From assembly GCA_011322445.1 (NCBI GenBank), contig DRMV01000008.1, positions 62,001 to 126,000 on the forward strand: a stretch of 64,000 nucleotides of DNA. Reading direction: 5' to 3'. A model generated the notes under the pieces. That model was not told where the DNA came from and searched no databases. It was given only the letters and a program-made list of their open reading frames with translations. Of this stretch, positions 1 to 64,000 are shown one piece after another; positions within the stretch are counted from its first letter, which is position 1; each line of letters starts with the position of its first letter. The stretch comes from Chloroflexota bacterium. GTDB lineage: Bacteria; Chloroflexota; Anaerolineae; Anaerolineales; DRMV01. The position numbers and the translations under genes were made by a program.

Positions 1-2509
1 TGGGCGCACCGAAGATCGACCACTTCGCGGAGTCATCCGGGAAGTCGGCGTAGCGCTTCAAGACCGCGGTCTTGTTGGTGGTGTCCACCTGGGTGAGGAT
101 GAAGGGGCCATTACCAACCCAGAAGTGACCGTATTCTTTGTAGAACTTCTGCAGGTTGGCGTAGCGGGTCTTCGCCTCGTCGGTGGTGATGTAGTTCTTC
201 AGCGTGGGGGCGTAAGGAATCGTATTGTTCTTGGCGGCCTCATCCAGATACTGAGCCAGGATCTTCAGGCTCGGGCCAGCGATGAAGCTCGTCCACTCGG
301 CCTTCTTCTTGTCAGCCTTGTCGCTGGAGAAGGCCAGTTTGCCATCGGCCTCAGCCGCAGCAGCGACGGAGAGCACGTCCCAACCCTGGGCGTGTTGCGG
401 GAACCAGGTGGTCACCAGGTTCTCGGCATCCAGCGTGGCCACGCCATCGTCGTAGGTCGCGATGGTCAGCGGGTCGGTGGAGACGATCTTCACACCCTTG
501 AAGTGGCTGAGATAAGCAGCCAGGTTGTCCGCAGCGCTCTCGTCGTAGATGGCGCTATCTTTCTTGCCGCGGTCAAAGGTGAGGATCATGTTGTACACGA
601 AGTCGCCCAGCGAGAGGTGGCTGCCATCCTGCCAGGTCACCTTCTGGAAGAGGTCCTTCGGGTAGGTCACGATGGAGACCATCTTGGCCGTCTTGTAGAG
701 GTCTTTGCCGGCCAGGTCGAAAGTAGCGGCATCCTGCTGAGACAGGAAGTCCACACCGTAGGCAGCCAGCGCAGCGGCCTTGTCGTCGGCCTTGTTGATC
801 TCGGCGACTTTGTCGGTCAACGCCTTCGCAGCGTCCTTGTCCTTGAAGTAGGCTTCGACGTCGACGTCCACGCCGTAGGCTTTCGCCAGGTCGGCCAGGT
901 ACGCCTTCACCGAATTCTCGTCAATGGTCTCAACTTTGCTCGCCAGATCTTTCGCGGTCGCCTTGGCCTTGTCAACCTTGTCCTTGGCGGCCTGGATCTT
1001 GGCGTTCATTTCATCGGCGGTGATCCACTTCTGGTTCTTGGCGTCCCAGTCAACCCAGGCGTCACCGGGCACGTCAATCTTGTCCACGAACTTCAGGTCA
1101 ACCCAGTCGAGGGTCTTCTGCACCGGGGTGCCCTTGACCACATCGATTTCGGCCTTCTCGATGCGCTCGGGGCGAGCCAGGCCAGTGTACGGATCCATGA
1201 AGACACCCTTGTCGTTGGTCGCAGCCTGCACGGCCAAGTCGTAGGCCCAGTTGCTGCCGTCGACAGGGTTCCACGGATCGATGAAGAGGCTCTTCTCGGC
1301 AAACTTGACCGTACCACCGGTCTTGTCAGCCCAGCGGATGGTGTAAGGCCAAATGTCAGAACCGCCAATGCCTGCCGCCAGGTCGTAGGCCACGCTCAGC
1401 CCCTTGCGATAGGGCTGGAAGCCAGTCAACATCACCACGAACATGTGGGTGTTCCAGGCGGTGAACATCTCGGCGGCCTTGCGCATCAGTTCGGTGCGTT
1501 CCTGGATGGTGTCGTACTGACCATTCCAGAGCTTCTTGGCAATCTCGAAGGCTTCCTTGGGCGGGTTGTAGGCCTGCCACAGCGGCACGCCGATGCCCAG
1601 TTTGGTGTAGAAGAAGCCCCAGTTGGAAGACTCGTCACGCGGAATCGCGGAGTTGCCCCACCCACCGATGTAGAGGTTCCAGGTGCCGTCGGTGGGGTCA
1701 CTGCCAAACACGATGGGGCTGGTCTCGTCGCGCGTCTTGTACTGGCGGTCGACGGTGAAGCCAGCCTTTTCCAACTGGTCAGAGAAGAGGTCACCGATCT
1801 GCTTGTTTTTCCAGAGGTCGGTGCGGATGAGGAAGTGGACTACAACGGGCTCGCCGTTCATGTACCACTTGCCGTCTTTCATCTCCGCGCCCAAAGCCTG
1901 CATGCGCTCGGCGATCACTTTGTCACCCTTTTCAGGGTTGTAGCGATATTTCGCCTCCAGTGCCTTCATCGTGTCGATGATGTTCACGTAGTCAGGCATG
2001 TTGGGCGAAAGTGCGCTGTACATCGGGGTCGCCAACCCGCCCTGGATGTTCTTCGCCACGTATTCGCGGTCCAGCAGCCAGTGCAGGGCTTCGCGGATCT
2101 GAGGATCATGGAAGGGGTTGAAGCCTTCCTTGAACTCAGTGGGGTTGACATGGATGTCAACCATGCTGCCGGTGGCCGTCTGGGCGGCTTCCAGGTCAGG
2201 GTTGCTCTTGACCTCTTTCAGCAGGTCGGGGTCAGTGAGCGTGTCGGCGTAGATATCCACATCGCCAGCCTTCAAGCGGGCAATCGCCTGCTCCTGGTCG
2301 AAGGTGGAAACCACGACCTCATCCACCCAGGCACCGGTGTGCGGCTTGGGGGTGGGGGTCGGCGGAGGCGTCGTCGGCTGCGGCGCCTGCGTCGCGGCCT
2401 CAGTCTGCTGAGGCGCAGGGGTCGGCGTCGCCTTCGGAGCGCAGGCGCCCAACACCATCGACGCCGCGATCAACAGGGCGAACACCGTAAACCAGAAACG
2501 CTTGCTCAT
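1..2509 (-). CDS. ABC transporter family-5 substrate-binding lipoprotein (C-terminus beyond window)
   Basis: The minus strand is open from an ATG at 2509, preceded by GGAGGAGAAAG, to the window edge, giving about 836 visible residues. A hydrophobic signal ends in the lipobox LGAC (Cys about residue 23). A Thr/Pro-rich linker and a peptide/nickel-type (SBP_bac_5) solute-binding fold follow, for example DREYVAKNIQGG and FLIRTDLWKNKQIGDL. It should be an extracytoplasmic lipid-anchored receptor for an oligopeptide-type importer whose permease genes would lie off-window. It is long for the family (usually 500-600 aa). Roughly residues 485-590 form an Ala/Lys/Asp-rich helical insertion inside the fold. 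Ligand unknown. Confidence 0.85.
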   Translation of the reverse strand, partial: MSKRFWFTVFALLIAASMVLGACAPKATPTPAPQQTEAATQAPQPTTPPPTPTPKPHTGAWVDEVVVSTFDQEQAIARLKAGDVDIYADTLTDPDLLKEVKSNPDLEAAQTATGSMVDIHVNPTEFKEGFNPFHDPQIREALHWLLDREYVAKNIQGGLATPMYSALSPNMPDYVNIIDTMKALEAKYRYNPEKGDKVIAERMQALGAEMKDGKWYMNGEPVVVHFLIRTDLWKNKQIGDLFSDQLEKAGFTVDRQYKTRDETSPIVFGSDPTDGTWNLYIGGWGNSAIPRDESSNWGFFYTKLGIGVPLWQAYNPPKEAFEIAKKLWNGQYDTIQERTELMRKAAEMFTAWNTHMFVVMLTGFQPYRKGLSVAYDLAAGIGGSDIWPYTIRWADKTGGTVKFAEKSLFIDPWNPVDGSNWAYDLAVQAATNDKGVFMDPYTGLARPERIEKAEIDVVKGTPVQKTLDWVDLKFVDKIDVPGDAWVDWDAKNQKWITADEMNAKIQAAKDKVDKAKATAKDLASKVETIDENSVKAYLADLAKAYGVDVDVEAYFKDKDAAKALTDKVAEINKADDKAAALAAYGVDFLSQQDAATFDLAGKDLYKTAKMVSIVTYPKDLFQKVTWQDGSHLSLGDFVYNMILTFDRGKKDSAIYDESAADNLAAYLSHFKGVKIVSTDPLTIATYDDGVATLDAENLVTTWFPQHAQGWDVLSVAAAAEADGKLAFSSDKADKKKAEWTSFIAGPSLKILAQYLDEAAKNNTIPYAPTLKNYITTDEAKTRYANLQKFYKEYGHFWVGNGPFILTQVDTTNKTAVLKRYADFPDDSAKWSIFGAP

Positions 2510-2627
2510 CTTTCTCCTCCTAAAAGGTTAGGTAGGGAATAAAACGGGAACTACAGGGGACTCGTACGCGTCGCGTCACACTCTTCCGCTGTCTGCACCA
2601 CCTCCTTTCGTCTCATTACGCGGTGTA

Positions 2628-2656
2628 AAAATAGCACAAACACCGATGGAAGTCAA
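2628..2656 (-). promoter_or_regulatory. Sigma-70-type promoter of the solute-binding protein gene
   Basis: On the minus strand TTGACT and TATTTT are separated by 17 bp, about 120 bp upstream of the ATG. It is the best-scoring promoter by eye in the gap between the solute-binding protein gene and the LysM gene end. The rest of the gap shows nothing gene-like. Confidence 0.55.
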
Positions 2657-2689
2657 GAAACGCTACGCCTTGCACCTGCCTATGCGAAA

Positions 2690-2720
2690 GGCCTGGGGGG
2701 CACGTCGGCCCCCACAGGCC
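2690..2720 (-). terminator. Hairpin downstream of the rho-LysM operon
   Basis: A GC-rich inverted repeat (GGCCT plus a G run against a C run plus AGGCC, with a short ACGTC loop) lies just past the stop of the LysM/M23 gene. On the minus strand only TTTCG follows, so intrinsic termination may be weak. Confidence 0.4.
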
Positions 2721-2735
2721 ATATCTGCCACTCTC

Positions 2736-3755
2736 TTACGGCGGCGGTAGCACCGTCCACGGGTTGATAAAGCCGCCTTTGTAGCGCACTTCAAAGTGCA
2801 AGTGTGGGCCAGTCGAATTGCCCGTCGAGCCACCCAGGCCAATCAATTGCCCCTGAAAAACGCTCTGACCGCAATGCACATTGACCTGGCTCAAGTGCGC
2901 GTAAAGCGTCTGATAGCCGTTACCGTGGTCGATCATGATCATGTTGCCATAACCCACGGTCGACCAGCCTGCAAACACCACCACGCCCGCATCGGCCGCA
3001 TAGATAGGGCCGCCAACCCACGTCGCCAGGTCCACAGCCAGATGACTGGGGCCATAATTGTTGCCCACCAGGCGATGGAGCGGCGTCGGCCAGACAAACG
3101 TCCCGCTGCCCACCGCGCCCGTGTAGCCGCCAGGGCAGGCGCCCGGCCCAAGGTAACCCAACGACACGCCAGCCTTGCCGCGCGGAATGGTCGGCACCAC
3201 CCACTGCTTGAAGGGGCGGCGGCCACCAGGCACCATCACCCACGTGCCGGGTTCCACCTTCGGGTTCAACGGGTCAATGTGGTTCCCTTCAAAATCCCGA
3301 ATGGCTTCTGGGGTGCTGTGGAACTTCCTGGCTACACTTTCAAAAGTGTCGCCCTTTTCCCACTTGTAATACACGCCGTTGACCGGCGGAATTTTGAGTT
3401 TCTTCCCCGGCGCAAGCAAGTCGGGGTTGTCGCGCAACACACCATAATTAGCCCACAGCAGGGTTTCCGGCGTGATGCCAAAACGGCGGGCAATGCTGAA
3501 CAACGAATCGCCCATTTGTACGGTGTAGTCAATGACATCAACCCGCGAGCGCGCCGGGATGATGGTGTGCAACAGGAAATCCCGATGAATGCCCGTGCTC
3601 GTCGGGTTGTCGATCAACGGCGGCATGACCACAGGCACACCGCCACTCCCCTCGGGGGAACTCAAAGGGCCAGAAGCCCACGCTGCACCCAACGGCAGCA
3701 ACAGCACCACCGCGGCAAGCAGCACAGCAACCAGCCCGTGTAGTTTACGTAACAT
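2736..3755 (-). CDS. LysM and M23-family peptidoglycan endopeptidase, secreted
   Basis: The 339-aa protein starts with a signal peptide (about residues 1-28, ending AAWASG). Two LysM modules follow (about 78-125, starting DYTVQMGDSLFSIA, and 130-178). The C-terminus is a lysostaphin-type M23 metallopeptidase with zinc-ligand motifs SHLAVDLATW and GPHLHFEV. LysM binds cell-wall glycan and the M23 domain cuts peptide cross-links, so a cell-wall remodelling role outside the membrane is likely. Its ATG lies 2 bp after the rho stop and its ribosome site (GAGGAG) is inside rho, so the two genes are translationally coupled. Confidence 0.9.
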   Translation of the reverse strand: MLRKLHGLVAVLLAAVVLLLPLGAAWASGPLSSPEGSGGVPVVMPPLIDNPTSTGIHRDFLLHTIIPARSRVDVIDYTVQMGDSLFSIARRFGITPETLLWANYGVLRDNPDLLAPGKKLKIPPVNGVYYKWEKGDTFESVARKFHSTPEAIRDFEGNHIDPLNPKVEPGTWVMVPGGRRPFKQWVVPTIPRGKAGVSLGYLGPGACPGGYTGAVGSGTFVWPTPLHRLVGNNYGPSHLAVDLATWVGGPIYAADAGVVVFAGWSTVGYGNMIMIDHGNGYQTLYAHLSQVNVHCGQSVFQGQLIGLGGSTGNSTGPHLHFEVRYKGGFINPWTVLPPP

Positions 3756-3757
3756 GG

Positions 3758-5035
3758 CTAAATCTCCTCGTGAAGCGTTTCCAGGAATTCCATATTATCG
3801 CGCGTCTTGCGCAAACGCTCCAGAATCGCTTCGGTTGCCATTGTGATATCCATGCCCGCGCCATGGGGCGGCGGGGTAATCATCTGCTGGAACATGCGGC
3901 GCATCAGCCACACGCGTTGCGTGATGTCGGGGCCAAGCAACACCTCTTCTCGGCGGGTGCCCGAGCGCTCAATATCGATCGCCGGGAAGATGCGGCGTTC
4001 CTGCAGCCGCCGCGAGAGGTGCAATTCCATATTGCCCGTACCTTTGAACTCCTCATACACCACATCGTCCAGCCGCGAGCCGGTATCGACCAGACAGGTA
4101 GCGATAATGGTCAGCGAACCGCCATCCTCAATATTACGCGCCGCCCCAAAGAACTGCTTGGGCGGATACAGCGCCGAAGGGTCAATACCGCCGGAAAGCG
4201 TCCGGCCCGAGGGTGTGACCACCAAATTGTAAGCCCGGGCCAGCCGAGTGATGGAATCTAACAAAATCACCACATCGCGGCCAATTTCTACCAGGCGCTT
4301 GGCGCGCTCTAAGGCAACCTCGGCCACACGCACATGCTCTGTCACCGGCTCGTCGAAAGTCGCCGCAATCACTTCAGCGTCCACTGAGCGGTCCATATCC
4401 GTGACTTCCTCAGGCCGCTCGCCGATCAGGGCCACCATCAAATGCACGTCAGGGTAACGCTGCGAAATGGCATTGGCAATCTGCTTGAGAATGGTGGTCT
4501 TACCTGCCTTGGGCGGCGAAACAATCAAGCCACGCTGGCCGCGCCCGATCGGTGCCACCAGATTGATCAAACGGGTAGCCAGGGCATGCCGGTCGGTTTC
4601 GAGGTCAAAGCGCTCGTCGGGGTAAATCGGCACCAGCGACTCGAAACGCGGGCGGTGCAACGCCTCTTCGGGCGGCAAGCCATTGATGGTTTCGATTCGG
4701 CTCAGGCCATAATAGCGGCCACTTTCCCGCGGGGGGCGCACATAACCAATGATCAAATCCCCGTTCCGCAAATTGTAACGGCGAATCTGCGTCGGCGAGA
4801 CGTACACATCATCTGGGCCGGCACGGTAATGCTGCGTGCGCAGGAAGCCCACGCCCTCGTTCATAATTTCCAGCACCCCACCGCGGAGTTCCAACCCTTC
4901 CGCTTCGGCCTCGGCTCGGCGGATGGCAATCAGCAGTTCCTCTTTCTTCATCCGCCACGCGCGGGGAATGCCCATTTCACGGGCTTTTTGGCGTAAGTCG
5001 GCCAACGAATGTTTTTGCAGTTCTGAAATCTCCAT
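3758..5035 (-). CDS. rho: Transcription termination factor Rho
   Basis: The 425-aa protein (from MEISELQKHS) has an N-terminal Rho_N helical domain, a cold-shock-type RNA-binding domain (about 55-125) and the hexameric ATPase core. The core shows Walker A SPPKAGKTTI, LLDSITRLARAYN and the secondary RNA-binding/Q-loop region around PSGRTLSGGIDPSAL. The length is normal for Rho without a large insertion. A longer reading from 5107 adds a non-conserved leader, so the ATG at 5035 is preferred although its ribosome site is weak. It drives RNA-dependent ATP hydrolysis and transcript release. Confidence 0.95.
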   Translation of the reverse strand: MEISELQKHSLADLRQKAREMGIPRAWRMKKEELLIAIRRAEAEAEGLELRGGVLEIMNEGVGFLRTQHYRAGPDDVYVSPTQIRRYNLRNGDLIIGYVRPPRESGRYYGLSRIETINGLPPEEALHRPRFESLVPIYPDERFDLETDRHALATRLINLVAPIGRGQRGLIVSPPKAGKTTILKQIANAISQRYPDVHLMVALIGERPEEVTDMDRSVDAEVIAATFDEPVTEHVRVAEVALERAKRLVEIGRDVVILLDSITRLARAYNLVVTPSGRTLSGGIDPSALYPPKQFFGAARNIEDGGSLTIIATCLVDTGSRLDDVVYEEFKGTGNMELHLSRRLQERRIFPAIDIERSGTRREEVLLGPDITQRVWLMRRMFQQMITPPPHGAGMDITMATEAILERLRKTRDNMEFLETLHEEI

Positions 5036-5223
5036 ATTGTCAATCCGTTTCAAAAGGAATGCCGCCGTCCACAGCCAACTGCCGGACAGCCTTCGAATAC
5101 ACACCACAAAGCCGGCCTCGCCGAGGCCTCTTTGGGAACATGCTCATTTACATCGCAAGGGGGAAGAAGGGGGAATAGTCATCACAACATCAGCGCGCTT
5201 TTCAACCACCGCCGCGCAGCCGC

Positions 5224-5252
5224 ATTATAGCACGCCCCGAAAGGTTGTGCAA
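5224..5252 (-). promoter_or_regulatory. Promoter of rho
   Basis: On the minus strand TTGCAC, a 17-bp spacer and a perfect TATAAT. Transcription would start near 5217 and leave a leader of about 180 nt before the rho ATG, room for the autogenous control common for rho. No known leader motif was recognised. Confidence 0.65.
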
Positions 5253-5290
5253 GCATCGACGCAAGGAAAAACACAGTTTCAGCGCGATGC

Positions 5291-5319
5291 TTGACGCCCT
5301 TCCGAAAGGCTGCTATAAT
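5291..5319 (+). promoter_or_regulatory. Promoter of the initiator tRNA gene
   Basis: TTGACG, a 17-bp spacer and TATAAT lie 32 bp before the mature tRNA 5' end. It is divergent from the rho promoter, and together the two occupy the whole 315-bp gap. Confidence 0.75.
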
Positions 5320-5350
5320 TTCGCCCGCACCCGAAAGGGGCATCCAACAT

Positions 5351-5422
5351 TGCGGGGTGGAGCAGTGGAAGCTCGTCGGGCTCATAACCCGAAGGTCGCA
5401 GGTTCGAATCCTGCCCCCGCTA
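5351..5422 (+). tRNA. Initiator tRNA-fMet (CAT anticodon)
   Basis: It folds as a cloverleaf with anticodon loop CTCATAA flanked by three consecutive G:C pairs (GGG/CCC). Position 1:72 is an unpaired T.T. Both features mark initiator rather than elongator tRNA. The T arm is GCAGG-TTCGAAT-CCTGC. The D loop is short. CCA is not fully encoded (ACCTG follows). Confidence 0.92.
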
Positions 5423-5461
5423 CCTGAAAACGCCGTCCTCTCAAGGGCGGCGTTTGGCGTT

Positions 5462-6430
5462 TCAGGCATTGGCCTGATGCAACAAAGGCGCACCCCGCAA
5501 CCCGGCCAGCAAATTCGCCACCGCCACTTCGGCCATCCGGCGGCGGGTGGTGTGGGTTGCCGAACCAATGTGCGGCGTAATCAGGCAGTTTGGCAGGCGA
5601 TAAAGGGGGTGTTCAGGCGGCAACGGCTCCGGGTCCGTCACATCCAGGGCTGCCCCTGCAATCCAGCCTTCCCGCAACGCCCGCACCAGGGCTTCAGTCT
5701 GCACCACCGGCCCGCGTGCCATGTTCACCAGATAAGCGGTGGGCTTCATGCGTCGCAGGGCGGCTTCCCCTACCATGCCCCGGGTTTCAGGCGTTAGCGG
5801 CACATGCAGGCTGAGAAAATTGCTTTCGGCTAAGAGCGTCTCCCACGGCACACGTGCAGCATCCCAGGCGGCCTCGGCTTCCGGCTTCGGTGAACGGCTG
5901 GTGTAGAGAATCCGCATTCCAAAGGCATGGGCGCGGCGGGCCACAGCAGCCCCAATCTGCCCCAGGCCCAAAATGCCCAGGGTGCTGCCGTGCAATTCAG
6001 CCCCCAGCCAGGCGTCAGGGCGCCACAACCCCCAGCGGCCCGCGCGGGCATCTTCCGCCGCAGTCAACACCCCGCGCACCATCGCCAGCAAGAGGGCAAA
6101 GGTCATATCGGCCACCGCCTCGGTCAGCACCCCCGGCGTGTGTCCCACCACAACGCCTCGGCGGGAACAAGCCTCTAAATCGATGTTGTCGACCCCTACA
6201 GCAAGGTTGGAAACCACCTTCAAGCGCGGCATTTGGGCCAGCAAAGCCTCATCCACGGGGTCAATGAGCCATGTCAACAACCCTTCGACCTCGGCAAAGT
6301 AGGGCCGCAGGCTGGCATCCACACCCGCGACGTCAGCGGGGCCAATCACCAAACGCACCGCCGCGCGCAACGGCGCCACCCAGGTTTCGGGCATGGGATG
6401 TGTCAAAATCACCAGGGGCTTTTGTGGCAC
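5462..6430 (-). CDS. D-isomer-specific 2-hydroxyacid dehydrogenase (glyoxylate/hydroxypyruvate reductase-like)
   Basis: The 322-aa protein has the flavodoxin-like catalytic domain in two halves around a Rossmann NAD(P)-binding domain with LGILGLGQIGAAVARRA (about residues 148-164). The family catalytic residues are recognisable: Arg in VNMARGPVVQ, Glu in DPEPLPPEHPL and His in LITPHIGSATH. It should reduce 2-keto acids such as glyoxylate or hydroxypyruvate in the cytoplasm; the substrate cannot be read from sequence. The start gives the full family N-terminus. It is divergent from glnA. Confidence 0.88.
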   Translation of the reverse strand: MPQKPLVILTHPMPETWVAPLRAAVRLVIGPADVAGVDASLRPYFAEVEGLLTWLIDPVDEALLAQMPRLKVVSNLAVGVDNIDLEACSRRGVVVGHTPGVLTEAVADMTFALLLAMVRGVLTAAEDARAGRWGLWRPDAWLGAELHGSTLGILGLGQIGAAVARRAHAFGMRILYTSRSPKPEAEAAWDAARVPWETLLAESNFLSLHVPLTPETRGMVGEAALRRMKPTAYLVNMARGPVVQTEALVRALREGWIAGAALDVTDPEPLPPEHPLYRLPNCLITPHIGSATHTTRRRMAEVAVANLLAGLRGAPLLHQANA

Positions 6431-6492
6431 AAATCACCTCCAGAGGTGGACTTGTCGCGATTGTATCACGGCCAGCGTTTTTCTCGCTGCCC

Positions 6493-6520
6493 TTGACAAA
6501 TTCGCCATTTTCACTACAAT
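6493..6520 (+). promoter_or_regulatory. Promoter of the glnA transcript
   Basis: TTGACA and TACAAT with a 16-bp spacer. Start near 6527 would give a 5' leader of about 395 nt. Confidence 0.75.
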
Positions 6521-6526
6521 TTCCCC

Positions 6527-6921
6527 AACCTGGGGGCGGTACAACAGCATGGGAGAGTAGCGGCTGAGTCTCACGGTAGCCCGGCACGCCGCCGTGAGAT
6601 AACGAGGTGGAGGTTCCACTCCGCGAGGAGTGTGCTAACCCCGGCTTTAGGCCGGGGGAAAATCGGGTAGATCAGCGGATGCCTCCGAGGCCTGGCCACG
6701 GGCCTCCTCTTCCCCTTCAGAGCAAGAACGCACCCGAAAACCATCCGGCGACGGGCGGGACAAGGGGCGTTCAGTGGCACAGAGCGCCGCGGCGCTCTGT
6801 TGTGGTATGGAAGGGGCACCACCCGTGGGCTACCGGAAAGCCATTGTTCCGGAATGCAACCCCCAGGGGAACCCCCGCGGGGTTGTTGTGTTTTAATCGC
6901 TTCTTTCGTAAGGAGGAAACC
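6527..6921 (+). promoter_or_regulatory. Long structured 5' leader of glnA, possible riboswitch or other RNA regulator
   Basis: Between promoter and start codon lie at least four strong hairpins. They are CTCACGG/CCGTGAG (6570-6598), CACTCC-GCGA-GGAGTG with a GNRA tetraloop (6617-6632), CCCCGGC/GCCGGGG (6639-6657), and a 10-bp perfect stem with a GC centre (6779-6800, ACAGAGCGCC arm). No ORF in it has a credible ribosome site. A few stretches recall T-box signatures, but the antiterminator motif is not intact. The class is unidentified; control of glnA by nitrogen or glutamine status is inferred from position only. Confidence 0.55.
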
Positions 6922-8262
6922 ATGGCGAAGCACGAACTTCTCTCACGCGTCCAAGAAGATGGGGTCAAATTCATTTCCCTGCAATTCGTCGACGTGACAG
7001 GCGCCGTCAAGAGCGTGGATATTCCGGCCTCGCGGCTGGACGAAGCGCTGGAAGATGGCATCTGGTTCGACGGCTCTTCGGTCGAGGGGTACGCCCGCAT
7101 TCAGGAAAGCGATATGTGGCTGATTCTCAACCCCGAGACCTACGCCGTGCTGCCGTGGTCGCCGGAAGAGCGTCGCCGGGCGCGCATCTTCTGCGATGTT
7201 TATCACCCCGACGGCACACCCTTCGAAGGCGACCCCCGCGGGCGCCTCAAGCGCTACCTCCAGGCGTTGCAAGAGAAACACGGCTGGGTGTTCAACATCG
7301 GCCCTGAACCCGAGTTCTTCCTTTTCAAACGCAACGGCGGCGACGCGCTTCACCCTGTGCCTCACGATGTCGGCGGCTACTTCGACTTTTCCGCCAACGA
7401 CGAGGCCGTACGGGTACGCACCGAACTCATGGAGGCCTTGACCGGTATGGGCCTGAACGTCGAAATGGGGCACCACGAGGTCGCCCTGGGGCAGCACGAA
7501 ATTGACTTCCGCTTCGCCGATGCCCTCACCACCGCCGACAACGTCTTGACCATGAAATATACCGTCAAGGCCATCGCCCACCAGCACGGGTTGGTTGCCT
7601 CTTTTATGCCCAAGCCCATCTTCGGCATCAACGGCTCGGGAATGCACTGCCACCAGTCGGTCTTCGACACCGCGGGCGAAAACCTGTTCTACGATGCCAA
7701 TGACCCCTACCATCTTTCCAAACTGGCCTACGGCTTCATCGCCGGGCAACTGAAGCACGCCCGCGCCCTGGCCGCGGTAGTCGCCCCTACGGTCAACTCT
7801 TACAAACGCTTAGTGCCCGGCTACGAAGCGCCGGTTTACATCGCCTGGGCGCAGATCAACCGCTCGGCGCTCATCCGCATTCCGCGGTACACCCCCGGTC
7901 GTGAAAAAGCCACCCGCGCCGAACTACGCTTCCCCGACCCCTCGGCCAACCCTTACCTGGCCTTCCTGGTGATGATTGCCGCGGCGGTGGACGGCATCGA
8001 AAACGGTATCACCTGCCCGCCGCCCATGAACAACGTCAACCTCTACGAACTTTCTCCCGAAGAGCGCCGCGCCAAAGGCATCCGCGAACTGCCCGGCTTC
8101 CTGAGCGAAGCCCTCGACGAACTGGGAGCCGACACCGTGCTGCGCGAGGCCCTGGGCGACGTGCTCTACGATGCTTTCATGCGCGCCAAGCGCGCCGAAG
8201 TGGAAGCCTTCCGCATGCGCGTCACCGATTGGGAAGTGGAACGCTACCTGGAAACGGCCTAA
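6922..8262 (+). CDS. glnA: Glutamine synthetase type I
   Basis: The 446-aa enzyme condenses glutamate and ammonia using ATP. Visible hallmarks are the beta-grasp N-domain with FDGSSVEGYARIQESD, the metal-binding glutamates in GPEPEFFLFK, the ammonium/glutamate region with GINGSGMHCHQS, and RIPRYTPG. The length and absence of an obvious adenylylation-loop insertion suggest the GSI-alpha subtype, usually controlled by feedback and transcription. The ATG follows AAGGAGGAAACC. An in-frame upstream extension to 6607 runs through the structured leader and is not coding. Confidence 0.95.
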   Translation: MAKHELLSRVQEDGVKFISLQFVDVTGAVKSVDIPASRLDEALEDGIWFDGSSVEGYARIQESDMWLILNPETYAVLPWSPEERRRARIFCDVYHPDGTPFEGDPRGRLKRYLQALQEKHGWVFNIGPEPEFFLFKRNGGDALHPVPHDVGGYFDFSANDEAVRVRTELMEALTGMGLNVEMGHHEVALGQHEIDFRFADALTTADNVLTMKYTVKAIAHQHGLVASFMPKPIFGINGSGMHCHQSVFDTAGENLFYDANDPYHLSKLAYGFIAGQLKHARALAAVVAPTVNSYKRLVPGYEAPVYIAWAQINRSALIRIPRYTPGREKATRAELRFPDPSANPYLAFLVMIAAAVDGIENGITCPPPMNNVNLYELSPEERRAKGIRELPGFLSEALDELGADTVLREALGDVLYDAFMRAKRAEVEAFRMRVTDWEVERYLETA

Positions 8263-8384
8263 CCCCCCGAACCCGCCTGACCTGCCGGGCCCGGGAACCC
8301 CTCCGGGCCCGTTTGCTTTCCCAAAGCAGGCCGTTTTCTGATAAAATGAAGCAAACCACGGCAACGGCACACGCCGGAGGACTT

Positions 8385-9557
8385 ATGAGCACCTGGCCCG
8401 GAAAATTCGTCATCGGCATCACCGGCAACATCGGCACAGGCAAAAGCGTCGTCCGCAAAATGCTGGAACACCTGGGGGCCTACGGCATCGACGCCGACGC
8501 CTTAGGGCACCGCGCCATCGCCAAAGGCGCACCCGGCTATCAGCCCCTGGTAGACACCTTCGGGCAGTGGATTTTAACCCCCAACGGCGAAATCGACCGC
8601 CGCAAACTGGGACGGCTGGCTTTCGCCGACCCCGAAATCATGCGGCAACTGGAAGCCATCATCCACCCGCTGGTCGGCCAGGCCGTGGACTGGCTGGTGC
8701 GCCGCAGCCCCAAGCCGGTCATCGCTATCGAAGCCATCAAGTTGCTGGAAAGCGACCTTCGCAAACATTGCGATAGCATTTGGGTGGTCACCGCGCCCCC
8801 CGAAAAGCAACTCGAGCGGCTGCTCAAGAAACGCGGCATGACCCGCGAAGAAGCCGAACAGCGCATCAAAGCACAAGGCTCCCCGAGCGCCAAAATCGCC
8901 GCGGCCGATGTCGTGATTTACAACGACGGCTCGTTTGAAAAAACGTGGGAACAGGTCAGGAAAGCCTGGAAACTGGTGGTGCCGCAAAAAGCCGAAGGCA
9001 CCCGCCCTATCACCCTGGCCGTGCAGCGTTCCGAGGTGCTCAAACCGGGGCAAAAAGAGAAGCCCGCCACCGTGCCGTTGAAGGTCAAAAAAGCCGGCCC
9101 CAAACAGGCCGGCGAAATTGCGGCCTTCCTGAAAAAAGCCACCAACAAAGAAATTTCACGCGCCGAGGTGCTGGCTGCCTTTGGCGAAAAGGCCTACCTG
9201 CTGCTTTACCGCGGCGACGAGGTGGTGGGGCTGCTGGGATGGCAGGTGGAAAACCTGGTTTCCCGCATCAACGAATTTCACCTGCTGCCCGAGGTGCCAC
9301 TGGCAGCCGCGGCTTCGCTGATGCTGGCTGAAATGGAACGCGGCTCCAAGGAACTGCAATGCGAAGCAGCGTTGCTTTTCCTCCCCCCGGCAATGGCAAA
9401 ACAAACTGCGCTCTGGAAGCAACTCGGTTACACACCTCGCAAGCCCGAAAGCCTGGGGATGCGAGCATGGCAGGAGGCCGCCCGGGAATCGCAACCACCG
9501 GGCACCGTTTTGCTCTTCAAGCAACTTCGCCAAGATAGGGTGCTCCAGCCGCTCTAA
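8385..9557 (+). CDS. coaE: Dephospho-CoA kinase fused to a C-terminal acetyltransferase-like domain
   Basis: Residues 1 to about 205 are CoaE, the last step of CoA synthesis: P-loop GNIGTGKS (about 13-20), DADALGHRAI and the lid region KKRGMTREEAEQRIKAQ. CoaE is normally about 200 aa but this protein is 390 aa. After a Lys/Pro-rich linker, residues about 230-390 look like a degenerate GNAT-type domain (AYLLLYRGDEVVGLLGWQ, KQLGYTPRKP). Start: ATG after CCGGAGGACTT. The second-domain assignment is tentative. Confidence 0.85.
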   Translation: MSTWPGKFVIGITGNIGTGKSVVRKMLEHLGAYGIDADALGHRAIAKGAPGYQPLVDTFGQWILTPNGEIDRRKLGRLAFADPEIMRQLEAIIHPLVGQAVDWLVRRSPKPVIAIEAIKLLESDLRKHCDSIWVVTAPPEKQLERLLKKRGMTREEAEQRIKAQGSPSAKIAAADVVIYNDGSFEKTWEQVRKAWKLVVPQKAEGTRPITLAVQRSEVLKPGQKEKPATVPLKVKKAGPKQAGEIAAFLKKATNKEISRAEVLAAFGEKAYLLLYRGDEVVGLLGWQVENLVSRINEFHLLPEVPLAAAASLMLAEMERGSKELQCEAALLFLPPAMAKQTALWKQLGYTPRKPESLGMRAWQEAARESQPPGTVLLFKQLRQDRVLQPL

Positions 9558-9623
9558 ATAGCGAGGGCAGCGCCACGGCTTCCGAAATTTTGGTAGAATA
9601 AACCCGACCGCAAGCCTTTCCGG

Positions 9624-9640
9624 GGCGCCCTTGGGGCGCC
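9624..9640 (+). terminator. Possible terminator between coaE and the permease gene
   Basis: GGCGCCC-TTG-GGGCGCC is a perfect 7-bp hairpin followed by TTCACTTTTG, an imperfect T tract. Confidence 0.35.
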
Positions 9641-9682
9641 TTCACTTTTGTCTTGCTATCTTCACACACAAGGCGGTTTGCT

Positions 9683-12028
9683 ATGAGTCATGGTCGCAAA
9701 ATGTCCGTCACCCTGAGCCGCGGCATGGGGCTGATGGACGTCACGATGATTGGTGTGGGGGCAATGATCGGTGCAGGCATTTTCGGCCTCACCGGCATTG
9801 CCGCCGGCGAAGCAGGCCCCGTTGGCCTGCTGTTGGCGTTCTTCCTCAACGGCATCATCACCAGCCTCACCGGCCTTACCTACGCCGAACTCGGCTCGGC
9901 CATTCCCGAGGCAGGCGGCGGCTATCTCTGGGTGCGTCACGCCCTTTCGCGCTTCTGGGGCTTTTTTGCGGGCTGGATTTCATGGTTCAGCCACTCGGTT
10001 GCGTGCAGCCTCTATGCCGTCATTTTCGGCACCTTTTTCGTCGAACTGCTCAAACTGGGCAACATCCATTTCAGCGAAACGCCCATTTTCCTCGGCCTGA
10101 GCGTTGAAGATTTAGCCATCAAGGTCTTCGCCCTGCTGGTGGTCGCGCTGTTCATGTACGTCAACCTGAAAGGGGCTTCTGAAACCGGCACCGTCGGCAA
10201 CGTGGTGACCATTTTCAAAATCGTGGTGCTGCTGGTGCTGGTAGGCTTTGGCATCAAAGCAATGATGAACATTCCCAACTGGCCCGACCACTTCTTGCGC
10301 GACCCCAGCCCCTTCCCCCACGGCATTTGGGGGGTATTTGGCGCGATGGGGCTGACTTTCGTAGCCTTCGAAGGCTATGAAATCATCGCCCAGAGCGGTG
10401 AAGAACTGAAAGACCCCGGGCGCAACCTGCCCAAAGCCATCTTCTACTCCATCATCATCGTGGTTGCCATCTACCTGCTGGTGGCTTTCGTTGCCGTGGG
10501 CGCCCTCACCCATGCCGAAACCGGCGGTCTGCCCGCGTGGATGTACCTCGGCAAGGAAGGCGACCGCGCCATGATCCGCCTGGCGACCCACATCATGCCT
10601 TACGGCACGCTGATCATGATTCTGGGCGGCCTGGCTTCTACCATCTCGGCGCTCAACGCCACGGTGTATTCCAGTTCGCGGGTTTCCTTTGCCATGGGGC
10701 GCGGCGGCGACCTGCCCGCCCTTTTCGGGAAGGTGCACCCCCGCAACCGCACGCCTCACATGGCGATCCTTTTTAGCGGCCTGCTGATTGGCTTCATGGC
10801 CGTGGCCCTTCCGGTAGCCGACGTCGCCAGCGGGGCTTCCCTCACCTTCTTGATGCTCTTCTTGCTGACTAACATTTCCCTCATTCAACTGCGTAAAACC
10901 CAACCCGACCTGGAACGCCCCTTCAAAGTGCCGTGGGTGCCTGCGCTGCCCCTCCTCGCGATTGCCGTGCAAGGCTTCCTGGCTGTGGACCTGCTGCGCG
11001 CCAGCCCGATTGCCTGGGGTGCGACCATTCTCTGGATTTTGCTGGGCATTTATCTCTTCCGGCGCTGGGGCGGCCGCGAAGAAGCCCAGAAAGAAGCCGA
11101 CACCATTTTGCTGGAAGAGACCATCGCCGAGCGGCGCTTCTCCATTCTCGTGCCGGTGGTTTCGGCTACCGAAGGCCGAGAAATCGCCAAACTGGGCGCA
11201 ATGCTTTCCTATTATTACGATGGCGAATTGTTCGCCTTGCACGTCGTGCGGGTGCCGCACCAGTTAAGCCTGCACGATGGCCGGGCCTTCCTGAAACAAG
11301 GCCGCCCCCTGCTGGAAGCCGTGGTCGAGGTGGGACAAGAATACGATGTGCCGGTGCGCACCCAGTTGCGGCTGGGGCGCAAAGTCGCCCGCTCGATTGT
11401 GACCGCGGCGCAGGAACGCCACGCCGACCTGATGCTACTGCACTGGCCCGGCTATTCCGAAACCCGCGATGCTCACCTCGGCAGCATCATCGACGCTATT
11501 TCATCCAACCCACCCTGCGACCTGGCCGTCGTGCGGCTGGTCAAGCCCGTTACCCCGCCGCGGCGCATCCTGGTGCCTGTGGCCGGAGGGCCGCACACCC
11601 AACTGGCCGTGGAAATCGCGGTCGCGCAGGCGGTTTACACCGCGGAAAAGGCGCTCAAACCCGGCGAGCCGCCGCCCCAAATTGTGGCGCTCCACCTCGT
11701 GCCGCGCGACGGCGATATGAAAGCCGCGGAAGAACGCCAACGCGCCCTGATGGAGCAGCTGACCACCATCACCGACTTCCCAGTGGAATTGCGCATTTTG
11801 CCGGGCGACGACGTCGTGCAGGGCGTGCTTTCCTATGCGAAAGAGCGCCAGTTCGAGCAAATCGTCATCGGTGCTTCCGAAGAAGGCTTTTTAGAGCAAG
11901 CCGTCTTTGGCACCATTCCCCAACGCATTGCCCAACAGGCCGAAGTCAATGTCATCATGGTCAAACGCTACAACCCCCTCAAGCACGGGCTGCTGGGGCG
12001 CCTGAAGCGCAATCGCGAGACCCGCTAA
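9683..12028 (+). CDS. APC-superfamily amino acid permease with two C-terminal universal stress (Usp) domains
   Basis: The 781-aa protein has about 12 membrane segments in residues 1-455. The APC signature GVGAMIGAGIFGLTG sits in TM1, with FVAFEGYEIIAQSGEELKDP later. Two cytoplasmic UspA-like domains follow (about 480-610 and 625-770); the second ends with IVIGASEEGFLEQAVFGTI. APC members import amino acids or exchange them, and Usp tails are thought to sense nucleotides and gate transport. The ATG at 9683 gives the conserved N-terminus; an in-frame ATG at 9653 would add ten residues. Confidence 0.88.
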   Translation: MSHGRKMSVTLSRGMGLMDVTMIGVGAMIGAGIFGLTGIAAGEAGPVGLLLAFFLNGIITSLTGLTYAELGSAIPEAGGGYLWVRHALSRFWGFFAGWISWFSHSVACSLYAVIFGTFFVELLKLGNIHFSETPIFLGLSVEDLAIKVFALLVVALFMYVNLKGASETGTVGNVVTIFKIVVLLVLVGFGIKAMMNIPNWPDHFLRDPSPFPHGIWGVFGAMGLTFVAFEGYEIIAQSGEELKDPGRNLPKAIFYSIIIVVAIYLLVAFVAVGALTHAETGGLPAWMYLGKEGDRAMIRLATHIMPYGTLIMILGGLASTISALNATVYSSSRVSFAMGRGGDLPALFGKVHPRNRTPHMAILFSGLLIGFMAVALPVADVASGASLTFLMLFLLTNISLIQLRKTQPDLERPFKVPWVPALPLLAIAVQGFLAVDLLRASPIAWGATILWILLGIYLFRRWGGREEAQKEADTILLEETIAERRFSILVPVVSATEGREIAKLGAMLSYYYDGELFALHVVRVPHQLSLHDGRAFLKQGRPLLEAVVEVGQEYDVPVRTQLRLGRKVARSIVTAAQERHADLMLLHWPGYSETRDAHLGSIIDAISSNPPCDLAVVRLVKPVTPPRRILVPVAGGPHTQLAVEIAVAQAVYTAEKALKPGEPPPQIVALHLVPRDGDMKAAEERQRALMEQLTTITDFPVELRILPGDDVVQGVLSYAKERQFEQIVIGASEEGFLEQAVFGTIPQRIAQQAEVNVIMVKRYNPLKHGLLGRLKRNRETR

Positions 12029-12058
12029 CCTCTTCCCTGGGGTCTGCCTGCCACGCTT

Positions 12059-12745
12059 ATGGCCTACTGTTACGAATACCCTCGCCCTGCTGTTACGGTC
12101 GACATCGTCGCCTTCACCGTGCGGCAAAACCGGCTGCACGTCTTGCTCATTCGCCGCGGGCGTGCCCCATTTGCCGGCAAATGGGCCTTGCCGGGCGGCT
12201 TCGTAAGCATGGAAGAATCCCTCGAAGCGGCTGCCGCGCGTGAACTGGCCGAAGAAACCGGCGTCGAAAACGCCTACCTGGAACAACTTTACACCTACGG
12301 CGACCCCGAGCGCGACCCTCGTGGGCGGGTAATCACGGTGGCTTACTTCGCACTCATCCCGGCCGATGCCACAGTGCGCGCCGAGGGGGGCGACGACGCG
12401 GCGCAGGCGTGCTGGTTCCCCATTGACGACTTGCCGCCCCTGGCTTTCGACCACGGCAAAATCATCACTTACGCTCTCCGCCGTCTGCGTTACAAACTGG
12501 AATACACCGCCGTGGGCTTCCAGCTCTTGCCGGAAACCTTCACGCTCAGCGAACTGCAACAGGTTTACGAAATCATCCTGGGGGAAAAACTGGACAAACG
12601 CAACTTCCGGCGGCGGATTTTGCAATCGGGCGTCATCGAGGCCACGCCGCACTACCAGCGCGGCCGGGAAGGCCGCCCCGCGCGGCTCTACCGCTACAAA
12701 CCCGATGCCGTAGCCGAAGTCAAAGCGCGGCGGCTGTTTCCCTAA
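12059..12745 (+). CDS. Nudix-domain regulator, NrtR-like
   Basis: The 228-aa protein pairs an N-terminal Nudix domain with a C-terminal winged-helix region. The Nudix box starts GGFVSMEESLEAAAARELAE and continues ETGV. The C-terminal half reads FTLSELQQVYEIILGEKLDK then NFRRRIL. That architecture is typical of NrtR, a repressor of NAD-pathway genes that senses ADP-ribose, although related proteins are plain ADP-ribose pyrophosphatases. No NAD genes are nearby, so the target is unknown. It is 30 bp downstream of the permease and may be co-transcribed. Confidence 0.8.
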   Translation: MAYCYEYPRPAVTVDIVAFTVRQNRLHVLLIRRGRAPFAGKWALPGGFVSMEESLEAAAARELAEETGVENAYLEQLYTYGDPERDPRGRVITVAYFALIPADATVRAEGGDDAAQACWFPIDDLPPLAFDHGKIITYALRRLRYKLEYTAVGFQLLPETFTLSELQQVYEIILGEKLDKRNFRRRILQSGVIEATPHYQRGREGRPARLYRYKPDAVAEVKARRLFP

Positions 12746-12802
12746 AACTGTGCACCGGGCACCGTGCACCATGCACAGGGCACAGGGCATCCTGGCATCT
12801 CC
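12746..12802. repeat. Low-complexity intergenic repeat of GTGCACC/GGGCAC words
   Basis: The gap between two convergent genes is built of degenerate copies of GTGCACC, GGGCACC and GGGCACAGG. Similar word-repeat spacers occur at 14291-14345 and 38893-39015. Confidence 0.5.
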
Positions 12803-14275
12803 TCATCCCCTCAGCACCTCATCCCTCACCACTTTCCCATCCGCCAGCACCACTTTCCGGCGGGCATATTCCCACGCCAGCCGCTCGTCGTGGGTGATCA
12901 TCACGATGGTCACCCCCTGCTGGTTGAGGGCGCGCAAGCGGTCCATCAGCGCGTAAGCCGTGTTGCGGTCCTGCCCAAACGTCGGTTCATCCAAAATCAG
13001 CAGGCGCTGCCCGGCTGCTAGCATGGTGCCCACGCTCAGCCGCCGCTTTTGCCCCTGGCTGAGGGTGAAAGGGTTGCGCTCGGCGTGGGCGGTGAGATGA
13101 AAATCATCCAGCAGCGCCTCGACCCGCTCGCGCACGCGCGCTTCGGGCCAGCCGCGCACCTTCAGGCTATACGCCAGTTCATCCCACACGCGGTCGGTGA
13201 CAAACTGATGCTCCGGGTTCTGGAAGACAAAGCCCACCAAATCGGCCTGCTCGCGCGGAGAAAGCGCGGTTCGCGGTTTCCCAAACAGGCGCACCTCACC
13301 CGCCTGGGGCCGCGGCAGCAACCCGGCCATGTGCAACGCCAACGTCGACTTCCCCGCCCCATTCGCGCCCATCAGCGCCACGAAATCGCCCTGGGGGATG
13401 CGCAAATTCACCCCCCGCAGCACCGGCGCGCCCTCGGGGTAGGCAAATTCCAGGTTACGGACTTCCACCGCGGGCGGTGCATCGTTCAAAGCCGGGAAGG
13501 CATCGAGCAAGGGCCGGCGCCCGGCGCGCGGGTCGAGGTGAGAGGGCACCCAGATGCCGGCTTCCAGAATTTGGGGCAAATGGGCTTCCAGAGTCGCGGT
13601 GGGTTCCCCAGCGGCCAGCAGCCGCCCGGCTTCCCCCAAAAAGAGCACCCGGTCAGCCAGGTGCCAGCAGGCATCCAGCTTGTGCTCAATGAGCAAAATG
13701 GTATGCTCGCCTTTCAGGCGCTTCAAAGTGGCAAAAAACTCGCGCGTGGCCTGGGGATCGAGGTTGGCCGTCGGCTCGTCGAGGATGAGAATCGGGGGCT
13801 CCATGGCGAGCAAGGCCGCGAGGGCAATCCGCTGGGCCTCGCCGCCGGAAAGCGTATCGAGGCGGCGTTTGAGAAAAGCCTCCATCCCCACCCTGGCAAG
13901 GGCTGCCCGGATACGGGCAGGCATGGCCTCCCGCGGCACAGCGAGGTTTTCCAGGCCAAAGGCGAGTTCGTCTTCCACCGTCAGGGTGGCAAAACCGGCC
14001 TCGGGGTCCTGAAAGAGGATGCCCGCCGTGGCCGCGATCCGGGCAGGCTCGGCTTCGGCAGGGTCGAGGCCGCCGATGCGAATTTGCCCCTCCACATGGG
14101 CGTAAATGTGATGCGGCACGATGCCAGTCAGAGCCAGCGCCAGCGTCGATTTTCCACCGCCGGAAGGGCCCAAAAGCAACGTCAAACTGCCCGCGGGCAG
14201 GGTGAAGGAAACATCCTGCACCGCGGGCTTTGACGTGCGTGGGTAACGGATGGTGAGGTGAGAGACGGAAATCAT
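12803..14275 (-). CDS. Energy-coupling-factor ABC ATPase, two fused ATPase domains (YkoD-like)
   Basis: The 490-aa protein contains two complete ABC ATPases. Domain 1 has Walker A GPSGGGKST, signature LSGGEAQR and Walker B ILILDEPTANLD. Domain 2 has GANGAGKST, LSQGQKRR and LLILDEPTFGQD. The fused layout matches YkoD of the hydroxymethylpyrimidine/thiamine ECF transporter YkoEDC. It lies downstream of an S-component like YkoE in a TPP-riboswitch operon, so thiamine-precursor uptake is inferred. The ATG at 14275 begins the conserved MISVSHLTIRYP. Confidence 0.85.
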   Translation of the reverse strand: MISVSHLTIRYPRTSKPAVQDVSFTLPAGSLTLLLGPSGGGKSTLALALTGIVPHHIYAHVEGQIRIGGLDPAEAEPARIAATAGILFQDPEAGFATLTVEDELAFGLENLAVPREAMPARIRAALARVGMEAFLKRRLDTLSGGEAQRIALAALLAMEPPILILDEPTANLDPQATREFFATLKRLKGEHTILLIEHKLDACWHLADRVLFLGEAGRLLAAGEPTATLEAHLPQILEAGIWVPSHLDPRAGRRPLLDAFPALNDAPPAVEVRNLEFAYPEGAPVLRGVNLRIPQGDFVALMGANGAGKSTLALHMAGLLPRPQAGEVRLFGKPRTALSPREQADLVGFVFQNPEHQFVTDRVWDELAYSLKVRGWPEARVRERVEALLDDFHLTAHAERNPFTLSQGQKRRLSVGTMLAAGQRLLILDEPTFGQDRNTAYALMDRLRALNQQGVTIVMITHDERLAWEYARRKVVLADGKVVRDEVLRG

Positions 14276-14290
14276 GAGAAAAAAGTCGCC

Positions 14291-14345
14291 CCGTTGCCCC
14301 GTATTCCGGTGCCCCGTGGCTCCGTCCACCGGAGCACTTGACGCC
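14291..14345. repeat. Low-complexity intergenic repeat of CCGGAGCAC words
   Basis: Degenerate copies of CCGGAGCAC and TGCCCCGT fill the spacer between the ykoE-like and ykoD-like genes. Confidence 0.45.
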
Positions 14346-14365
14346 GGAGCACCGGAGCACGCTTT

Positions 14366-15109
14366 TTACGCCTCGTCGCGGGCAATGGCGAAGGAATTGA
14401 GCGCCCCGGCGCGGTAAAGGCCATCGGCAATGGCCTTCCCCAGCCAGCCCGAGAGCACCGCGCCGGAAATCAGCCGCGCGACCAGCATGGCGGCGAGCAC
14501 GCCGAGTTTCAAATTGCTGTACCAGAACATATAATCCACCACCAGGCTGCCCGCGCCCGCAGCCGCGCCGGCGAGCATCAAGGTGGTCAGGTTGTACTTC
14601 TTGTAACCCGTGGCGGCAAACACCACCTCGGCCATGCCGCCCTGCACCAGGCCGGAAATCAGCAACGTCAGCCCCCAATAGCCCCCGGCGAGGAACTCCG
14701 CCAGTGCGGCCAGGGTTTCCGCTGCAATGGCCGCACCGGGCTTGCGGATGATGTACGGCGCAATGATGCCGGCAATGAACCAAAAGCCATAGAGCAGGTC
14801 GCGTGCGCCGGGGAAGGCGGCTTCCAGCGGCTTCGCCAAATCCCAAATCATGCTCCAGCCCACGAACAGCAGGCCGAACACCAACGCCAGGTTGGCCGCG
14901 AGGATGGCGTCGATCGTGCGCCACTTCGCCAACGCAGGCCGAGAGCCCCAGGCCGCACCGGCCGCCAGCCCCAACACCGCCAACACCACCGCATCGACCG
15001 TGTTCCAGGCAATACCCTCGGCATCGGCGCGCAACACCGCGGCGACATAATACACCACTAACATGAAAGCCGCCGTCAGCACGGCATAGACAAAAGGACG
15101 GGTTTTCAT
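14366..15109 (-). CDS. ECF transporter S component, YkoE family
   Basis: The 247-aa hydrophobic protein has about six membrane segments. It matches the YkoE family in length and in conserved stretches such as YGFWFIAGIIAPYIIRKPGA and FLAGGYWG. S components bind the vitamin in the membrane; YkoE is associated with hydroxymethylpyrimidine/thiamine. It sits between thiN and the ATPase gene in the riboswitch operon. No EcfT (YkoC) follows: the ATPase gene ends against a convergent gene. The start ATG follows GGAGGTGCTTCG. Confidence 0.82.
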   Translation of the reverse strand: MKTRPFVYAVLTAAFMLVVYYVAAVLRADAEGIAWNTVDAVVLAVLGLAAGAAWGSRPALAKWRTIDAILAANLALVFGLLFVGWSMIWDLAKPLEAAFPGARDLLYGFWFIAGIIAPYIIRKPGAAIAAETLAALAEFLAGGYWGLTLLISGLVQGGMAEVVFAATGYKKYNLTTLMLAGAAAGAGSLVVDYMFWYSNLKLGVLAAMLVARLISGAVLSGWLGKAIADGLYRAGALNSFAIARDEA

Positions 15110-15132
15110 CGAAGCACCTCCACAAAACAGGG

Positions 15133-15765
15133 TTAGCGGTGCTTGCCGCTGATGTGGAACACCAGCAGCAGCCCCTGCCGCACGGTGATTTCGGCGCGCG
15201 AGGCAGTCAGGCGGTTGCTCACGCCCAGGGCACAGCCAAACGGCACCACGCCATCTGTGAGGGGGAAAGCCAGCCCGGTGGCGGTCACGCCGCGCGCATC
15301 GCCTGCCACTGCCAGCAGCGAAACCGTATCGCCCGGCTTGCCCTCCACCACCCCGGCGTGATGCACCAGGAAAGCGCGCTGTGGGCCGTCCATCAGCACC
15401 ACATCCAGGTCGCGCCAGTGCGGGTGGGCCAGCAAGAGCAAATTCGCCATGCTCTGATCCCAACGGCCGCCCAAGGCCCCCAAAACAGTGATGCGCTGCG
15501 CGCCGCGTGCCACCGCGAGGCGCAACGCCAGTTCCAGGTCGGTCTGGTCTTTATCGACCGGGAAGCGCAAAATCTCCACCCCTGCGGCTTCCCAGCGGGC
15601 GACCTCCGCCGCGGTGAGGGAATCCAAGTCGCCGATGAGCACATCGGGCCGCGTGCGGAGGGCCTCGCACAGCCGCGCGCCGCCATCGGCGGCCACCACA
15701 AGGTCGGCCTCGGGGGCCATCGTCGTGGCCTCGGCCACACCATTGGCGCAAATCAGCACATGCAT
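15133..15765 (-). CDS. thiN: Thiamine pyrophosphokinase
   Basis: The 210-aa protein transfers pyrophosphate from ATP to thiamine, making TPP. Family motifs are VVAADGGARLCEAL, PDVLIGDLDSL and PVDKDQTDLELAL, with GALGGRWDQSMANL. It is the first gene after the TPP riboswitch, followed by the ECF transporter genes, a coherent salvage operon of uptake then activation. The ATG at 15765 gives the conserved N-terminus MHVLICANG. Confidence 0.93.
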   Translation of the reverse strand: MHVLICANGVAEATTMAPEADLVVAADGGARLCEALRTRPDVLIGDLDSLTAAEVARWEAAGVEILRFPVDKDQTDLELALRLAVARGAQRITVLGALGGRWDQSMANLLLLAHPHWRDLDVVLMDGPQRAFLVHHAGVVEGKPGDTVSLLAVAGDARGVTATGLAFPLTDGVVPFGCALGVSNRLTASRAEITVRQGLLLVFHISGKHR

Positions 15766-15824
15766 AACGAAAACCCTCCGCGCGCGGCGAAGGGTTTGGG
15801 GAGTGTGCAAAGCATAGTGCTCGC

Positions 15825-15911
15825 CATCCCTCCGCCGGCATTACCCGGATCAGGTGCTACGGGTCGCGGGCTTCCGGCCCGCCTCTCAGCCCGGCAACAC
15901 CGAGCTCCCCG
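15825..15911 (-). promoter_or_regulatory. TPP riboswitch (THI element)
   Basis: The minus strand carries the invariant THI-box blocks in order: GGGGAGCTCGG, GGGCTGAGAGGC, a variable P3 hairpin (GCGGGC/GCCCGC), GACCC, ACCTGATCCGGGTAATGCC and GGCGGAGGGA. It binds TPP and switches expression of the thiN-ykoE-ykoD operon downstream. Confidence 0.96.
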
Positions 15912-15938
15912 TGCGGCAAATCGCGATCGTGTGGCCTC

Positions 15939-15967
15939 ATTATAGCGGCCGCGCCGGGGGAAGTCAA
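15939..15967 (-). promoter_or_regulatory. Promoter of the thiamine operon
   Basis: TTGACT, a 17-bp spacer and a perfect TATAAT lie just upstream of the riboswitch. The rest of the 15968-16188 gap shows only a possible TATAAT near 16122 for the next rightward gene. Confidence 0.8.
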
Positions 15968-16188
15968 GCACGAAGCCAAAGTGCGCTCAGCGCGCGGGGG
16001 AGCAAACCACAATCTGACACACCTGCGCTGCGGTCGGGCTAAAAAATCCGCCGGATGGCCTCATGCCGCGCGGTGCGCGTCGCGAGAGAAGCGTCCCGGT
16101 CGCCAGAGCGCGTTTTCCGGTATAATGGCTTCCGCAGCAACAACCCACGCTGTGCTACGCCCCCACCCCTGAATTTGGAGCAGGCTCC

Positions 16189-17127
16189 ATGCCCTCACCT
16201 CGCAAGCACCTCTTTCGCCCTCTTTCCCTGCCGTGGTGGGATTTCGTGCCCCTGTTCGACTGGGGCGACCCGGCGCTGGAAGACATCGGCGCCGCGGGGT
16301 TTTCCCTGCTGCCGCGCCGCTTCGACGCCCCCACGCTGGAACATGCCCGCACCTTCCTCACCGTGCGCTTCCCCAGCCCCAGCCTGAGCAAAGCCCTGGC
16401 CAACGAGGCAATGATCATCGCCCCGCTGCCCGGCGAAGCAGCCCCTCCTCCACCCCAGCGCGCCACCCACGGCCCCTGGGAAACCCTGCAAACCGAAGCG
16501 CCCGCGGCGCTCTACGGCACCCGCAGCCACCAAAGCCGCCAGGGGGGGCTGCGCCTGCAATGCCACTACCGCCTGCACCGCCAGCAGCCCGTGGTGGCGT
16601 GGCACCTGAACATCGCCAACACCACCCGCCGCCCCCTGCGGCTGGAAAGTGCGGTCTTGCTGCGCGTGGGCCCCACCCAAAAAGTGCGCAAACACCGCCG
16701 CAGCGACTTCATCCCCAGCCGCTTTCGGTTATTCAAACTGCAACGCGCCCCCAAAACCCAAAGCGCCTATTACGACCTCACCGAGCGTTTCGGCAGCCTG
16801 CGTTTCCACGCCCTCAATGCCCTGGCCTTCCAAGTCGAGGAAGTCCCCAACCCCGCTGCCCTGGCGCGCGGCCTTCCCCTGCCGGAAGGCTGCACGCCGC
16901 CGGCTTACGGCGCGCTGCTGCAACCGGAAGGCGGGCAGGGGCTGGCCTTGCTCGCAGGGGCGGCTGCTTTCCCCAGCCGTTTCCAACTGCAGGTCAACGC
17001 CGACCCCCTCGCGCCGGGCCTGACACTGCGCCTGGTGCCCACCGAAGAAGTCGTCATCCCCCCTGGTGAGGCGTTCCCCCTGCCGCCCACCGTCCTTGCC
17101 TGGCTGGAAAACACCCCCTCTGCCTGA
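16189..17127 (+). CDS. Protein of unknown function, 312 aa
   Basis: I do not recognise the family. The protein is soluble, rich in Pro, Leu and Arg, with no signal peptide or membrane segment. Distinct patches are WWDFVPLFDWGDPALEDIGA near the N-terminus and FIPSRFRLFKL in the centre; the second half looks beta-rich. Codon use matches the host neighbours. It lies 21 bp before the acyl-CoA synthetase gene and is probably co-transcribed with it. TATAAT at about 16122 is a plausible -10. Confidence 0.65.
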   Translation: MPSPRKHLFRPLSLPWWDFVPLFDWGDPALEDIGAAGFSLLPRRFDAPTLEHARTFLTVRFPSPSLSKALANEAMIIAPLPGEAAPPPPQRATHGPWETLQTEAPAALYGTRSHQSRQGGLRLQCHYRLHRQQPVVAWHLNIANTTRRPLRLESAVLLRVGPTQKVRKHRRSDFIPSRFRLFKLQRAPKTQSAYYDLTERFGSLRFHALNALAFQVEEVPNPAALARGLPLPEGCTPPAYGALLQPEGGQGLALLAGAAAFPSRFQLQVNADPLAPGLTLRLVPTEEVVIPPGEAFPLPPTVLAWLENTPSA

Positions 17128-17148
17128 CCCTCCCCTTCGGAGCCACCC

Positions 17149-19266
17149 ATGACCTCTACCCTCAATCCCCTGCATGCTTTCTTCGCGCCCCGCGGCGTGG
17201 TCGTGGTCGGCGCGTCCACCGACCCCACCAAACTGGGCTACGGCGTGGCCCGCAACCTGCTGGAAGGCGGCTTTCCCGGGGCGGTGCACCTGGTCAACCC
17301 CAAAGGCGGGCAACTTTTGGGGCACCCCCTGTACCCTTCCGTGGAAAACGTGCCCGACCCGGTGGATCTGGCGGTCATCCTCATCCCTGCGCCGGCGGTG
17401 CCGCCCGTGCTGGAAGCCTGCGGTCGCCGGGGCATTCGCGCCGCCATTGTGGCTTCCGGCGGCTTCCGGGAAACCGGCCAGCAAGGCGCCGAACTGGAGG
17501 CCGCGTGCGTGGAAATCGCCCAGCGCCACGACATGCGCCTGATGGGGCCGAACTGCATCGGCCTGGTCGACACCCACCTGCCGCTGGATACCACCTTTCT
17601 GCCGCCGCCCGGCCCGCCCGTGGGGAACGTCGCCTTCATCACCCATTCAGGGGCATTAGCCGCGGCGGTCATCGACTGGGCCCGCGGGCAGGGCTTTGGC
17701 TTTTCCCGCCTGGTCAGCCTGGGCAACCAGGCCGACGTCAACGAAACCGACATTCTGCCCGTGGTGGCCGCCGACGACCACACCCGGGCAATTGCCATGT
17801 ACCTGGAAAGCGTGGGGGCTGGCCGCCGCTTTGTGGAAACGGCCCGCACCGTCGCCCGCCAAAAGCCCATCGTGGCGCTCAAAGTCGGACGCACCGAAGC
17901 CGGGCAACAAGCCGCGGCCTCGCATACCGGGGCCCTGGCCGGGCAAGAGCGCGCCTTCGAAGCCGCCTTCCGGCGGGCCGGGGTGTTGCGCGCCGGCACC
18001 GTACAGCAAATGTTCCAATGGGCCGAAGCCCTGGCACAGCAGCCTTTGCCACGCGGCGACCGGGTGCTCATTCTCACCAACGCGGGCGGGCCGGGCGTCA
18101 CTGCTGCCGACGCCATCGCCGCCGAAGGGCTGCGGCTGGCGCGCCTGACCGCCCAAACCCGCCAACTGCTGCAAGAGATCCTTCCTCCCGCGGCCAGCCT
18201 GCACAACCCCGTGGATATGTTGGCCTCGGCCTCGCCCGAACAATATGCCCAGGCGCTGCGCCTTGGCCTGGACGACCCCGGGGTGGACATGGTGATGGTG
18301 ATTTTGCCGCCGCCGCCCATGTTCAGCGCGGGCGCGGTCGCGCGTGCCATGATCCCCCTCATCCAAACCGCCGACAAGCCGGTGGTGGTGGTGCCGATGG
18401 GCGACCCGCTGGTGGCCGAAGCCGTGGCACATCTGCGGGCAGCCCGGGTGCCCGAATACCGCTTCCCCGAAGACGCCGCCTCGGCGTTGGGTGCACTTTA
18501 CCGCCGCGCCCGCTGGCTGGAAACCGCAGACCAGCCCCCCCTGCAGCCGGTGGACGAAGCCGCAGCGGCCACCGCCCGCCGCCTGCTGGCAGAAGACACC
18601 ACCCCCGCGGGCCGCTGGCTGCCCCCCAACACCATCCGCGCCCTGCTCACGGCCTATGGCATTCCCACCCCGCAAGAGGCCGTGGCGCGCAATGCCGCCG
18701 AAGCCGCCGAAGCCGCCGAGAAAATGGGCTTCCCGGTGGCGCTGAAGGTGGTCTCGCCCGACATCGCCCACAAGTCCGATGCAGGCGGCGTGGTGCTGGG
18801 GCTGGAAACCGCCGCGGCCGTTGCCGAGGCTTACGAAGCCATGATGGCCCGCCTGCAAGCGGCATTCCCGCAAGCGCGGCTGGAAGGCGCGCTGGTGCAG
18901 CAAATGGCCCCCGAGGGGCAAGAAGTCATCGTGGGGGCGGTGCGCGACCCGCTTTTCGGGCCGCTGGTGATGTTCGGTTCCGGCGGCGTGGAGGTCGAAG
19001 GGCTGGGCGATGTCGCCTTTGCCCTGGCCCCGCTGACCGCTGCCGACCGCGGCCACCTGCTGGAAAGCACATGGGCCGGGCGCAAACTCGCCGGCTTCCG
19101 CAACCTGCCCCCCGCCGACCGCCCCGCCGTGGAAGACACCCTCGCCCGGCTGGCGCAACTGGCCGCCGACTTCCCCACGCTGGCCGAAATCGAAATCAAC
19201 CCGCTGCGCGTGCTGCCGGAAGGCCGCGGCGTGCTGGCTCTGGATGTGCGAGCGCGGCGAGGGTAA
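17149..19266 (+). CDS. Acyl-CoA/acetyl-CoA synthetase (ADP-forming), fused alpha and beta subunits
   Basis: The 705-aa protein combines a CoA-binding domain (about 10-140, GVVVVGASTDPTKLGYGVA), two succinyl-CoA-ligase-like domains (including SHTGALAGQERAFEAAFR) and a C-terminal ATP-grasp domain (about 490-700, EKMGFPVALKVVSPDIAHKS and LAEIEINPLRV). Such enzymes convert acyl-CoA, ADP and phosphate to acid, CoA and ATP in fermentative energy saving, or run in reverse. It ends at the bidirectional terminator next to the prophage, so it is the last host gene on the left. Confidence 0.92.
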   Translation: MTSTLNPLHAFFAPRGVVVVGASTDPTKLGYGVARNLLEGGFPGAVHLVNPKGGQLLGHPLYPSVENVPDPVDLAVILIPAPAVPPVLEACGRRGIRAAIVASGGFRETGQQGAELEAACVEIAQRHDMRLMGPNCIGLVDTHLPLDTTFLPPPGPPVGNVAFITHSGALAAAVIDWARGQGFGFSRLVSLGNQADVNETDILPVVAADDHTRAIAMYLESVGAGRRFVETARTVARQKPIVALKVGRTEAGQQAAASHTGALAGQERAFEAAFRRAGVLRAGTVQQMFQWAEALAQQPLPRGDRVLILTNAGGPGVTAADAIAAEGLRLARLTAQTRQLLQEILPPAASLHNPVDMLASASPEQYAQALRLGLDDPGVDMVMVILPPPPMFSAGAVARAMIPLIQTADKPVVVVPMGDPLVAEAVAHLRAARVPEYRFPEDAASALGALYRRARWLETADQPPLQPVDEAAAATARRLLAEDTTPAGRWLPPNTIRALLTAYGIPTPQEAVARNAAEAAEAAEKMGFPVALKVVSPDIAHKSDAGGVVLGLETAAAVAEAYEAMMARLQAAFPQARLEGALVQQMAPEGQEVIVGAVRDPLFGPLVMFGSGGVEVEGLGDVAFALAPLTAADRGHLLESTWAGRKLAGFRNLPPADRPAVEDTLARLAQLAADFPTLAEIEINPLRVLPEGRGVLALDVRARRG

Positions 19267-19293
19267 CCTCTACGCCATTCCTCCGCGACAAAA

Positions 19294-19315
19294 AAAGCCC
19301 CCAACCGGGGGCTTT
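19294..19315. terminator. Bidirectional intrinsic terminator
   Basis: AAAGCCCCC-AACC-GGGGGCTTT is a perfect 9-bp stem flanked by an A run and a T-rich tract, so it can stop transcription both ways. It isolates the synthetase gene from the prophage edge 16 bp later. Confidence 0.9.
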
Positions 19316-19330
19316 GCTTTTTCTTGATTG

Positions 19331-19373
19331 TGGGCGGGACAGGACTCGAACCTGCGACCTCTTCCTTGTAAGG
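19331..19373. repeat. attL: displaced 3' end of the tRNA-Val gene
   Basis: These 43 bp are identical to 53468-53510 and run from the discriminator base through the anticodon loop of tRNA-Val. Homology stops abruptly (CAGGAAT here, GAAGCGC at the intact gene), so this copy lacks the tRNA 5' half and is not a functional tRNA. Confidence 0.95.
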
Positions 19374-19423
19374 CAGGAATCGGCGGTTGGTACCGCAGTT
19401 CGCTTCCCAAAGCCGTATAGCAG

Positions 19424-19435
19424 GAGATGCGCTCT
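19424..19435 (+). promoter_or_regulatory. Candidate integrase arm-type site, left copy
   Basis: GAGATGCGCTCT lies 51 bp inside attL and matches the two sites near attR (11 of 12 bases). Confidence 0.55.
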
Positions 19436-19519
19436 GAGGTTGGCGCTCGGTGAACGGATGGGGTGGGTGGTAAGGTTCGGCCGAAGGGGAGGAAATTCGC
19501 AAAACACACAACGTGCTGA

Positions 19520-20059
19520 TTAGAGAAGGCGTTCCTGAAAAGAGACTTTATCAAGGTAATGGATGTCAACAGTAAGGCCTGTTGCCTTGGCAAGTTCACG
19601 CAGGAAACGCTTGCGCTCGCCGCTATAGAAGTCGGCAATGTTGTGAGCGGCTGCGGTGGCTAAGATGGCAATGTCGGCGTGGAGGCAGCGCCTGGGGACC
19701 CCCATGATGTCTTTGTAGCGCGTGATAATGCCGCCTTCTTTGCGGTGGTGCATGAGGCTGGCGTAGATTTCAGCAGCGTGCGTGTTGAAGGGTAAGATGA
19801 CGAATTGGGCTTGTAGCGTTTCTAACGTTTGGGCAAGTTTGTTTTCGCCACTGTACGCACTGTGGGAAAGGTATTCGCCTGCGACGACCGCAGGTAGCGC
19901 TATGCCGATTTTCTGCTCCCGAAATTGGGTAAAAAGATGCTGCGCTTTCTTTTGCAGCAGGAGCGTTTCGGCAGGTATGTCGCTGGGCGGGTCGTCGGAC
20001 GGCGCGGTGAGGTAGATGAGGATATTGGTATCTATGGCGGCAAGTTTGACTTGTGGCAT
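19520..20059 (-). CDS. PIN-domain ribonuclease (VapC-like)
   Basis: The 179-aa protein shows the acidic PIN pattern: DTNILIYL at residue 9, a glutamate in VVAGEYLSH and HADIAILATAAAHN near residue 127. PIN enzymes are metal-dependent RNases, often toxins. It is the second gene of a two-gene unit, 12 bp after a 254-aa protein that would take the antitoxin position but is much larger than a VapB. It is the most attL-proximal gene, a usual place for lysogenic cargo. Its ribosome site is weak, suggesting coupling to the upstream gene. Confidence 0.75.
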   Translation of the reverse strand: MPQVKLAAIDTNILIYLTAPSDDPPSDIPAETLLLQKKAQHLFTQFREQKIGIALPAVVAGEYLSHSAYSGENKLAQTLETLQAQFVILPFNTHAAEIYASLMHHRKEGGIITRYKDIMGVPRRCLHADIAILATAAAHNIADFYSGERKRFLRELAKATGLTVDIHYLDKVSFQERLL

Positions 20060-20071
20060 GGCGAGGTTTGT

Positions 20072-20836
20072 TTAGTTGTGAATATCGGCGTAGAAGCGGT
20101 CGGTTTGGGAAATGGGGGGCAGGTCTTTGCCAATTTCGCGGAGGGCGGCAAGGGCTTCGGCGGCGTCTTGGGTGGGGTTATAGGGAATGATTTCATCGGC
20201 GCGCATGTGCTCTATGGCGTGGTCGGTAAGACGGATGCGGGCTTCGCCTTTGAGGCCGACGGTTTTGTAGAGGCGGTCGGCGAGGGCGCGCGCCATTGGG
20301 ATGCCGGTTTCGTTTTTGCGGGTGAGGTTGACGGTGAGGCTTTTGCCGTTGGGGAGTTGCAGGGTGGCGCGTGGCGGGTCGCTGCCGCCAACGCGAGTGA
20401 GAACGCCGTAGATGGTGGCGCGCTCAATAATGGTGGGGGGGGCGGCTATTTTGGTGTCAGGTGCGAGTTCAATGGTGAGGTCGGGTTCTGCAGGGACGCG
20501 CAGGGCGGCCAGCAGGTTGCGGCTGCGAAGACGGCGGACAAGGCCGGCGAGGGCTTCGTAGGCTTTGGCGTTGAGAATGCTTTTGCCTGCGGCGAGGGCC
20601 TGTTGAATTTGACGCAGGAGGTCAAGGGGGTAGCCGTAGGGAAGTTCGCAGACCAGAACGAGGGAGCCTTTGCGGATGTCGGTAAGACGCGCGCGCTGGG
20701 CAGCGCCTGGGGCTTCGCTGCCTGCCTGGGCTGTGAGAAGATGGTCGAGGTCTTCCAGAATGGCGCTGATGTCGTTGAGGGGAAGACCGTGGATTTCTTC
20801 TTCGGGGCTGGTGAGGGTGAGGGTGAGTTCTTTCAT
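20072..20836 (-). CDS. Unknown 254-aa partner of the PIN protein
   Basis: I do not recognise the family. The protein starts MKELTLTLTSPEEEIHGLPL after a good site (GGGGAGCG). It has a helical middle (about 70-120) and a beta-rich C-terminal half with VNLTRKNETGIPMARALADR. No DNA-binding fold is obvious. The gap to the PIN gene is 12 bp and both appear driven by the consensus promoter at 20904-20876. A regulator or inhibitor of the PIN enzyme is one reading, inferred from context only. An in-frame extension to 21049 overlaps promoters and is rejected. Confidence 0.7.
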   Translation of the reverse strand: MKELTLTLTSPEEEIHGLPLNDISAILEDLDHLLTAQAGSEAPGAAQRARLTDIRKGSLVLVCELPYGYPLDLLRQIQQALAAGKSILNAKAYEALAGLVRRLRSRNLLAALRVPAEPDLTIELAPDTKIAAPPTIIERATIYGVLTRVGGSDPPRATLQLPNGKSLTVNLTRKNETGIPMARALADRLYKTVGLKGEARIRLTDHAIEHMRADEIIPYNPTQDAAEALAALREIGKDLPPISQTDRFYADIHN

Positions 20837-20875
20837 GGTTTGCGCTCCCCGGTGGGGGTGGGGGTTGTCAACTTG

Positions 20876-20904
20876 ATTGTACATGCGGGGAGGCGTGGTG
20901 TCAA
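20876..20904 (-). promoter_or_regulatory. Consensus promoter of the 254-aa/PIN operon
   Basis: TTGACA, a 17-bp spacer and TACAAT on the minus strand, 40 bp upstream of the ATG. The spacer shares CGCCTCCC and ATGTACAAT with the second minus-strand promoter at 21213. Confidence 0.75.
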
Positions 20905-20921
20905 CATGGCGAGGAAGGCGG

Positions 20922-20950
20922 TTGACAAAACTTTGCGGTTGCTGTATAGT
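20922..20950 (+). promoter_or_regulatory. Consensus promoter of a candidate small RNA
   Basis: TTGACA, a 17-bp spacer and TATAGT on the plus strand, back to back with the 254-aa gene promoter. No plus-strand gene follows; an 80-nt hairpin-rich segment ending in a terminator does. Confidence 0.72.
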
Positions 20951-20956
20951 GGGTGG

Positions 20957-21039
20957 GAACCCCCGTGCTCGTTCGCGGGCACGGTGCGGCGGCGGTTGCC
21001 GCCTGCTTTGCCCTCGCTTTGTGCGGGGGCGTTTTCTTT
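20957..21039 (+). ncRNA. Candidate prophage small RNA with intrinsic terminator
   Basis: Downstream of the promoter lie three consecutive hairpins: CCGTGC/GCACGG (20963-20984), GGCGG-TTG-CCGCC (20991-21003), and a terminator GCCCTCGC/GCGGGGGC (21010-21030) followed by GTTTTCTTT. No ORF with a ribosome site lies inside. It is divergent from the PIN operon and antisense to the 5' leader of the longer minus-strand transcript. Function unknown. Confidence 0.55.
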
Positions 21040-21176
21040 GAAGCCTCACTGGGGGTTAAAAGGCGGCGCGCCCTCTGGGGGGAGGGCGCGGACGCGGGGT
21101 GAACCCATAATTTTTTGCCGGTCGCCCTTACCGCCCCTTATGGGGAAACGGGCGGGCTCAGGGCTCCGGTGGCTTG

Positions 21177-21213
21177 GTGTACATATTGTACACGTAGGGA
21201 GGGCGGTTGTCAA
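21177..21213 (-). promoter_or_regulatory. Second minus-strand promoter with palindromic operator over its -10
   Basis: TTGACA, a 17-bp spacer and TACAAT. The -10 lies inside the perfect inverted repeat GTGTACA-TAT-TGTACAC (21177-21193), a likely repressor site. Transcription would run left across the small-RNA region into the 254-aa/PIN operon. The rest of the 20837-21277 gap shows only a GC-rich hairpin (GCGCCCTC/GAGGGCGC around 21069-21090). Confidence 0.65.
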
Positions 21214-21277
21214 CAAGGGTTGTCATGGTTTGGCAGGGAAGCCCGCGGCGCTGTGGCGGGCTCAGTATTGGGGGGGG

Positions 21278-21478
21278 CTACAGCAGTATCGCGGCGAGCA
21301 AGAGCGCGGTGAGGGATACGAGCAGTGTGGGCAAGAGGCAGCCGCCGGTCATCATTTTGCCAACCTTGCGCTGGCGGCCACTTTTGGTGAGGGGAATGCC
21401 CGTGGTTCTGGAAATGCGCTGTTTGGCGCGGGTGACGCCTGTTGCCCGTTTCCAGGAAAAGCCTCCTCTGTTGGGCAT
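21278..21478 (-). CDS. Small basic protein with C-terminal membrane segment, 66 aa
   Basis: The first 40 residues are very basic (MPNRGGFSWKRATGVTRAKQ, then TTGIPLTKSGRQRKVG). The last 20 are a single hydrophobic helix. The ribosome site AAGGAGAGG is strong. The basic half resembles a widespread uncharacterised small-protein family from memory, without a known role. It lies 12 bp after the Thr/Pro-stalk gene in the leftward block. Confidence 0.65.
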   Translation of the reverse strand: MPNRGGFSWKRATGVTRAKQRISRTTGIPLTKSGRQRKVGKMMTGGCLLPTLLVSLTALLLAAILL

Positions 21479-21490
21479 GGTTGCCTCTCC

Positions 21491-22132
21491 TTATGGTTTG
21501 ATTTCGATGGGGTAGGTCTGGCGATTGACGTTATTGACCGTGACGATAAGATGCCCTGTACCAGGTTTTGTTTTGGAGCCAATGACCCAGGCCCAGTAGC
21601 AAATGCCCTGGTCGTTGGCATAAGTGTTGCCCAAGCCTCTGGCTGTAGACCGGCGCCCGCTGGGGAGGATGTATTCCAGGGTGCAAAGGTTGCCGGGCTT
21701 GGTGAGGATTTGCATCCAGCCGCTGCCTTTGGGATGAACTGTGCGGCTGTAGCCCTGAAGGATGAAACGGTTGCCCAGATCATTGGGGTCAATGGTGGGG
21801 GTAACGGTGGGCGTGGGGCTGGGCGTAATTGTAGGTGTGAGGGTGATGGTGGGGGTGGGCGTGATGGTTGGCGTAGGCGTAATCGTTGGGGTGAGCGTAA
21901 TCGTTGGTGTAGGTGTAATGGTTGGGGTAAGCGTGGGGCTTGGTGTGACGGTGGGGGTAGGGGAGAGCGTGGGCGTTGATGTAGGAAGAGGGATAACTAA
22001 TCCTACTATAGTAAGGGCTGACATGCAGGTGCAGGTTGCACTGATGAACAAGCCTAAAACAAGAAGAAGCCACCCCTTGATGGTGCGTGGGGGAAACTTG
22101 TTTCGGATGATTTGAGTTCTTTTTGAGGGCAT
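21491..22132 (-). CDS. Membrane-anchored protein with Thr/Pro repeat stalk
   Basis: The 213-aa protein has a cytoplasmic basic start, one membrane helix (about 19-45, [15 protein letters not shown] onward) and a stalk of about 65 residues of TPT/TIT repeats. A C-terminal domain of about 95 residues has two cysteines (GNLCTLEYI and QGICYWAWV). The topology suggests an outward-facing domain on a stalk, a style common for host surface proteins. The stalk DNA is a tandem repeat. A surface-change role after lysogeny is inferred. Function unknown. Confidence 0.7.
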
Positions 22133-22164
22133 GTCTTGTCACCCCACAAGCGTGTACCCCTATT

Positions 22165-23022
22165 TTACTTTTTCCCCTTGTTCGTCGATGTGGTTGTGTG
22201 GGTATTGCTTGAACCAGGAGGTTGAGATAGTGAGCGTAAGCCCGTTTGGGTTGTAAGTTTTTCGTAGATTGCCTGGGTGGGGGCGATCCAAACGTATCCG
22301 TGGCCAGAGAAAGTTTGTAAAAGACCTTCTCCTGATACAGCGGTGGAGAGCAAGCTTTTGCTGCTTTTGCGCACGCTAAAGTCAACCTGAACGCTTCGCA
22401 TAAGGGCAAAATTGCCATCAACAAAAAGCGTGTCGCCTTCAAGGGTAAAGCGCATGATTTCTTCTTGGGGAACAGGTGAATAGAGAACAGCAACGCCTTC
22501 GCCAGTGATTTTAGTTTGGAAAAATCCCTCGCCGCCAAGAAGTGCGGAAGAAATGTTCTTTTGGACAGCCGCGCTGATGTCTAGCCCAGCAGTGCCAGCG
22601 TAGAAAAGACTACGGTCTACAATGACACCGCTTTCTTTCTGGGTGATGCGATGCAGAAGGAAATGGCCAAAGGTGGGTTCGAGATAGATTTCGCCTGTGC
22701 CGTGAATTTCATTGACGAAAAATGATTCGCCAGCAACAACTTTGCGCGCCAGTCCCTTGAGGACGCCACCACCTGTGCTGGCCTTCATTTCCAGGTTGCC
22801 TTTCATGAAGTAAAGTGCGCCAGGTTCTACACGGACATGGGATTTGTTGAGCTTGATATGCACCATCTTTAAGCGCAAGCCGCTTTGCGTGGCGTAGAAC
22901 AGTTTTTCAGCCGTGCGAATATCGGATGAGCCGCGCAGGATAGGATATTGAAGCACTTCAACAACAGTGCCATCGCCGACCTCTATTGAAGACAAGACTT
23001 CCATTTCATTGAGGTTAAGCAT
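22165..23022 (-). CDS. AIM24-family protein
   Basis: The 285-aa protein is built of the repeated beta-strand pattern of AIM24 (DUF124/TRAP-like) proteins, with GEGFFQTKITGEGVAVLYSP and SGEGLLQTFSGHGYVWIAPT as the typical G.G.F.....G.G blocks. The family is widespread in bacteria without a firm molecular function. The C-terminal 25 residues are a low-complexity Ser/Thr/Lys tail. Base composition is clearly lower in GC than the early and late phage genes, suggesting separate acquisition. It is the first gene of the leftward block after the repressor. Confidence 0.82.
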   Translation of the reverse strand: MLNLNEMEVLSSIEVGDGTVVEVLQYPILRGSSDIRTAEKLFYATQSGLRLKMVHIKLNKSHVRVEPGALYFMKGNLEMKASTGGGVLKGLARKVVAGESFFVNEIHGTGEIYLEPTFGHFLLHRITQKESGVIVDRSLFYAGTAGLDISAAVQKNISSALLGGEGFFQTKITGEGVAVLYSPVPQEEIMRFTLEGDTLFVDGNFALMRSVQVDFSVRKSSKSLLSTAVSGEGLLQTFSGHGYVWIAPTQAIYEKLTTQTGLRSLSQPPGSSNTHTTTSTNKGKK

Positions 23023-23047
23023 TTGTCATCTCCATTTGCGCTATTGT

Positions 23048-23079
23048 GCAAAAATAGTATAAATTTATACTGTTTTTGC
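23048..23079. promoter_or_regulatory. 32-bp near-perfect palindrome upstream of the AIM24 gene
   Basis: GCAAAAA-T-AGTATAAATTTATACT-G-TTTTTGC has a single mismatched pair. It embeds TATAAA-type -10 candidates for leftward transcription and overlaps a second palindrome TTTTTGCGCAAAAA. It looks like a dimeric-regulator operator. Confidence 0.6.
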
Positions 23080-23111
23080 GCAAAAAGTGAACACCTGTTC
23101 GCACACCCCAT

Positions 23112-23501
23112 TTAACGCTCAAGAGCCGGGGCCCCGGCTCTCTTTTTATCGGAAAGTGATGAAACATCTAAAGGCGGAGATTCTTGCTGCGCAAGGAATT
23201 TGAGGAACTGAAGGGCTGCCTGACGTTTTTCTGGGGGGAGTTGTTTGAGAAGATGAAGGGCGATTTCGGTTTCTTCATCCTGGGGCGGTTTGGGCGGGAG
23301 GATGCCTGCTTTGCGGAAGACGACTTCGGGGGGATAGCCCAAAGCACGCGCAACGGCCTTGCAAAATTCAGGGCCTGGGGCGCGCTCCCTATTCAAAACC
23401 CGCGAGACAGTATTGGGGCGAATGTGCCCCCGCCGCGCCAATTCAGACTGTGACCAGTCTCTGCTTTTTAGTTCTTCTTCTAACCACGCTGCAAAGTCCA
23501 T
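23112..23501 (-). CDS. XRE-family phage repressor (CI-like)
   Basis: The 129-aa protein has an N-terminal helix-turn-helix (about residues 5-60, WSQSELARRGHIRPNTVSRV) and a short helical C-terminus (LLKQLPPEKRQAALQFLKFL) that may dimerise. No LexA-like Ser-Lys autoprotease domain is present, so induction probably does not use RecA-stimulated self-cleavage. The start at 23501 is chosen because GAAGGG lies nine bases upstream; an ATG at 23510 abuts it. The gene is divergent from the early promoter with palindromes between, the standard genetic-switch layout. Confidence 0.82.
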   Translation of the reverse strand: MDFAAWLEEELKSRDWSQSELARRGHIRPNTVSRVLNRERAPGPEFCKAVARALGYPPEVVFRKAGILPPKPPQDEETEIALHLLKQLPPEKRQAALQFLKFLAQQESPPLDVSSLSDKKRAGAPALER

Positions 23502-23513
23502 AGATACCATCCC

Positions 23514-23538
23514 TTCAGGTACAAAAACTATACCTGAA
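23514..23538. promoter_or_regulatory. Operator palindrome in the repressor 5' region
   Basis: TTCAGGTA-N9-TACCTGAA is a perfect 8-bp-arm inverted repeat immediately before the repressor ribosome site. A minus-strand TATAGT lies inside it. Its sequence differs from the two TTATCCC operators, so it may bind a different protein. Confidence 0.65.
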
Positions 23539-23542
23539 GAAC

Positions 23543-23560
23543 TTATCCCTGTGGGGATTG
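23543..23560. promoter_or_regulatory. Candidate repressor operator O1
   Basis: TTATCCC-TGTG-GGGATTG, a dyad with the same half-site as O2, just upstream of the early promoter -35. Confidence 0.65.
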
Positions 23561-23572
23561 CTATTTTCCCTC

Positions 23573-23601
23573 TTGACACATGGCGTATATTGGTGTATTA
23601 T
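23573..23601 (+). promoter_or_regulatory. Rightward early promoter
   Basis: TTGACA, a 17-bp spacer and TATTAT, placed between the two operator dyads and 57 bp before the RHH gene. Repressor bound at O2 would cover the -10 and start site. Confidence 0.82.
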
Positions 23602-23618
23602 TATTCCAGCAGGGATAA
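23601..23618. promoter_or_regulatory. Candidate repressor operator O2
   Basis: TTATTCC-AGCA-GGGATAA, one base from a perfect dyad and sharing TTATCCC/GGGATAA half-sites with O1. Centres are 58 bp apart. Confidence 0.65.
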
Positions 23619-23657
23619 TACCAATCCCAAGAGACACAACAAACAGGGAGCGGAAGC

Positions 23658-23999
23658 ATGGCAGAGGAACGAGAGCAGTATGTGACGGTACGGATGACGG
23701 CGCGGGGCCGTGAGAAGTTGCGACGGCTGGCGAAGTTGAACCGCCGGACGATGGCGCAGCAGTTAGAGTGGCTGATCGACCGCGAGTGGCGGGAGATGAA
23801 GGAAGGCGGCGGGCGGCGTGATGTGCCGCGGGTGACGGAAGACGGCTCGGTGGTTTACCGAGCGCCGTACACCACGGAGACGGTGGTGGTGCCTGCGGAT
23901 GAGGTTGAGGCGCTGGCCGACGGCAGACCGCTGGACGAGGGCGTGCTGTGGGAGATCGTGAAGAAGGCACGCGGGAAAGGTGCGTTAGCGGTTAGGTGA
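23658..23999 (+). CDS. Ribbon-helix-helix (Arc/MetJ-type) protein, first early gene
   Basis: The 113-aa protein begins with an RHH fold: strand YVTVRMTARG, then helices EKLRRLAKLN and TMAQQLEWLIDREW. RHH proteins bind DNA as dimers through the strand. As the first gene after the early promoter it is a Cro-like or early regulator candidate. The C-terminal half (VVYRAPYTTETVVVPADEVE) is unrecognised. Ribosome site AGGGAGCGG. Its 3' end overlaps the convergent YozE-like gene by 15 bp. Confidence 0.72.
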   Translation: MAEEREQYVTVRMTARGREKLRRLAKLNRRTMAQQLEWLIDREWREMKEGGGRRDVPRVTEDGSVVYRAPYTTETVVVPADEVEALADGRPLDEGVLWEIVKKARGKGALAVR

Positions 24000-24233
24000 G
24001 CAGCATTCCCGCTGGTATGCGGCCCAGGCTGCATCCAGCGCTTCAAAGCCTGGCGAGTAGATACTGCCCGATTTGACGAGGACGAAATTGCGCCAAACTT
24101 TGTAGCCTGCATTGCCACGAGGGCGGTCGGAAGTAGAGAAAGTATCCTGAGCGAAGTCGCCGATGATGTCATCACGATGGATTTGGCGGCGGAGCCAGGT
24201 AGAGAAGGTGCAAGCACATTGACGGTTAGACAT
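23985..24233 (-). CDS. YozE SAM-like family protein
   Basis: The 82-aa protein keeps the YozE pattern: FSTWLRRQIHRDDIIGDFAQ near the start and FEALDAAWAAYQRE at the end, a small all-helical SAM-like fold of unknown role. The ATG at 24233 follows ACGGAGGC; longer in-frame readings have no support. It is the only minus-strand gene inside the rightward early region, so it needs its own promoter, perhaps TATACT near 24273. Confidence 0.68.
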   Translation of the reverse strand: MSNRQCACTFSTWLRRQIHRDDIIGDFAQDTFSTSDRPRGNAGYKVWRNFVLVKSGSIYSPGFEALDAAWAAYQRECCSPNR

Positions 24234-24434
24234 GGCAGCCTCCGTGAGTGATTGTTGGAGAACGACATTTTCAGTATACACCGGAGGTTGCCAACCAAAG
24301 TAAGGGTGTTGGGGCCAAGCCGGCCCATGCGTTTCATCTTTTCCTCCTTGTGACGGGGAGGCCGGGCGCGAGCATGCTCGGCTTCCCCAGGGAGGGAAGC
24401 AGGAATTGCGAGTTGCGAGAAAGGAGCAACGGTG

Positions 24435-24710
24435 ATGGCAGACGATTTGAGGAAAGAAGACAAGGCAGCGGCGGCGCTGGTATTGCTGGCCCTCTATGGG
24501 CAGCCAACCTATCACGCCGTCCACAGCATTGCCGTAAATTTGCCGTTACCACAGGACGCGGTGCTCGCAGATTTCATCAAGGCAGTGCAGGGGTGTACGG
24601 AATTTTGCCTCAACGAGAGCCATTACATCACTGAAGAGGCCGGGAGCGCATACCGCTATTTGCAAGCCCAGCGTCCGGAACTGCTGGCGGCATTGGGGGT
24701 GGAACGATGA
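24435..24710 (+). CDS. Unknown 91-aa early protein
   Basis: Starts MADDLRKEDKAAAALVLLAL after AAGGAG with 8-base spacing. Mostly helical, with two cysteines (VQGCTEFCLN). No recognised domain. Its stop overlaps the next start by ATGA. The 200-bp gap before it holds only a GCGAGTTGCGAG repeat word and no clear gene. Confidence 0.55.
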   Translation: MADDLRKEDKAAAALVLLALYGQPTYHAVHSIAVNLPLPQDAVLADFIKAVQGCTEFCLNESHYITEEAGSAYRYLQAQRPELLAALGVER

Positions 24711-25108
24711 CCACGATGGCTTATGCTGACGACGGCAACGGCGCTCTGGGCGGTTGTGTAATGATTCTGCTGGCTCCCATTGTGCTGGGCCTTATCGGAC
24801 TGGCGCTGGTGGTCGGGGGGCAGATTGCAACCAGTCAGCACGCCGTGGAGCGGCATGGTAGTGAAGCGATTGCCATCCGGCAGTGTGTGCAGAATGGCAG
24901 CAGCATTCGCAGGTTTTGGCGGCTACGCAATGGGCGGTATGCAGTGATGTGCAAATTGCCCGATGGGAAGTGGGGGATTGAGATTTTTGAGCGCTTACGT
25001 CAAAAGTGGCAGGAAGTGACGGCATTTGTGCCGCGTGACGGCAGCGCAGAGGCTGTACAGCGTTATTTGTGGCAGCGCGGCACACCAACGAAACCATTTT
25101 TGCCCTGA
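24707..25108 (+). CDS. Small membrane protein, 133 aa
   Basis: One long hydrophobic segment (about 16-40, GGCVMILLAPIVLGLIGLAL) is followed by a soluble domain of about 90 residues (FWRLRNGRYAVMCKLPDGKW). The first residues are polar and acidic, so an N-out, C-in or hairpin topology is possible. Four-base overlap with the gene before suggests coupling. Function unknown. Confidence 0.55.
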   Translation: MTTMAYADDGNGALGGCVMILLAPIVLGLIGLALVVGGQIATSQHAVERHGSEAIAIRQCVQNGSSIRRFWRLRNGRYAVMCKLPDGKWGIEIFERLRQKWQEVTAFVPRDGSAEAVQRYLWQRGTPTKPFLP

Positions 25109-25120
25109 AAGGAGTGCGCG

Positions 25121-25462
25121 ATGGACAGCCTGACGATGGTGAGGAAACTGGAAGCGGCGCGACGGTTGCGGGCACGGTTGAAGGTGGAAGCCGCGGAGGC
25201 GTGGGCGGCGTATTACCGAGCCTGCGACAAGGCCGAGGACGGGGCGCCCGACCCGGTGACGGGGGGCATTCCGGCGAATGTGCAGGCGAATATCGAGCGG
25301 CTGGGGGCCTGGGCCGAGGCGGTGGAAGCGGAGTATCAGAAGGCTTACCGTCTGGAAGGGATGCTGGCGGCGGCGATTTTGTGGCCGGAGAAAGCCACGG
25401 AAAGCATGGAAGATTACCGGGATTTGTTTACACCGATGGTAGCACAGTTGGAGGCGGTGTGA
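25121..25462 (+). CDS. Unknown helical 113-aa protein
   Basis: Alpha-helical and Ala/Glu/Arg-rich (LEAARRLRARLKVEAAEAWA), probably a coiled coil. Ribosome site AAAGGAG at 7-base spacing. It overlaps the next gene by one base at TGATG. Function unknown. Confidence 0.6.
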   Translation: MDSLTMVRKLEAARRLRARLKVEAAEAWAAYYRACDKAEDGAPDPVTGGIPANVQANIERLGAWAEAVEAEYQKAYRLEGMLAAAILWPEKATESMEDYRDLFTPMVAQLEAV

Positions 25463-25776
25463 TGTTAGGGGTGGATTTGGGGCTGTTTCTGGGCGTGTTT
25501 TTCGCTTTGCTGCTGTTTGGCGTAGGGTTCAATGCCTTCGTGGACTGGGCGGAGCGGCACGGTTACACCGAGGGCTACACGAGCCTGCTGGTGGTGCTGG
25601 GCGTGGGGGCGACTTTGGGCGGCCTGGCGGTGCTGGATTTTCGGGGCGCTTTGCTGGCGCTGCTGCTGTTCATTGCAAGCGGGCTGCCGATGGTAGCCGG
25701 TTCGGTGGTGCGGTATGTGCGGCGGCGGGCGGCAAGCGTGCGGGCGATGATTGACGAGGTGAAGCATGAAAATTGA
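25462..25776 (+). CDS. Small membrane protein with three membrane segments, 104 aa
   Basis: Begins MLGVDLGLFLGVFFALLLFG; two further hydrophobic segments (SLLVVLGVGATLGGLAVL and FRGALLALLLFIASGLPMVA) precede a basic C-terminal tail. The start at 25462 overlaps the previous stop, so a longer frame from 25069 is spurious. It might act at the membrane on lysis or exclusion, but location and sequence do not decide this. Confidence 0.55.
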   Translation: MLGVDLGLFLGVFFALLLFGVGFNAFVDWAERHGYTEGYTSLLVVLGVGATLGGLAVLDFRGALLALLLFIASGLPMVAGSVVRYVRRRAASVRAMIDEVKHEN

Positions 25777-26077
25777 GATTCTTGGCCCCGTGAGCAAAAA
25801 GGCGCTTGAGGGTCTTCTTCAAGACGCAAAAGTTCCTACGGCCATCATCCTTTCTCGTGACAGCATGTCCTACATACAAACTGTTGGCGACTGCAAAGAT
25901 GGCTTCATCGTGGAATACCAGGAAGGCTCTTTGGAGCAGCACTATCGTTGCCCCAGTTTGTTGAAGGCTAATCAAGTGGCCAATCTTTTCGTCGCGTACC
26001 AGAACGGCGACGGTGACTGGAAAGAGCAGTGCTCGTGGGAGCATGTGAGGTTCAACGATGGCAACCAGGCCCCGTGA
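25766..26077 (+). CDS. Unknown 103-aa protein of a conserved-looking small family
   Basis: The core IQTVGDCKDGFIVEYQEGSL then EQHYRCPSL and NLFVAYQNGDGDWKEQCSWE recalls a small bacterial family seen beside surface-exclusion or immunity loci, from memory only. It is compact, beta-rich at first, then helical. Overlaps neighbours on both sides (11 and 20 bp). Confidence 0.5.
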   Translation: MKIEILGPVSKKALEGLLQDAKVPTAIILSRDSMSYIQTVGDCKDGFIVEYQEGSLEQHYRCPSLLKANQVANLFVAYQNGDGDWKEQCSWEHVRFNDGNQAP

Positions 26078-26279
26078 ATGGCCGAACAGGGCGAAGGAAG
26101 CCCGCGACCGGGCGGCGGAGGAATGCGCCCGCGCTCACCGGGCTTTGCAGCCGCTGTTGACCGAGGGCAGCCGCTACACGGAGGTGGAGCGCCTGCGGCG
26201 GCTGGCGGTGGCGTTGGATGCGGTGCAAACGGCGCTGCGGTTTCTGGAGGGGGCAGGGGCGCAGACGAGGCCGTATTGA
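26058..26279 (+). CDS. Small helical 73-aa protein
   Basis: Arg/Ala/Glu-rich (PREWPNRAKEARDRAAEECA) with strong coiled-coil character. It begins inside the previous gene. No recognised domain. A frameshifted reading of the same DNA exists but lacks a start signal. Confidence 0.45.
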   Translation: MATRPREWPNRAKEARDRAAEECARAHRALQPLLTEGSRYTEVERLRRLAVALDAVQTALRFLEGAGAQTRPY

Positions 26280-26310
26280 AATGGCGAGTTGCGAATGAGG
26301 AGTCAGGACG

Positions 26311-26574
26311 ATGGCAACGGCAACGGTTTACGAAGTGCAGCAGGAAATGCCTACGGTGGCGCTGTGGGTTCCGAAGGGGGTGGACGCGCACCCGGCGATG
26401 GTGGAGACCCTGGCCTTTGTGGACTGGGTGGACGGGAAGCGGGTGCTCATCCGCGGCCTGGGGGTGAAAGAACAGTGGGTGCGGGCGGATGAAATCCGGG
26501 TGCTGCGCCGGTCGCCGAAGGTGAGGGTGGTGAATTGGCTGGGTGTTGTCCAGTTTCCCGAAAGGAGGGGATGA
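26311..26574 (+). CDS. Unknown 87-aa protein
   Basis: Beta-rich, with paired tryptophans (VALWVPKGVDAHPAMVETLA and EQWVRADEIRVLRR). Starts after GAGGAGTCAGGACG. The stop overlaps the next ATG. The spacer before it carries another GGCGAGTTGCGAATGAGGAG repeat word. Confidence 0.5.
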   Translation: MATATVYEVQQEMPTVALWVPKGVDAHPAMVETLAFVDWVDGKRVLIRGLGVKEQWVRADEIRVLRRSPKVRVVNWLGVVQFPERRG

Positions 26575-26717
26575 TGTTCGGATGGCTACGCAGGATTGAG
26601 GCTGGCACGACGACGTGGCGGGATGCCGAAACTGCCATTTTCTGGCTGGCGGCGATGTGGGCGATTGGCTTCGTGATGGACGCTGTTTTGGTCTTATTCG
26701 TTTTCAAACATTCCTGA
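26574..26717 (+). CDS. Single-span membrane peptide, 47 aa
   Basis: MFGWLRRIEAGTTTWRDAET precedes one hydrophobic helix (AIFWLAAMWAIGFVMDAVLV). Strong site AAAGGAGGGG. An ATG three bases upstream (26571) is an alternative. Too short to classify. Confidence 0.5.
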   Translation: MFGWLRRIEAGTTTWRDAETAIFWLAAMWAIGFVMDAVLVLFVFKHS

Positions 26718-26731
26718 GAAAGGAGTAAACG

Positions 26732-27454
26732 ATGTCTCAAGCAACTGTAGTGAACGACCCGTTTGAAGCGGCTTCCAAGGCCGCACCGCTGCCCGCTGAG
26801 TATTACGGGCAGGTGGAGGTGGACGCGTGGTTCTGCGTGCTGGAGAAAGGGCAAGGGCGGGTGCCCTACGACCCCCAGCAGCACAGCGTGGACAAGCGCC
26901 GCACCGCAATCGACATGGCCATCATCCCTTTGGCGGCTTCGGGGATGAATTACCCGCTGGAACGCAAGATGCTGGCCGAGAGCAAGGAATGGCGCAACAT
27001 CGTATGGCAGTCGCTGAAGGCGTTAGGCTTCAACAGCCTGCGCGAGGTGAACGGCGCGTGGGTGAAGGTGAAACTGGTGCCCACGGGGCGCAAGTACACC
27101 AACAGCGCGGGCGAAGAGAAGGAAGCCACCACCTTCAAATTCCTGGCTGTGTATGACAGCGAAGAGGAATGCGAGGCGGCTTGCCTGGGCACCGCAGGGG
27201 AAGACGACGAGCCGACGCCCACCGCTGCGCCCCAGGCCAGCAGCGAGCAGCCCCAGCCCCAGGCCAATAACGGGGAGCGCGCCACGGCGCTGCAGTTTGC
27301 GCAGATCATCGTGCAGCAGGCGCTGGCGGCTTTCCCGAATGACCTGAACGCGGCGAAGACGCGGGTGACGCAAGAGTTCGCGAAGATGCCCATCGTGAGC
27401 AAGTATTTCACGGTGGACAGCCCGGAGATTGCGGCGCTGTTTGCGCAGCAGTAG
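26732..27454 (+). CDS. Possible ssDNA-binding or replication accessory protein, 240 aa
   Basis: No family is recognised with certainty. An N-terminal domain of about 145 residues (VDAWFCVLEKGQGRVPYDPQ, ATTFKFLAVYDSEEECEAAC) is followed by a Pro/Gln-rich linker and a helical C-terminus (ATALQFAQIIVQQALAAFPN). Its place directly before nuclease, annealing protein and exonuclease genes and the linker design fit an ssDNA-binding protein. That is inference. Ribosome site GAAAGGAG. Confidence 0.4.
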   Translation: MSQATVVNDPFEAASKAAPLPAEYYGQVEVDAWFCVLEKGQGRVPYDPQQHSVDKRRTAIDMAIIPLAASGMNYPLERKMLAESKEWRNIVWQSLKALGFNSLREVNGAWVKVKLVPTGRKYTNSAGEEKEATTFKFLAVYDSEEECEAACLGTAGEDDEPTPTAAPQASSEQPQPQANNGERATALQFAQIIVQQALAAFPNDLNAAKTRVTQEFAKMPIVSKYFTVDSPEIAALFAQQ

Positions 27455-27459
27455 CGGGA

Positions 27460-27640
27460 CGGCGGCCGGCGCGGGCGCTTTCGGGGTTGCCCGAAACCGG
27501 GGTTCGACTCCCCGGCGGTCGCTTAGGTGGGGCCCAGCGGCGTGGACGGCCCGGCGGGTGCGCCGGTGGGTCAGTGCATCCCCACCACTCCTTTCTCGGC
27601 GGGGGCGGGTTCCGGGCAAGCCTGCCCCCAACGAATGAAG
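27460..27640 (+). ncRNA. Structured intergenic RNA element with a tRNA-like T arm
   Basis: This 225-bp gap lacks an ORF but is full of nested stems. They are TTTCGGG-GTTG-CCCGAAA (27479-27496), immediately followed by CCGGGG-TTCGACT-CCCCGG (27497-27515), a textbook T arm and loop. Then GGTGGGG (27526-27532) pairs with CCCCACC (27580-27586) enclosing CCGGCG-GGTG-CGCCGG (27551-27566). Last comes GGGGGCGGG/CCTGCCCCC (27601-27631). No acceptor or anticodon stem was found, so it is not a normal tRNA. The end is a GAATTGCGAATAGCGAATTG repeat word. Confidence 0.45.
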
Positions 27641-27679
27641 AATTGCGAATAGCGAATTGCGCAAACAAGGAGCCAGAGG

Positions 27680-28426
27680 ATGGGCATTGCAGCGGTGATG
27701 ATTGACAGCCGTGAACCGGCGTGGGTGAAACATTTGACCTTTGGCGATGCGCCGACTTCGGTGGTGATGCTGGAAACCGGCGACCTGTGGGTTGCCACCG
27801 ACGACGGGCACATGCTGATTATTGAGCGGAAGACGCCTGATGACCTGCTGGGCTCTCTGAAGGACGGGCGGCTGTTCCCGCAGATGGCGCGGCTGGCGGA
27901 AGAGCGCATTATGCAGCAATTGCGCGGCGAGAACCCGACGCGGTGGCCGTATTTGATTATCACGGGGGCGCTGCTGCCCGGCGAGAACGGCAAGGTGGTT
28001 ACACAGCGGGGGGAGACGGGCTGGTCGTGGGCGGCGGTGCAAGGGGCGCTGCTGAACATTCAGGAGATGGGCGTTTTCGTGGTCTATGCTTCGGGGGACA
28101 CAGATTACGAGCGGGCGGTGATGCGCCTGGCACAGCGGAAGCGCACGGAAGTGCAGGATGTGTTGCCGGCGCGCCCGGCAGAGATTGTGAGCCCGCGGGC
28201 GGCGTTTTTAGCCACTTTGCCCGGCGTGGGGGTGGAAACCGCAACGGCGGCGCTGCGGGTAGCCAACAACGATGTGGCGGTGGCGTTGGTATTAGCCTCT
28301 ATGGAAGGCGATGCAGTGGTCAATAACCCCGTGCCAAAGCACATTCGCCGGAAAGTGCGGCGGTTTTTGGGGCTGAAGGACGGGGAGCAGTTCGCTATTT
28401 ATCCGCGTGACGAGAAAGGAGTTTAG
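27680..28426 (+). CDS. ERCC4-domain nuclease with C-terminal helix-hairpin-helix
   Basis: The 248-aa protein has the XPF/Mus81 ERCC4 nuclease signature: IDSREP at residue 8, IIERKTPDDLL and SLKDGRLFPQMARL. A helix-hairpin-helix (LATLPGVGVETATAALRV) binds DNA near the C-terminus. Family members cut branched or flap DNA, so a role in phage recombination or replication-fork processing is likely. It leads the recombination cluster; the next gene starts 5 bp after its stop. Confidence 0.85.
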   Translation: MGIAAVMIDSREPAWVKHLTFGDAPTSVVMLETGDLWVATDDGHMLIIERKTPDDLLGSLKDGRLFPQMARLAEERIMQQLRGENPTRWPYLIITGALLPGENGKVVTQRGETGWSWAAVQGALLNIQEMGVFVVYASGDTDYERAVMRLAQRKRTEVQDVLPARPAEIVSPRAAFLATLPGVGVETATAALRVANNDVAVALVLASMEGDAVVNNPVPKHIRRKVRRFLGLKDGEQFAIYPRDEKGV

Positions 28427-28430
28427 CCCT

Positions 28431-29225
28431 ATGGAAGCCGTGCACGAAAACACACCCGTTTTGGCGCAAAGGCGCACTTTGACGCCGAATATCTGGCAAA
28501 TGGTGCGCGAAATTGCACCGGTAATGCACAAAAGCCGCCTTTTTGGTGTGATGAGCCAGGAGCAGGCGGTGGCCATCATGCTGAAAGGTTGGGAGTTGGG
28601 TTTGAGCCTGACGGCATCGTTTGAGTTCATCGCCGTCATCAAGGGACGCCCGACGCTGACGCCGCAGGGCGCGCTGGCTTTGGCCATACAGAGCGGCGAA
28701 CTGGAAGCCTTCGAAGTGCAAGACATCGAGAAAGACGGCCAGCCGTGGGCGTGCAAGGTAAGCGGCAAACGGCACAACGGGATGGCTTACACGCTGACCT
28801 ACACGATGGACGATGCCCGACGGGCGGGGCTGGTGAAACCCGATAGCGCGTGGGAAACCTACCCGGCAAACATGCTGCGCTGGCGGGCGATTGGGTTTTG
28901 GCTTGATGTGGTGATGCCGGACATCATCGGCGGGATGAAACGGGCTGACGAGTTCGGCGCCGTGGTGGATGCCAATGGCGATGTGGTGGACGGCACGTGG
29001 ACGGAGGCCGCCACGGCGCAGCCGCAGCCCAAGCCGCAGACACAGAATGAAACGGCGCCAGCGCTGCCAGAAGCCGGGGAAAGCCTGACGCTGAACGACC
29101 TGCTGGCTCGGTATGAACCGAGCAAAGTGATGGAAGCCCTGCGCGTGGTGACAGGCGGGCGGATGCCGAGCAGCGAGGAAGAGGTGAAGCGCATTGCGGA
29201 GCGCCTGGCAGGGGGTGGGGCATGA
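28431..29225 (+). CDS. RecT-like single-strand annealing protein
   Basis: The 264-aa protein shows the RecT-superfamily style: AVAIMLKGWELGLSLTASFE, VIKGRPTLTPQGALALAIQS, YTMDDARRAGLVKPDSAWET and ANMLRWRAIGFW. RecT proteins anneal complementary single strands. The next gene encodes a RecB-type exonuclease, so the two should form an exonuclease/annealase pair comparable to RecET or Red. The Gln/Pro-rich linker and small C-terminal tail may contact an ssDNA-binding protein. ATG after AGAAAGGAG. Confidence 0.68.
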   Translation: MEAVHENTPVLAQRRTLTPNIWQMVREIAPVMHKSRLFGVMSQEQAVAIMLKGWELGLSLTASFEFIAVIKGRPTLTPQGALALAIQSGELEAFEVQDIEKDGQPWACKVSGKRHNGMAYTLTYTMDDARRAGLVKPDSAWETYPANMLRWRAIGFWLDVVMPDIIGGMKRADEFGAVVDANGDVVDGTWTEAATAQPQPKPQTQNETAPALPEAGESLTLNDLLARYEPSKVMEALRVVTGGRMPSSEEEVKRIAERLAGGGA

Positions 29226-30007
29226 GTGTGCAGATTGAGCATTTGAGTTACTCGTCCATTCAGTTGTTTCTGACCTGCCCGGCGGCGTGGCGTTACCGGT
29301 ACATCGAGAAAGTGCAGACGCCGACAAGCACGGCGTTGGTATTCGGCAGCGCGTGGCACAATGCGGTGGAAGCCTATGTGGGTGCGCGGGCGTTGGGGCA
29401 GGAAGCCGACCTGCTGGCGCTGTGGCAGCAGCACTGGCACGCGACGTTAGAAAGCCAGAGCGCCCCAGTGGACTGGGGCGCGGAGACGCCGGAGCAGCAC
29501 TTCAACGAGGGCGTGCGGCTGCTGGAAACCGAAGAGGTGAAAACGGCGTTAGACGGGATTGTGCCGTTGGTGCAGGACGGCGCGCCGGTGATCGAGAAGC
29601 GGGTGGAGTTGCATGTGCCGGGCGTGCCGGTGCCGGTGATTGGGTACATTGACATCATCACAGCCGACGGGGTGCCGGGCGATTTCAAGACGGCGGCGCG
29701 GGCCTGGAGCCAGGACAAGGCCGCCAACGAGTTGCAGCCGGCGTTTTACCTGGCGGCGCTGAACCAGGCGGGCATTCCCACGCCGGGGATGAAGTTTCGG
29801 CACTTCGTGGTGACGAAGACCAGGAAGCCGCAGTTTCAGGTGCTGGAGACCACACGCACGCCGGAGACGCTGCTCTTTCTGTATCAGATGATCGGCAACG
29901 TGTGGCGGGCGATTGAGGCTGAGGCGTTCCCAGAAAACCCGACGACCTGGAAGTGCAGTCCGCGGTACTGCGAGTTTTGGGAGGTGTGCCGTGGGCGGTT
30001 CATGTGA
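29222..30007 (+). CDS. RecB-family PD-(D/E)XK exonuclease with Fe-S cysteines
   Basis: The 261-aa protein has the PDDEXK_1/Cas4-like layout: LSYSSIQLFLTCPAAWRYRY at the start, the histidine motif VFGSAWHNAVEAY, metal-binding GYIDII and DFKTAA, then QPAFYLAAL. Cysteines at about 19, 250, 254 and 260 (CSPRYCEFWEVC) fit a 4Fe-4S cluster. It should resect double-stranded ends for the RecT-like partner, whose gene it overlaps by 4 bp. Confidence 0.85.
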   Translation: MSVQIEHLSYSSIQLFLTCPAAWRYRYIEKVQTPTSTALVFGSAWHNAVEAYVGARALGQEADLLALWQQHWHATLESQSAPVDWGAETPEQHFNEGVRLLETEEVKTALDGIVPLVQDGAPVIEKRVELHVPGVPVPVIGYIDIITADGVPGDFKTAARAWSQDKAANELQPAFYLAALNQAGIPTPGMKFRHFVVTKTRKPQFQVLETTRTPETLLFLYQMIGNVWRAIEAEAFPENPTTWKCSPRYCEFWEVCRGRFM

Positions 30008-30815
30008 GATTTACGGCGAGGGCGGGATGTTAGTGGTAAGGACGCCCTACGACCCGGCCTTTGTGGCGGCGCTGAAAGCGCAGGTGCCCCATGAGGCGCG
30101 GCGCTGGGATAGAGACCGGCGGGCGTGGCTGGTGGACGCGGCCCAGCGGGCGCGGGTGGTGCACCTGGCAGAGCAGTTTTTCGGCGATGTGCGGGTGCAG
30201 TTGGGGATGCTGCCCACGGCGCCGGTGGAGCAGGAGCGGGTGCTGGAGGTGCGGTATTTGGGACGCACCAAGCCGCGGGGCAACGGGGAGCGCACGGCGT
30301 TTGCATGGGTGGACGGCGGCTGGAACGCGATTTTCCCTGAAGCGGTGCTGCGGCGCTGGTTCGACGGCACGGAAGCGCGCCCAGGCGACGCACCCACGCT
30401 GTGGCAGGTGCTCGGTATTCCTGCGGGGAGCGACGATGCGGCCATCAAGCGGGCTTACCGGCGGATGGTGAAGCAATGGCACCCGGATGTGTGCAAGGAG
30501 CCGGACGCGGAGGAGCAGTTTCGGGCCATTCAGCGGGCGTATGAGATTTTGAGAGACCCGGTGAAGCGGGCGAAGTACCAGGCGGGGCTGATGTTAGCGG
30601 CCAGCCTGCCAGCAGATGCCCAGGCCGAAGCCGCCCCCCAGGGCTACCGAGCGCCGCTGCGGTGCGGGCTGGTGCGCGCCCGGGGGCGCGAGGTGCTGGG
30701 GCGCTTTGTGGTAAGCGAAATTCTGGCCTGGGACGACATTACGAACGCACGCGGCGAAGTGCTGGTGAGCAGTTGGCCGCCGGGGGCTGACCACTTCGTG
30801 GAGGTGTGGCAATGA
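29991..30815 (+). CDS. HARP-like domain fused to a DnaJ (J) domain
   Basis: The 274-aa protein starts at GTG after GGGAGGTG. Residues about 12-65 (VRTPYDPAFVAALKAQVPHE, RRAWLVDAAQRARVVHLAEQ) resemble the HARP-type module that precedes SNF2 helicases. Residues about 140-205 form a J domain with the diagnostic HPD (KQWHPDVCKEPD) and YEILRDPVKRAKYQ. J domains recruit and stimulate DnaK. Pairing one with a DNA-helicase-type module inside a replication operon suggests host chaperone recruitment to a phage replication complex, by inference. Confidence 0.78.
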   Translation: MGGSCEIYGEGGMLVVRTPYDPAFVAALKAQVPHEARRWDRDRRAWLVDAAQRARVVHLAEQFFGDVRVQLGMLPTAPVEQERVLEVRYLGRTKPRGNGERTAFAWVDGGWNAIFPEAVLRRWFDGTEARPGDAPTLWQVLGIPAGSDDAAIKRAYRRMVKQWHPDVCKEPDAEEQFRAIQRAYEILRDPVKRAKYQAGLMLAASLPADAQAEAAPQGYRAPLRCGLVRARGREVLGRFVVSEILAWDDITNARGEVLVSSWPPGADHFVEVWQ

Positions 30816-31381
30816 CGGGCACGGCCATCGTTCCGGGGAGCCTGACGGCCATTGCCAGGCAGCAGGGCGCAAGCCTTGCCGAGGCATTTGTGAATGTGGA
30901 TGCGGTGGTGATTGTGGATGTGAGCGGGAGCATGGCGGCAAAGGACAGCCGGGGCGGGAAGAGCCGCTATGAGGTGATGTTGGAAGAGTTGGCAGCGTTG
31001 CAAGCCAACCTGCCGGGCCGGGTGGCGGTGGTGGCGTTCAGCGATGCGCCGGTTTTCGTGCCCGGCGGGCAGCCGCCTTTGCTGGGCGGCACAACCGACA
31101 TGGCGGCGGCGCTGCGCTTCGTGAAGCCGGCTGATGTGGCAGGGGTGCGGTTCATCATGGTGAGCGACGGCGAGCCCAACGACCCTGGCGAGACGTTGGC
31201 AGTGGCGCGCACGTTCCAGCAGCGGATTGACGCCATTTATGTGGGTCCAGAGGAACACCCGCTGGGGAGGGACTTCCTGCAGCGGTTGACCGAAGCAAGC
31301 GGCGGCCAGACGCTGACGGCGGCGCTGGTGCAGAATCTGGCCCTGGAAACGGCCAGGCTGATGTTGACCGATGGGCGATGA
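30812..31381 (+). CDS. von Willebrand factor A domain protein
   Basis: The 191-aa protein is almost entirely a vWA fold with an intact MIDAS: DVSGSMAAKDSR (residue about 35), GGTTDMAAAL and VSDGEPNDPGE. vWA domains bind metal and partner proteins. ATGA overlap with the DnaJ-fusion gene indicates coupled synthesis and perhaps a shared complex. It resembles TerY-type stand-alone vWA proteins in size. The role in the phage is unknown. Confidence 0.85.
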   Translation: MTGTAIVPGSLTAIARQQGASLAEAFVNVDAVVIVDVSGSMAAKDSRGGKSRYEVMLEELAALQANLPGRVAVVAFSDAPVFVPGGQPPLLGGTTDMAAALRFVKPADVAGVRFIMVSDGEPNDPGETLAVARTFQQRIDAIYVGPEEHPLGRDFLQRLTEASGGQTLTAALVQNLALETARLMLTDGR

Positions 31382-31387
31382 TGTGCA

Positions 31388-32860
31388 ATGGGCGAAACGC
31401 TGATGCGACGACTGCTCAACACGGGCATATCAGCCCACGACGCGATGGTGCTGGACGAGCACTTTGCCAGCGAGAAAGGCTTCCTGGAGGGGCTGGAAGA
31501 CGTTGCCCGCCTGTTGGCCTTCGATGGACCGGCGGGCATCCTTCCCCCCGTCGGGGAGCCGTGGCGAACGCTGTGGGAAGCCATGCAAAACGAGCCGCCA
31601 GAAGCCCGCGGCGAGGCGTTTGCCGAGGCGCTGGCCGGTTTCCCCCCAGAGGTGCAGGTGGCCATCAGCGGCGCGGTTTCCACGCGCCAGGCCGAGCTGG
31701 TGCGCTTTCAGGACGAGCTCAACAACAAGAAGCGCCGCCAGACGAAGGATTACATTCGGGCGCTGGCGAATCTGGGCTACACCTTTCGCATGAACCTGTG
31801 CGACGACAGCATTGAGGTGAGCGGTGAGCGGCTGACCGACCCACTGCGCGCCGAGATTCGGGCGAAACTGCGGGACACGGGCATTCGGGAAGTCAATGTA
31901 GCCGAGGATGCCTACATGGCCGAGGCGTGGAAGAACCGCTATCACCCCGTGCGTGATTTCCTTTTTGGCCTGAAGTGGGACGGCAAAGACCACCTGGGTA
32001 ACCTGGCAAGCCATTTTCAGGACGAGCAGGGCGTTTTTGCCATCTGGCTGCGGCGGTGGGCCATTGGCGCAGTGGCGCGGGTGATGGCCAACGGGGTGCA
32101 GAACCGAATGCTGGTGCTGGACGGGCCGCAGGGCATTGGCAAGAGTTACTTCGCCCGCTGGATCGCCAGCCCATTAGACGGCTATTTCTACGAGGGGCCG
32201 ATCAACCCCGACGACAAGGACGACCGCATTCGGTTGATGCGGGTGTGGATTTGGGAAGTGACGGAACTGGGCGCAACAACCCGCCGGGCCGACCGGGAGG
32301 CGCTGAAGGGCTTCCTGAGCCTGCGGGAAGTGACAGTGCGCAAGCCCTATGGCCGCTATGACGTGGTGAAGCCTGCGATGGCGAGTTTCATCGGGACGGT
32401 AAACAACGAAGCGGGCATTCTGACCGACTACACAGGCAACCGGCGCTTCATGGTAACGCGGCTGACGAGCATCGACTGGGGCTATACGCAACTGCGCCCC
32501 GAAGACATTTGGGCGCAGGCCACAGCGCTCTACCTGGACGGGGAGCCGTGGGAACTGACGAAGGAAGAATGGGCGAAGGCAGAGGAAATCAACGAGTATT
32601 ACACGGTGGAAGACCCGGTGCAGGGCGCGCTGCTGAAGCACTTCGAGATTGACCCCCAGCGGCAGGATTGGTGGATGGCGACGGTGGACATTGTGCGGAT
32701 TTTAGAGGCGGAAGGTTACCGATGGAGCACGCTGCGGGGCGCGAGCATGGCGATTGGGCAAGCGGCGGCGGCGCTGGGGTTGCGGAAAGCCAAAGGCAAT
32801 ACGGCATCCAAGCGAGTATGGGGCTGGTCTGGCATTCGGCAAAAGAGCGCTTTGCCGTAG
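31388..32860 (+). CDS. VapE-type replicative helicase/ATPase
   Basis: The 490-aa protein carries the virulence-associated E (VapE) domain: Walker A LDGPQGIGKSYFARWI (about residue 240), Walker B VWIWEVTEL and ASFIGTVNNEAGILTDYTGN. The N-terminal 160 residues are helical with a KKRRQTKDY stretch. The C-terminus may be a winged helix. VapE proteins act as SF3-like helicases in phages and satellite islands. Neighbouring iterons and primase support a replication role. Confidence 0.85.
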   Translation: MGETLMRRLLNTGISAHDAMVLDEHFASEKGFLEGLEDVARLLAFDGPAGILPPVGEPWRTLWEAMQNEPPEARGEAFAEALAGFPPEVQVAISGAVSTRQAELVRFQDELNNKKRRQTKDYIRALANLGYTFRMNLCDDSIEVSGERLTDPLRAEIRAKLRDTGIREVNVAEDAYMAEAWKNRYHPVRDFLFGLKWDGKDHLGNLASHFQDEQGVFAIWLRRWAIGAVARVMANGVQNRMLVLDGPQGIGKSYFARWIASPLDGYFYEGPINPDDKDDRIRLMRVWIWEVTELGATTRRADREALKGFLSLREVTVRKPYGRYDVVKPAMASFIGTVNNEAGILTDYTGNRRFMVTRLTSIDWGYTQLRPEDIWAQATALYLDGEPWELTKEEWAKAEEINEYYTVEDPVQGALLKHFEIDPQRQDWWMATVDIVRILEAEGYRWSTLRGASMAIGQAAAALGLRKAKGNTASKRVWGWSGIRQKSALP

Positions 32861-32875
32861 GAGCGAGAACCATGA

Positions 32876-33065
32876 GGTTGGACAGGTTGGACACAGGTTG
32901 GACACTTTTGAAGAGGTTACAGCGCACATTTAATAAAGAAGAGCATGTACTCTGCGTGCCCAACCTGTCCAACTTGTCCAACCTTGTTCAGAAAAAGATA
33001 AGGCACACTATCACCATAGGGGTAATTTAATGCAAAAGGTTGGACAGGTTGGACAAGGTTGGAAC
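32876..33065. repeat. Nine 9-bp iterons, candidate prophage replication origin
   Basis: GGTTGGACA occurs in three clusters of three: direct (32876, 32885, 32896), inverted (32957-32983, one or no mismatch each) and direct again (33038, 33047, 33057). AT-rich stretches (TTTAATAAAG, AAAAAGATAAG) lie between the clusters. The third cluster lies inside the primase start region. Placement between helicase and primase genes is typical of an origin. Confidence 0.7.
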
Positions 33066-34007
33066 AAAAAAGCCGCTGCGCCCCTGGCAACGGTTTACGA
33101 CTGGGCTTTGCGCTTCGTGCTGGCGGGGGTTGCGGTGATTCCTGTGCGCTATCGGGACAAGCGGCCAGCGGTGCGGGAGTGGAAAGAGTACCAGCACCGC
33201 ATACCGAGCATGGAAGAAGTGCAGCGCTGGTTTGCAGGGCGCAACATGATCAACTTTGGCGTGGTGACGGGCTGGCAAGGGCTGACGGTGCTGGACTTCG
33301 ACGACCCGCAATCTTATGCTCGCTGGCGGCACTGGGCGGCCTCTGTGGGCGGGATGGCGGCTCAGGCGGCGCAGTTAGCCTTCAAGGTGCGCACGCGCCG
33401 CGGGGTGCATGTTTATACTCGCCTGCCGCAGGCAGTGCACAACCGCCACCTGGACGGGCTGGACATCAAGAGCAAGGGCGGCTATGTGCTGGGGCCCGGC
33501 TCTACCCACCCCAGCGGGGCGCATTACACACCGCTCAGCAATGTACTGCTCTTCCCGCTGATACCGAGCCTGGATGCGATTTTACCACCGGAATTGCTGG
33601 TGCGGGCTGACTTCGGTGAGGATGCTCCGGTGCGCACGCCACCAGTTTTGCAAGCCAAGATGCAGGTTTCCGACCCGTGGGAAGCGGCTTCGGCGCCGGT
33701 GTTTGCAGGCGGCGGCGAGCAGCGGGGGCTGGTGGCGCGAATCAAAGAGCAACTGCGGATTGAGGACTTCTTCCAGCCTGACGAGTTGCAGCGCACCGGT
33801 GAGGGCTGGTATCTGGCGCGGTGCCCGTTCCACGATGACCGGCACCCGTCGTTCTGGCTGAATACGGAGCGGCAAATCGGTGGGTGCTTTGCGGGGTGCA
33901 CAGGCAAGCCGGTGGACGCGATCAACCTGTTTGCCATGCTGCATGGGCTGGACAACCGCACGGCAATTGCGGTGCTGGCCCGGCGGCTGGGGCTGAAGGA
34001 GGTGTGA
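33030..34007 (+). CDS. Bifunctional primase-polymerase with C-terminal CHC2 zinc finger
   Basis: The 325-aa protein begins with a Prim-Pol (AEP) domain (about 20-185): VIPVRYRDKRPAVREWKEYQ, GVVTGWQGLTVLDFDD, RTRRGVHVYTR and GPGSTHPSG. A CHC2-type zinc-binding region follows (YLARCPFHDDRHPSFWL, GGCFAGC). CHC2 normally precedes a primase core; here the order is Prim-Pol then zinc finger. The first 16 residues (MQKVGQVGQGWNKK) are encoded by iteron repeats and may not be essential. The ribosome site is weak. Confidence 0.83.
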   Translation: MQKVGQVGQGWNKKAAAPLATVYDWALRFVLAGVAVIPVRYRDKRPAVREWKEYQHRIPSMEEVQRWFAGRNMINFGVVTGWQGLTVLDFDDPQSYARWRHWAASVGGMAAQAAQLAFKVRTRRGVHVYTRLPQAVHNRHLDGLDIKSKGGYVLGPGSTHPSGAHYTPLSNVLLFPLIPSLDAILPPELLVRADFGEDAPVRTPPVLQAKMQVSDPWEAASAPVFAGGGEQRGLVARIKEQLRIEDFFQPDELQRTGEGWYLARCPFHDDRHPSFWLNTERQIGGCFAGCTGKPVDAINLFAMLHGLDNRTAIAVLARRLGLKEV

Positions 34008-34008
34008 G

Positions 34009-34224
34009 GTGGCGTTAGGTTTCGTGCCTGAGGTTGGTGAGAACGTGTTAGCGTGGGTAGCCGACGCCTGGCGGCTGTGCCGGGTGGAGCAGACGGTGAT
34101 CCAGGCGGCGGGGTTGAGCGTGAAGGTGGTGCCGCTGCGATGGCATGATAAGCGAGCCCGCTGGGTTGCTGGCACGCTGGTAAAGCCATTACCACGAGAT
34201 TGGAGCGGCGGCGATGGTGAGTGA
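34009..34224 (+). CDS. Small 71-aa protein, unknown
   Basis: GTG start one base after the primase stop, with GGAGGTG upstream. Beta-rich, Trp/Val-rich (LAWVADAWRLCRVEQTVI). No recognised domain. Overlaps the next gene by 11 bp. Confidence 0.45.
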   Translation: MALGFVPEVGENVLAWVADAWRLCRVEQTVIQAAGLSVKVVPLRWHDKRARWVAGTLVKPLPRDWSGGDGE

Positions 34225-34714
34225 TGGAAGACGACGGCCAGCCCCCGGCGTGGTGCGGTGCCAGGCCTGCGGCGCATACATTGGCCACTATGTGGAGCGG
34301 TGGAACGACGCCGCGGGGCGCTGGGAGACATGGCTGGCGGTGGGCGGTGCGATAGAGCGGTCGGCGCACGGGGTGTGTGCGAACTGCGGCGCAGAGTGGC
34401 ACTGGTCGGCCAGCAGCAGGCGGCTGGAGCGGCTGCTGGGGCTGGCGAGGGGCAAGGTGCCCGCTGCGGATACGGAGCAGGAGACGCCCCAGGCCGAGGC
34501 CGATGAGGGCAAGCCCACGCCCCCGCTGGTGCTGGTGTTCGAGCGCCGCCCGCAGCCTGTGCCGATGCCGTTAGTGAAGGTGATGGTGCTTTCGCGGCAG
34601 GATGGGCGGGAGCAGATTGCCGGGGCGCTTTCGCTGACGCCGTTGGAGTGGCGGGCACTGCGGGAGGCGCTGGGGAGTTGCGAAAGCGAGGTGGTGAAGT
34701 TAGTGGTGAGGTGA
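34214..34714 (+). CDS. Zinc-ribbon protein, 166 aa
   Basis: The N-terminal half has two CxxC pairs (CQACGAYIG and CANCGAEWHW) spaced like a zinc ribbon. An acidic/Pro linker (about 95-115) leads to a C-terminal region ALSLTPLEWRALREALGSCE. A nucleic-acid-binding or adaptor function would fit but is not shown. Confidence 0.55.
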   Translation: MVSDGRRRPAPGVVRCQACGAYIGHYVERWNDAAGRWETWLAVGGAIERSAHGVCANCGAEWHWSASSRRLERLLGLARGKVPAADTEQETPQAEADEGKPTPPLVLVFERRPQPVPMPLVKVMVLSRQDGREQIAGALSLTPLEWRALREALGSCESEVVKLVVR

Positions 34715-34717
34715 GTG

Positions 34718-34933
34718 ATGGCGACGACCTGGGTCAAGACTCGCCAGGGGATGTGGCTGCTGTTGAGAGATGGTGAGCGTGTTGGCGAGGTCTATCCGCA
34801 CCGCCCCGTGCGCTGGATGGCCGGGAACTGGTGGGCGCGCCGCGGGGTTGCCCAGGGGCAGGCTGCCAGCGTGGAGGAAGCGATGCGAATGGTGGAAGAG
34901 GCGCTGGCGAGGCAGTTGACCCTGTGGTCGTGA
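34718..34933 (+). CDS. Small 71-aa protein, unknown
   Basis: Compact, Trp-rich (KTRQGMWLLLRDGERVGEVY, GNWWARRGVAQ) with a helical end EEAMRMVEEALARQL. Its design resembles small phage proteins with a DUF-like beta sheet plus helix. It is the last gene before the integron cassettes. Confidence 0.45.
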   Translation: MATTWVKTRQGMWLLLRDGERVGEVYPHRPVRWMAGNWWARRGVAQGQAASVEEAMRMVEEALARQLTLWS

Positions 34934-34957
34934 TTTTGTCCGGTTTACGCATATTAT

Positions 34958-34973
34958 GCGGCAATTTTGCCGC
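34958..34973. promoter_or_regulatory. Hairpin and A tract immediately before the first cassette
   Basis: GCGGCAA-TT-TTGCCGC is a perfect hairpin, preceded by the palindrome GCATATTATGC and followed by TTAAAAAAATA up to the first recombination point. It is where an attI or terminator would be, but it does not match a known attI. Confidence 0.4.
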
Positions 34974-35014
34974 TTAAAAAAATAGTTGGGCGCTGTGCCC
35001 GAAAGGAGGCTTGC

Positions 35015-35176
35015 GTGTTCAGAGACCTTTCATGGAAGTCGCCAGAGGTAGTCGCATTTGCCTTCCTCATACCGATCGCTGGGTGGGTGTATGTCGCTTT
35101 TGCGCTCTATCACATTTTTGTCGTTGATAAGCGCCCAACACCGCGTGCAGCCGACCAGCCCAAGGCTGGCCGCTGA
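35015..35176 (+). CDS. Cassette 1: tiny membrane protein, 53 aa
   Basis: GTG start after GAAAGGAGG. After a short polar start comes a hydrophobic region (VVAFAFLIPIAGWVYVAFAL) long enough for one helix or a tight hairpin. The last 15 residues (RPTPRAADQPKAGR) are encoded by the attC site itself, a usual trait of cassette genes. Function unknown. Confidence 0.6.
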   Translation: MFRDLSWKSPEVVAFAFLIPIAGWVYVAFALYHIFVVDKRPTPRAADQPKAGR

Positions 35177-35191
35177 CGCTAACCGTTGGGC
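35133..35191 (+). repeat. attC site 1 (59 bp)
   Basis: R'' GCCCAAC and R' GTTGGGC bound the site. The arms GCGT-G-CAGC and GCTG-ACGC pair with an extrahelical G, then CCAGCC/GGCTGG with a CAA end loop. The crossover point is between 35185 and 35186. Confidence 0.9.
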
Positions 35192-35216
35192 GGTAAGCCC
35201 GAAAGGATGAGGCTCC

Positions 35217-35420
35217 ATGCCAGATAGCAAAACCGAAGCCATTGTGTGCCCCCATTGTGGGGCGGTGCAAGAAGCCGAGATTGTTTGGCCAGAAAAAGAC
35301 CCTTGGCCGCAGTATGCGCATGTTTGCTCGGCATGCGGCTACATCATCACAGAGTCCGAATGGTCAGCCGTGAACCGCCCAACACCGCGTGCAGCGGACT
35401 CGCCTACGGCGAGCCGCTGA
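35217..35420 (+). CDS. Cassette 2: zinc-ribbon protein, 67 aa
   Basis: ATG after GAAAGGATGAGG. Two CxxC pairs (CPHCGAVQEAE and CSACGYIITESEW) make a compact zinc ribbon, probably nucleic-acid or protein binding. The C-terminal RPTPRAADSPTASR is attC-encoded and closely resembles the tail of the cassette 1 protein. Confidence 0.65.
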   Translation: MPDSKTEAIVCPHCGAVQEAEIVWPEKDPWPQYAHVCSACGYIITESEWSAVNRPTPRAADSPTASR

Positions 35421-35435
35421 CGCTGGCCGTTAGCC
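35377..35435 (+). repeat. attC site 2 (59 bp)
   Basis: R'' GCCCAAC, R' GTTAGCC. The stem GCGT-[G]-CAGCGG-[A]-CTCGCC pairs perfectly with GGCGAG-CCGCTG-ACGC, leaving two extrahelical bases and a TAC loop, the canonical structure recognised on the folded bottom strand. Crossover at 35429/35430. Confidence 0.93.
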
Positions 35436-35461
35436 CGCAAAGAGCGGGCAAAGGAGGCGGA

Positions 35462-35698
35462 ATGTTTGTCATATTAGTGTTCGACAACAGGCGGCTTGTT
35501 AGGCTTGCTATCAGTGCCGCGACAGAGAAGGCCGCTAACCAAATATTTGGCCTTGTGCGTGACGCAATGGCGAGCGAATACACCGTAGAGATGATGCGTG
35601 CGCCGGAGAGCGGCCCCGCTTCTGTCGTCAATGCAATGATACGTAGCGGGCTAACACCCGGTGCAGCGGACGCACCTAACGGTGCGCCGCTGACCTAA
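35462..35698 (+). CDS. Cassette 3: unknown 78-aa protein
   Basis: ATG after AAAGGAGGCGGA. A beta-alpha-beta pattern (MFVILVFDNRRLVRLAISAA, IFGLVRDAMASEYTVEMMRA) suggests a small globular domain. The last 17 residues (SGLTPGAADAPNGAPLT) come from attC 3. No family recognised. Confidence 0.55.
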   Translation: MFVILVFDNRRLVRLAISAATEKAANQIFGLVRDAMASEYTVEMMRAPESGPASVVNAMIRSGLTPGAADAPNGAPLT

Positions 35699-35708
35699 AC
35701 CGTTAGGT
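35649..35708 (+). repeat. attC site 3 (60 bp)
   Basis: R'' GGCTAAC, R' GTTAGGT. The stem GGT-[G]-CAGCGG-[A]-CGCACC pairs with GGTGCG-CCGCTG-ACC around a TAAC loop. Crossover at 35702/35703. Confidence 0.93.
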
Positions 35709-35715
35709 TTCTAAA

Positions 35716-36303
35716 ATGAGCACTTACCAAGTTCTTGACGTGGCCAGCGGTGGCCGCATGTTCTGGATTGACCGCAACGACCCACGTGCAGTATTTGTTG
35801 ATAGGCGCGTGGAAACGGTGACCATGAAGGATTCGTCGGTCAAAAACAATCTTCGCACGCTGGAAGTACGCCCGATGGTACAGGCGGACTTCACAGCATT
35901 GCCGTTCCCCAGCAATCATTTTTCTCTGGTGGTATTTGACCCACCGCATCTGGTGAGCGCAGGCCCACGCTCGTGGCTGCGGGCGAAATACGGTGTGCTG
36001 GACGGTGACTGGCAAGCCATGTTGCAGGCTGGTTTCAGGGAGTGCTTCCGTGTGTTGGCCCCGTCCGGGACGCTGGTGTTCAAATGGAATGAGTATCAGA
36101 TTCCGCTTTCAAAAATTCTCCCCCTCGCGCCGGTTGCCCCATTATTTGGGCACAAAAGCGGGCGCGCCAGCAAAACACACTGGCTGGTGTTTATGAAACC
36201 TAACACCGCATTGAGCGGACTGGCTTCGCCAGCCGCTCATGCTAACCGTTGGGCGAAGGAACAGGAACACCAACAAACGGCCCTAAATCTGTGCTATAAT
36301 TAG
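35716..36303 (+). CDS. Cassette 4: class I SAM-dependent methyltransferase-like protein
   Basis: The 195-aa protein has the catalytic DPPH (FSLVVFDPPHLVSAG, about residue 80), then ECFRVLAPSGTLVFKWNEYQ and PLFGHKSGRASKTHWLVFMK, a set seen in phage and cassette-borne DNA- or small-molecule methyltransferases. The usual N-terminal glycine-rich SAM loop is not obvious (VLDVASGGRMFW may replace it). From residue about 160 the chain is encoded by attC 4, and it continues past the crossover, so its native C-terminus depends on what follows the array. Confidence 0.68.
   Translation: MSTYQVLDVASGGRMFWIDRNDPRAVFVDRRVETVTMKDSSVKNNLRTLEVRPMVQADFTALPFPSNHFSLVVFDPPHLVSAGPRSWLRAKYGVLDGDWQAMLQAGFRECFRVLAPSGTLVFKWNEYQIPLSKILPLAPVAPLFGHKSGRASKTHWLVFMKPNTALSGLASPAAHANRWAKEQEHQQTALNLCYN
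36198..36254 (+). repeat. attC site 4 (57 bp)
   Basis: R'' ACCTAAC, R' GTTGGGC. The stem GCAT-[T]-GAGCGG-[A]-CTGGC pairs perfectly with GCCAG-CCGCTC-ATGC around a TTC loop. Crossover at 36248/36249 ends the array. Confidence 0.93.
36292..36300 (+). promoter_or_regulatory. Extended -10 promoter for the lysis/late genes
   Basis: TGC directly precedes a perfect TATAAT, 38 bp after the last crossover point. No good -35 is present, as is common for extended -10 promoters. The 36304-36432 leader contains GCCGG/CCCGGC-type inverted repeats. Confidence 0.5.
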
Positions 36304-36432
36304 AACAACTGAATACTCAGCGGCATTGCCGGAGTTACGCCCGGCGTTCCTGTGTGACCTGCGTTTTGCGCGGGTTGTGCGGGAGCGTCGGGCGTTTGCG
36401 GTTTAAACGATTTGCGATTCAGGAGGTGGATT

Positions 36433-36723
36433 GTGGACATTGTTGTGAACGGTATCAACCTGATGGCTTTGGTGTTCGGTCTCGTGGAGTTTTCCAAGAA
36501 AACTGGCCTGAAGGGAAAAGCCCTAACCGTGCTGAGTATGGTTATTGGCGTGCTGGTGGGGGTTGCCTACCAAATCGCCAAGATGTACCCGGCGGTGATG
36601 CAGTGGTTTGGCGTGGCGGTTTTTGGCCTGGCCGTGGGTTTGGCGGCAAGCGGTGTTTACAGTTTTGCTAACGCGCGCTGGCCGAAGCAAGAAAAGCAAA
36701 AAGCGGATGATGAGGGCGAGTAA
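36433..36723 (+). CDS. Holin-like membrane protein
   Basis: The 96-aa protein (GTG start after CAGGAGGTGG) has two to three membrane segments (INLMALVFGLVEF, ALTVLSMVIGVLVGVAYQIA, WFGVAVFGLAVGLAASGVY) and a charged C-terminal tail (PKQEKQKADDEGE). Size, topology and position one base before the candidate endolysin gene fit a phage holin that opens the membrane for lysis. Confidence 0.65.
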   Translation: MDIVVNGINLMALVFGLVEFSKKTGLKGKALTVLSMVIGVLVGVAYQIAKMYPAVMQWFGVAVFGLAVGLAASGVYSFANARWPKQEKQKADDEGE

Positions 36724-37655
36724 TGGCCGGGGTGATGTTGCAATCGTGGCGGCTCACACTGTTGGACAGTGACCTTGCCCGCATTCCTGCGGTTGCTGTG
36801 CGTTTGGCTAAATTGAGCGGGGCGCGGGTGTGGGCGTTCAAGGTGTCCGATGGCGCTGGCTTGTATTCTGAGTTTGCTCAGCATACGCGCCTTTACACCG
36901 ACACTGCAGCGGCGCTACGCGACGCCGGTATAGAGGTGGCCGCGTGGGGCTTTCACTACGGGCGCAAATGGCTTAGTTTGGTAGGCCCAGAGCGCGAGGC
37001 GAAGGCCGTTTTGCAGGCACGCGAGATATTAGCGTTCAGAAAGTATTTTGTGGACGCTGAATCACGCTGGGAGCAATCGGCACGCGAGGGTGACGCTGCC
37101 AAACTGGTGAAACCGCTGAAGGATGCTGGCTTGGAGGTATGGCTGGAGAGTTTCAGGTACCCCGCCTATCACCCTGGCATTCTGTGGGAAGAGTGGGGTG
37201 AGGTTCTAAATGGCGGCTGGGCGCCACAGGTTTATTGGCTTCAGGCCTCAAACGCGGCAGCACAGGTAGAGCAAAGTTACCGGGAACACAAAGCAGTGGC
37301 AGATTTACCATTCTGGCCGGTATTTCCGGCATTTTGTCAGTCTGGTTGGTGCCCAACACCAGCACAATACAGAGCCGCCATTGCTGAAGCCGAAAAACTT
37401 GGAGCCGCAGGTATTGGGGCATGGAAAGCTGAGTGGTTGACGGAAAACTGGCCAGCGCATAAATCTTTTGTTGATGCTCTGGCTGAGTGGGCAGGTGGCG
37501 ACGCGCCTCCTGAACCGCAACCATGCGACCCCACTGATGCCATTGCGCTTGCCGATAATCTCAAACGCCAGGCTGATACGTTGCTTGCTGAAACGCAAAC
37601 GCTGGTGAGCGATGCGGTGACGTTACTCAATAAGCTGCAGGCAATGAAGAGGTGA
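36723..37655 (+). CDS. Candidate endolysin: TIM-barrel glycosidase-like protein
   Basis: The 310-aa protein looks like a GH25-style alpha/beta barrel: VWAFKVSDGAGLYSEFAQHT, GIEVAAWGFHYGRKW, FVDAESRWEQSA (acidic strand end), LEVWLESFRYPAYHPGILWE and PQVYWLQAS. The C-terminal 60 residues form a coiled coil (LKRQADTLLAETQTLVSDAV), perhaps a wall- or holin-contact tail. No signal peptide, so release through the holin is expected. The family assignment is tentative. Confidence 0.55.
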   Translation: MAGVMLQSWRLTLLDSDLARIPAVAVRLAKLSGARVWAFKVSDGAGLYSEFAQHTRLYTDTAAALRDAGIEVAAWGFHYGRKWLSLVGPEREAKAVLQAREILAFRKYFVDAESRWEQSAREGDAAKLVKPLKDAGLEVWLESFRYPAYHPGILWEEWGEVLNGGWAPQVYWLQASNAAAQVEQSYREHKAVADLPFWPVFPAFCQSGWCPTPAQYRAAIAEAEKLGAAGIGAWKAEWLTENWPAHKSFVDALAEWAGGDAPPEPQPCDPTDAIALADNLKRQADTLLAETQTLVSDAVTLLNKLQAMKR

Positions 37656-37657
37656 TT

Positions 37658-38005
37658 ATGAGCCAACAGCGAATCACCAACGCCGAGATTGCCCGCCGGA
37701 TGGACGCGATGTTCGACCGGCTGGACGCCATCGTGAGCGGTATCAACGACATGAAGGTGACATTGCGGCTGATGGACAACAGGGTGAGCGCGTTAGAGCA
37801 GGAAATGGCACAGCACCGGCGGGTGCTCTTCGGTGAGAACGGCGGGCGAGAGAAGCCCGGCATGGTTGACGACTTGCGGGATGTGCGCCGGGCAGTAGCG
37901 GCTACTCAGCGGGCGGTTTCCAGGGCTGCATGGGCGTTTGTCGTCTCTATATTGAGCGCGGCCGGTTTGTGGTTTGCCCATGTGGCGTTAGGGCTGCGGT
38001 GGTGA
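37658..38005 (+). CDS. Coiled-coil protein with C-terminal membrane anchor (XhlA-like)
   Basis: The 115-aa protein has a long helix (NAEIARRMDAMFDRLDAIVS, VTLRLMDNRVSALEQEMAQH) and one C-terminal membrane segment (AAWAFVVSILSAAGLWFAHV). This is the shape of XhlA/BhlA lysis accessory proteins. It directly follows the candidate endolysin. ATG start 3 bp after that stop. Confidence 0.55.
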   Translation: MSQQRITNAEIARRMDAMFDRLDAIVSGINDMKVTLRLMDNRVSALEQEMAQHRRVLFGENGGREKPGMVDDLRDVRRAVAATQRAVSRAAWAFVVSILSAAGLWFAHVALGLRW

Positions 38006-38007
38006 GC

Positions 38008-38892
38008 ATGGCGGCAAACTGGAAGGTGGCCGACAGCAAGGCGGGCGTGTTGACGCTGCGCCTGACCGACGGGAAGGCCGGGTCGGTGTGGCGGTTCCTG
38101 CTGGTTTCGGACGCGCACCTGGACAGTATCCGCTGCAACCGGGAGCAGTTTTTTGCCGATATGGAGCGGGCTAAAGCCCTGGGTGCAGTGGTGCTGTTCA
38201 ACGGCGACATTTTTGACGCCATGCAGGGGCGGGCTGACCCGCGGCGGAGCATGGACGACCTGCGGGAAGAGTACCGCCGTGACGACTACTATGACTTCGT
38301 GGTGGAGGATGTGGCGCAATTGCTGGCTCCGTATGCGGGGCAGATTGCCTTAGTAGGGCAGGGCAACCACGAGAGCAAGGTGCGGCAGTACCAGGGCACC
38401 GATTTGGTGCAACGGCTGGTGTATGCGCTGCGGAAGGAGCACAACAGCCCGGCGCAGCCTGGCGGTTACAAGGGCTGGGTGCGGCTGCAGGTGGAGCGGG
38501 CAGACGGGCGGATGGTGGACACGGCGGTGATCCGTTACGCCCACAGCGCAGGCGGCGGGAATGCGCCGGTGACGCGAGGCACGATTCAGACCAACCGGCA
38601 GGCGGTGTATATCGTGGATGCGGATGTGGTCTGGAACGGGCACAACCACCAGGGCTATCTGCTGCCAATTGCCCGCGAGCGGTTGAGCACGCGGGGCGTG
38701 GTGTACCGGGATGTAGTGTGGTTCGTGCGCACGCCCGGCTATAAGGACGAGTTCGTGAAGGCGACGACGGGCTGGGCGGTGGAGCGAGGCGGCGGGCCGA
38801 CGCCGTTGGGTTCGGCGCTGCTGACGGTGCGGCTGGAGCGGGAGCGTTCCAGGTGGGTGTTGCGGACGGATGTGGAGATGTGGGTGAGGTGA
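38008..38892 (+). CDS. Calcineurin-like metallophosphoesterase
   Basis: The 294-aa protein shows the five family motifs in order: LLVSDAHLDS, LFNGDIFDAM, GQGNHESKVRQ, a His region IRYAHSAGGG and NGHNHQGYLL. The residues bind two metals. In a phage the substrate could be nucleic acid or a nucleotide. It sits between lysis and packaging genes, an odd place. A GTG two codons upstream (38002) overlaps the previous stop and is an alternative start. Confidence 0.82.
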   Translation: MAANWKVADSKAGVLTLRLTDGKAGSVWRFLLVSDAHLDSIRCNREQFFADMERAKALGAVVLFNGDIFDAMQGRADPRRSMDDLREEYRRDDYYDFVVEDVAQLLAPYAGQIALVGQGNHESKVRQYQGTDLVQRLVYALRKEHNSPAQPGGYKGWVRLQVERADGRMVDTAVIRYAHSAGGGNAPVTRGTIQTNRQAVYIVDADVVWNGHNHQGYLLPIARERLSTRGVVYRDVVWFVRTPGYKDEFVKATTGWAVERGGGPTPLGSALLTVRLERERSRWVLRTDVEMWVR

Positions 38893-39015
38893 GCAGGGTG
38901 CAGGGTGCAAGTTGCAGGATGCAAGTTGCAGGGAGCAGTGTGCGGAAGGTTTAGCGAGGTTGAAGGTTGTGCACGCAGGCGAGTTGCGAGTTAGGCATTG
39001 CGAGTTAGGAAGTTA
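38893..39015. repeat. Low-complexity repeat spacer
   Basis: Degenerate tandem words GCAGGGTGCA, GATGCAAGTTGCA and GCGAGTTGCGAGTTAG fill the gap before the terminase genes. The same GCGAGTTGCGA word appears before other phage genes. Confidence 0.55.
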
Positions 39016-39028
39016 GGAGGTTAGGCGG

Positions 39029-39445
39029 ATGCCTGGCGGGCGGAAGACGAAGTTGAATGATGACCGAATCAAGGCCATCTGCAAGTACGTGGAGGAAGGG
39101 CTCACGTACGAGACTGCCGCGCGCCTGGCGGGGATTGACCCCGCGACCCTGCACCGCTGGCGGCGGGAGGGTGCGCAGGCGAAGCGGGGGCTGAAGAAGA
39201 AACTGGTGGAGGAATTGGAGGTCGCCAACGCGAAGGCCCAGCGGAAGCTGGTGCGGCAGGTGAAGAAGGAGAAGGGCGGGGCGAAGTGGATTTTGGAGCG
39301 GCGGTGGCCGAAGGATTGGGGCACACGGCTGGATGTGCAGTTCGAGGGCCAGCCGTTGCAACGTGTGGTGCTGGATCTTTCTCAGGTGCCAGAGGAGCAG
39401 TTGCGTCGATTTCTGGCAACCGCATTTGCGGAGGTGCAGAAGTGA
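39029..39445 (+). CDS. Terminase small subunit
   Basis: The 138-aa basic protein has an N-terminal helix-turn-helix (LTYETAARLAGIDPATLHRW) that would read the packaging site. A Lys-rich helical middle (KRGLKKKLVEELEVANAKAQ) and a C-terminal tail to contact the large subunit follow. Ribosome site TTAGGAGGTTAGGCGG is strong. Its stop overlaps the large-subunit GTG. Confidence 0.8.
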   Translation: MPGGRKTKLNDDRIKAICKYVEEGLTYETAARLAGIDPATLHRWRREGAQAKRGLKKKLVEELEVANAKAQRKLVRQVKKEKGGAKWILERRWPKDWGTRLDVQFEGQPLQRVVLDLSQVPEEQLRRFLATAFAEVQK

Positions 39446-40893
39446 ACGCCCCTATTGCCCCTAACTGGCGCACTTTGCGGCAATTGCCGCCCCAGGCTGC
39501 AGTTGCGGCGATGGAATTGGCGCGTCGGCATGTGGGCGACTTCGCTTCGTTTACGTGGGCTGATGTGCATCGCCCACTGCTGATGACGCCCTTCCACCGC
39601 AAACTTGCCGAGATTCTGGAACAGGCGGCAGAACGGCGGCAAAACATCATACTGAGCACGCCGCCGCAGCATGGCAAGAGTACCTTCGTTTCCGTGGCGT
39701 TCCCGGCGTGGTGGCTGGGGCGTCATCCGGGCGATTCGGTGATTTTGACTTCGTACGCTGCGTCATTGGCGTACCGCAACAGCCGGGCGGTGCGGGATGT
39801 GGTGGAGGGCGCGGCGTTCCGGGTGCTATACCCCGATGTGGGCACCGACCCAGCCTCGCGGGCAGTCGATGCGTGGAAACTGGCCCCACCACACACGGGG
39901 CAGGTTGTGGCTGCAGGTGTGGGCGGCCCCATTACGGGGCACGGTGCCGAGTTGGGTATTATCGACGACCCATTCGAGAACTGGATGCAGGCGCAGTCCA
40001 AAACCTACCGCGACCGCGTGTGGGACTGGTTCAAGGGCACTTTCCGCACGCGCATTCACGAAAACGGCGTGATGGTGCTGATTTCTACCCGCTGGCACCC
40101 TGACGACTTGATTGGGCGATTGCTGAAGCATCAGCCGGAGCGGTGGGTTTATTACAACTTCCAAGCTGTGTACGAGGGAAATTGCGGGCGTGACGACCCG
40201 TTGGGCCGCAAAATAGGCGAGCCGTTGGCGCCAGCGCTGTATTCCCTCGAGGCTTTACGGAGCATTGAAGAGGATGTTGGCCCACGTGTGTGGGAAGCGG
40301 AATACCAGGGATGCCCGATGAGCGTTTCGGAAGTGCTGCTGGATGTTTCCAAACTGCAGATAGAGGACGATGTGCCAGATAACGTGAAGATGCGCTATGC
40401 CGTGCGCTATTGGGACCTGGCAGCGAGCGACGCGCCGGGGTCGTCGTATACCACGGGGTTGAAACTGGGCGTGGACGAGCGCGGCGAGTGGTGGGTGCTG
40501 GATATTGCCCGCACGCGCTCGCTGTGGCCGCAGACGCGCGAGATGGCACGGCAAACGCTGCTGAAGGACGGCCCCAGCGTGGTGCAGGGTATTGAGAACG
40601 TAGGCTTCCAGCGGGCCGCTTACGACGACCTGCGGTCGCTGGCGCCGGAAGGATACAAGATTCGCAGGGTGAAGGTCGTTGGCGACAAGGCATCGCGGAC
40701 GGTGTATTTTTCGGGGCCGTTGGCGGCAGGGAAGATCCATGTACTGCGAAGACCGTGGACGCAGGCGTTTCTGGACGAGTTACGTGAGTTCCCGCATGGA
40801 GCGAACGATGACCAAGTGGATGCGCTTTCGGGAGCGGCGTATATGTTACGGCGGCAAACGCCCCAAAAGGCACGCAGCCGCTCATGGGCATGA
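39442..40893 (+). CDS. Terminase large subunit
   Basis: The 483-aa packaging motor has an N-terminal ATPase with Walker A-like STPPQHGKST (about residue 70) and Walker B ELGIIDDPFEN. The RNase-H-like nuclease follows with acidic motifs YWDLAASDAPG and NDDQVDALSG. It translocates and cuts DNA into procapsids. GTG start inside the small-subunit stop is preferred; an in-frame extension to 39286 overlaps terS. Confidence 0.93.
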   Translation: MNAPIAPNWRTLRQLPPQAAVAAMELARRHVGDFASFTWADVHRPLLMTPFHRKLAEILEQAAERRQNIILSTPPQHGKSTFVSVAFPAWWLGRHPGDSVILTSYAASLAYRNSRAVRDVVEGAAFRVLYPDVGTDPASRAVDAWKLAPPHTGQVVAAGVGGPITGHGAELGIIDDPFENWMQAQSKTYRDRVWDWFKGTFRTRIHENGVMVLISTRWHPDDLIGRLLKHQPERWVYYNFQAVYEGNCGRDDPLGRKIGEPLAPALYSLEALRSIEEDVGPRVWEAEYQGCPMSVSEVLLDVSKLQIEDDVPDNVKMRYAVRYWDLAASDAPGSSYTTGLKLGVDERGEWWVLDIARTRSLWPQTREMARQTLLKDGPSVVQGIENVGFQRAAYDDLRSLAPEGYKIRRVKVVGDKASRTVYFSGPLAAGKIHVLRRPWTQAFLDELREFPHGANDDQVDALSGAAYMLRRQTPQKARSRSWA

Positions 40894-40907
40894 TGGAGGA
40901 CTTGAGG

Positions 40908-42278
40908 ATGGCAGACACAATGGCGCTTCTTGACCGTGCTGTAGCCGCCCTGCGAACTCAGGGGCGGAGGCAGCGGGCATATTGGGAATACTACGAGGGT
41001 GACCAGCCATTGCTCTACGTCACCGAATCGGTGCGCAACTATTTCCGCTCACGGGCGCGAAGCCAGTTGCGGTTTGTGGAGAACTGGGTTTCTGTGGTGG
41101 TGGCTTCGGTGCTGGAACGCATCCACCTGCAGGCGTTGCACCACACCAACCCCAAGGTAGACGCGGTGCTGCAGCGCTTGCTGGCAGAGGGCGATGTTGT
41201 GGGGCTTTCCTATGATGTGCACGAGCAGGCGCTGGCCACAGGTGAGGCGTATCTCATTGTATGGCCTTCCCTGACGGATATGCAGCAGCGGATGCCCAGG
41301 CCGTTCTTCCAGGTTCCCGGCAGCGTCGTGGCGCTGGTTGACAATGAGGATGCAACTCGCATGGTTGCAGCAGCGAAGTGGTGGAAAGATAGCGAAGGGT
41401 TCGTGCGGCTTACGCTTTACACGCCAGAGGCGCTGTACCGCTATCGCAGTCGGGCCAGGGCTGCAGGGAGCGATTCGGGCGAGGACATTACCGACGCGAG
41501 GGCATTCGCACCTTATGGCACCGAGACAGCCCCGGCAGTGGAAGCCAATCCGACCGGGCGGTTGCCAGTGGTGCGGTTTCAGACCCACAAGGCGGCGGCA
41601 ACGCCGGAGTATCTGAAAGCAGCGCCAGCGCAAGACATGCTGAACAAGACGCTGGCTGACCAAATGGTGACTGGCGAATGGGGTGCGTTCCCGCAGCGGT
41701 ATATCGTGACGAATGCTGACCTCTCGCAGTTGGAGAGCAAGCCTGCCGGGTTGTGGGAGATACCGGCGGGCGTCGAGGGCGTCGAGCCCACGAAAGTTGG
41801 GCAGTTCGACCCCGCAGATTTGAGCAATTACACGAAGGTAATTGAGCATTTCGTAGCGGCAATTGCAGCAATCAGCCGTGTGCCTTCCTACTACCTGCGA
41901 GCGGGCGGGGAGACGCCCTCGGGTGAAGCGTTGCGGTTGATGGATTCGGTTTTAGTGCACCGAGCGAAGGCGCGGATGGCAGCGTTTGCGCCCGCATGGA
42001 AACAAGTGGCGCGGTTGATGCTGGCGTTTGAGGGCGTACAGGCTGACCTGGCCGATTTGCAGGTTGAATTTGCTGACCCCGCCGTGACATTCCCCGACAA
42101 GGTGGCCGATGCGCGGGCGAAGAACCGGCAGGCCGGGATGCCATTGACCTCCATTTTGCGGGAGGAGGGCAAGCCTGAGGCATTCATCAGGCAGGTGCAA
42201 GACGACCTGTTGGAAGAGCGACAAGAAGCGAGCCTCGAAGCCGGGCTGGCGCAGTTACTGGCCGGGCGAGCGGAGTGA
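40908..42278 (+). CDS. Portal protein (SPP1 gp6-like)
   Basis: The 456-aa protein matches portals: EYYEGDQPLLYVTESVRNYF at the start, a middle with FVENWVSVVVASVLERIHLQ, YLKAAPAQDMLNKTLADQMV and YYLRAGGETPSGEALRLMDS. The dodecameric portal is the DNA gate and packaging nucleator. ATG at 40908 has GGAGGA at 7 bp; an upstream ATG at 40884 is an alternative. Confidence 0.88.
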   Translation: MADTMALLDRAVAALRTQGRRQRAYWEYYEGDQPLLYVTESVRNYFRSRARSQLRFVENWVSVVVASVLERIHLQALHHTNPKVDAVLQRLLAEGDVVGLSYDVHEQALATGEAYLIVWPSLTDMQQRMPRPFFQVPGSVVALVDNEDATRMVAAAKWWKDSEGFVRLTLYTPEALYRYRSRARAAGSDSGEDITDARAFAPYGTETAPAVEANPTGRLPVVRFQTHKAAATPEYLKAAPAQDMLNKTLADQMVTGEWGAFPQRYIVTNADLSQLESKPAGLWEIPAGVEGVEPTKVGQFDPADLSNYTKVIEHFVAAIAAISRVPSYYLRAGGETPSGEALRLMDSVLVHRAKARMAAFAPAWKQVARLMLAFEGVQADLADLQVEFADPAVTFPDKVADARAKNRQAGMPLTSILREEGKPEAFIRQVQDDLLEERQEASLEAGLAQLLAGRAE

Positions 42279-42283
42279 GTGCG

Positions 42284-43183
42284 ATGTCTGATTTGGCTAA
42301 TTTGCTCAAGGTTTTCAAACGCACCCACGGGGCTATTGTCACGGACTCCGAGAACACCGAGGATGCGTTGCTGAAACTGCTGTATGAGGTGATGCGGACG
42401 CACTCGGTACATTCGGTGGTGGATGCGTTTGCGCGCAACCCGCAGCGGTACGCGGGCGATCTGCGAAATGTGCTTCGCGAGGTGCAGGCGGCGTACATCC
42501 CTGCCTCGGAAGAGGTGGTCAAAGTTTCGTGCGAGAAGGCCGCGGAGCACCACACGACATGGCTCAAGTTTCTGGCGGCGGCGTTTGGCGTGGAACTGGC
42601 GCTGCAGGCGCTGGATGCCAATGAGCTGTTCAGTCAATACTCAGCAGCAGCGCACGGGCTACCTGATGCGGCAATGGCGGTCAGCGTGGAAGCACTCAAT
42701 GGGGAGGCGCCGACGGCCATTCGGTCGTTCGTGATGCGAACGATGGCAAAGTTGGGGCTTTCCAGCCGCACGGCATACCGCACGATTTTGATGGAGACCC
42801 TGCGCAAGTCTAACCTGCGGGCTTACAGGCACATCCCCGGCATCAAGGGGTACCGGCGGGTGGCTTCCAAATCGCCGCGCACATGCGCAGCGTGCATTGC
42901 ACTGGACGGGAAGTTCTACGAGACCGATGTGTTGATGGAAGAACACCCGAACGGGCGGTGCCAGTTGGTGCCGGTGACGGAGGCCTACGACCCGCAATGG
43001 GAGCCTGCCTGGAAGTGGCTGGAAAGCCAGCCGGAGGACGTGCAGCGCAAGGTGTTGGGGCCTTCGCGCCTGGCGGCGTTGAAGTGCGGCGACCTGTCGT
43101 GGAGCGACATGGCGGTGACGCAAGTTGCTGACGATGGGCGTGTGAGTTTATCGGTCGTACGCGTCCGAGATATTGGGCGCTGA
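42284..43183 (+). CDS. Head morphogenesis (minor head) protein, Mu F/SPP1 gp7-like
   Basis: The 299-aa protein ends with the typical Cys/His segment SPRTCAACIALDGKFYETDV then EEHPNGRCQLVPV, which defines the family. Such proteins bind the portal and enter the head in a few copies. The N-terminus is helical. A GTG at 42275 overlapping the portal stop is an alternative start. Confidence 0.85.
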   Translation: MSDLANLLKVFKRTHGAIVTDSENTEDALLKLLYEVMRTHSVHSVVDAFARNPQRYAGDLRNVLREVQAAYIPASEEVVKVSCEKAAEHHTTWLKFLAAAFGVELALQALDANELFSQYSAAAHGLPDAAMAVSVEALNGEAPTAIRSFVMRTMAKLGLSSRTAYRTILMETLRKSNLRAYRHIPGIKGYRRVASKSPRTCAACIALDGKFYETDVLMEEHPNGRCQLVPVTEAYDPQWEPAWKWLESQPEDVQRKVLGPSRLAALKCGDLSWSDMAVTQVADDGRVSLSVVRVRDIGR

Positions 43184-43206
43184 CACAAATTCCTGGAGGT
43201 GGCGAG

Positions 43207-43752
43207 ATGCCTGAGAACACGAATGATGCTGGCAACCAGACCGAGACGGGCGGCGGTCAGCAGACTGTAAACGCAGAATCTTTCGAAGCGTGGCTGGAAG
43301 CGCAGCCGGAGGAAGTACGCGCGCTCTATGATGCGCACATTCAGCGCCTGAAGGGTGCGCTGAACAGCGAACGCGAGATGCGTTCCCGACTGGAGAAGCA
43401 GTTGAAGCGCATTGCGAAGGGCGAGGAAATTCCTGATGCTGTGCGGCAGCAAATCGAGGAGCTCACGACGAAGCTCTCTGCAGCGTCGCGGCGCGCGGCT
43501 TTTATGGCCAAGGCCACAGAGCACGGTGCGATGTATCCTGACCTGCTCTACGCGGCGGTGGCAGAGAAACTTCAGGATGATGCAGACCTCAGCGACCCAA
43601 CATTGTGGGAGGGGTTGCGGAAGAAATATCCGCCGCTGTTCCGCCCAGCCAGCGGCGTGGTCAGCAATGGCGACGCCGGTGCCGGTGGTGACGAACCTCC
43701 CGCTCCAAAAAAGTCTTTTGACGACGTGATTCGCAAACTTGCCCGCGGATAA
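43207..43752 (+). CDS. Capsid scaffolding protein
   Basis: The 181-aa acidic protein is largely a coiled coil (LKGALNSEREMRSRLEKQLK) with a Pro/Gly spacer and a basic helix at the end (KKSFDDVIRKLARG), the usual capsid-binding tail. It sits directly before the capsid gene. Ribosome site GGAGGTGGCG. Confidence 0.82.
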   Translation: MPENTNDAGNQTETGGGQQTVNAESFEAWLEAQPEEVRALYDAHIQRLKGALNSEREMRSRLEKQLKRIAKGEEIPDAVRQQIEELTTKLSAASRRAAFMAKATEHGAMYPDLLYAAVAEKLQDDADLSDPTLWEGLRKKYPPLFRPASGVVSNGDAGAGGDEPPAPKKSFDDVIRKLARG

Positions 43753-43785
43753 CGGGCAAAAGGCCAATTTTCAAGGAGGTTGATC

Positions 43786-44778
43786 ATGGCCTATAACGAT
43801 GCTATTACCCGTACCGATGCCGATGCGCTCATTGAAGAGAGCGTGGCAAACCAGATTTTCGAGAGCATGGCGACCGATTCCATGATTATGCGGCTGGGCA
43901 CCCGCCTGGCTGACATGCCTGCCCATGTGCACCGTCTGCCGGTGCTTTCGCTGCTGCCGACCGCCTATTTCGTGAATGGCGACTCTGGCCTGAAGCAGAC
44001 GACCAAGATGGCGTGGGAGAACAAGTACATCACCGCCGAAGAGATTGCTGCCATCATCCCGATTCCCGAAGCGGTCATCGACGACGCCAGTTACCCGATT
44101 TGGGACCAGGTGCGCCCGCAAGTGGCGGCAGCACTGGCCCGCGTGTTCGACAGCGCGGTGCTGTTTGGCGTGAACGCTCCCTCGACCTGGCCGGGCGGCC
44201 TGTTCCAGGGCACGGTTGACACCAGCCACGTGGTGAACCTCGGTGACATCACCACCGACCCGAAACTGTATACCGCCATTTTCGACGAAGGCGGCGTGCT
44301 GGCAAAGGTGGAAGACAGCGGCTATCTGGTCTCCGGGCACATTGGGGCAATCTCGCTGCGGGCAAAGCTGCGCGGCCTGCGCGACACCAACGGCAACCCG
44401 CTCTTCGTGCGGGCGATGCAGGAAGGTACGCGCTATGAGTTGGACGGTGAACCTATTGAGTTCCCGCGCAACGGCGCGTGGCTCACTTCGCTGACTTACA
44501 GCGGCAACACCTACACCAACCCGCTGCTAATTTCCGGCGATTTCACGCAATTGGTGTGGTCGTTCCGCCAGGGTTTGCGCTGGAAACTGCTTGACCAAGC
44601 CGTGATTCAGGACGGCAGCGGCAACATCATCTACAACCTGGCACAACAGGACATGGTTGCGCTGCGCGTGACCGTTCGGCTGGGCTGGCAGTTGCCGAAC
44701 CCGGTGAATCCCGTGGACGGCAGCGCGAACCGCTACCCGTTTGCGGCGCTGGCTGAGTCTGTGGCTGCTGCTGCGTAG
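43786..44778 (+). CDS. Major capsid protein (HK97 fold)
   Basis: The 330-aa protein has HK97-fold traits: a long N-terminal helix (DADALIEESVANQIFESMAT), SLLPTAYFVNGDSGLKQTTK, the spine helix VRPQVAAALARVFDSAVLFG and a late KLLDQAVIQDGSGNIIYNLA region. A very strong site (AAGGAGGT) fits high expression. No separate protease gene is seen, so maturation may not need cleavage, or the scaffold is simply released. Confidence 0.88.
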   Translation: MAYNDAITRTDADALIEESVANQIFESMATDSMIMRLGTRLADMPAHVHRLPVLSLLPTAYFVNGDSGLKQTTKMAWENKYITAEEIAAIIPIPEAVIDDASYPIWDQVRPQVAAALARVFDSAVLFGVNAPSTWPGGLFQGTVDTSHVVNLGDITTDPKLYTAIFDEGGVLAKVEDSGYLVSGHIGAISLRAKLRGLRDTNGNPLFVRAMQEGTRYELDGEPIEFPRNGAWLTSLTYSGNTYTNPLLISGDFTQLVWSFRQGLRWKLLDQAVIQDGSGNIIYNLAQQDMVALRVTVRLGWQLPNPVNPVDGSANRYPFAALAESVAAAA

Positions 44779-44807
44779 ACGTTTTGAAACGAGTTGAGAG
44801 GTGAGAC

Positions 44808-45221
44808 GTGGCCGACTGGACTGTTTCTGCTGATGACCTGGCCGCTGTGCGGCGGATGGTCGGGGAGCCCGACGATGTGGCTCCCTGGACGGATGACGTG
44901 CTTACGGGCATCATTGCGGGCTACCCCCTGCGGGACAGCAGCAACCATGAGCCGGGCGATGATGCGTGGGTGCCGACATTTGACTTGAACGCGGCAGCGG
45001 CAGAGGTGTGGGAACAAAAAGCGGCTGCGCTCACCTCTCAATATGATGCAACGGTGGACGGGACAACGGCGCGCAGGTCGCAGAAGTTCACCCACGCGCT
45101 GCGGATGGCGCAGTACTACCGAGCGCGGCGTAGTGCAAGGGTGACAGCCGTGACCACCGTGGGCGATGCAGCCACAGTGACGCCGGAGGAGGTAGGCGCA
45201 AGTGACGACGCTGATGCCTGA
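44808..45221 (+). CDS. Head-tail connector protein
   Basis: The 137-aa helical acidic protein begins MADWTVSADDLAAVRRMVGE and contains VWEQKAAALTSQYDATVDGT, the pattern of gp6/gp15-like adaptors. GTG start. Overlaps the next gene by 20 bp. Position after the capsid gene supports the call. Confidence 0.68.
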   Translation: MADWTVSADDLAAVRRMVGEPDDVAPWTDDVLTGIIAGYPLRDSSNHEPGDDAWVPTFDLNAAAAEVWEQKAAALTSQYDATVDGTTARRSQKFTHALRMAQYYRARRSARVTAVTTVGDAATVTPEEVGASDDADA

Positions 45222-45618
45222 GAACGAGCGCACCGACCTGAAGAGCAGTGTGACCGACCTGTGGCCGTTTGTGTGTGATGTGTATGCGGCCAGCGTGGCC
45301 GATGATGCCAATGGCGGCGCGGGCATTACCTACCCCGAAAAGCTGGAACGCGTGCCATGCTCAGTATTGACCGGGCGGGCGCGAGAGAACAATGCAAGCA
45401 CCGGCGGCGGGTCCGCTGTAGCCGTGCGTCAGGTGCGGGTGCGGCTGCCGGAGACCATGCTGGGGCTGGCGCCGCGTTCCCGCATTGTCGTGCGCCGTGA
45501 GGACGGCACGATGGTGACGACCTACGAAACACGCAGCGTACCCGTTCCTGGTGTGCTTTCGGTCTCGGTGGATGTGATGGATACTTCGGAGGCGTATCCA
45601 GATGGGTACACGTACTGA
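45202..45618 (+). CDS. Head closure (stopper) protein
   Basis: The 138-aa beta-rich protein (YPEKLERVPCSVLTGRAREN, VRQVRVRLPETMLGLAPRSR) fits the SPP1 gp16-like stopper that seals the DNA channel. GTG at 45202 with GGAGGAGGT upstream. Assigned mainly by order. Confidence 0.62.
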   Translation: MTTLMPENERTDLKSSVTDLWPFVCDVYAASVADDANGGAGITYPEKLERVPCSVLTGRARENNASTGGGSAVAVRQVRVRLPETMLGLAPRSRIVVRREDGTMVTTYETRSVPVPGVLSVSVDVMDTSEAYPDGYTY

Positions 45619-46048
45619 AGTGGACTTGAGCGAGTTTGAGGAACTGGTTGCGGCGTTACGCGGTGCAATGCCGAAAGCGGCGCATGGTGCTCTGCTGGGC
45701 GCGGCGGCTATTCCCGTTGGCGAAATTAAGTTGCGGATGGCGGCGGCCAAGCATGGGCGGCGTTACGGCGACCACATTGCTTCAGCGCCAGGGGAAGCAC
45801 CGGCCATAGACATTGGCGAACTGGCGGGCAGCGTGCGCGTGCTGGGGGGCGCTCACAGCCCCATTGAGGCATGGGTCGAGTTTGGCTCAGATGTGCCACA
45901 CGCGGTCTATACAGAGATGGGCACCTCGCGAATGGCGCCGCGCCCGTGGCTGGTTTCCACCACGATGGAGATGGAGGTGCGGCGGGCTATCAACCGCGCG
46001 TTTGCGCAGTCATTGCGGGCGCTTTTGCGCAGGTTTGGAGGCCAGTGA
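45602..46048 (+). CDS. HK97 gp10-like tail-completion protein
   Basis: The 148-aa protein has the gp10 signature near its end (VEFGSDVPHAVYTEMGTSRM then APRPWLVSTTMEME) after a helix FEELVAALRGAMPKAAHGAL. It joins the tail to the neck. Overlaps the gene before by 17 bp and the next by one base. Confidence 0.85.
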   Translation: MGTRTEVDLSEFEELVAALRGAMPKAAHGALLGAAAIPVGEIKLRMAAAKHGRRYGDHIASAPGEAPAIDIGELAGSVRVLGGAHSPIEAWVEFGSDVPHAVYTEMGTSRMAPRPWLVSTTMEMEVRRAINRAFAQSLRALLRRFGGQ

Positions 46049-46434
46049 TGGACTACGCGGGTGTGCTGGCGCAATGGCTGCGGGAACAGGCGGCGCTGCA
46101 AGCGCTGACATCGTGCGTGTATGCGCGGGTGCTGACCGCGGCGGCGCTGCGGAAATCTGACGCTTGCGTGGTGGTCAATGAACGGCCAGAGGTGGATGAG
46201 CCGACCTACGGCGACGCGGCGCTGGTGACGCACGTGGCCTTCGATGTGGATGTGTATGCCAATGATGCCGGGAAACTGGCGCAGATCGTGGATGAGGTGA
46301 CGGCGCTGCTCAACGGGCAAGACGGCGTGGCGGCTTTCCAAGGTTTGTGGCTGACAAGCGCCGATGTGCCAGTTTTCTCGGATGTTTCTTTTCGGTTTCG
46401 TAAGCGCCTGAGTTTTCGGGGCGCACTCAAATGA
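46048..46434 (+). CDS. Tail terminator protein
   Basis: The 128-aa protein has alternating strands and helices (ALVTHVAFDVDVYANDAGKL, IVDEVTALLNGQDGVAAFQG), as in gpU/gp17-like terminators that set tail length end. ATG overlaps the previous stop. Called by order and fold style. Confidence 0.65.
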   Translation: MDYAGVLAQWLREQAALQALTSCVYARVLTAAALRKSDACVVVNERPEVDEPTYGDAALVTHVAFDVDVYANDAGKLAQIVDEVTALLNGQDGVAAFQGLWLTSADVPVFSDVSFRFRKRLSFRGALK

Positions 46435-46455
46435 TGCAGACTGGAGGTTTTGACC

Positions 46456-46875
46456 ATGACTGCGACTTATGCAACGATTCTCTCTGTGCAGGATGCCAAT
46501 GATGCCAACACCTGGGTGCCCATTGCCAAGGTGCGCGACCTGAAAGGGCCAGGCTTGAAAGTGGACACCGAGGAAGTGACCACCAATGATTCCGGCGGCT
46601 GGAAGGAATACGAAGCCACGCTCATCGACGGCGGCGAGGTTTCGTTTGAACTGGAATATGACCCGGCGCTGGACACCCATAAGGGCAGCGGCGCGAATTC
46701 CATCCCCGGGATTCTGCTGGCCCGCGTCAAGCGCAATTTCAAGATCACTTTCCCCGATGCCAGCGAAATTGCGTTCGCTGCGCTGGTGACGGAGTTTGAG
46801 CCGGACGCGCCTACGGGCGGCACGCGGAAGGCTTCGGTGAAGATGCAGGTCAGCGGCGCGGTGGCTCTGCCGTGA
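46456..46875 (+). CDS. Major tail (tube) protein
   Basis: The 139-aa protein is beta-rich with the tube-protein pattern VRDLKGPGLKVDTEEVTTND, GGEVSFELEYDPALDTHKGS and FAALVTEFEPDAPTGGTRKA. It polymerises around the tape measure. Ribosome site GGAGG at 10 bp. Confidence 0.82.
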   Translation: MTATYATILSVQDANDANTWVPIAKVRDLKGPGLKVDTEEVTTNDSGGWKEYEATLIDGGEVSFELEYDPALDTHKGSGANSIPGILLARVKRNFKITFPDASEIAFAALVTEFEPDAPTGGTRKASVKMQVSGAVALP

Positions 46876-46885
46876 GGAGGCTCTG

Positions 46886-47269
46886 ATGGCTGAAGACGCA
46901 AAAAAGCAGATGAAGGTGCTTTCGCGGGACGACATTCGTGCGCTGGATGACAGCGTGCGGGTGCCGGTGGAAATTCCGGAGTGGGGCGGCGTGGTGTATG
47001 TGCGTTCGATGACCGCGCTGGAACGCGACCGGTTCGAGGCTTCGCTGATTGAGATGCGCAAGGGAAAGCAACGGCTGAACCTGGACAATGCACGCGCCCG
47101 GCTGGCCGTGATGGTGTGCGTGGACGAAAACGGTAAGCCGCTCTTCCAGCAGAGCGACGTGGGCTGGCTGGCGGCCAAGAACGCCGCAGCGTTGGACCGC
47201 ATTTTCGAAGTGGCCAGTGATTTGAGCCGCCTCAGCGCAGATGATGTCGAGGAACTGACAAAAAACTAA
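46886..47269 (+). CDS. Tail assembly chaperone, short (G-like) form
   Basis: The 127-aa protein (SRDDIRALDDSVRVPVEIPE, SAALERDRFE-type segment SMTALERDRFEASLIEMRKG) ends at a stop directly after a perfect -1 slippery heptamer. It is the in-frame product; a fraction of ribosomes shift to make a fusion with the next frame. The role is to coat the tape measure before tube assembly. Confidence 0.85.
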   Translation: MAEDAKKQMKVLSRDDIRALDDSVRVPVEIPEWGGVVYVRSMTALERDRFEASLIEMRKGKQRLNLDNARARLAVMVCVDENGKPLFQQSDVGWLAAKNAAALDRIFEVASDLSRLSADDVEELTKN

Positions 47270-47324
47270 GGCGGAACCCCCAGCGCTTGTTTGCCTTTCG
47301 GCTGGCGCTGGCGCTGGGGGTTCC
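47260..47324 (+). promoter_or_regulatory. Programmed -1 frameshift signal
   Basis: The heptamer A-AAA-AAC (47260-47266) is in the zero frame of the chaperone gene, immediately before its TAA. Six bases later a perfect 14-bp stem begins: GGAACCCCCAGCGC (47273-47286) against GCGCTGGGGGTTCC (47311-47324), with a 24-nt loop. Slippage enters the frame of the next gene. Confidence 0.92.
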
Positions 47325-47637
47325 CAACCCTGATGACCTGCTGGCGCAGATGGATGCGCGGCTGTTCGACGAATGGCAGGCGTATTTTGAGGCGGAGCCG
47401 TGGGGCACACAGGCGCAGGATGTGCGCCTGGCGATGCTGCTGCAAACACTGATTGCGGTGAATGCGGCGAAATCGTCGGATATGCCCAGGGTAGAGGAAC
47501 TGCTGCCGACGTGGTCGCGGCAGATGCTGCGGGCGGCCCAGGAGGCGGAGCGCGAGGCGTCAGAGGATACTGAGCAACCAGCGTGGAAAGCATGGAAGGA
47601 ATCGCTGAGTATCCTTGCGCAGTTACCAAAGAGGTGA
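47287..47637 (+). CDS. Tail assembly chaperone, frameshift extension (T-like)
   Basis: This 116-aa reading frame (LFAFRLALALGVPNPDDLLA, DARLFDEWQAYFEAEPWGTQ) lies -1 to the previous gene. Only TTG at 47287 is available as a start and no ribosome site precedes it, so it is expected to be made as a G-T fusion. The coding frame really extends back to the slippery site. Confidence 0.85.
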   Translation: MFAFRLALALGVPNPDDLLAQMDARLFDEWQAYFEAEPWGTQAQDVRLAMLLQTLIAVNAAKSSDMPRVEELLPTWSRQMLRAAQEAEREASEDTEQPAWKAWKESLSILAQLPKR

Positions 47638-47641
47638 TGGG

Positions 47642-49582
47642 ATGGCATCGTTAGCGAAAATCACCGTCCGGCTGGTTTCGGACATTACGGAGTTTGACCA
47701 AGGGTTGCAACGTGCTGAGACGAAAGCGAGCGCGTGGGCCTCGCGCGTCACAAAGATGGGCAAACGGCTGACAATGGCAGCAACGTTGCCGATTGCGGGC
47801 TTTTTGGGATATGCGCTGGATAAAGCATCTGACCTCTATGAGTCGGTAAATAAAGTGCAGGTGGTCTTCGGCGATGCGGCGGATGAGGTGCTACGATTTG
47901 CTGATAACTCCGCCTTGGGATTGGGAATGTCGCAACAAGAGGCCTTGGAAGCAGCGTCCACTTATGGCAACTTGTTCGAAAGCGTGGGGGTGATGCCATC
48001 TGCGGCGGAGAAGATGTCACTTTCGCTGGTGCAACTTGCTGCTGACCTGGCGTCGTTCAACAACCTTTCGCCAGAGGAAACCCTGGCCAAGCTCAAGAGC
48101 GGGTTGGTGGGTATGGCCATGCCGCTGCGGGACGTGGGCATCAACCTGAGCGCGGCGTTAGTGCAGCAGAAAGCACTGGACATGGGGTTAGCAAAGACGG
48201 CGAAAGACCTGACACCTGCAATGTTGATGCAGGCCCGCTACGCGCTCATTATGGAGCAAAGCAAAAATGCTCAGGGAGACTTTGCGCGCACCTCTATTGG
48301 CGTTGCCAACAGTATGCGCATCGTAAAAGCGCAGTTGGTCAATTTGGCGGCAGGGCTGGGAAAGGTATTGTTGCCGTATGCAATGAAAGCGCTCAATATT
48401 GCCAAGCGAGGATTGGCATGGTTAGATGCAATGAGCCCGCGCACGAAAACGCTTATTGTGGTGGCGTTAGGATTGGCAGCAGCATTGGGGCCATTACTGT
48501 GGATTTTGGGCTCATTCGTAGGGGCGCTTTCCAACCTTGGTGGCGTGGTTTCTGGCATTGGTGGGCTGTTGGGCAGTTCTTTCCTTTTGCCCATTTTGGC
48601 CATTGCCGGAGCGGTGGCCTTGTTGTATTTTGCATGGACGAATGATTGGGGAGGGATACAGGAAAAAGCGGCTGCGGCATGGGTGTTTCTGCAACCACTG
48701 CTGGCAAAGTTGGGCAATTTCCTGAAGAACACATTGGCAACAGCAGTGGCTTACTTCGCTTCGCTGTGGACAAACACGCTTTCTCCTGCACTCGCGGCGG
48801 TGGGTGGATATGTGAGCACCGTGTTGTGGCCTGTGTTGCAGCAAATGCTTACGTGGTCAGCGAACAATGCCGCTGGGCTGATCGGAATTTTCGCTGCAGT
48901 GTGGACGGGTGTATTGGCGCCGGCCCTAAAAATTGTATGGAAGGTGCTGGCCACTATTCTGTGGCCAATTGTCAAGACTGTTGCGAAATTCATAGGGGCC
49001 ACATTTGTACTTGCAGTTCGCGTCCTGGCTGGTGTATTTCAACGCTATTTACTCCCAGGTATCACCAAGGTGGGTAACTGGATGGAAAAGCATCTTATGC
49101 CAATATTCAAAAAGGTGGCAGACTTCATCGGCACCAAATTGCAGCCGGTATGGGATGCGTTAGGATCTTCCATCCAGGAAATTGCAGATTTTATCGGTAG
49201 TGTAACCAGCAGACTGCAGGCGTTGGCAGACAAGTTGGCTAATCTGAAACTGCCCGATTGGCTGACACCAGGCAGCCCCACGCCGTGGGAAATCGGGCTG
49301 TGGGGCATCAACCGAGCGTTGCAAAAAGTGGCCAGTGTTGGTTTGCCTGAACTCAATGACGAACTGCGCGTGACGCACCGCATCAGTGCACCGCCGCTGG
49401 GCAGTTCGCTGACGGCAGGGGCGCGGGCGGCGCTGAGTGGAAACGCGGGAAGGCCGCGGACGGTGACGATTGTGGTGCCATATCAACCGACGGTGAGCCT
49501 GGCGGATGAAGCGGAACTGGAACGGGTGCTGGGGCCGTTTTTCGAGGAGAAACTGCGGCTGGCGTTAGGAGGCGCATCGTGA
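47642..49582 (+). CDS. Tail tape measure protein
   Basis: The 646-aa protein has the canonical start AKITVRLVSDITEFDQGLQR and a long helical core with many hydrophobic stretches (TLIVVALGLAAALGPLLWIL, LLPILAIAGAVALLYFAWTN) and Trp repeats. It sets tail length and helps DNA enter the cell. By the usual 0.15 nm per residue its length would imply a rather short tail near 97 nm. ATG at 47642 follows AAGAGGTGATGGG. Confidence 0.9.
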   Translation: MASLAKITVRLVSDITEFDQGLQRAETKASAWASRVTKMGKRLTMAATLPIAGFLGYALDKASDLYESVNKVQVVFGDAADEVLRFADNSALGLGMSQQEALEAASTYGNLFESVGVMPSAAEKMSLSLVQLAADLASFNNLSPEETLAKLKSGLVGMAMPLRDVGINLSAALVQQKALDMGLAKTAKDLTPAMLMQARYALIMEQSKNAQGDFARTSIGVANSMRIVKAQLVNLAAGLGKVLLPYAMKALNIAKRGLAWLDAMSPRTKTLIVVALGLAAALGPLLWILGSFVGALSNLGGVVSGIGGLLGSSFLLPILAIAGAVALLYFAWTNDWGGIQEKAAAAWVFLQPLLAKLGNFLKNTLATAVAYFASLWTNTLSPALAAVGGYVSTVLWPVLQQMLTWSANNAAGLIGIFAAVWTGVLAPALKIVWKVLATILWPIVKTVAKFIGATFVLAVRVLAGVFQRYLLPGITKVGNWMEKHLMPIFKKVADFIGTKLQPVWDALGSSIQEIADFIGSVTSRLQALADKLANLKLPDWLTPGSPTPWEIGLWGINRALQKVASVGLPELNDELRVTHRISAPPLGSSLTAGARAALSGNAGRPRTVTIVVPYQPTVSLADEAELERVLGPFFEEKLRLALGGAS

Positions 49583-51012
49583 CGCTGCCGAAATGGCATC
49601 TGCTGGTGGACTGGGATGGAGACGGCACCTTCGAGAGCGACGAAGGCGTTGCAGTGTTCCATGCTTCCATTGAGCGCGGCAAGCGGGATATTGTGCGGCA
49701 TGACGGCAAGGGCTTCGAGCCGCCGCAAATTGGCAAAGGAACGTTGTTGCTGGTGGACAAAACCGGCAGGTATGACCCGTGGAACGCGGGTTCGCCAATT
49801 TACCCCAACTTTACGGCGAACAAGTCGTTCAAACTGCAGGTGGAGGTAGATGGCACGATTTACCCTGTGGTGCGGGGGCGGATTCAGAAAATCCGGCGGG
49901 ATAGTGCAATGGGAGCGTCACCCGTGGTACGGCTGGACGTGACAGACGCGTGGGCAGACCTCAATGACGCTATCTATGTCGCGCCGCAGCGCAACATTTA
50001 CCCAGGCGATGCAATGGGCATGATTCTCGACGCGGCGGGATGGGATGCAGCGCTGCGCGACATCGACCAGGGCGTCGATGAGCGAGCAGTCTGGTGGGCC
50101 TCCGGCGAAACGGCGCGAGCGGCGCTGCACGCGCTGGCCAGTAGCGACGGCGGCACATTGGCGCTGCGAGCCGATGGCACCATCCGATTTCGGGACAGGC
50201 ACGCGGACGAAGAGAGTATCGGCACCCTTACGGATGCGGACATATTCCACGGCGTGCGCATTCCGTTGCCGTGGGACTCGGTGCGCACGCGCGTCGAGGT
50301 TACAGCGTACATGCCAAGCGACCTGGAGGGCGAGTTGTTCACCTATCGCGCTCCTGTGCCTGTGCAAGGCAAGACAACGAGCGAGGTGTTCATTTCGCCC
50401 CCGACGGGCACTTATATTGAGTCGGTAACCTCGGTGGTGTTTGGGGCATCGTATGATGCGGGCGGGGCGGAAGATGCCACAAGCGCGCTGGACGTAACGG
50501 CGGAAGTGCTCAGTGCAACACGCCTAAAACTTACGATTGTCAACAATGATACGGGGCAGGTGTATTTGCAATGGGCAACCATCAACGGAAGCGGGGTGCG
50601 GCTGACAGGCGTTACCAGTGAGGCCAGCAATGACACCGGTATTGCTCTGTATGGAGAACGCACCTTGAAGATCGATAATTTGTGGTTGCAGGATGTATTC
50701 GTAGCAAAAGATTTTGCCGACCACTATGCCTGGTGGTTAGGCGAGCCCTCGCCCGACAGGGCCTTGCTCTCGGTGGTGTTGCGCGGGAATGCTAAACAAT
50801 TCCTGTGGGATGTGGGCGATGTGATCACCGCGGATTTGAACGTGTTGCCCGAGCCGCAGGCATACCGCATTATTCGGATGAAGCACCGCTGGCTCGACCG
50901 CGGCGGGGTGAAGGTTGAAACAGAGATGCTACTGGAGCCGAAATTCTCTTTCACGAATATGTACTGGTTTTTCCCCACGCAGTTGGGTGTCACGAGCCGA
51001 TTTGGTTTTTGA
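49579..51012 (+). CDS. Tail protein, large, 477 aa
   Basis: Begins LPKWHLLVDWDGDGTFESDE and carries FEPPQIGKGTLLLVDKTGRY and LRADGTIRFRDRHADEESIG, a pattern seen in tail-tip or hub proteins after the tape measure. Beta-rich with Ig-like stretches (TEVFISPP-type region GKTTSEVFISPPTGTYIESV). GTG overlaps the tape-measure stop. Confidence 0.62.
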   Translation: MTLPKWHLLVDWDGDGTFESDEGVAVFHASIERGKRDIVRHDGKGFEPPQIGKGTLLLVDKTGRYDPWNAGSPIYPNFTANKSFKLQVEVDGTIYPVVRGRIQKIRRDSAMGASPVVRLDVTDAWADLNDAIYVAPQRNIYPGDAMGMILDAAGWDAALRDIDQGVDERAVWWASGETARAALHALASSDGGTLALRADGTIRFRDRHADEESIGTLTDADIFHGVRIPLPWDSVRTRVEVTAYMPSDLEGELFTYRAPVPVQGKTTSEVFISPPTGTYIESVTSVVFGASYDAGGAEDATSALDVTAEVLSATRLKLTIVNNDTGQVYLQWATINGSGVRLTGVTSEASNDTGIALYGERTLKIDNLWLQDVFVAKDFADHYAWWLGEPSPDRALLSVVLRGNAKQFLWDVGDVITADLNVLPEPQAYRIIRMKHRWLDRGGVKVETEMLLEPKFSFTNMYWFFPTQLGVTSRFGF

Positions 51013-51022
51013 GGAGGCTAAT

Positions 51023-51334
51023 GTGCAACGGGCAACGATGGAAAGTTTGAAACAGCGGATGCGGGTGCAGTCGGCGCGGGACGTGTTCCGGCGGCTGGCG
51101 CGGTATACGCATCAGCGGATTGTAGACGAGATAGCCGCCGATGCACCAATTGCTGCTCAGCGCGATGGGGGGCGCTGGGTGGCAGTGTGCGAATGCGGCG
51201 GCGCTGAGGTGGTGGCTGGGCCGGACGCGCCGGATGATGAGCAGGTGTTCTTTTGCTGTTCGTGTGGGAATGCCAGTGTGGGGGGCAGGTGGCGACCGGT
51301 AGTTTATGAGGAGGTGCGTGATGCCGTTGAGTGA
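51023..51334 (+). CDS. Zinc-ribbon protein in the tail module, 103 aa
   Basis: GTG start after GAGGAGGCTAAT; an overlapping ATG at 51021 gives only nine codons. The C-terminal half has CECGGAEVV and FFCCSCGNASVGGR, a zinc ribbon. The N-terminus is helical and basic. Role in the tail is unclear. Confidence 0.55.
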   Translation: MQRATMESLKQRMRVQSARDVFRRLARYTHQRIVDEIAADAPIAAQRDGGRWVAVCECGGAEVVAGPDAPDDEQVFFCCSCGNASVGGRWRPVVYEEVRDAVE

Positions 51335-51845
51335 TTGGCAGGGTGTGCCGTTGGTAACCACAGGAGATTTGTGGACGGCCGCGTTACATAACACGTACAT
51401 CCGGGCAAACCAACAGGCGCTATATGACGGCGTCGCTGATCATGAGGCCGATACAAGCAATCCGCACCAGGTAACGCCGACACAAATCGGTGCCGCGACG
51501 CAAAGCGCGCTGGACGCGCACGAGGCCGATACCAATAATCCACACCAAGTAACTGCTGCTCAGGTTGGGGCGGCTCCAACAATAATTACGGGTACGGGGA
51601 CGTGCTGGCGTTTCCCCGATGGGATGCAGATATGTTGGTACTACGGCCTATACGTTGGTGCAGGTGGAAGCGCTACGTGGGCGTTTCCCGCGGCATTCTC
51701 CGGCTCGCCTACCGTTCTGGTTACAGGGCATCGTTCGTTGATGAATAACTATCTCGACCCACAAAGTGCTACGTCGGCGACGATTTACAATACCTCGTCT
51801 ACGGGACGCAACGCCCATATATTGGCAATCGGCAACTGGACGTAG
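51321..51845 (+). CDS. Tail fibre-like protein with collar repeats
   Basis: The 174-aa protein has two copies of the repeat HEADTSNPHQVTPTQIGAAT / HEADTNNPHQVTAAQVGAA, typical of phage fibre shafts. A C-terminal beta-rich head follows (WRFPDGMQICWYYGLYVGAG). It is a receptor-binding candidate. ATG at 51321 after GAGGAGGTGCGTG. Confidence 0.78.
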   Translation: MPLSDWQGVPLVTTGDLWTAALHNTYIRANQQALYDGVADHEADTSNPHQVTPTQIGAATQSALDAHEADTNNPHQVTAAQVGAAPTIITGTGTCWRFPDGMQICWYYGLYVGAGGSATWAFPAAFSGSPTVLVTGHRSLMNNYLDPQSATSATIYNTSSTGRNAHILAIGNWT

Positions 51846-51854
51846 GAGGCTGCG

Positions 51855-52193
51855 ATGAGTATCTATTTTGAGAAATTCCCTCAGGCTGGACTACAGGATG
51901 CCGCGCTCGGTTACACGTGGAGCGGGCGGGTACTGACCGCCACGCTGTACCACGTGGAGCGCGGCGATGATGGCGCGATTGCCAGCCAAACCGCCGTTGC
52001 CAGCGAGGACTTTGATTTTTCCAGCCTCGCCGCTGGCGAAGTGGCACGGGTTGAGCCGCAAGTGTTGCCGGTCAACCCAGTAGTGCGCGCCGAGTGTGAC
52101 GCCAACGGCGACCTGCATGCGCGGGTTGTGAATTGGTATGACCCGCGGTATGAGAACGCACCGGAAACGCAAACGGAGGTGCTGAATGGCTAA
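51855..52193 (+). CDS. Tail-associated protein, 112 aa
   Basis: The protein (SIYFEKFPQAGLQDAALGYT, FSSLAAGEVARVEPQVLPVN) is beta-rich, acidic and single-domain. It lies between fibre and a basic small protein, so a fibre accessory role is possible. Ribosome site AGGAGGCTGCG. Confidence 0.5.
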   Translation: MSIYFEKFPQAGLQDAALGYTWSGRVLTATLYHVERGDDGAIASQTAVASEDFDFSSLAAGEVARVEPQVLPVNPVVRAECDANGDLHARVVNWYDPRYENAPETQTEVLNG

Positions 52194-52467
52194 ACGATTG
52201 CATACCCCAAAGGCGCATCAGCCCAAGCCCCAGCAGCCGCGTAAGCGGCCTCGCCCGCGCGGGTGGCATGATTGGATAGAAGAGAAGCGGCGTGAGGCTG
52301 AGAGCGGCAAGCGCTCCCACGGACGTGCAGTGGTGCATGTTGTAAAGGAGCCACTGCCGCAGCAGAAATATAACCGCGCGAAATGGCGGAAAATGACCGT
52401 GGCCGAGCGTGTGGATGCGATTGCGGAGCGATTGGGGCTGTTAGAGCCGCCAGCGGTCGACGGGTGA
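52186..52467 (+). CDS. Small very basic protein, 93 aa
   Basis: Lys/Arg/Pro/His-rich (TPKAHQPKPQQPRKRPRPRG) with a helical C-terminus (MTVAERVDAIAERLGLLEPP). It could bind nucleic acid. It overlaps the previous gene by 8 bp and the convergent integrase end by 27 bp. Confidence 0.5.
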   Translation: MAKRLHTPKAHQPKPQQPRKRPRPRGWHDWIEEKRREAESGKRSHGRAVVHVVKEPLPQQKYNRAKWRKMTVAERVDAIAERLGLLEPPAVDG

Positions 52468-53385
52468 GGCGCGGCGGTGGGCAGTTTTGACATCGGCCTG
52501 GGCGATTTCCAAATAGCGCTCCACCATCGTTAGCGTGCGGTGTCCAAGAATGCGCTGTAGGGTGAACACGTCGCCGTTGTTGCGTAGGTATTCAATTGCA
52601 AAGGTATGCCTGAAACGGTGGGGGTGAACATTAGGCACGCTGGCGCGTTCACCCAAGCGGTTGAGAAGTTGACGGAGGCCATGCCGGTCAAGGGCGTGGT
52701 CTTCGGTTTTGTCTACGAAGAGAGAGAGGCTATCGGGGTCAGGGTCTTCTTTGGTGTCGGTACGGCTGGCGATGTAATGCCACAGGGCACGGCGGGTGCG
52801 GTTGCCGATAGGAAGCACGCGGGCACGTGATTTTTCGCCGGAGCCGTAGGGGCGGATGATGATTTCGCCGTTGTCCAGATCCACATCGCCGAGGGTAAGG
52901 CGAGCGGCTTCGGAAATGCGGATGCCGGTATCAAGGAGCAAGAGGATGAGAGCACGGTCACGCTTAGCAGTGGAGCGCGGCATAGTGAACGAGCGGCGGT
53001 GCTGAGTATTGGCGGGGGCGGTGCGGCTGCAAGCGTCCAGCAGTTTGCTGATTTCCTCATGGGTGAGGGGGTGGATGACGCGGTTGGCGCTTTTGGGAGC
53101 GGGGATGGCAAGAGAGGGGTTGAGAATGTTGAACTCAGACGCCGCCCAGCGAAAGAAGGAGCGGATGCCCGTCCAGAAGCGGCGAACGCTGGACGAGGCG
53201 TGCGACTGCCCCCAGTAGGCGAGGAAGGCCTGCAGGTCGGCGGTGGTAATGGCGGTAACATCGGGGTCGTTGAGATACTCGGCAAGGCGGCGGATGGTGT
53301 ATTTGTGCAGTTGCACGGTATGAGGAGAGCGACCGGCGGCGAGCATATAGATTTCAAACCCTTTGGTTGCTTCTGTTAAATGCAT
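52441..53385 (-). CDS. int: Phage tyrosine-recombinase integrase
   Basis: The 314-aa protein has an N-terminal SAM-like core-binding domain (TVQLHKYTIRRLAEYLNDPD) and a catalytic domain with Arg in DTGIRISEAARL, HPHRFRHTF, GHRTLTMVERYLEIA (His and nucleophilic Tyr). It should recombine attP with the tRNA-Val attB. It lacks the extra helix region typical of integron integrases. Start ATG at 53385 follows AGGGAGCG; the longer frame runs into the tRNA. Dyad sites flank its start. Confidence 0.93.
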   Translation of the reverse strand: MHLTEATKGFEIYMLAAGRSPHTVQLHKYTIRRLAEYLNDPDVTAITTADLQAFLAYWGQSHASSSVRRFWTGIRSFFRWAASEFNILNPSLAIPAPKSANRVIHPLTHEEISKLLDACSRTAPANTQHRRSFTMPRSTAKRDRALILLLLDTGIRISEAARLTLGDVDLDNGEIIIRPYGSGEKSRARVLPIGNRTRRALWHYIASRTDTKEDPDPDSLSLFVDKTEDHALDRHGLRQLLNRLGERASVPNVHPHRFRHTFAIEYLRNNGDVFTLQRILGHRTLTMVERYLEIAQADVKTAHRRASPVDRWRL

Positions 53386-53386
53386 A

Positions 53387-53398
53387 GAGATGCGCTCC
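53387..53398 (+). promoter_or_regulatory. Candidate integrase arm-type site, right copy a
   Basis: GAGATGCGCTCC overlaps the integrase ribosome site, so binding here could also repress integrase synthesis. Confidence 0.55.
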
Positions 53399-53424
53399 CT
53401 GGTTGAGGGGGGTGCGGCTACCTC

Positions 53425-53436
53425 GGAGCGCATCTC
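53425..53436 (-). promoter_or_regulatory. Candidate integrase arm-type site, right copy b (inverted)
   Basis: Exact inverted copy (GGAGCGCATCTC) of the site at 53387, 26 bp away, between integrase and attR. Confidence 0.55.
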
Positions 53437-53467
53437 TTGGTTGGGACAGGGGAAAGTGTTGCTAAAA

Positions 53468-53510
53468 TGGGCGGGACAGGACTCGAACCTGCGACCTCTT
53501 CCTTGTAAGG
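53468..53510. repeat. attR: phage-borne copy of the tRNA-Val 3' half
   Basis: Identical to attL over 43 bp. It restores an intact tRNA after integration; the junction lies in the anticodon loop, the usual crossover region for tyrosine recombinases in tRNA genes. Confidence 0.95.
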
Positions 53511-53541
53511 GAAGCGCTCTAACCAGCTGAGCTACCCGCCC
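53468..53541 (-). tRNA. tRNA-Val (TAC anticodon)
   Basis: A regular 74-nt cloverleaf: acceptor GGGCGGG/CCCGCCC with discriminator A, D stem GCTC/GAGC, anticodon stem CTTCC/GGAAG with loop CTTACAA, T stem GCAGG/CCTGT (one G.T pair). CCA is not encoded. Its 3' half comes from the prophage. Confidence 0.95.
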
Positions 53542-53574
53542 CAACAGGACTTGATTATACCGCAGCGGCGCTTT

Positions 53575-54447
53575 TCAGAAAAGCGCTTCTTCGGTTTTGG
53601 GCGAGGTCAGCGGGGCTTTGCCGTAAAACTGCCGGTATAGTGCCCGCAGGTTGCGCCGGTGAAGTTCCGGTGCCAGGCCACCCAGCAAAATGTGGCTCTT
53701 GCCACAGTCGTCAACCTCCAGTTTATCCAGATAATCGCCGGCATACTTGCGCCGCGCCGCCTGCCGCACTTCCTTCCGAATGCACGCCAGGTAATCCAGA
53801 TGCTCTTTGAGGGTTTCCTTGATTTCACCCCGCAAGATGATGTCGCCGTGGCCGGGAATGATGTTTTCTAACCGCATCTTGCCCACCCGGCGCAGGCTTT
53901 CCACCAGTGCCTCATAATCGCCATCCACCAGATAAGGAATGGGCATAATCGCATCGCCAGAGAACAAAATGCGGTCGGGCTCTACCAAAATTCCCATGCC
54001 GTCGGGGCTGTGGCCGGGCAAGGGAATCATCCGCAACACCTTCTTCCCCACTTTCAGGCTCATTTCGCCCTCCGTCACCACTATTTGCGGCGGCACCAGT
54101 TTGATTTGCCGGTAAGCCGCCGAGGTGCGCTGGGCTTCCTCCAGCGCGGGCAGCCCCTTGGAAAGCATCAGGCGGCGGCACAGCGCGTGGGAAATCACCG
54201 TCGCGCCGGGGAAAAAGACATTGCCCCAACTGTGGTCGGCATGATAGTGGGTATTGAAAATGTAGCGCACGGGCAGTTGGACGTGCTCTTCAACAAAATC
54301 ACGCAGCGCCAGGGTTTCGGCAGGCAGCGCCAGGGTATCGATCAAAACCGCCCACTTGGGACCGACCACCAACCCCGCCGTCACCTGAGCATAACGCTCG
54401 CTTTGGAAGTAATAGACGTTGTCTGCGACGCGTTCATACTGGAACAT
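53575..54447 (-). CDS. MBL-fold metallohydrolase
   Basis: The 290-aa protein has the metallo-beta-lactamase fold with the metal motif FNTHYHADHSWGN (about residue 63), LPGHSPDGMGI, LFSGDAIMP and IIPGHGDI. Such hydrolases act on thioesters, lactones, RNA or phosphonates; the substrate is not readable here. A C-terminal extension (RKEVRQAARRKYAGDYLDKL) is not part of the core fold. First host gene right of the prophage. Confidence 0.88.
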   Translation of the reverse strand: MFQYERVADNVYYFQSERYAQVTAGLVVGPKWAVLIDTLALPAETLALRDFVEEHVQLPVRYIFNTHYHADHSWGNVFFPGATVISHALCRRLMLSKGLPALEEAQRTSAAYRQIKLVPPQIVVTEGEMSLKVGKKVLRMIPLPGHSPDGMGILVEPDRILFSGDAIMPIPYLVDGDYEALVESLRRVGKMRLENIIPGHGDIILRGEIKETLKEHLDYLACIRKEVRQAARRKYAGDYLDKLEVDDCGKSHILLGGLAPELHRRNLRALYRQFYGKAPLTSPKTEEALF

Positions 54448-54564
54448 AACCCCTCCTGTGGCGGCTTATTCTGCCGAGTGATGCGTTGCGGCAAGGATAG
54501 CACAAAGCGGAAAGGCTGTCAAAAAACGCGACATAAACAAAGACATCAGGGGGAAAAGCAAACG

Positions 54565-55659
54565 TCAGGCGTTGCGGCGCAGCGTCCACGCCCGCAGCCG
54601 GCGGGTGACCGCCAGCACCCGCGGCAGCGCCTGGCTATACGCCGCGTAGAACGCCCGCCGGGCCGGGTAATCCCACGCGCCCAAAGTGCGGACCACCCTG
54701 GCCCCAAACCCTCGTTTGAAGCGGAACACCCCCCACATCGGATCGGTCGGCGCGAACTCGTCGGGCGCGCCCCAAAAGTCATACTCCCGGCAGCCCGCGG
54801 CCTTCGCCCGCCGAATGGCTTCCCACTGCAAGGCATACGTGGGCATTTTGTTGCGATGCCGGCCCGTGGACATGCCATAAAAGTAGTAAGCCCTTCCAGC
54901 AAAGCGAAACACCACCACCGCGGCAACCGGTTCGCCTTCCACCTCGGCAATCAACGGTTCGGCCATGTTGGCCTGCATCAAAGTCTGCCACACCGCGAAG
55001 TAATAATCTCGCGAGCGGATGATGAAGCCATCGCGCGCTGCCGTTTCGGCATACATGCGATAGAGCAAGGGCAAATCGTCCTCGCGGCCCACCCGCACGC
55101 GCACGCCCTTGCGGAACGCGAGGCGAATGTTGTAGCGGGTCTTCTGCTTCATCGCGGCGAGCAATTCGTCTTCAGTGGGGCGCAAGTCGAGCAATACGGT
55201 GTTGCGGAACTGCACCTGCTCTGAAGAAAAGCGCCAGCCGCGACGCTGCAATGCCGTGCGCACCGCGGCGCCAAGGGGCGCTTCTTGCGCATCCGGCTCG
55301 CCCGGCACGCCGGCACCCACCACCACATCAGGGTCCACTTTGAGGAAAATCGCCCCGCTGCGGCGAGCATACGCCTGCAAATCATCCAGCACGCGCGTGC
55401 GCAGCGCCTCGTCTTCCCACGAAACCAGCAACGGCCCCTTGGGCGCATACAGCACGCCCCACGGCAGCGGGGAAGGCAAACGACGGCGCAGCAACAACGC
55501 CGCGGCCACCACTTGCCCTGCGGCATCGCGCCACACAAAAGGCTCGGGTCGCCAGCCATAACGCGCTTTGATGCTGGCCCATTCGCGTGTGTGCAAAATG
55601 TGCGCGTGAGGGAAGGCCAGAATGGTCTCGTTCCAGGTGGTGAGGTCAGCAGGTTGCAT
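54565..55659 (-). CDS. FemAB/FemX-like aminoacyl transferase
   Basis: The 364-aa protein has two GNAT-like subdomains: HTREWASIKARYGWRPEPFV and YAPKGPLLVSWEDEAL in the first, KQKTRYNIRLAFRKGVRVRV and YFYGMSTGRHRNKMPTYALQ plus YDFWGAPDEF in the second. Fem proteins add amino acids to lipid-linked peptidoglycan precursors using aminoacyl-tRNA. Some relatives act in exopolysaccharide systems. Start gives the full conserved N-terminus. Confidence 0.88.
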   Translation of the reverse strand: MQPADLTTWNETILAFPHAHILHTREWASIKARYGWRPEPFVWRDAAGQVVAAALLLRRRLPSPLPWGVLYAPKGPLLVSWEDEALRTRVLDDLQAYARRSGAIFLKVDPDVVVGAGVPGEPDAQEAPLGAAVRTALQRRGWRFSSEQVQFRNTVLLDLRPTEDELLAAMKQKTRYNIRLAFRKGVRVRVGREDDLPLLYRMYAETAARDGFIIRSRDYYFAVWQTLMQANMAEPLIAEVEGEPVAAVVVFRFAGRAYYFYGMSTGRHRNKMPTYALQWEAIRRAKAAGCREYDFWGAPDEFAPTDPMWGVFRFKRGFGARVVRTLGAWDYPARRAFYAAYSQALPRVLAVTRRLRAWTLRRNA

Positions 55660-55712
55660 GGTGAAAATTCCGCCTGGGGTCGGCGCGTGACCGCGGATTG
55701 GAGCGGCTCAGC

Positions 55713-56450
55713 CTACTTTGCCATCCAAATGACCCACAGCGCGCCCAGCATCAAAAAAGGCCCATAAGGAATGTAGGCATCCAGCCGCCAGCGACGCCAG
55801 CGCAACAGGCCATAAAGCAAAAACAGCAGGCTGAAAGCCCCTCCCAGCAGCACCGCAAAGGTCAGCCCCGCCCACACGCCGGGCCAACCCAACAGTAAGC
55901 CTAATCCCCCCATGAGGGTTACATCGCCGAAGCCCAAGGCTGGCTCTTCGGGCGGAGGCTCACCCGCGCGACGCGCCTTCCACAGCGCATAAGCATTGCC
56001 CAGGAAGAAAAGCGCCAGCATCACCCCTGCCCCGGCTGCACCACCCAGCAGCGTCGCCAGCCAGCCGTGCCGCCAGACGCCCAGCCCCAGGCCCAACAGC
56101 GCCCCTGCACCGCTCACCGAATGCAAGATCAGGCGATGCTCCACATCCATCACAATGACGATCAGGGCATACATCACCAACGCCCACATCGCCCAAAAGC
56201 CCCACTTGGGCGGCGAAAGCCACAAGGCTGCACCAGCCGCCACCGCCAGCGCCAGCACCACGCCATGCCGCCAGCGCCGCCGTCCACAATGCAGGCAAGG
56301 CTGCCACCAACGCCAATACGCCGCCGCTGGAAGCGCCTCGCCGCACAAAAAACAAACCGGCCTGGCCGTGTTGCGCGGCAAAACGTCGGCGAGATAGTTC
56401 ACCATCCCGCCCGCCAAGAGGCTCAACAACACCACGCCCGCCAACGCCAT
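55713..56450 (-). CDS. Prepilin peptidase (type IV leader peptidase, A24 family)
   Basis: The 245-aa integral membrane protein has the cytoplasmic zinc loop with two CxxC pairs (CFLCGEALPAAAY, CLHCGRRRW) and the two catalytic aspartates in VMDVEHRLILH and GFGDVTLMGG. It cleaves and often methylates type IV pilin-like precursors. Its start is 2 bp after the stop of the SH3-like protein gene, so the two are coupled. Confidence 0.92.
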   Translation of the reverse strand: MALAGVVLLSLLAGGMVNYLADVLPRNTARPVCFLCGEALPAAAYWRWWQPCLHCGRRRWRHGVVLALAVAAGAALWLSPPKWGFWAMWALVMYALIVIVMDVEHRLILHSVSGAGALLGLGLGVWRHGWLATLLGGAAGAGVMLALFFLGNAYALWKARRAGEPPPEEPALGFGDVTLMGGLGLLLGWPGVWAGLTFAVLLGGAFSLLFLLYGLLRWRRWRLDAYIPYGPFLMLGALWVIWMAK

Positions 56451-56452
56451 CT

Positions 56453-57076
56453 TTACCGCCTCTGCCAGAACGACACGGCCATGCCAAACATCCCCAGGGC
56501 CAGCAAGCCGATGATCACCAACGCGCTGGGGAAGCGGGTCGTCGCAGGCACGCTATCCACAAACGTGGGCACGGCCAACGGCGGCGGGGCGGTAAACGTA
56601 GGCAACCGCGTCGGCGGCACATCCACCAAAAACTGCGCTGCCAGCGTGGGGTCCACGGTGGGGGTCACCTTAGGCGTGGGGGTCGGCGGCGGCTCAACAA
56701 TTGGCACGTCGCCGCCTTCCAGCCGCACGACATAGGCATACACCCAGCCCGTGCCATCGGGTGAGCCGGGGTACACAATCTTGATCCACTCACCCGCGGG
56801 GGTGCGCCCAATCGCAGGCACGCGCTCCCCCACCACCAAAATGCCGATAATCGGCCAGCGGCTGCTGGGGCCAGCGCGCACATGCACCTGCGGGTTGCCC
56901 CCGCCCAACACCACCACCGTGGGGCCGGTGGGCGTGCCCGTCACCGTAGGCATGGGCGTGGGATTAGCGGCCTGGCACGCGGCCTGCCCGGCTGCCGCGT
57001 GCCAGCCCGCCCACAACAAGGCCATTGCCAGCACCGCGACAACCCAAAACGCTTGCTTTCGCTTCACTTCCATCAT
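56453..57076 (-). CDS. Secreted SH3-like domain protein with C-terminal membrane anchor
   Basis: About 208 aa with an N-terminal signal/anchor (FWVVAVLAMALLWAGWHAAA), an SH3b-like domain (VHVRAGPSSRWPIIGILVVG, GEWIKIVYPGSPDGTGWVYA), a Thr/Pro-rich linker and a C-terminal membrane helix (FPSALVIIGLLALGMFGMAV). It probably binds cell-wall components at the surface. An ATG one codon later (57073) is an alternative start. Confidence 0.75.
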   Translation of the reverse strand: MMEVKRKQAFWVVAVLAMALLWAGWHAAAGQAACQAANPTPMPTVTGTPTGPTVVVLGGGNPQVHVRAGPSSRWPIIGILVVGERVPAIGRTPAGEWIKIVYPGSPDGTGWVYAYVVRLEGGDVPIVEPPPTPTPKVTPTVDPTLAAQFLVDVPPTRLPTFTAPPPLAVPTFVDSVPATTRFPSALVIIGLLALGMFGMAVSFWQRR

Positions 57077-57163
57077 GGCGGCGATTATAACACCGCCGCC
57101 GCACAAGGCAAAGTTGTGTTATCATCTGGAAAACCAACCTCTCCCCACTTTGCGAGCCTTCTC

Positions 57164-57820
57164 ATGACACCACGGCCACGCCACATTTCCCCTCCCAAAT
57201 ACCTCTTCGTGCTGCTGCGTCACGGCGAATCGGAAGGCAACGCCCGCAACGTGCACCAGGGGCAGGCCGACTTCCCCCTGACCGAAGCCGGGCGCGAGCA
57301 AGCGCGCCGCCTGGCCCAGGCCTGGGCTGCAAAAGGCGTCACCTTCGACGGCATCATCGCCAGCCCGCTGAAGCGCGCCGCGGAGACGGCACGCATTGTA
57401 GCCGAGGCGCTGGGCTTCCCCAGCGAGGCCATCGTCTACGATGCAATATGGAAAGAACGCGACAAAGGCGTTTTCACCGGCCAGCCCTTCCACCAAACTG
57501 CGGCCAGCCCGGCCTCGCTTTACCACCCGGTGGGCGAAACCGGTGAAAGCATTTGGGAAGTGTATCAGCGCGCCACCGAAGCCCTGCGACGGCTGCTGGC
57601 CAACCCGCCGGGGCGCTACCTGGTGGTCTCGCACGGCGGCATCACCAACCTGGTCATCCATGCCATCCTGGGCATTCCACCCCAGCCCTACCCGCATACG
57701 CCGAGTTTCCGCTTCCCCAACGCCGGCTACATCGTCTTCTCTTACCGCCCCGAACCCCACCGCTGGCACATCCTCGGCCTGTGCCACCGCCCCGAAGAGG
57801 GCGAATTCCCCTGCGTATAG
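57164..57820 (+). CDS. Histidine phosphatase family protein (phosphoglycerate-mutase-like)
   Basis: The 218-aa protein has the catalytic VLLRHGESEGNARNVHQGQA (His near residue 20), SPLKRAAETARIV, the proton donor region YDAIWKERDKGVFTGQ and the second His in LVVSHGGITNL. Could be a phosphatase of sugar phosphates or cobalamin intermediates. No cobalamin genes nearby. The longer frame from 56882 is antisense to the SH3 gene. Confidence 0.88.
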   Translation: MTPRPRHISPPKYLFVLLRHGESEGNARNVHQGQADFPLTEAGREQARRLAQAWAAKGVTFDGIIASPLKRAAETARIVAEALGFPSEAIVYDAIWKERDKGVFTGQPFHQTAASPASLYHPVGETGESIWEVYQRATEALRRLLANPPGRYLVVSHGGITNLVIHAILGIPPQPYPHTPSFRFPNAGYIVFSYRPEPHRWHILGLCHRPEEGEFPCV

Positions 57821-57841
57821 CCCCCTCACCCGAGCCACCTT

Positions 57842-58879
57842 ATGCGCTACCTCATCATCGGTGCAGGCGCCATCGGCACCTATTTAGGCGTCAACCTGGC
57901 CCATGCAGGGCAGGAAGTCACCTTCCTTGCCCGACCTGCCACCGCGGCGCACCTGCGGGCGCACGGCCTGAGCCTGACCACCGCGGAGGGCGAAGTTCGA
58001 CGCATCGCTGCCCCCCAGGTAGCGGCATCGCCTGCCGAGGCGCTGGAAAACAGCCGCTACGACGCCGCCCTGCTGGCGCTGAAAACCTACCACACCCCCG
58101 CTTTCCTGGAAAGCATCGCGCCGTGGCGGGCGCAATTCCCGCCGGTAGTTTGCCTGCAAAACGGTGTGGAAGCCGAAGCCGTGCTGGCGGCATTCCTGGG
58201 GGAAGGCCAGGTGCTCGCGGGCACCGTAACCACCGCGGTGGCGCGCCGCGCGGCCGGGCAGGCCACGGTCGAGCGGCCGCGCGGGGTAGGGTTGACCGCC
58301 AACCACCCGCTGGCCGAGCCCTTGGCCGCGGCGCTGCAAGCCGCCGGGGTAGCAACACGGCTTTACCCCAACGGCGCGGCGATGAAATGGTCAAAACTGC
58401 TCACCAACCTGCTGGGCAACGCCACTTCCGCCATTCTGGATATGCCCCCCGCAGAAATTTTCGCCCACCCTGACCTTGCCCATCTGGAAACCGCCCAACT
58501 GCGGGAAGCCCTGGCCGTGATGGCAGCGCTTGGGCTGCCGGTGGTAGACCTTCCCGGCGTTTCGGTGCGTCGGCTGGCGTGGGCCATCCGGTGGCTGCCC
58601 CAATTGCTGCTGCAACCCTTATTGCAAAAAGCCGTGGGCAGCGGGCGGGGCGGCAAAATGCCTTCCTTCCACATTGACCTGCACGGCGGGCGCGGTCAAA
58701 CCGAGGTAGACGCGCTCAACGGCGCCGTCGTCCGTTATGGCAAGCGTTTGGGCATCCCTACCCCCGTCAACCGCACCCTCACCGAAACGCTGCAAGCCCT
58801 CACCCAGGGGGAATTAGCGCTGGAGGCGTTTCGTCATAAGCCGGAAGCCCTGCTGCGGCGCGTCGCCGCGCAGCCGTGA
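57842..58879 (+). CDS. panE: 2-dehydropantoate 2-reductase
   Basis: The 345-aa enzyme reduces ketopantoate with NADPH on the pantothenate (CoA) route. It has the Rossmann start YLIIGAGAIGTYLGVNLAHA, the catalytic Lys in AMKWSKLLTNLLGNATSAIL and the C-terminal helical domain with MPSFHIDLHGGRGQTEVDAL. It lies 21 bp after the phosphatase gene in the same direction. ApbA/KPR relatives can act on other keto acids. Confidence 0.88.
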   Translation: MRYLIIGAGAIGTYLGVNLAHAGQEVTFLARPATAAHLRAHGLSLTTAEGEVRRIAAPQVAASPAEALENSRYDAALLALKTYHTPAFLESIAPWRAQFPPVVCLQNGVEAEAVLAAFLGEGQVLAGTVTTAVARRAAGQATVERPRGVGLTANHPLAEPLAAALQAAGVATRLYPNGAAMKWSKLLTNLLGNATSAILDMPPAEIFAHPDLAHLETAQLREALAVMAALGLPVVDLPGVSVRRLAWAIRWLPQLLLQPLLQKAVGSGRGGKMPSFHIDLHGGRGQTEVDALNGAVVRYGKRLGIPTPVNRTLTETLQALTQGELALEAFRHKPEALLRRVAAQP

Positions 58880-58901
58880 CCCCCTTCTTGCCCTTGCTGG
58901 T

Positions 58902-59483
58902 TTATGCCTCAGGCCGCCCTGGCACTTCGTGGTGGGCGCGGCAGCGGGCTTCGTACATCTCCGAGGCCCCCACAATGACCACGGGGTCGTCGTAACGCGC
59001 CGGCTTCCCGTTGATCAACCGCTGGGAGCGGCTGGCGGGGAAACCGCAAACCACACAAATGGCTTGCAACTTATCCACCTGGTCGGCCTGGGCCAACAAA
59101 GCCGGCATGGGGCCAAAGGGTTCGCCGCGGAAGTCCATATCCAACCCGGCCACGATGACACGCACGCCCCGGTCGGCCAAACGCTGCACAATGGCGGTGA
59201 TTTTCTCGGAAAAGAACTGCGCCTCGTCAATGCCCACCACCGTGGTGTCGTCCTTCAAATGCTGCTCTAACGCTTCAATATCGTTCAGGGGGATGGCCTC
59301 GAAAACGCCGCCCGCGTGGGAAGCCACCGCGGTTTTGGCATAGCGGTTATCGAGGGCAGGCTTGAACACCTGCACTTTCTGCCTGGCAATCACCGCCCGG
59401 CGCAATCGGCGGATGAGTTCTTCCGTTTTACCGCTGAACATGGGGCCTGCAATCACTTCCAACCTGCCTTGCAAATGTCGCAT
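58902..59483 (-). CDS. tdk: Thymidine kinase (type II)
   Basis: The 193-aa enzyme has P-loop [15 protein letters not shown], the Walker B-like [10 protein letters not shown], lasso region and zinc-binding cysteines ([13 protein letters not shown] and a later Cys in YEARCRAHH), and substrate-binding [11 protein letters not shown]. It phosphorylates thymidine in dTTP salvage. Confidence 0.95.
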
Positions 59484-59534
59484 GAGTCCCTCCAGAAAAT
59501 TTTTGATGTTTCAGCGTGTCCCCCGCCCGCTCCG

Positions 59535-61049
59535 TCATGCCAACGCGGCGACCACCTCGTCGAGCGGCACAATGCGGGCTTCACCCTGGCGGGGTTTGAC
59601 CTCCGCGCCGCCCTGTTTCAAACTGCGCTTGCTCACCGTCACCCGCACCGGCAGGCCGATGAGGTCGGCATCGGTAAACTTGACGCCGGGGCTGGCCTTG
59701 CGGTCGTCGTAAAGCACCGGGAAACCGGCAGCGCGCAGGTCGCGGTAAAGGGTTTCCGCGGCCTCCTCCCCGCCCCGCAGGGCAATCAAATGCACGGCAT
59801 AAGGGGCCAGCGCGGGGGGCCAGGCCAGGCCATCGGGCTGGCTGTGGGCGCTGGCCAGGGCAGCGATCGCGGCCTCGCCATCTACCCGGGCAGCCGCCAC
59901 ACCCAGGGGCGCCGTTTTACCCTCGGGGGTGAGGTAAACAGCAGCGGTTTCCAGCCTCTGGGAAGCCGTGACCACCCAGGCGGCGGCGGATTCCAGGGGC
60001 GCGCCGCACTGCGGGCAGGGGTCGCCCGCCGCGGCAGCGGCAATGTCGGCCACCAGGTCGGCGGTGAAATCGCGGCCGTAGTTCACGCCAGTCAGGTGGT
60101 AGCCTTCCCGATTGGCACCAGCCACCAGGTTCGGGCTGTGAGGAATGAGATCATCGACGACCACCAGCGCGCCGCGCACCCCCACCGGCGAAGCATAGCC
60201 GGGCACCGCCCCGACGGCGCGAATTTCGTCGTCGGTTGCGGGGGCCAGCCCATCCACACCCAGCAAGTAAGCCAACTTGGGCAGAGAAACCTGCATATCG
60301 CCGCGCACGACGGCGAAAACCAGGCGCGGGGTGGCTTCCTGGGTGTGCAGGAAGACCGCTTTGGCCGTGCGGCTTTCGGGCACGCCGAGGAAGTCGGCTA
60401 AAGCGCGGATGGTGTTGGCGTGCGGGGTGGCGACGGGGGTCAACGAAGCCAGCGGTTCGGGCTCTGGGGCAGGCTTGGCGCGGCGCGCCCACGCCACGGG
60501 GGCTTCGTAGCCACAGCGAGGGCAGCGCAAGGTCGGCTCGCCGCCCCGCGCGGCAGGCGCGAGGCCCAGGGTTGCCGGGCCAGCCAAGGCTGCCGGGCCT
60601 TCCCCCGCGTGCAACGGCAGCCCCAACGGCCGCAACGCCGCTTCCCAGCGCTCGCGCACCGCCTGGGCGGTTTCCAGCGCGGCTTCAGGTGTTGCACCCA
60701 GCGCCAGGACGGTGAGGCTGTGAGGGCCGCGCCAGAGCAGCACACGCGGCAACTGGCGGTAGGAAGCCACATGGGCTTCCAGCAGCGCGGTGAGGGCGTC
60801 CGGCAAACGCCGCGGCCAGGGAAAGGCCGGCGCGACCAGGTCAACTTCCTGCCGCAAGGCTACTTCTTCCATCGCGGCTTCCAGGTGCCGGAAAAGCCGA
60901 TTTTGCAACGCCATGCCCAACGGCAACCACAAACGCGCCTGGTCGGTCTCATGCCAGTAAGCCGCCCGCAACAGCCAATGGCGGCCATCTTCCGGCGGGT
61001 AGCGCCCTGCCTGGCGCTGGCTTTGCCCAAAAAGTTCACTCAAACGCAT
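59535..61049 (-). CDS. ProRS-like protein with degenerate synthetase core and intact YbaK editing domain
   Basis: The 504-aa protein aligns with bacterial proline-tRNA ligase at the N-terminus (MRLSELFGQSQRQA, LLRAAYWHETDQARLWLPLG), through the YbaK/INS editing insertion (about 205-345, with FAVVRGDMQVSLPKLAYLLG and GANREGYHLTGVNYGRDF) and the C-terminal anticodon-binding fold (GLAWPPALAPYAVHLIAL onward). The THEE and RxE-type motif 2 segment is missing between YRQLPRVLLW and the CPRCG knuckle, and motif 3 (GIGVSR in true ProRS) is replaced by VAAARVDGEA. Aminoacylation is therefore unlikely; trans-editing of mischarged tRNA-Pro is inferred. A functional ProRS should exist elsewhere. Confidence 0.78.
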   Translation of the reverse strand: MRLSELFGQSQRQAGRYPPEDGRHWLLRAAYWHETDQARLWLPLGMALQNRLFRHLEAAMEEVALRQEVDLVAPAFPWPRRLPDALTALLEAHVASYRQLPRVLLWRGPHSLTVLALGATPEAALETAQAVRERWEAALRPLGLPLHAGEGPAALAGPATLGLAPAARGGEPTLRCPRCGYEAPVAWARRAKPAPEPEPLASLTPVATPHANTIRALADFLGVPESRTAKAVFLHTQEATPRLVFAVVRGDMQVSLPKLAYLLGVDGLAPATDDEIRAVGAVPGYASPVGVRGALVVVDDLIPHSPNLVAGANREGYHLTGVNYGRDFTADLVADIAAAAAGDPCPQCGAPLESAAAWVVTASQRLETAAVYLTPEGKTAPLGVAAARVDGEAAIAALASAHSQPDGLAWPPALAPYAVHLIALRGGEEAAETLYRDLRAAGFPVLYDDRKASPGVKFTDADLIGLPVRVTVSKRSLKQGGAEVKPRQGEARIVPLDEVVAALA

Positions 61050-61148
61050 GAGGCTTCACCTCTCATCGGTCGGCGCTGCGCCACTTCGAGAAAGGGCAGA
61101 AAACCCCGCGCGAAGGGCGCGGGGTTCCCCAAAGGGATTCAACGCCAT

Positions 61149-61370
61149 TTACAGGTCGTCGTCTTCCCACAAATCGTCGTCGTCCAGGAAGTCATCGTCG
61201 TCCAACAAGTCGTCGTCTTCCAGCAGGTCGTCGTCCCAGGCTTCCAGCACCTCAGCGACGGGCTTATAAGTCAGGCACCCTTGATCGGGGTCGATTTCCA
61301 CCTCCGAGGCGGTGCAATAGTGGCCGTCCAAAAAGGCGCAATCCTCGTAGGCACAACGAATGCGGGGCAT
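61149..61370 (-). CDS. Small Cys-containing protein with Asp-rich repeat tail, 73 aa
   Basis: The first 45 residues hold four cysteines (RCAYEDCAFLDGHYCTASEV, QGCLTYKPV), fitting a small metal-binding (DUF1540-like) module. The last 30 residues are repeats of Asp runs broken by Leu/Phe/Trp, encoded by near-identical 18-24-bp DNA repeats. Acidic tails can bind basic partners or metal. Function unknown. Confidence 0.65.
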   Translation of the reverse strand: MPRIRCAYEDCAFLDGHYCTASEVEIDPDQGCLTYKPVAEVLEAWDDDLLEDDDLLDDDDFLDDDDLWEDDDL

Positions 61371-61399
61371 CTAACGCCACCTCCTGAAAGAAAATCGGC

Positions 61400-61843
61400 T
61401 CATTGCGGCGGGGCCTCGTTGAGCAGGCGAATGATAGCCAAAACCAGCAAAAAAAGCAAGATTGTGGCCGAAAGCAAGCAGTAAGGGCAAAAAGCGTGGA
61501 TCACTTCGGCTTCCAGGTAAGTGAGGTAAGCCGAATAGAGCACGCCCGCGAAAATCAGGCCAAACTCGGCCAGCGTGCCGTAGGCCTCGCCCAGCGGATG
61601 GCGGCGTTCCAGCCACAGCAAGGCCAAAATGGCGAGATAGGTCAGCGCGCCCAAAAGGGCAATCGGCACGCCGTGAATTTCGGCATAGGGGCTGGTGTTG
61701 ACGGTGTAGCAATCGCCCACACCGGCGCACATGGCTTCGTGATGGGTGAATTTGAGGATGGTGAGGTAAGTGGCGTCGGCCAGGCCGAGCAGCGCCAGCA
61801 CCACCGAGGCCCAATAGGTTTTCGTGGCGGGTCGGGCTTGCAT
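61400..61843 (-). CDS. VKOR family membrane oxidoreductase
   Basis: The 147-aa protein has four membrane helices. The loop cysteine pair CAGVGDC, a conserved Ser/Thr region (TVNTSPYAEIHGVPIALLG) and the redox CPYC in HAFCPYCLLSATILL are all present. Bacterial VKORs reoxidise a DsbA-like partner using quinone. No fused thioredoxin domain is present. Confidence 0.9.
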   Translation of the reverse strand: MQARPATKTYWASVVLALLGLADATYLTILKFTHHEAMCAGVGDCYTVNTSPYAEIHGVPIALLGALTYLAILALLWLERRHPLGEAYGTLAEFGLIFAGVLYSAYLTYLEAEVIHAFCPYCLLSATILLFLLVLAIIRLLNEAPPQ

Positions 61844-61873
61844 GGGAACACCTCCGTTGCAGGGGATGAAGGC

Positions 61874-64000
61874 TCACCCCGCCCGCTTGCGGGAAGCCTC
61901 CAGCACGTTGGGCAGGTTTTCCAGCCGGTTGAGCACCCGGCTGAGATGCGCGATGTCGCGCACGCTGAGCACCAGGTCGACGATGGTTTCGCCGTCGTGC
62001 TCTTTCACTTCCACGCGCACGCTCTCGATGTTGACGCCTTCGTCGGCAATCACCATCGTAATATCTTTCATCAGGCCGCCGCGGTCGTAAGCGCGAATAC
62101 GCACCGGCACCGCATACGATTGGGTTGGCGTGCCCCAGGAAACCTGCACCAACCGGCCTTTGTCTCGCACCCGCAAGATGTTGGGGCAATCCTGACGGTG
62201 GATCACCGCGCCACGGCCACGGGTGATGTACCCCACGATGGGGTCGCCCGGCGCCGGATGGCAACAACGCGCCATGTGAATCAGCATCCCCCGCAGCCCC
62301 ATGATGGTCACCTCATCCTTTCCGGTTTCCCGGTGAATGGGGTGGGCTGCCAGGTAATGCTTCTCCGTGGCCTTTTCCACCTCGGCCAGGCGGTTGATGA
62401 CCCGGTTGAGCGAAACGTCGCCACATCCCACACCAACGTACAGGTCGTCGACGCTGCGGTAGCCGAAATAGGTTGCCAGCGATTGCAAATCGACGTTTTC
62501 CAGGCCAAGGCGCTTGAATTCCTTTTCCAACGCCGCCCGGCCGTGAGCCAGGTTTTGCTCACGTGCCTGCTTTTTGAACCACTGGCGGATTTTAGCCCGG
62601 GCGCGCTGGGTTTTCACCAGTTCCAGATGCGGGTTGAGCCAGTCGCGGCTGGGGCCGCCTCGCCGTGCAGTGAGAATTTCGACCTGATCGCCGGTCTTCA
62701 GTTTGTAACTCAGGGGCACCAGTTTGCCGTTGACCTTGGCGCCGCGGCAGCGATGGCCGATTTCGGTGTGAATGTGGTAGGCGAAATCAATGGGGGTTGC
62801 CCCGGCAGGCAGGTCGAGGATGTCGCCGCGCGGCGTGAAAACATAGATGCGGTCGTCGAACACATCGGTCTTCATGCCGTCCATGAATTCCGACGCGTCG
62901 GAAACATCTTGCTGCCACTCCATCAACTGCCGCAACCAGTTGATCTTGCGCTCAAACGCCTCATCCAGCCGCTCATCACCCTCTTTGTAACGCCAGTGGG
63001 CCGCAATGCCATATTCCGCATTGCGGTGCATCTCCTGCGTGCGAATTTGAACTTCCAGAATTTTGCCGTCTTCGAACAACACGGCGGTATGGAGCGACTG
63101 GTAGGAATTGTCTTTGGGGTTGGCAATGTAATCGTCGAACTCGCCGGGGATGGGCTTCCAATGCGTGTGCACCACCCCCAGGACATGGTAGCAGGTGGGG
63201 ACGTCATCCACAATCACCCGCACGCCGCGAATATCGCGCAGCGCCTCAAAAGGCAGCCCCTTGCGCTGCATTTTACGGTAGATGGAATAAATGTGCTTCG
63301 GGCGTCCTGAAACCCGGGCCTGAATGCCGGCCTCGGCCAGCACCTCTTGGATGCGCGCCACGGCTCGTTGGAGTTCTTTTTCCCGCACGGTGCGGCGCTC
63401 GGCCAGTTTGCGCGCGATCTCTTTGTAAGCCTCGGGGTTGACATAGCGAAAACCGCGATCTTCCAGTTCCCACTTGATTTGCCAGATACCCAGGCGGTTG
63501 GCAAGGGGGGCGAAAATATCCAGCGTTTGGCGGGCAATGCGGCGCTGCTTGGCGGGTGGCAGGGCCGAAAGCGTGCGCATGTTGTGCAGGCGATCGGCCA
63601 GTTTGATGATCACCACCCGAATATCCTTGCTCATGGCCAAAAAGGTCTTACGCAGCGATTCGTTGGTCAGTTCCCGCTTACGCTGGCGCTCGGTAGCGTG
63701 GTCGTCGGCAGGCTCTTCGGCCTCGGGGTGCTGCTCGGCGGTGCCGTCGGCACGAGAGACGCGCGGCAGGGAAACCAGTTTGGTCACGCCATCGACCAGC
63801 GAAGCCACCTCCTCGCCAAAATCGCGGCGGATGTCTTCCAGGGTCAGGTCGGTGTCTTCAACGGTATCATGCAAAAGCCCCGCCGCGACAACAACGGGGG
63901 GCATCCGCAACTCAGCCAGAATATCGGCAACGGCAAGGCAATGCTGGATATACGGCTCACCCGAAGCACGCTTCTGCCCCTCGTGGGCACGCTCGGCCAC
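61874..64000 (-). CDS. rel: RelA/SpoT (p)ppGpp synthetase/hydrolase (N-terminus beyond window)
   Basis: 708 residues are visible. The HD hydrolase domain (AAGLLHDTVEDTDLTLEDIR, KLADRLHNMRTL) is followed by the synthetase (DIRGVRVIVDDVPTCYHVLG, VQIRTQEMHRNAEYGIAAHW), TGS (VFTPRGDILDLPAGATPIDF), helical and zinc-finger-like region (HMARCCHPAPGDPIVGYITR) and a C-terminal ACT domain. Both catalytic halves look intact, so it is probably bifunctional. The frame stays open at the window edge, so its start lies outside. Confidence 0.93.
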   Translation of the reverse strand: MAERAHEGQKRASGEPYIQHCLAVADILAELRMPPVVVAAGLLHDTVEDTDLTLEDIRRDFGEEVASLVDGVTKLVSLPRVSRADGTAEQHPEAEEPADDHATERQRKRELTNESLRKTFLAMSKDIRVVIIKLADRLHNMRTLSALPPAKQRRIARQTLDIFAPLANRLGIWQIKWELEDRGFRYVNPEAYKEIARKLAERRTVREKELQRAVARIQEVLAEAGIQARVSGRPKHIYSIYRKMQRKGLPFEALRDIRGVRVIVDDVPTCYHVLGVVHTHWKPIPGEFDDYIANPKDNSYQSLHTAVLFEDGKILEVQIRTQEMHRNAEYGIAAHWRYKEGDERLDEAFERKINWLRQLMEWQQDVSDASEFMDGMKTDVFDDRIYVFTPRGDILDLPAGATPIDFAYHIHTEIGHRCRGAKVNGKLVPLSYKLKTGDQVEILTARRGGPSRDWLNPHLELVKTQRARAKIRQWFKKQAREQNLAHGRAALEKEFKRLGLENVDLQSLATYFGYRSVDDLYVGVGCGDVSLNRVINRLAEVEKATEKHYLAAHPIHRETGKDEVTIMGLRGMLIHMARCCHPAPGDPIVGYITRGRGAVIHRQDCPNILRVRDKGRLVQVSWGTPTQSYAVPVRIRAYDRGGLMKDITMVIADEGVNIESVRVEVKEHDGETIVDLVLSVRDIAHLSRVLNRLENLPNVLEASRKRAG

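Follow-up and report, generated by a model that had tools for sequence, protein, structure and literature searches.

Prophage and array location

The window, i.e. the whole stretch of 64,000 nucleotides that was analysed, comes from a Chloroflexota bacterium of the class Anaerolineae and contains a 34.1-kb element (19331-53510) bounded by exact 43-bp direct repeats in a tRNA-Val gene. The left repeat, attL (19331-19373), is a copy of the tRNA-Val 3' end; attR (53468-53510) is the same 43 bp within the 3' part of the tRNA gene (53468-53541, minus strand). A phage tyrosine integrase gene (52441-53400, minus strand) adjoins the tRNA-Val gene and does not encode an integron integrase (IntI), as it scores 60.9 bits with TIGR02249, for which the cut-off is 265. 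The plus strand carries genes for a replicative helicase (31388-32860, phrog_1313), a Prim-Pol or primase (33030-34007, by protein family matches), a holin (36412-36723, phrog_1299) and the terminase large subunit TerL (39286-40893, phrog_38); repressor, exonuclease, portal, capsid and tape measure genes complete the set. With integrase, att repeats and structural, lysis and replication genes all present, the element is confirmed, as far as sequence can do so, as a temperate prophage. A cassette array lies 3' of the replication genes and 5' of the holin gene, at the end of the early and the start of the late (lysis, packaging) genes. This agrees with the first-pass annotation, which had placed an array between the replication and lysis genes of an otherwise complete temperate phage.

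Upstream of the Prim-Pol gene, 32958-33054 shows GGTTGGACAAGTTGGACAGG units repeated in both orientations, possibly origin repeats. A hairpin of the form GGAGTT-CGCCCG...CGGGCG precedes the holin gene (36325-36395, plus strand), and similar stretches, judged by eye, occur in related phages, giving five in all with L187 (2410-2470), L196 (6130-6200), L217 (9438-9500) and L188 (2150-2205). It is possibly a late-operon leader RNA.

The attC sites

Four attC sites, all on the plus strand, are found within 35133-36254 and bound four one-gene cassettes: attC1 (35133-35191), attC2 (35377-35435), attC3 (35649-35708) and attC4 (36198-36254), which ends the array. They form direct repeats in register (n=4; spacings 244, 272 and 549) and align with a mean column identity of 79%. 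R'' (YYAAC) and R' (GTTRGS) boxes with the G|TT crossover are present in all four. The sites also have bulged bases, which the earlier annotation had described as conserved extrahelical bases (G or T, then A in sites 2-4). The four bottom strands fold better than shuffled sequences (z from -3.6 to -4.7; -4.2 for attC1), and no U-tract follows the stems. The array limits proposed earlier, 34985-36254, are correct, with 34985 being the G of the G|TTGGGC that precedes cassette 1 and 36254 the R' end of the last attC.

A covariance model made from the window's four attC sites (R1) returned no others from the 2.63-Mb host assembly, where the best match after them has an E-value of 0.63. Across the order, 51 of 201 genomes contain similar sites by R1, about 98 in total, which gives the background rate. 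A further model (R2) was built from 40 sites with an E-value below 0.001 in other genomes of the order, without a row from the window. The window's sites were the top four R2 matches in 683 kb (65.5, 71.6, 69.0 and 62.6 bits for attC1 to attC4; E 5e-13 to 6e-11), where R2 is not fully independent since its training sites were gathered with the window-derived R1. Standard pairs make up 95% of the pairs in the training sites, and double-sided changes number 174 versus 54 in shuffles. R2 also detects, more weakly, sites in the published phage integrons of TJE1, M16-3 and MW202573. Rfam gave no match to the array at gathering scores, a distant-DNA search with the array against a phage collection found none, nor did an attC-arm pattern search of IMG/VR.

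By alignment, folds and model scores, the four repeats are confirmed as attC sites; that they define four cassettes in one orientation had been claimed in the first-pass annotation, which named failure of attC models as one outcome that would refute it, and the models score all four. Having four attC sites in one orientation, when at least two define a CALIN, and no TIGR02249 match above the cut-off on its contig, the array qualifies as a CALIN. That label, used from the start, may be too weak, since a probable attI is present (see below).

Cassettes and their genes

Each cassette consists of one plus-strand ORF with its own start. Cassette 1 (ORF 35015-35176, 53 aa) apparently encodes a single-helix membrane protein, cassette 2 (35217-35420, 67 aa) a zinc-ribbon-like protein and cassette 3 (35462-35698, 78 aa) an orphan. 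Cassettes 1 and 3 gave no convincing protein family match; a search of 50,697 phage records yielded nothing related to cassette 2, and cassette 3 has no relative among phage records or in the 399 other genomes of the order. The ORF of cassette 4 (35716-36303, 195 aa) reads through attC4 and encodes a DNA methyltransferase of phage family phrog_954 (7.4e-66), relatives of which are encoded in 238 IMG/VR stretches. An attC-like site lies beside such a relative in one of the 80 IMG/VR loci examined, the other 79 being without. Where cassettes are identifiable, here and in the phages below, they often encode phage-type genes such as DNA methyltransferases and PAPS reductase.

In the single positive IMG/VR locus, phage L094, the attC-like site (3473-3541, E 5e-5) is directly 3' of the methyltransferase gene. 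Whether the methyltransferase cassettes share one origin was tested by a tree, in which the window, L187 and L094 proteins do not form one clade, although the window protein, a long branch, is of unsure placement. A short R'-box hairpin directly 5' of the ribosome-binding site opens about 7 of 12 phage cassettes versus 4 of 32 other cassettes, in a post hoc search; examples are window 34986-35007, 35187-35208 and 35431-35453, L217 6210-6235 and L187 ~670-690.

Arrays in related phages

Of the 400 genomes of the order, 28 encode a TerL relative. In four of these (G000, the host, and G116, G024 and G368) terL is preceded on its own strand, at a distance of no more than 5 kb, by two or more attC sites. 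Leaving the host aside, three of the other 27 have an array: G116:C159 (L187), G024:C89 (L188) and G368:C186 (L192). The remaining TerL-bearing stretches that were scanned have no such array upstream of terL. IntI is encoded in each of the four array-bearing genomes.

L187 (contig RFKO01000176.1 of an Anaerolineae MAG) has the order attC, methyltransferase (54% identical to that of cassette 4), attC, followed by homologues of g34214, holin, g37652, g39029 and TerL. The g34214 homologue adjoins the holin gene in both L187 and L196, with no array between them. The array is upstream of the g34214 homologue in L217 and L187 and downstream in the window, and because it can be on either side the slot is a region rather than one exact site. 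The second cassette of L217 ends in half an attC. A search of related prophages, as had been suggested earlier, yielded different cassettes (L217) and a g34214-holin junction free of an array (L187, L196). A precisely empty site in a close relative was not found; IMG/VR returned few relatives when queried with the portal, the terminase and g37652. The cassette genes do not behave as ordinary core genes devoid of gain and loss, since relatives differ in cassette content.

A putative attI

The IMG/VR phage L217 shares a left array boundary with the window. Its boundary (6181-6216) falls inside a 57-nt match to the window (81%, blastn E 1e-6). The L217 array begins after TTATGCGGCGAATTGGTCGCTTAAAAATAG|TTAGGC, the window counterpart being TTATGCGGCAATTTTGCCGCTTAAAAAAATAG|TTGGGC. 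Both phages are conserved up to the same G|TTRGGC crossover, in the window at 34985/34986, and have a different first cassette and ORF beyond it. An attI would be expected to show just this, a conserved sequence as far as the crossover and exchanged sequence after it, which makes 34954-34991 (plus strand) a probable attI.

The site also resembles attI1 of class 1 integrons, the letters of which were verified in plasmids. In both, a GTTAYGCRGC motif stands 32 nt ahead of G|TTRGGC and an A-rich tract is present, at similar spacing. With 18 of 32 identities, the window site is the closest to attI1 among 190 GTTRGGC sites, the next having 15, apart from that of L217, for which a single 2-nt gap was allowed and placed post hoc. 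Unlike attI1, the phage site is not adjoined by an intI. Two related phages and a moderate resemblance to attI1 are suggestive of a phage-borne attI, not proof. The left-boundary pattern had no match in the 400 genomes or IMG/VR beyond the window and L217, and candidates for the host's own attI, sought upstream of intI in family members, differ among themselves, none clearly matching the phage site.

Integron integrase in the host

IntI was called when TIGR02249 scored above the cut-off of 265 bits. Neither the prophage nor the window's contig has a match over this cut-off, hence there is no adjacent intI as in a complete integron. The absence of an integron integrase noted in the first-pass annotation holds for the prophage and its contig; it has to be corrected for the genome, as the host has an intact intI in trans on another contig (G000:C31:1471-2418, 459.6 bits), adjoined by one attC (C31:449-582, R2 58.1 bits). 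IntI over the cut-off is encoded in 7 of 18 members of the host's family.

The chromosomal attC sites of this family mostly measure ~131-135 nt (~134 nt for the host's own), versus 57-60 nt in the phage. In view of this gap the window cassettes do not seem to have been copied recently from the array of the host itself, and the phage sites may usually be served by an IntI other than the host's. The sedentary chromosomal integrons of the family (e.g. G013, with 19 attC matches) do share with the phage array the attC core motifs GCGTGCAGC-GAC and GCCGCTGACGC, and their IntI is of the TIGR02249 family. They differ in being chromosomal, in attC length (~133 nt) and, where the arrangement is visible, in that intI and the array, which is upstream of it, are divergently oriented.

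Phages that carry their own intI

Complete phage integrons, with a true intI and attC arrays beside phage genes, were found in G024:C89, G368:C98 and Rctr41k, with IntI scores of 383-421 bits against the cut-off of 265. In G024:C89 there is a 4-nt overlap between the start of intI (420.8 bits) and the upstream gene, and the cassettes, which include PAPS reductase, methyltransferase and phrog_874 genes, follow in the same direction. Of the three IntI proteins, that of G024 was seen to have the IntI-specific insert and the catalytic residues. G024:C89 lacks an end overlap that would indicate circularity, its first bases being a repeat of a cassette located close to the opposite end. Having cassette sequence at both ends, the contig would represent a permuted phage genome, presumably a circular one to judge only from the gene order of Rctr41k. 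In G368:C98, TerL, intI and four attC sites follow in succession on one strand.

Rctr41k (KX853513.1, L249) is a GenBank virus of 41 kb, with intI at 4680-5678 (383 bits), six attC sites at 6636-10105 (46-60 bits) and a terminase downstream at 17410. Its record annotates intI as 'xerD' or 'integrase-like protein' and leaves the integron (4680-10105) unannotated, which shows that phage integrons sit unlabelled in public records. A tRNA-Thr and a tyrosine integrase are common to Rctr41k and G024:C89. Like the window phage, Rctr41k has its attC array before the lysis and terminase region; unlike it, it has its own intI, its attC sites are ~137 nt long and its proteins are ~30% identical to those of the window phage.

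The IMG/VR contigs L231, L233 and L234 have an intI beside a phage integrase gene, in the neighbourhood of genes for lysis, tail or terminase functions; attC sites were detected in L231 and L233 and none in L234. In an IntI tree with narrow sampling of chromosomal IntI, the proteins of G024 and G368:C98 pair (94/86), apart from Anaerolineae chromosomal IntI, and several IMG/VR IntI form a clade (99/96). L229 (G368:C173, 838-6195), in which an intI adjoins genes of a phage family (phrog_2045) and a partition gene of the ParM type, may be an integron-bearing phage-plasmid.

Discussion

The integron cassette machinery is best known for spreading antibiotic resistance and has been studied as a bacterial device. 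The prophage-borne array had at first been taken to be apparently without precedent. This does not stand, since phage integrons and CALINs as a kind have already been published: Qi et al. 2023 (PMC9892861) described integrons or CALINs in 21 phages, including methyltransferase cassettes, with as cases Vibrio phage p16, Shewanella prophage M16-3 and the virulent phages TJE1, P12002L and PH101, and showed that five of six virulent-phage attC sites tested are recombined by IntI1. The present phages resemble those in having attC arrays with or without intI and DNA methyltransferase cassettes. The published cases are scattered, whereas the phages of one Anaerolineae order have their arrays repeatedly in the same region, with a putative phage attI and, in related phages, an intI in a phage operon. 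A literature search, with most subscription journals and preprints outside its scope, returned this one directly relevant paper on phage integrons; as far as could be checked within that scope, the recurrent slot, the candidate phage attI, the phage-operon intI, the distinct phage IntI branches and the unlabelled Rctr41k integron are new.

We consider it quite probable that the prophage is an integron platform lacking an integrase of its own, which combines an attI-like site and four cassettes and relies on IntI in trans for cassette capture and transfer. In the mechanism we propose, whose activity, direction of exchange and benefit to the phage we infer, an IntI of the host or of a co-resident integron phage would act during lysogeny or infection. 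It would recombine the folded bottom strands of attC, by which cassettes would be excised as circles, to be inserted either between attC sites or at the attI of the phage. In this manner small genes, some of them useful to the phage, e.g. an anti-restriction methyltransferase, would be collected and taken into new hosts. Phage integrons that do encode intI are the probable ancestors of the array or its partners in cassette exchange.

The same array could instead be a piece of a chromosomal one, acquired on a single occasion through homologous recombination or an imprecise excision, that has stayed inert ever since. This is how Qi et al. 2023 (PMC9892861) account for the Vibrio anguillarum phages, and it would fit a prophage without intI whose host and relatives have chromosomal integrons; yet the family's arrays have attC sites of more than twice the length of those in the phage, L217 has this left boundary but another first cassette, several phages have an array in the corresponding region and the gene of cassette 4 belongs to a phage family, all of which renders such passive capture improbable. 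Loss of intI from an ancestral phage integron, leaving a decaying remnant on which nothing now acts in trans, is suggested by the relatives with complete integrons and by the half attC that ends the second cassette of L217. We regard this too as unlikely for the window phage, as its four attC sites are intact and so is the IntI in the same host. That the cassettes are ordinary phage accessory genes, with hairpin terminators resembling attC by convergence, might be thought from the frequency of the methyltransferase family in phages without attC, i.e. the 79 IMG/VR loci mentioned above. Conserved R''/R' boxes, bulged bases, covariation, model scores like those of arrays that adjoin intI and stems that lack a U-tract contradict it, which leaves it a very small probability.

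The platform reading may be part of something wider. We give about an even chance to the idea that some phage lineages have long possessed integrons as a regular part of their genomes, with a phage-type IntI and an attI at the early/late junction, phage-useful cassettes circulating between phages and intI-less members using the IntI of a host or co-resident phage in trans. The recurrent slot, the phage attI and intI in phage operons would then make phages users, not mere carriers, of cassette recombination. If true, phage cassette recombination would open a between-species route for cassettes, and phage integrons would offer an explanation for phage-type genes such as those for methyltransferases and PAPS reductase in cassettes.

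Three minor observations concern the host genome. Its flank at 15810-15921 of the window contains a TPP riboswitch. A second terminase gene (G000:C21:81019-82494), 38% identical, probably belongs to another prophage, and a weak attC-like match (C21:62844-62978, E 0.01) lies 18 kb from it.
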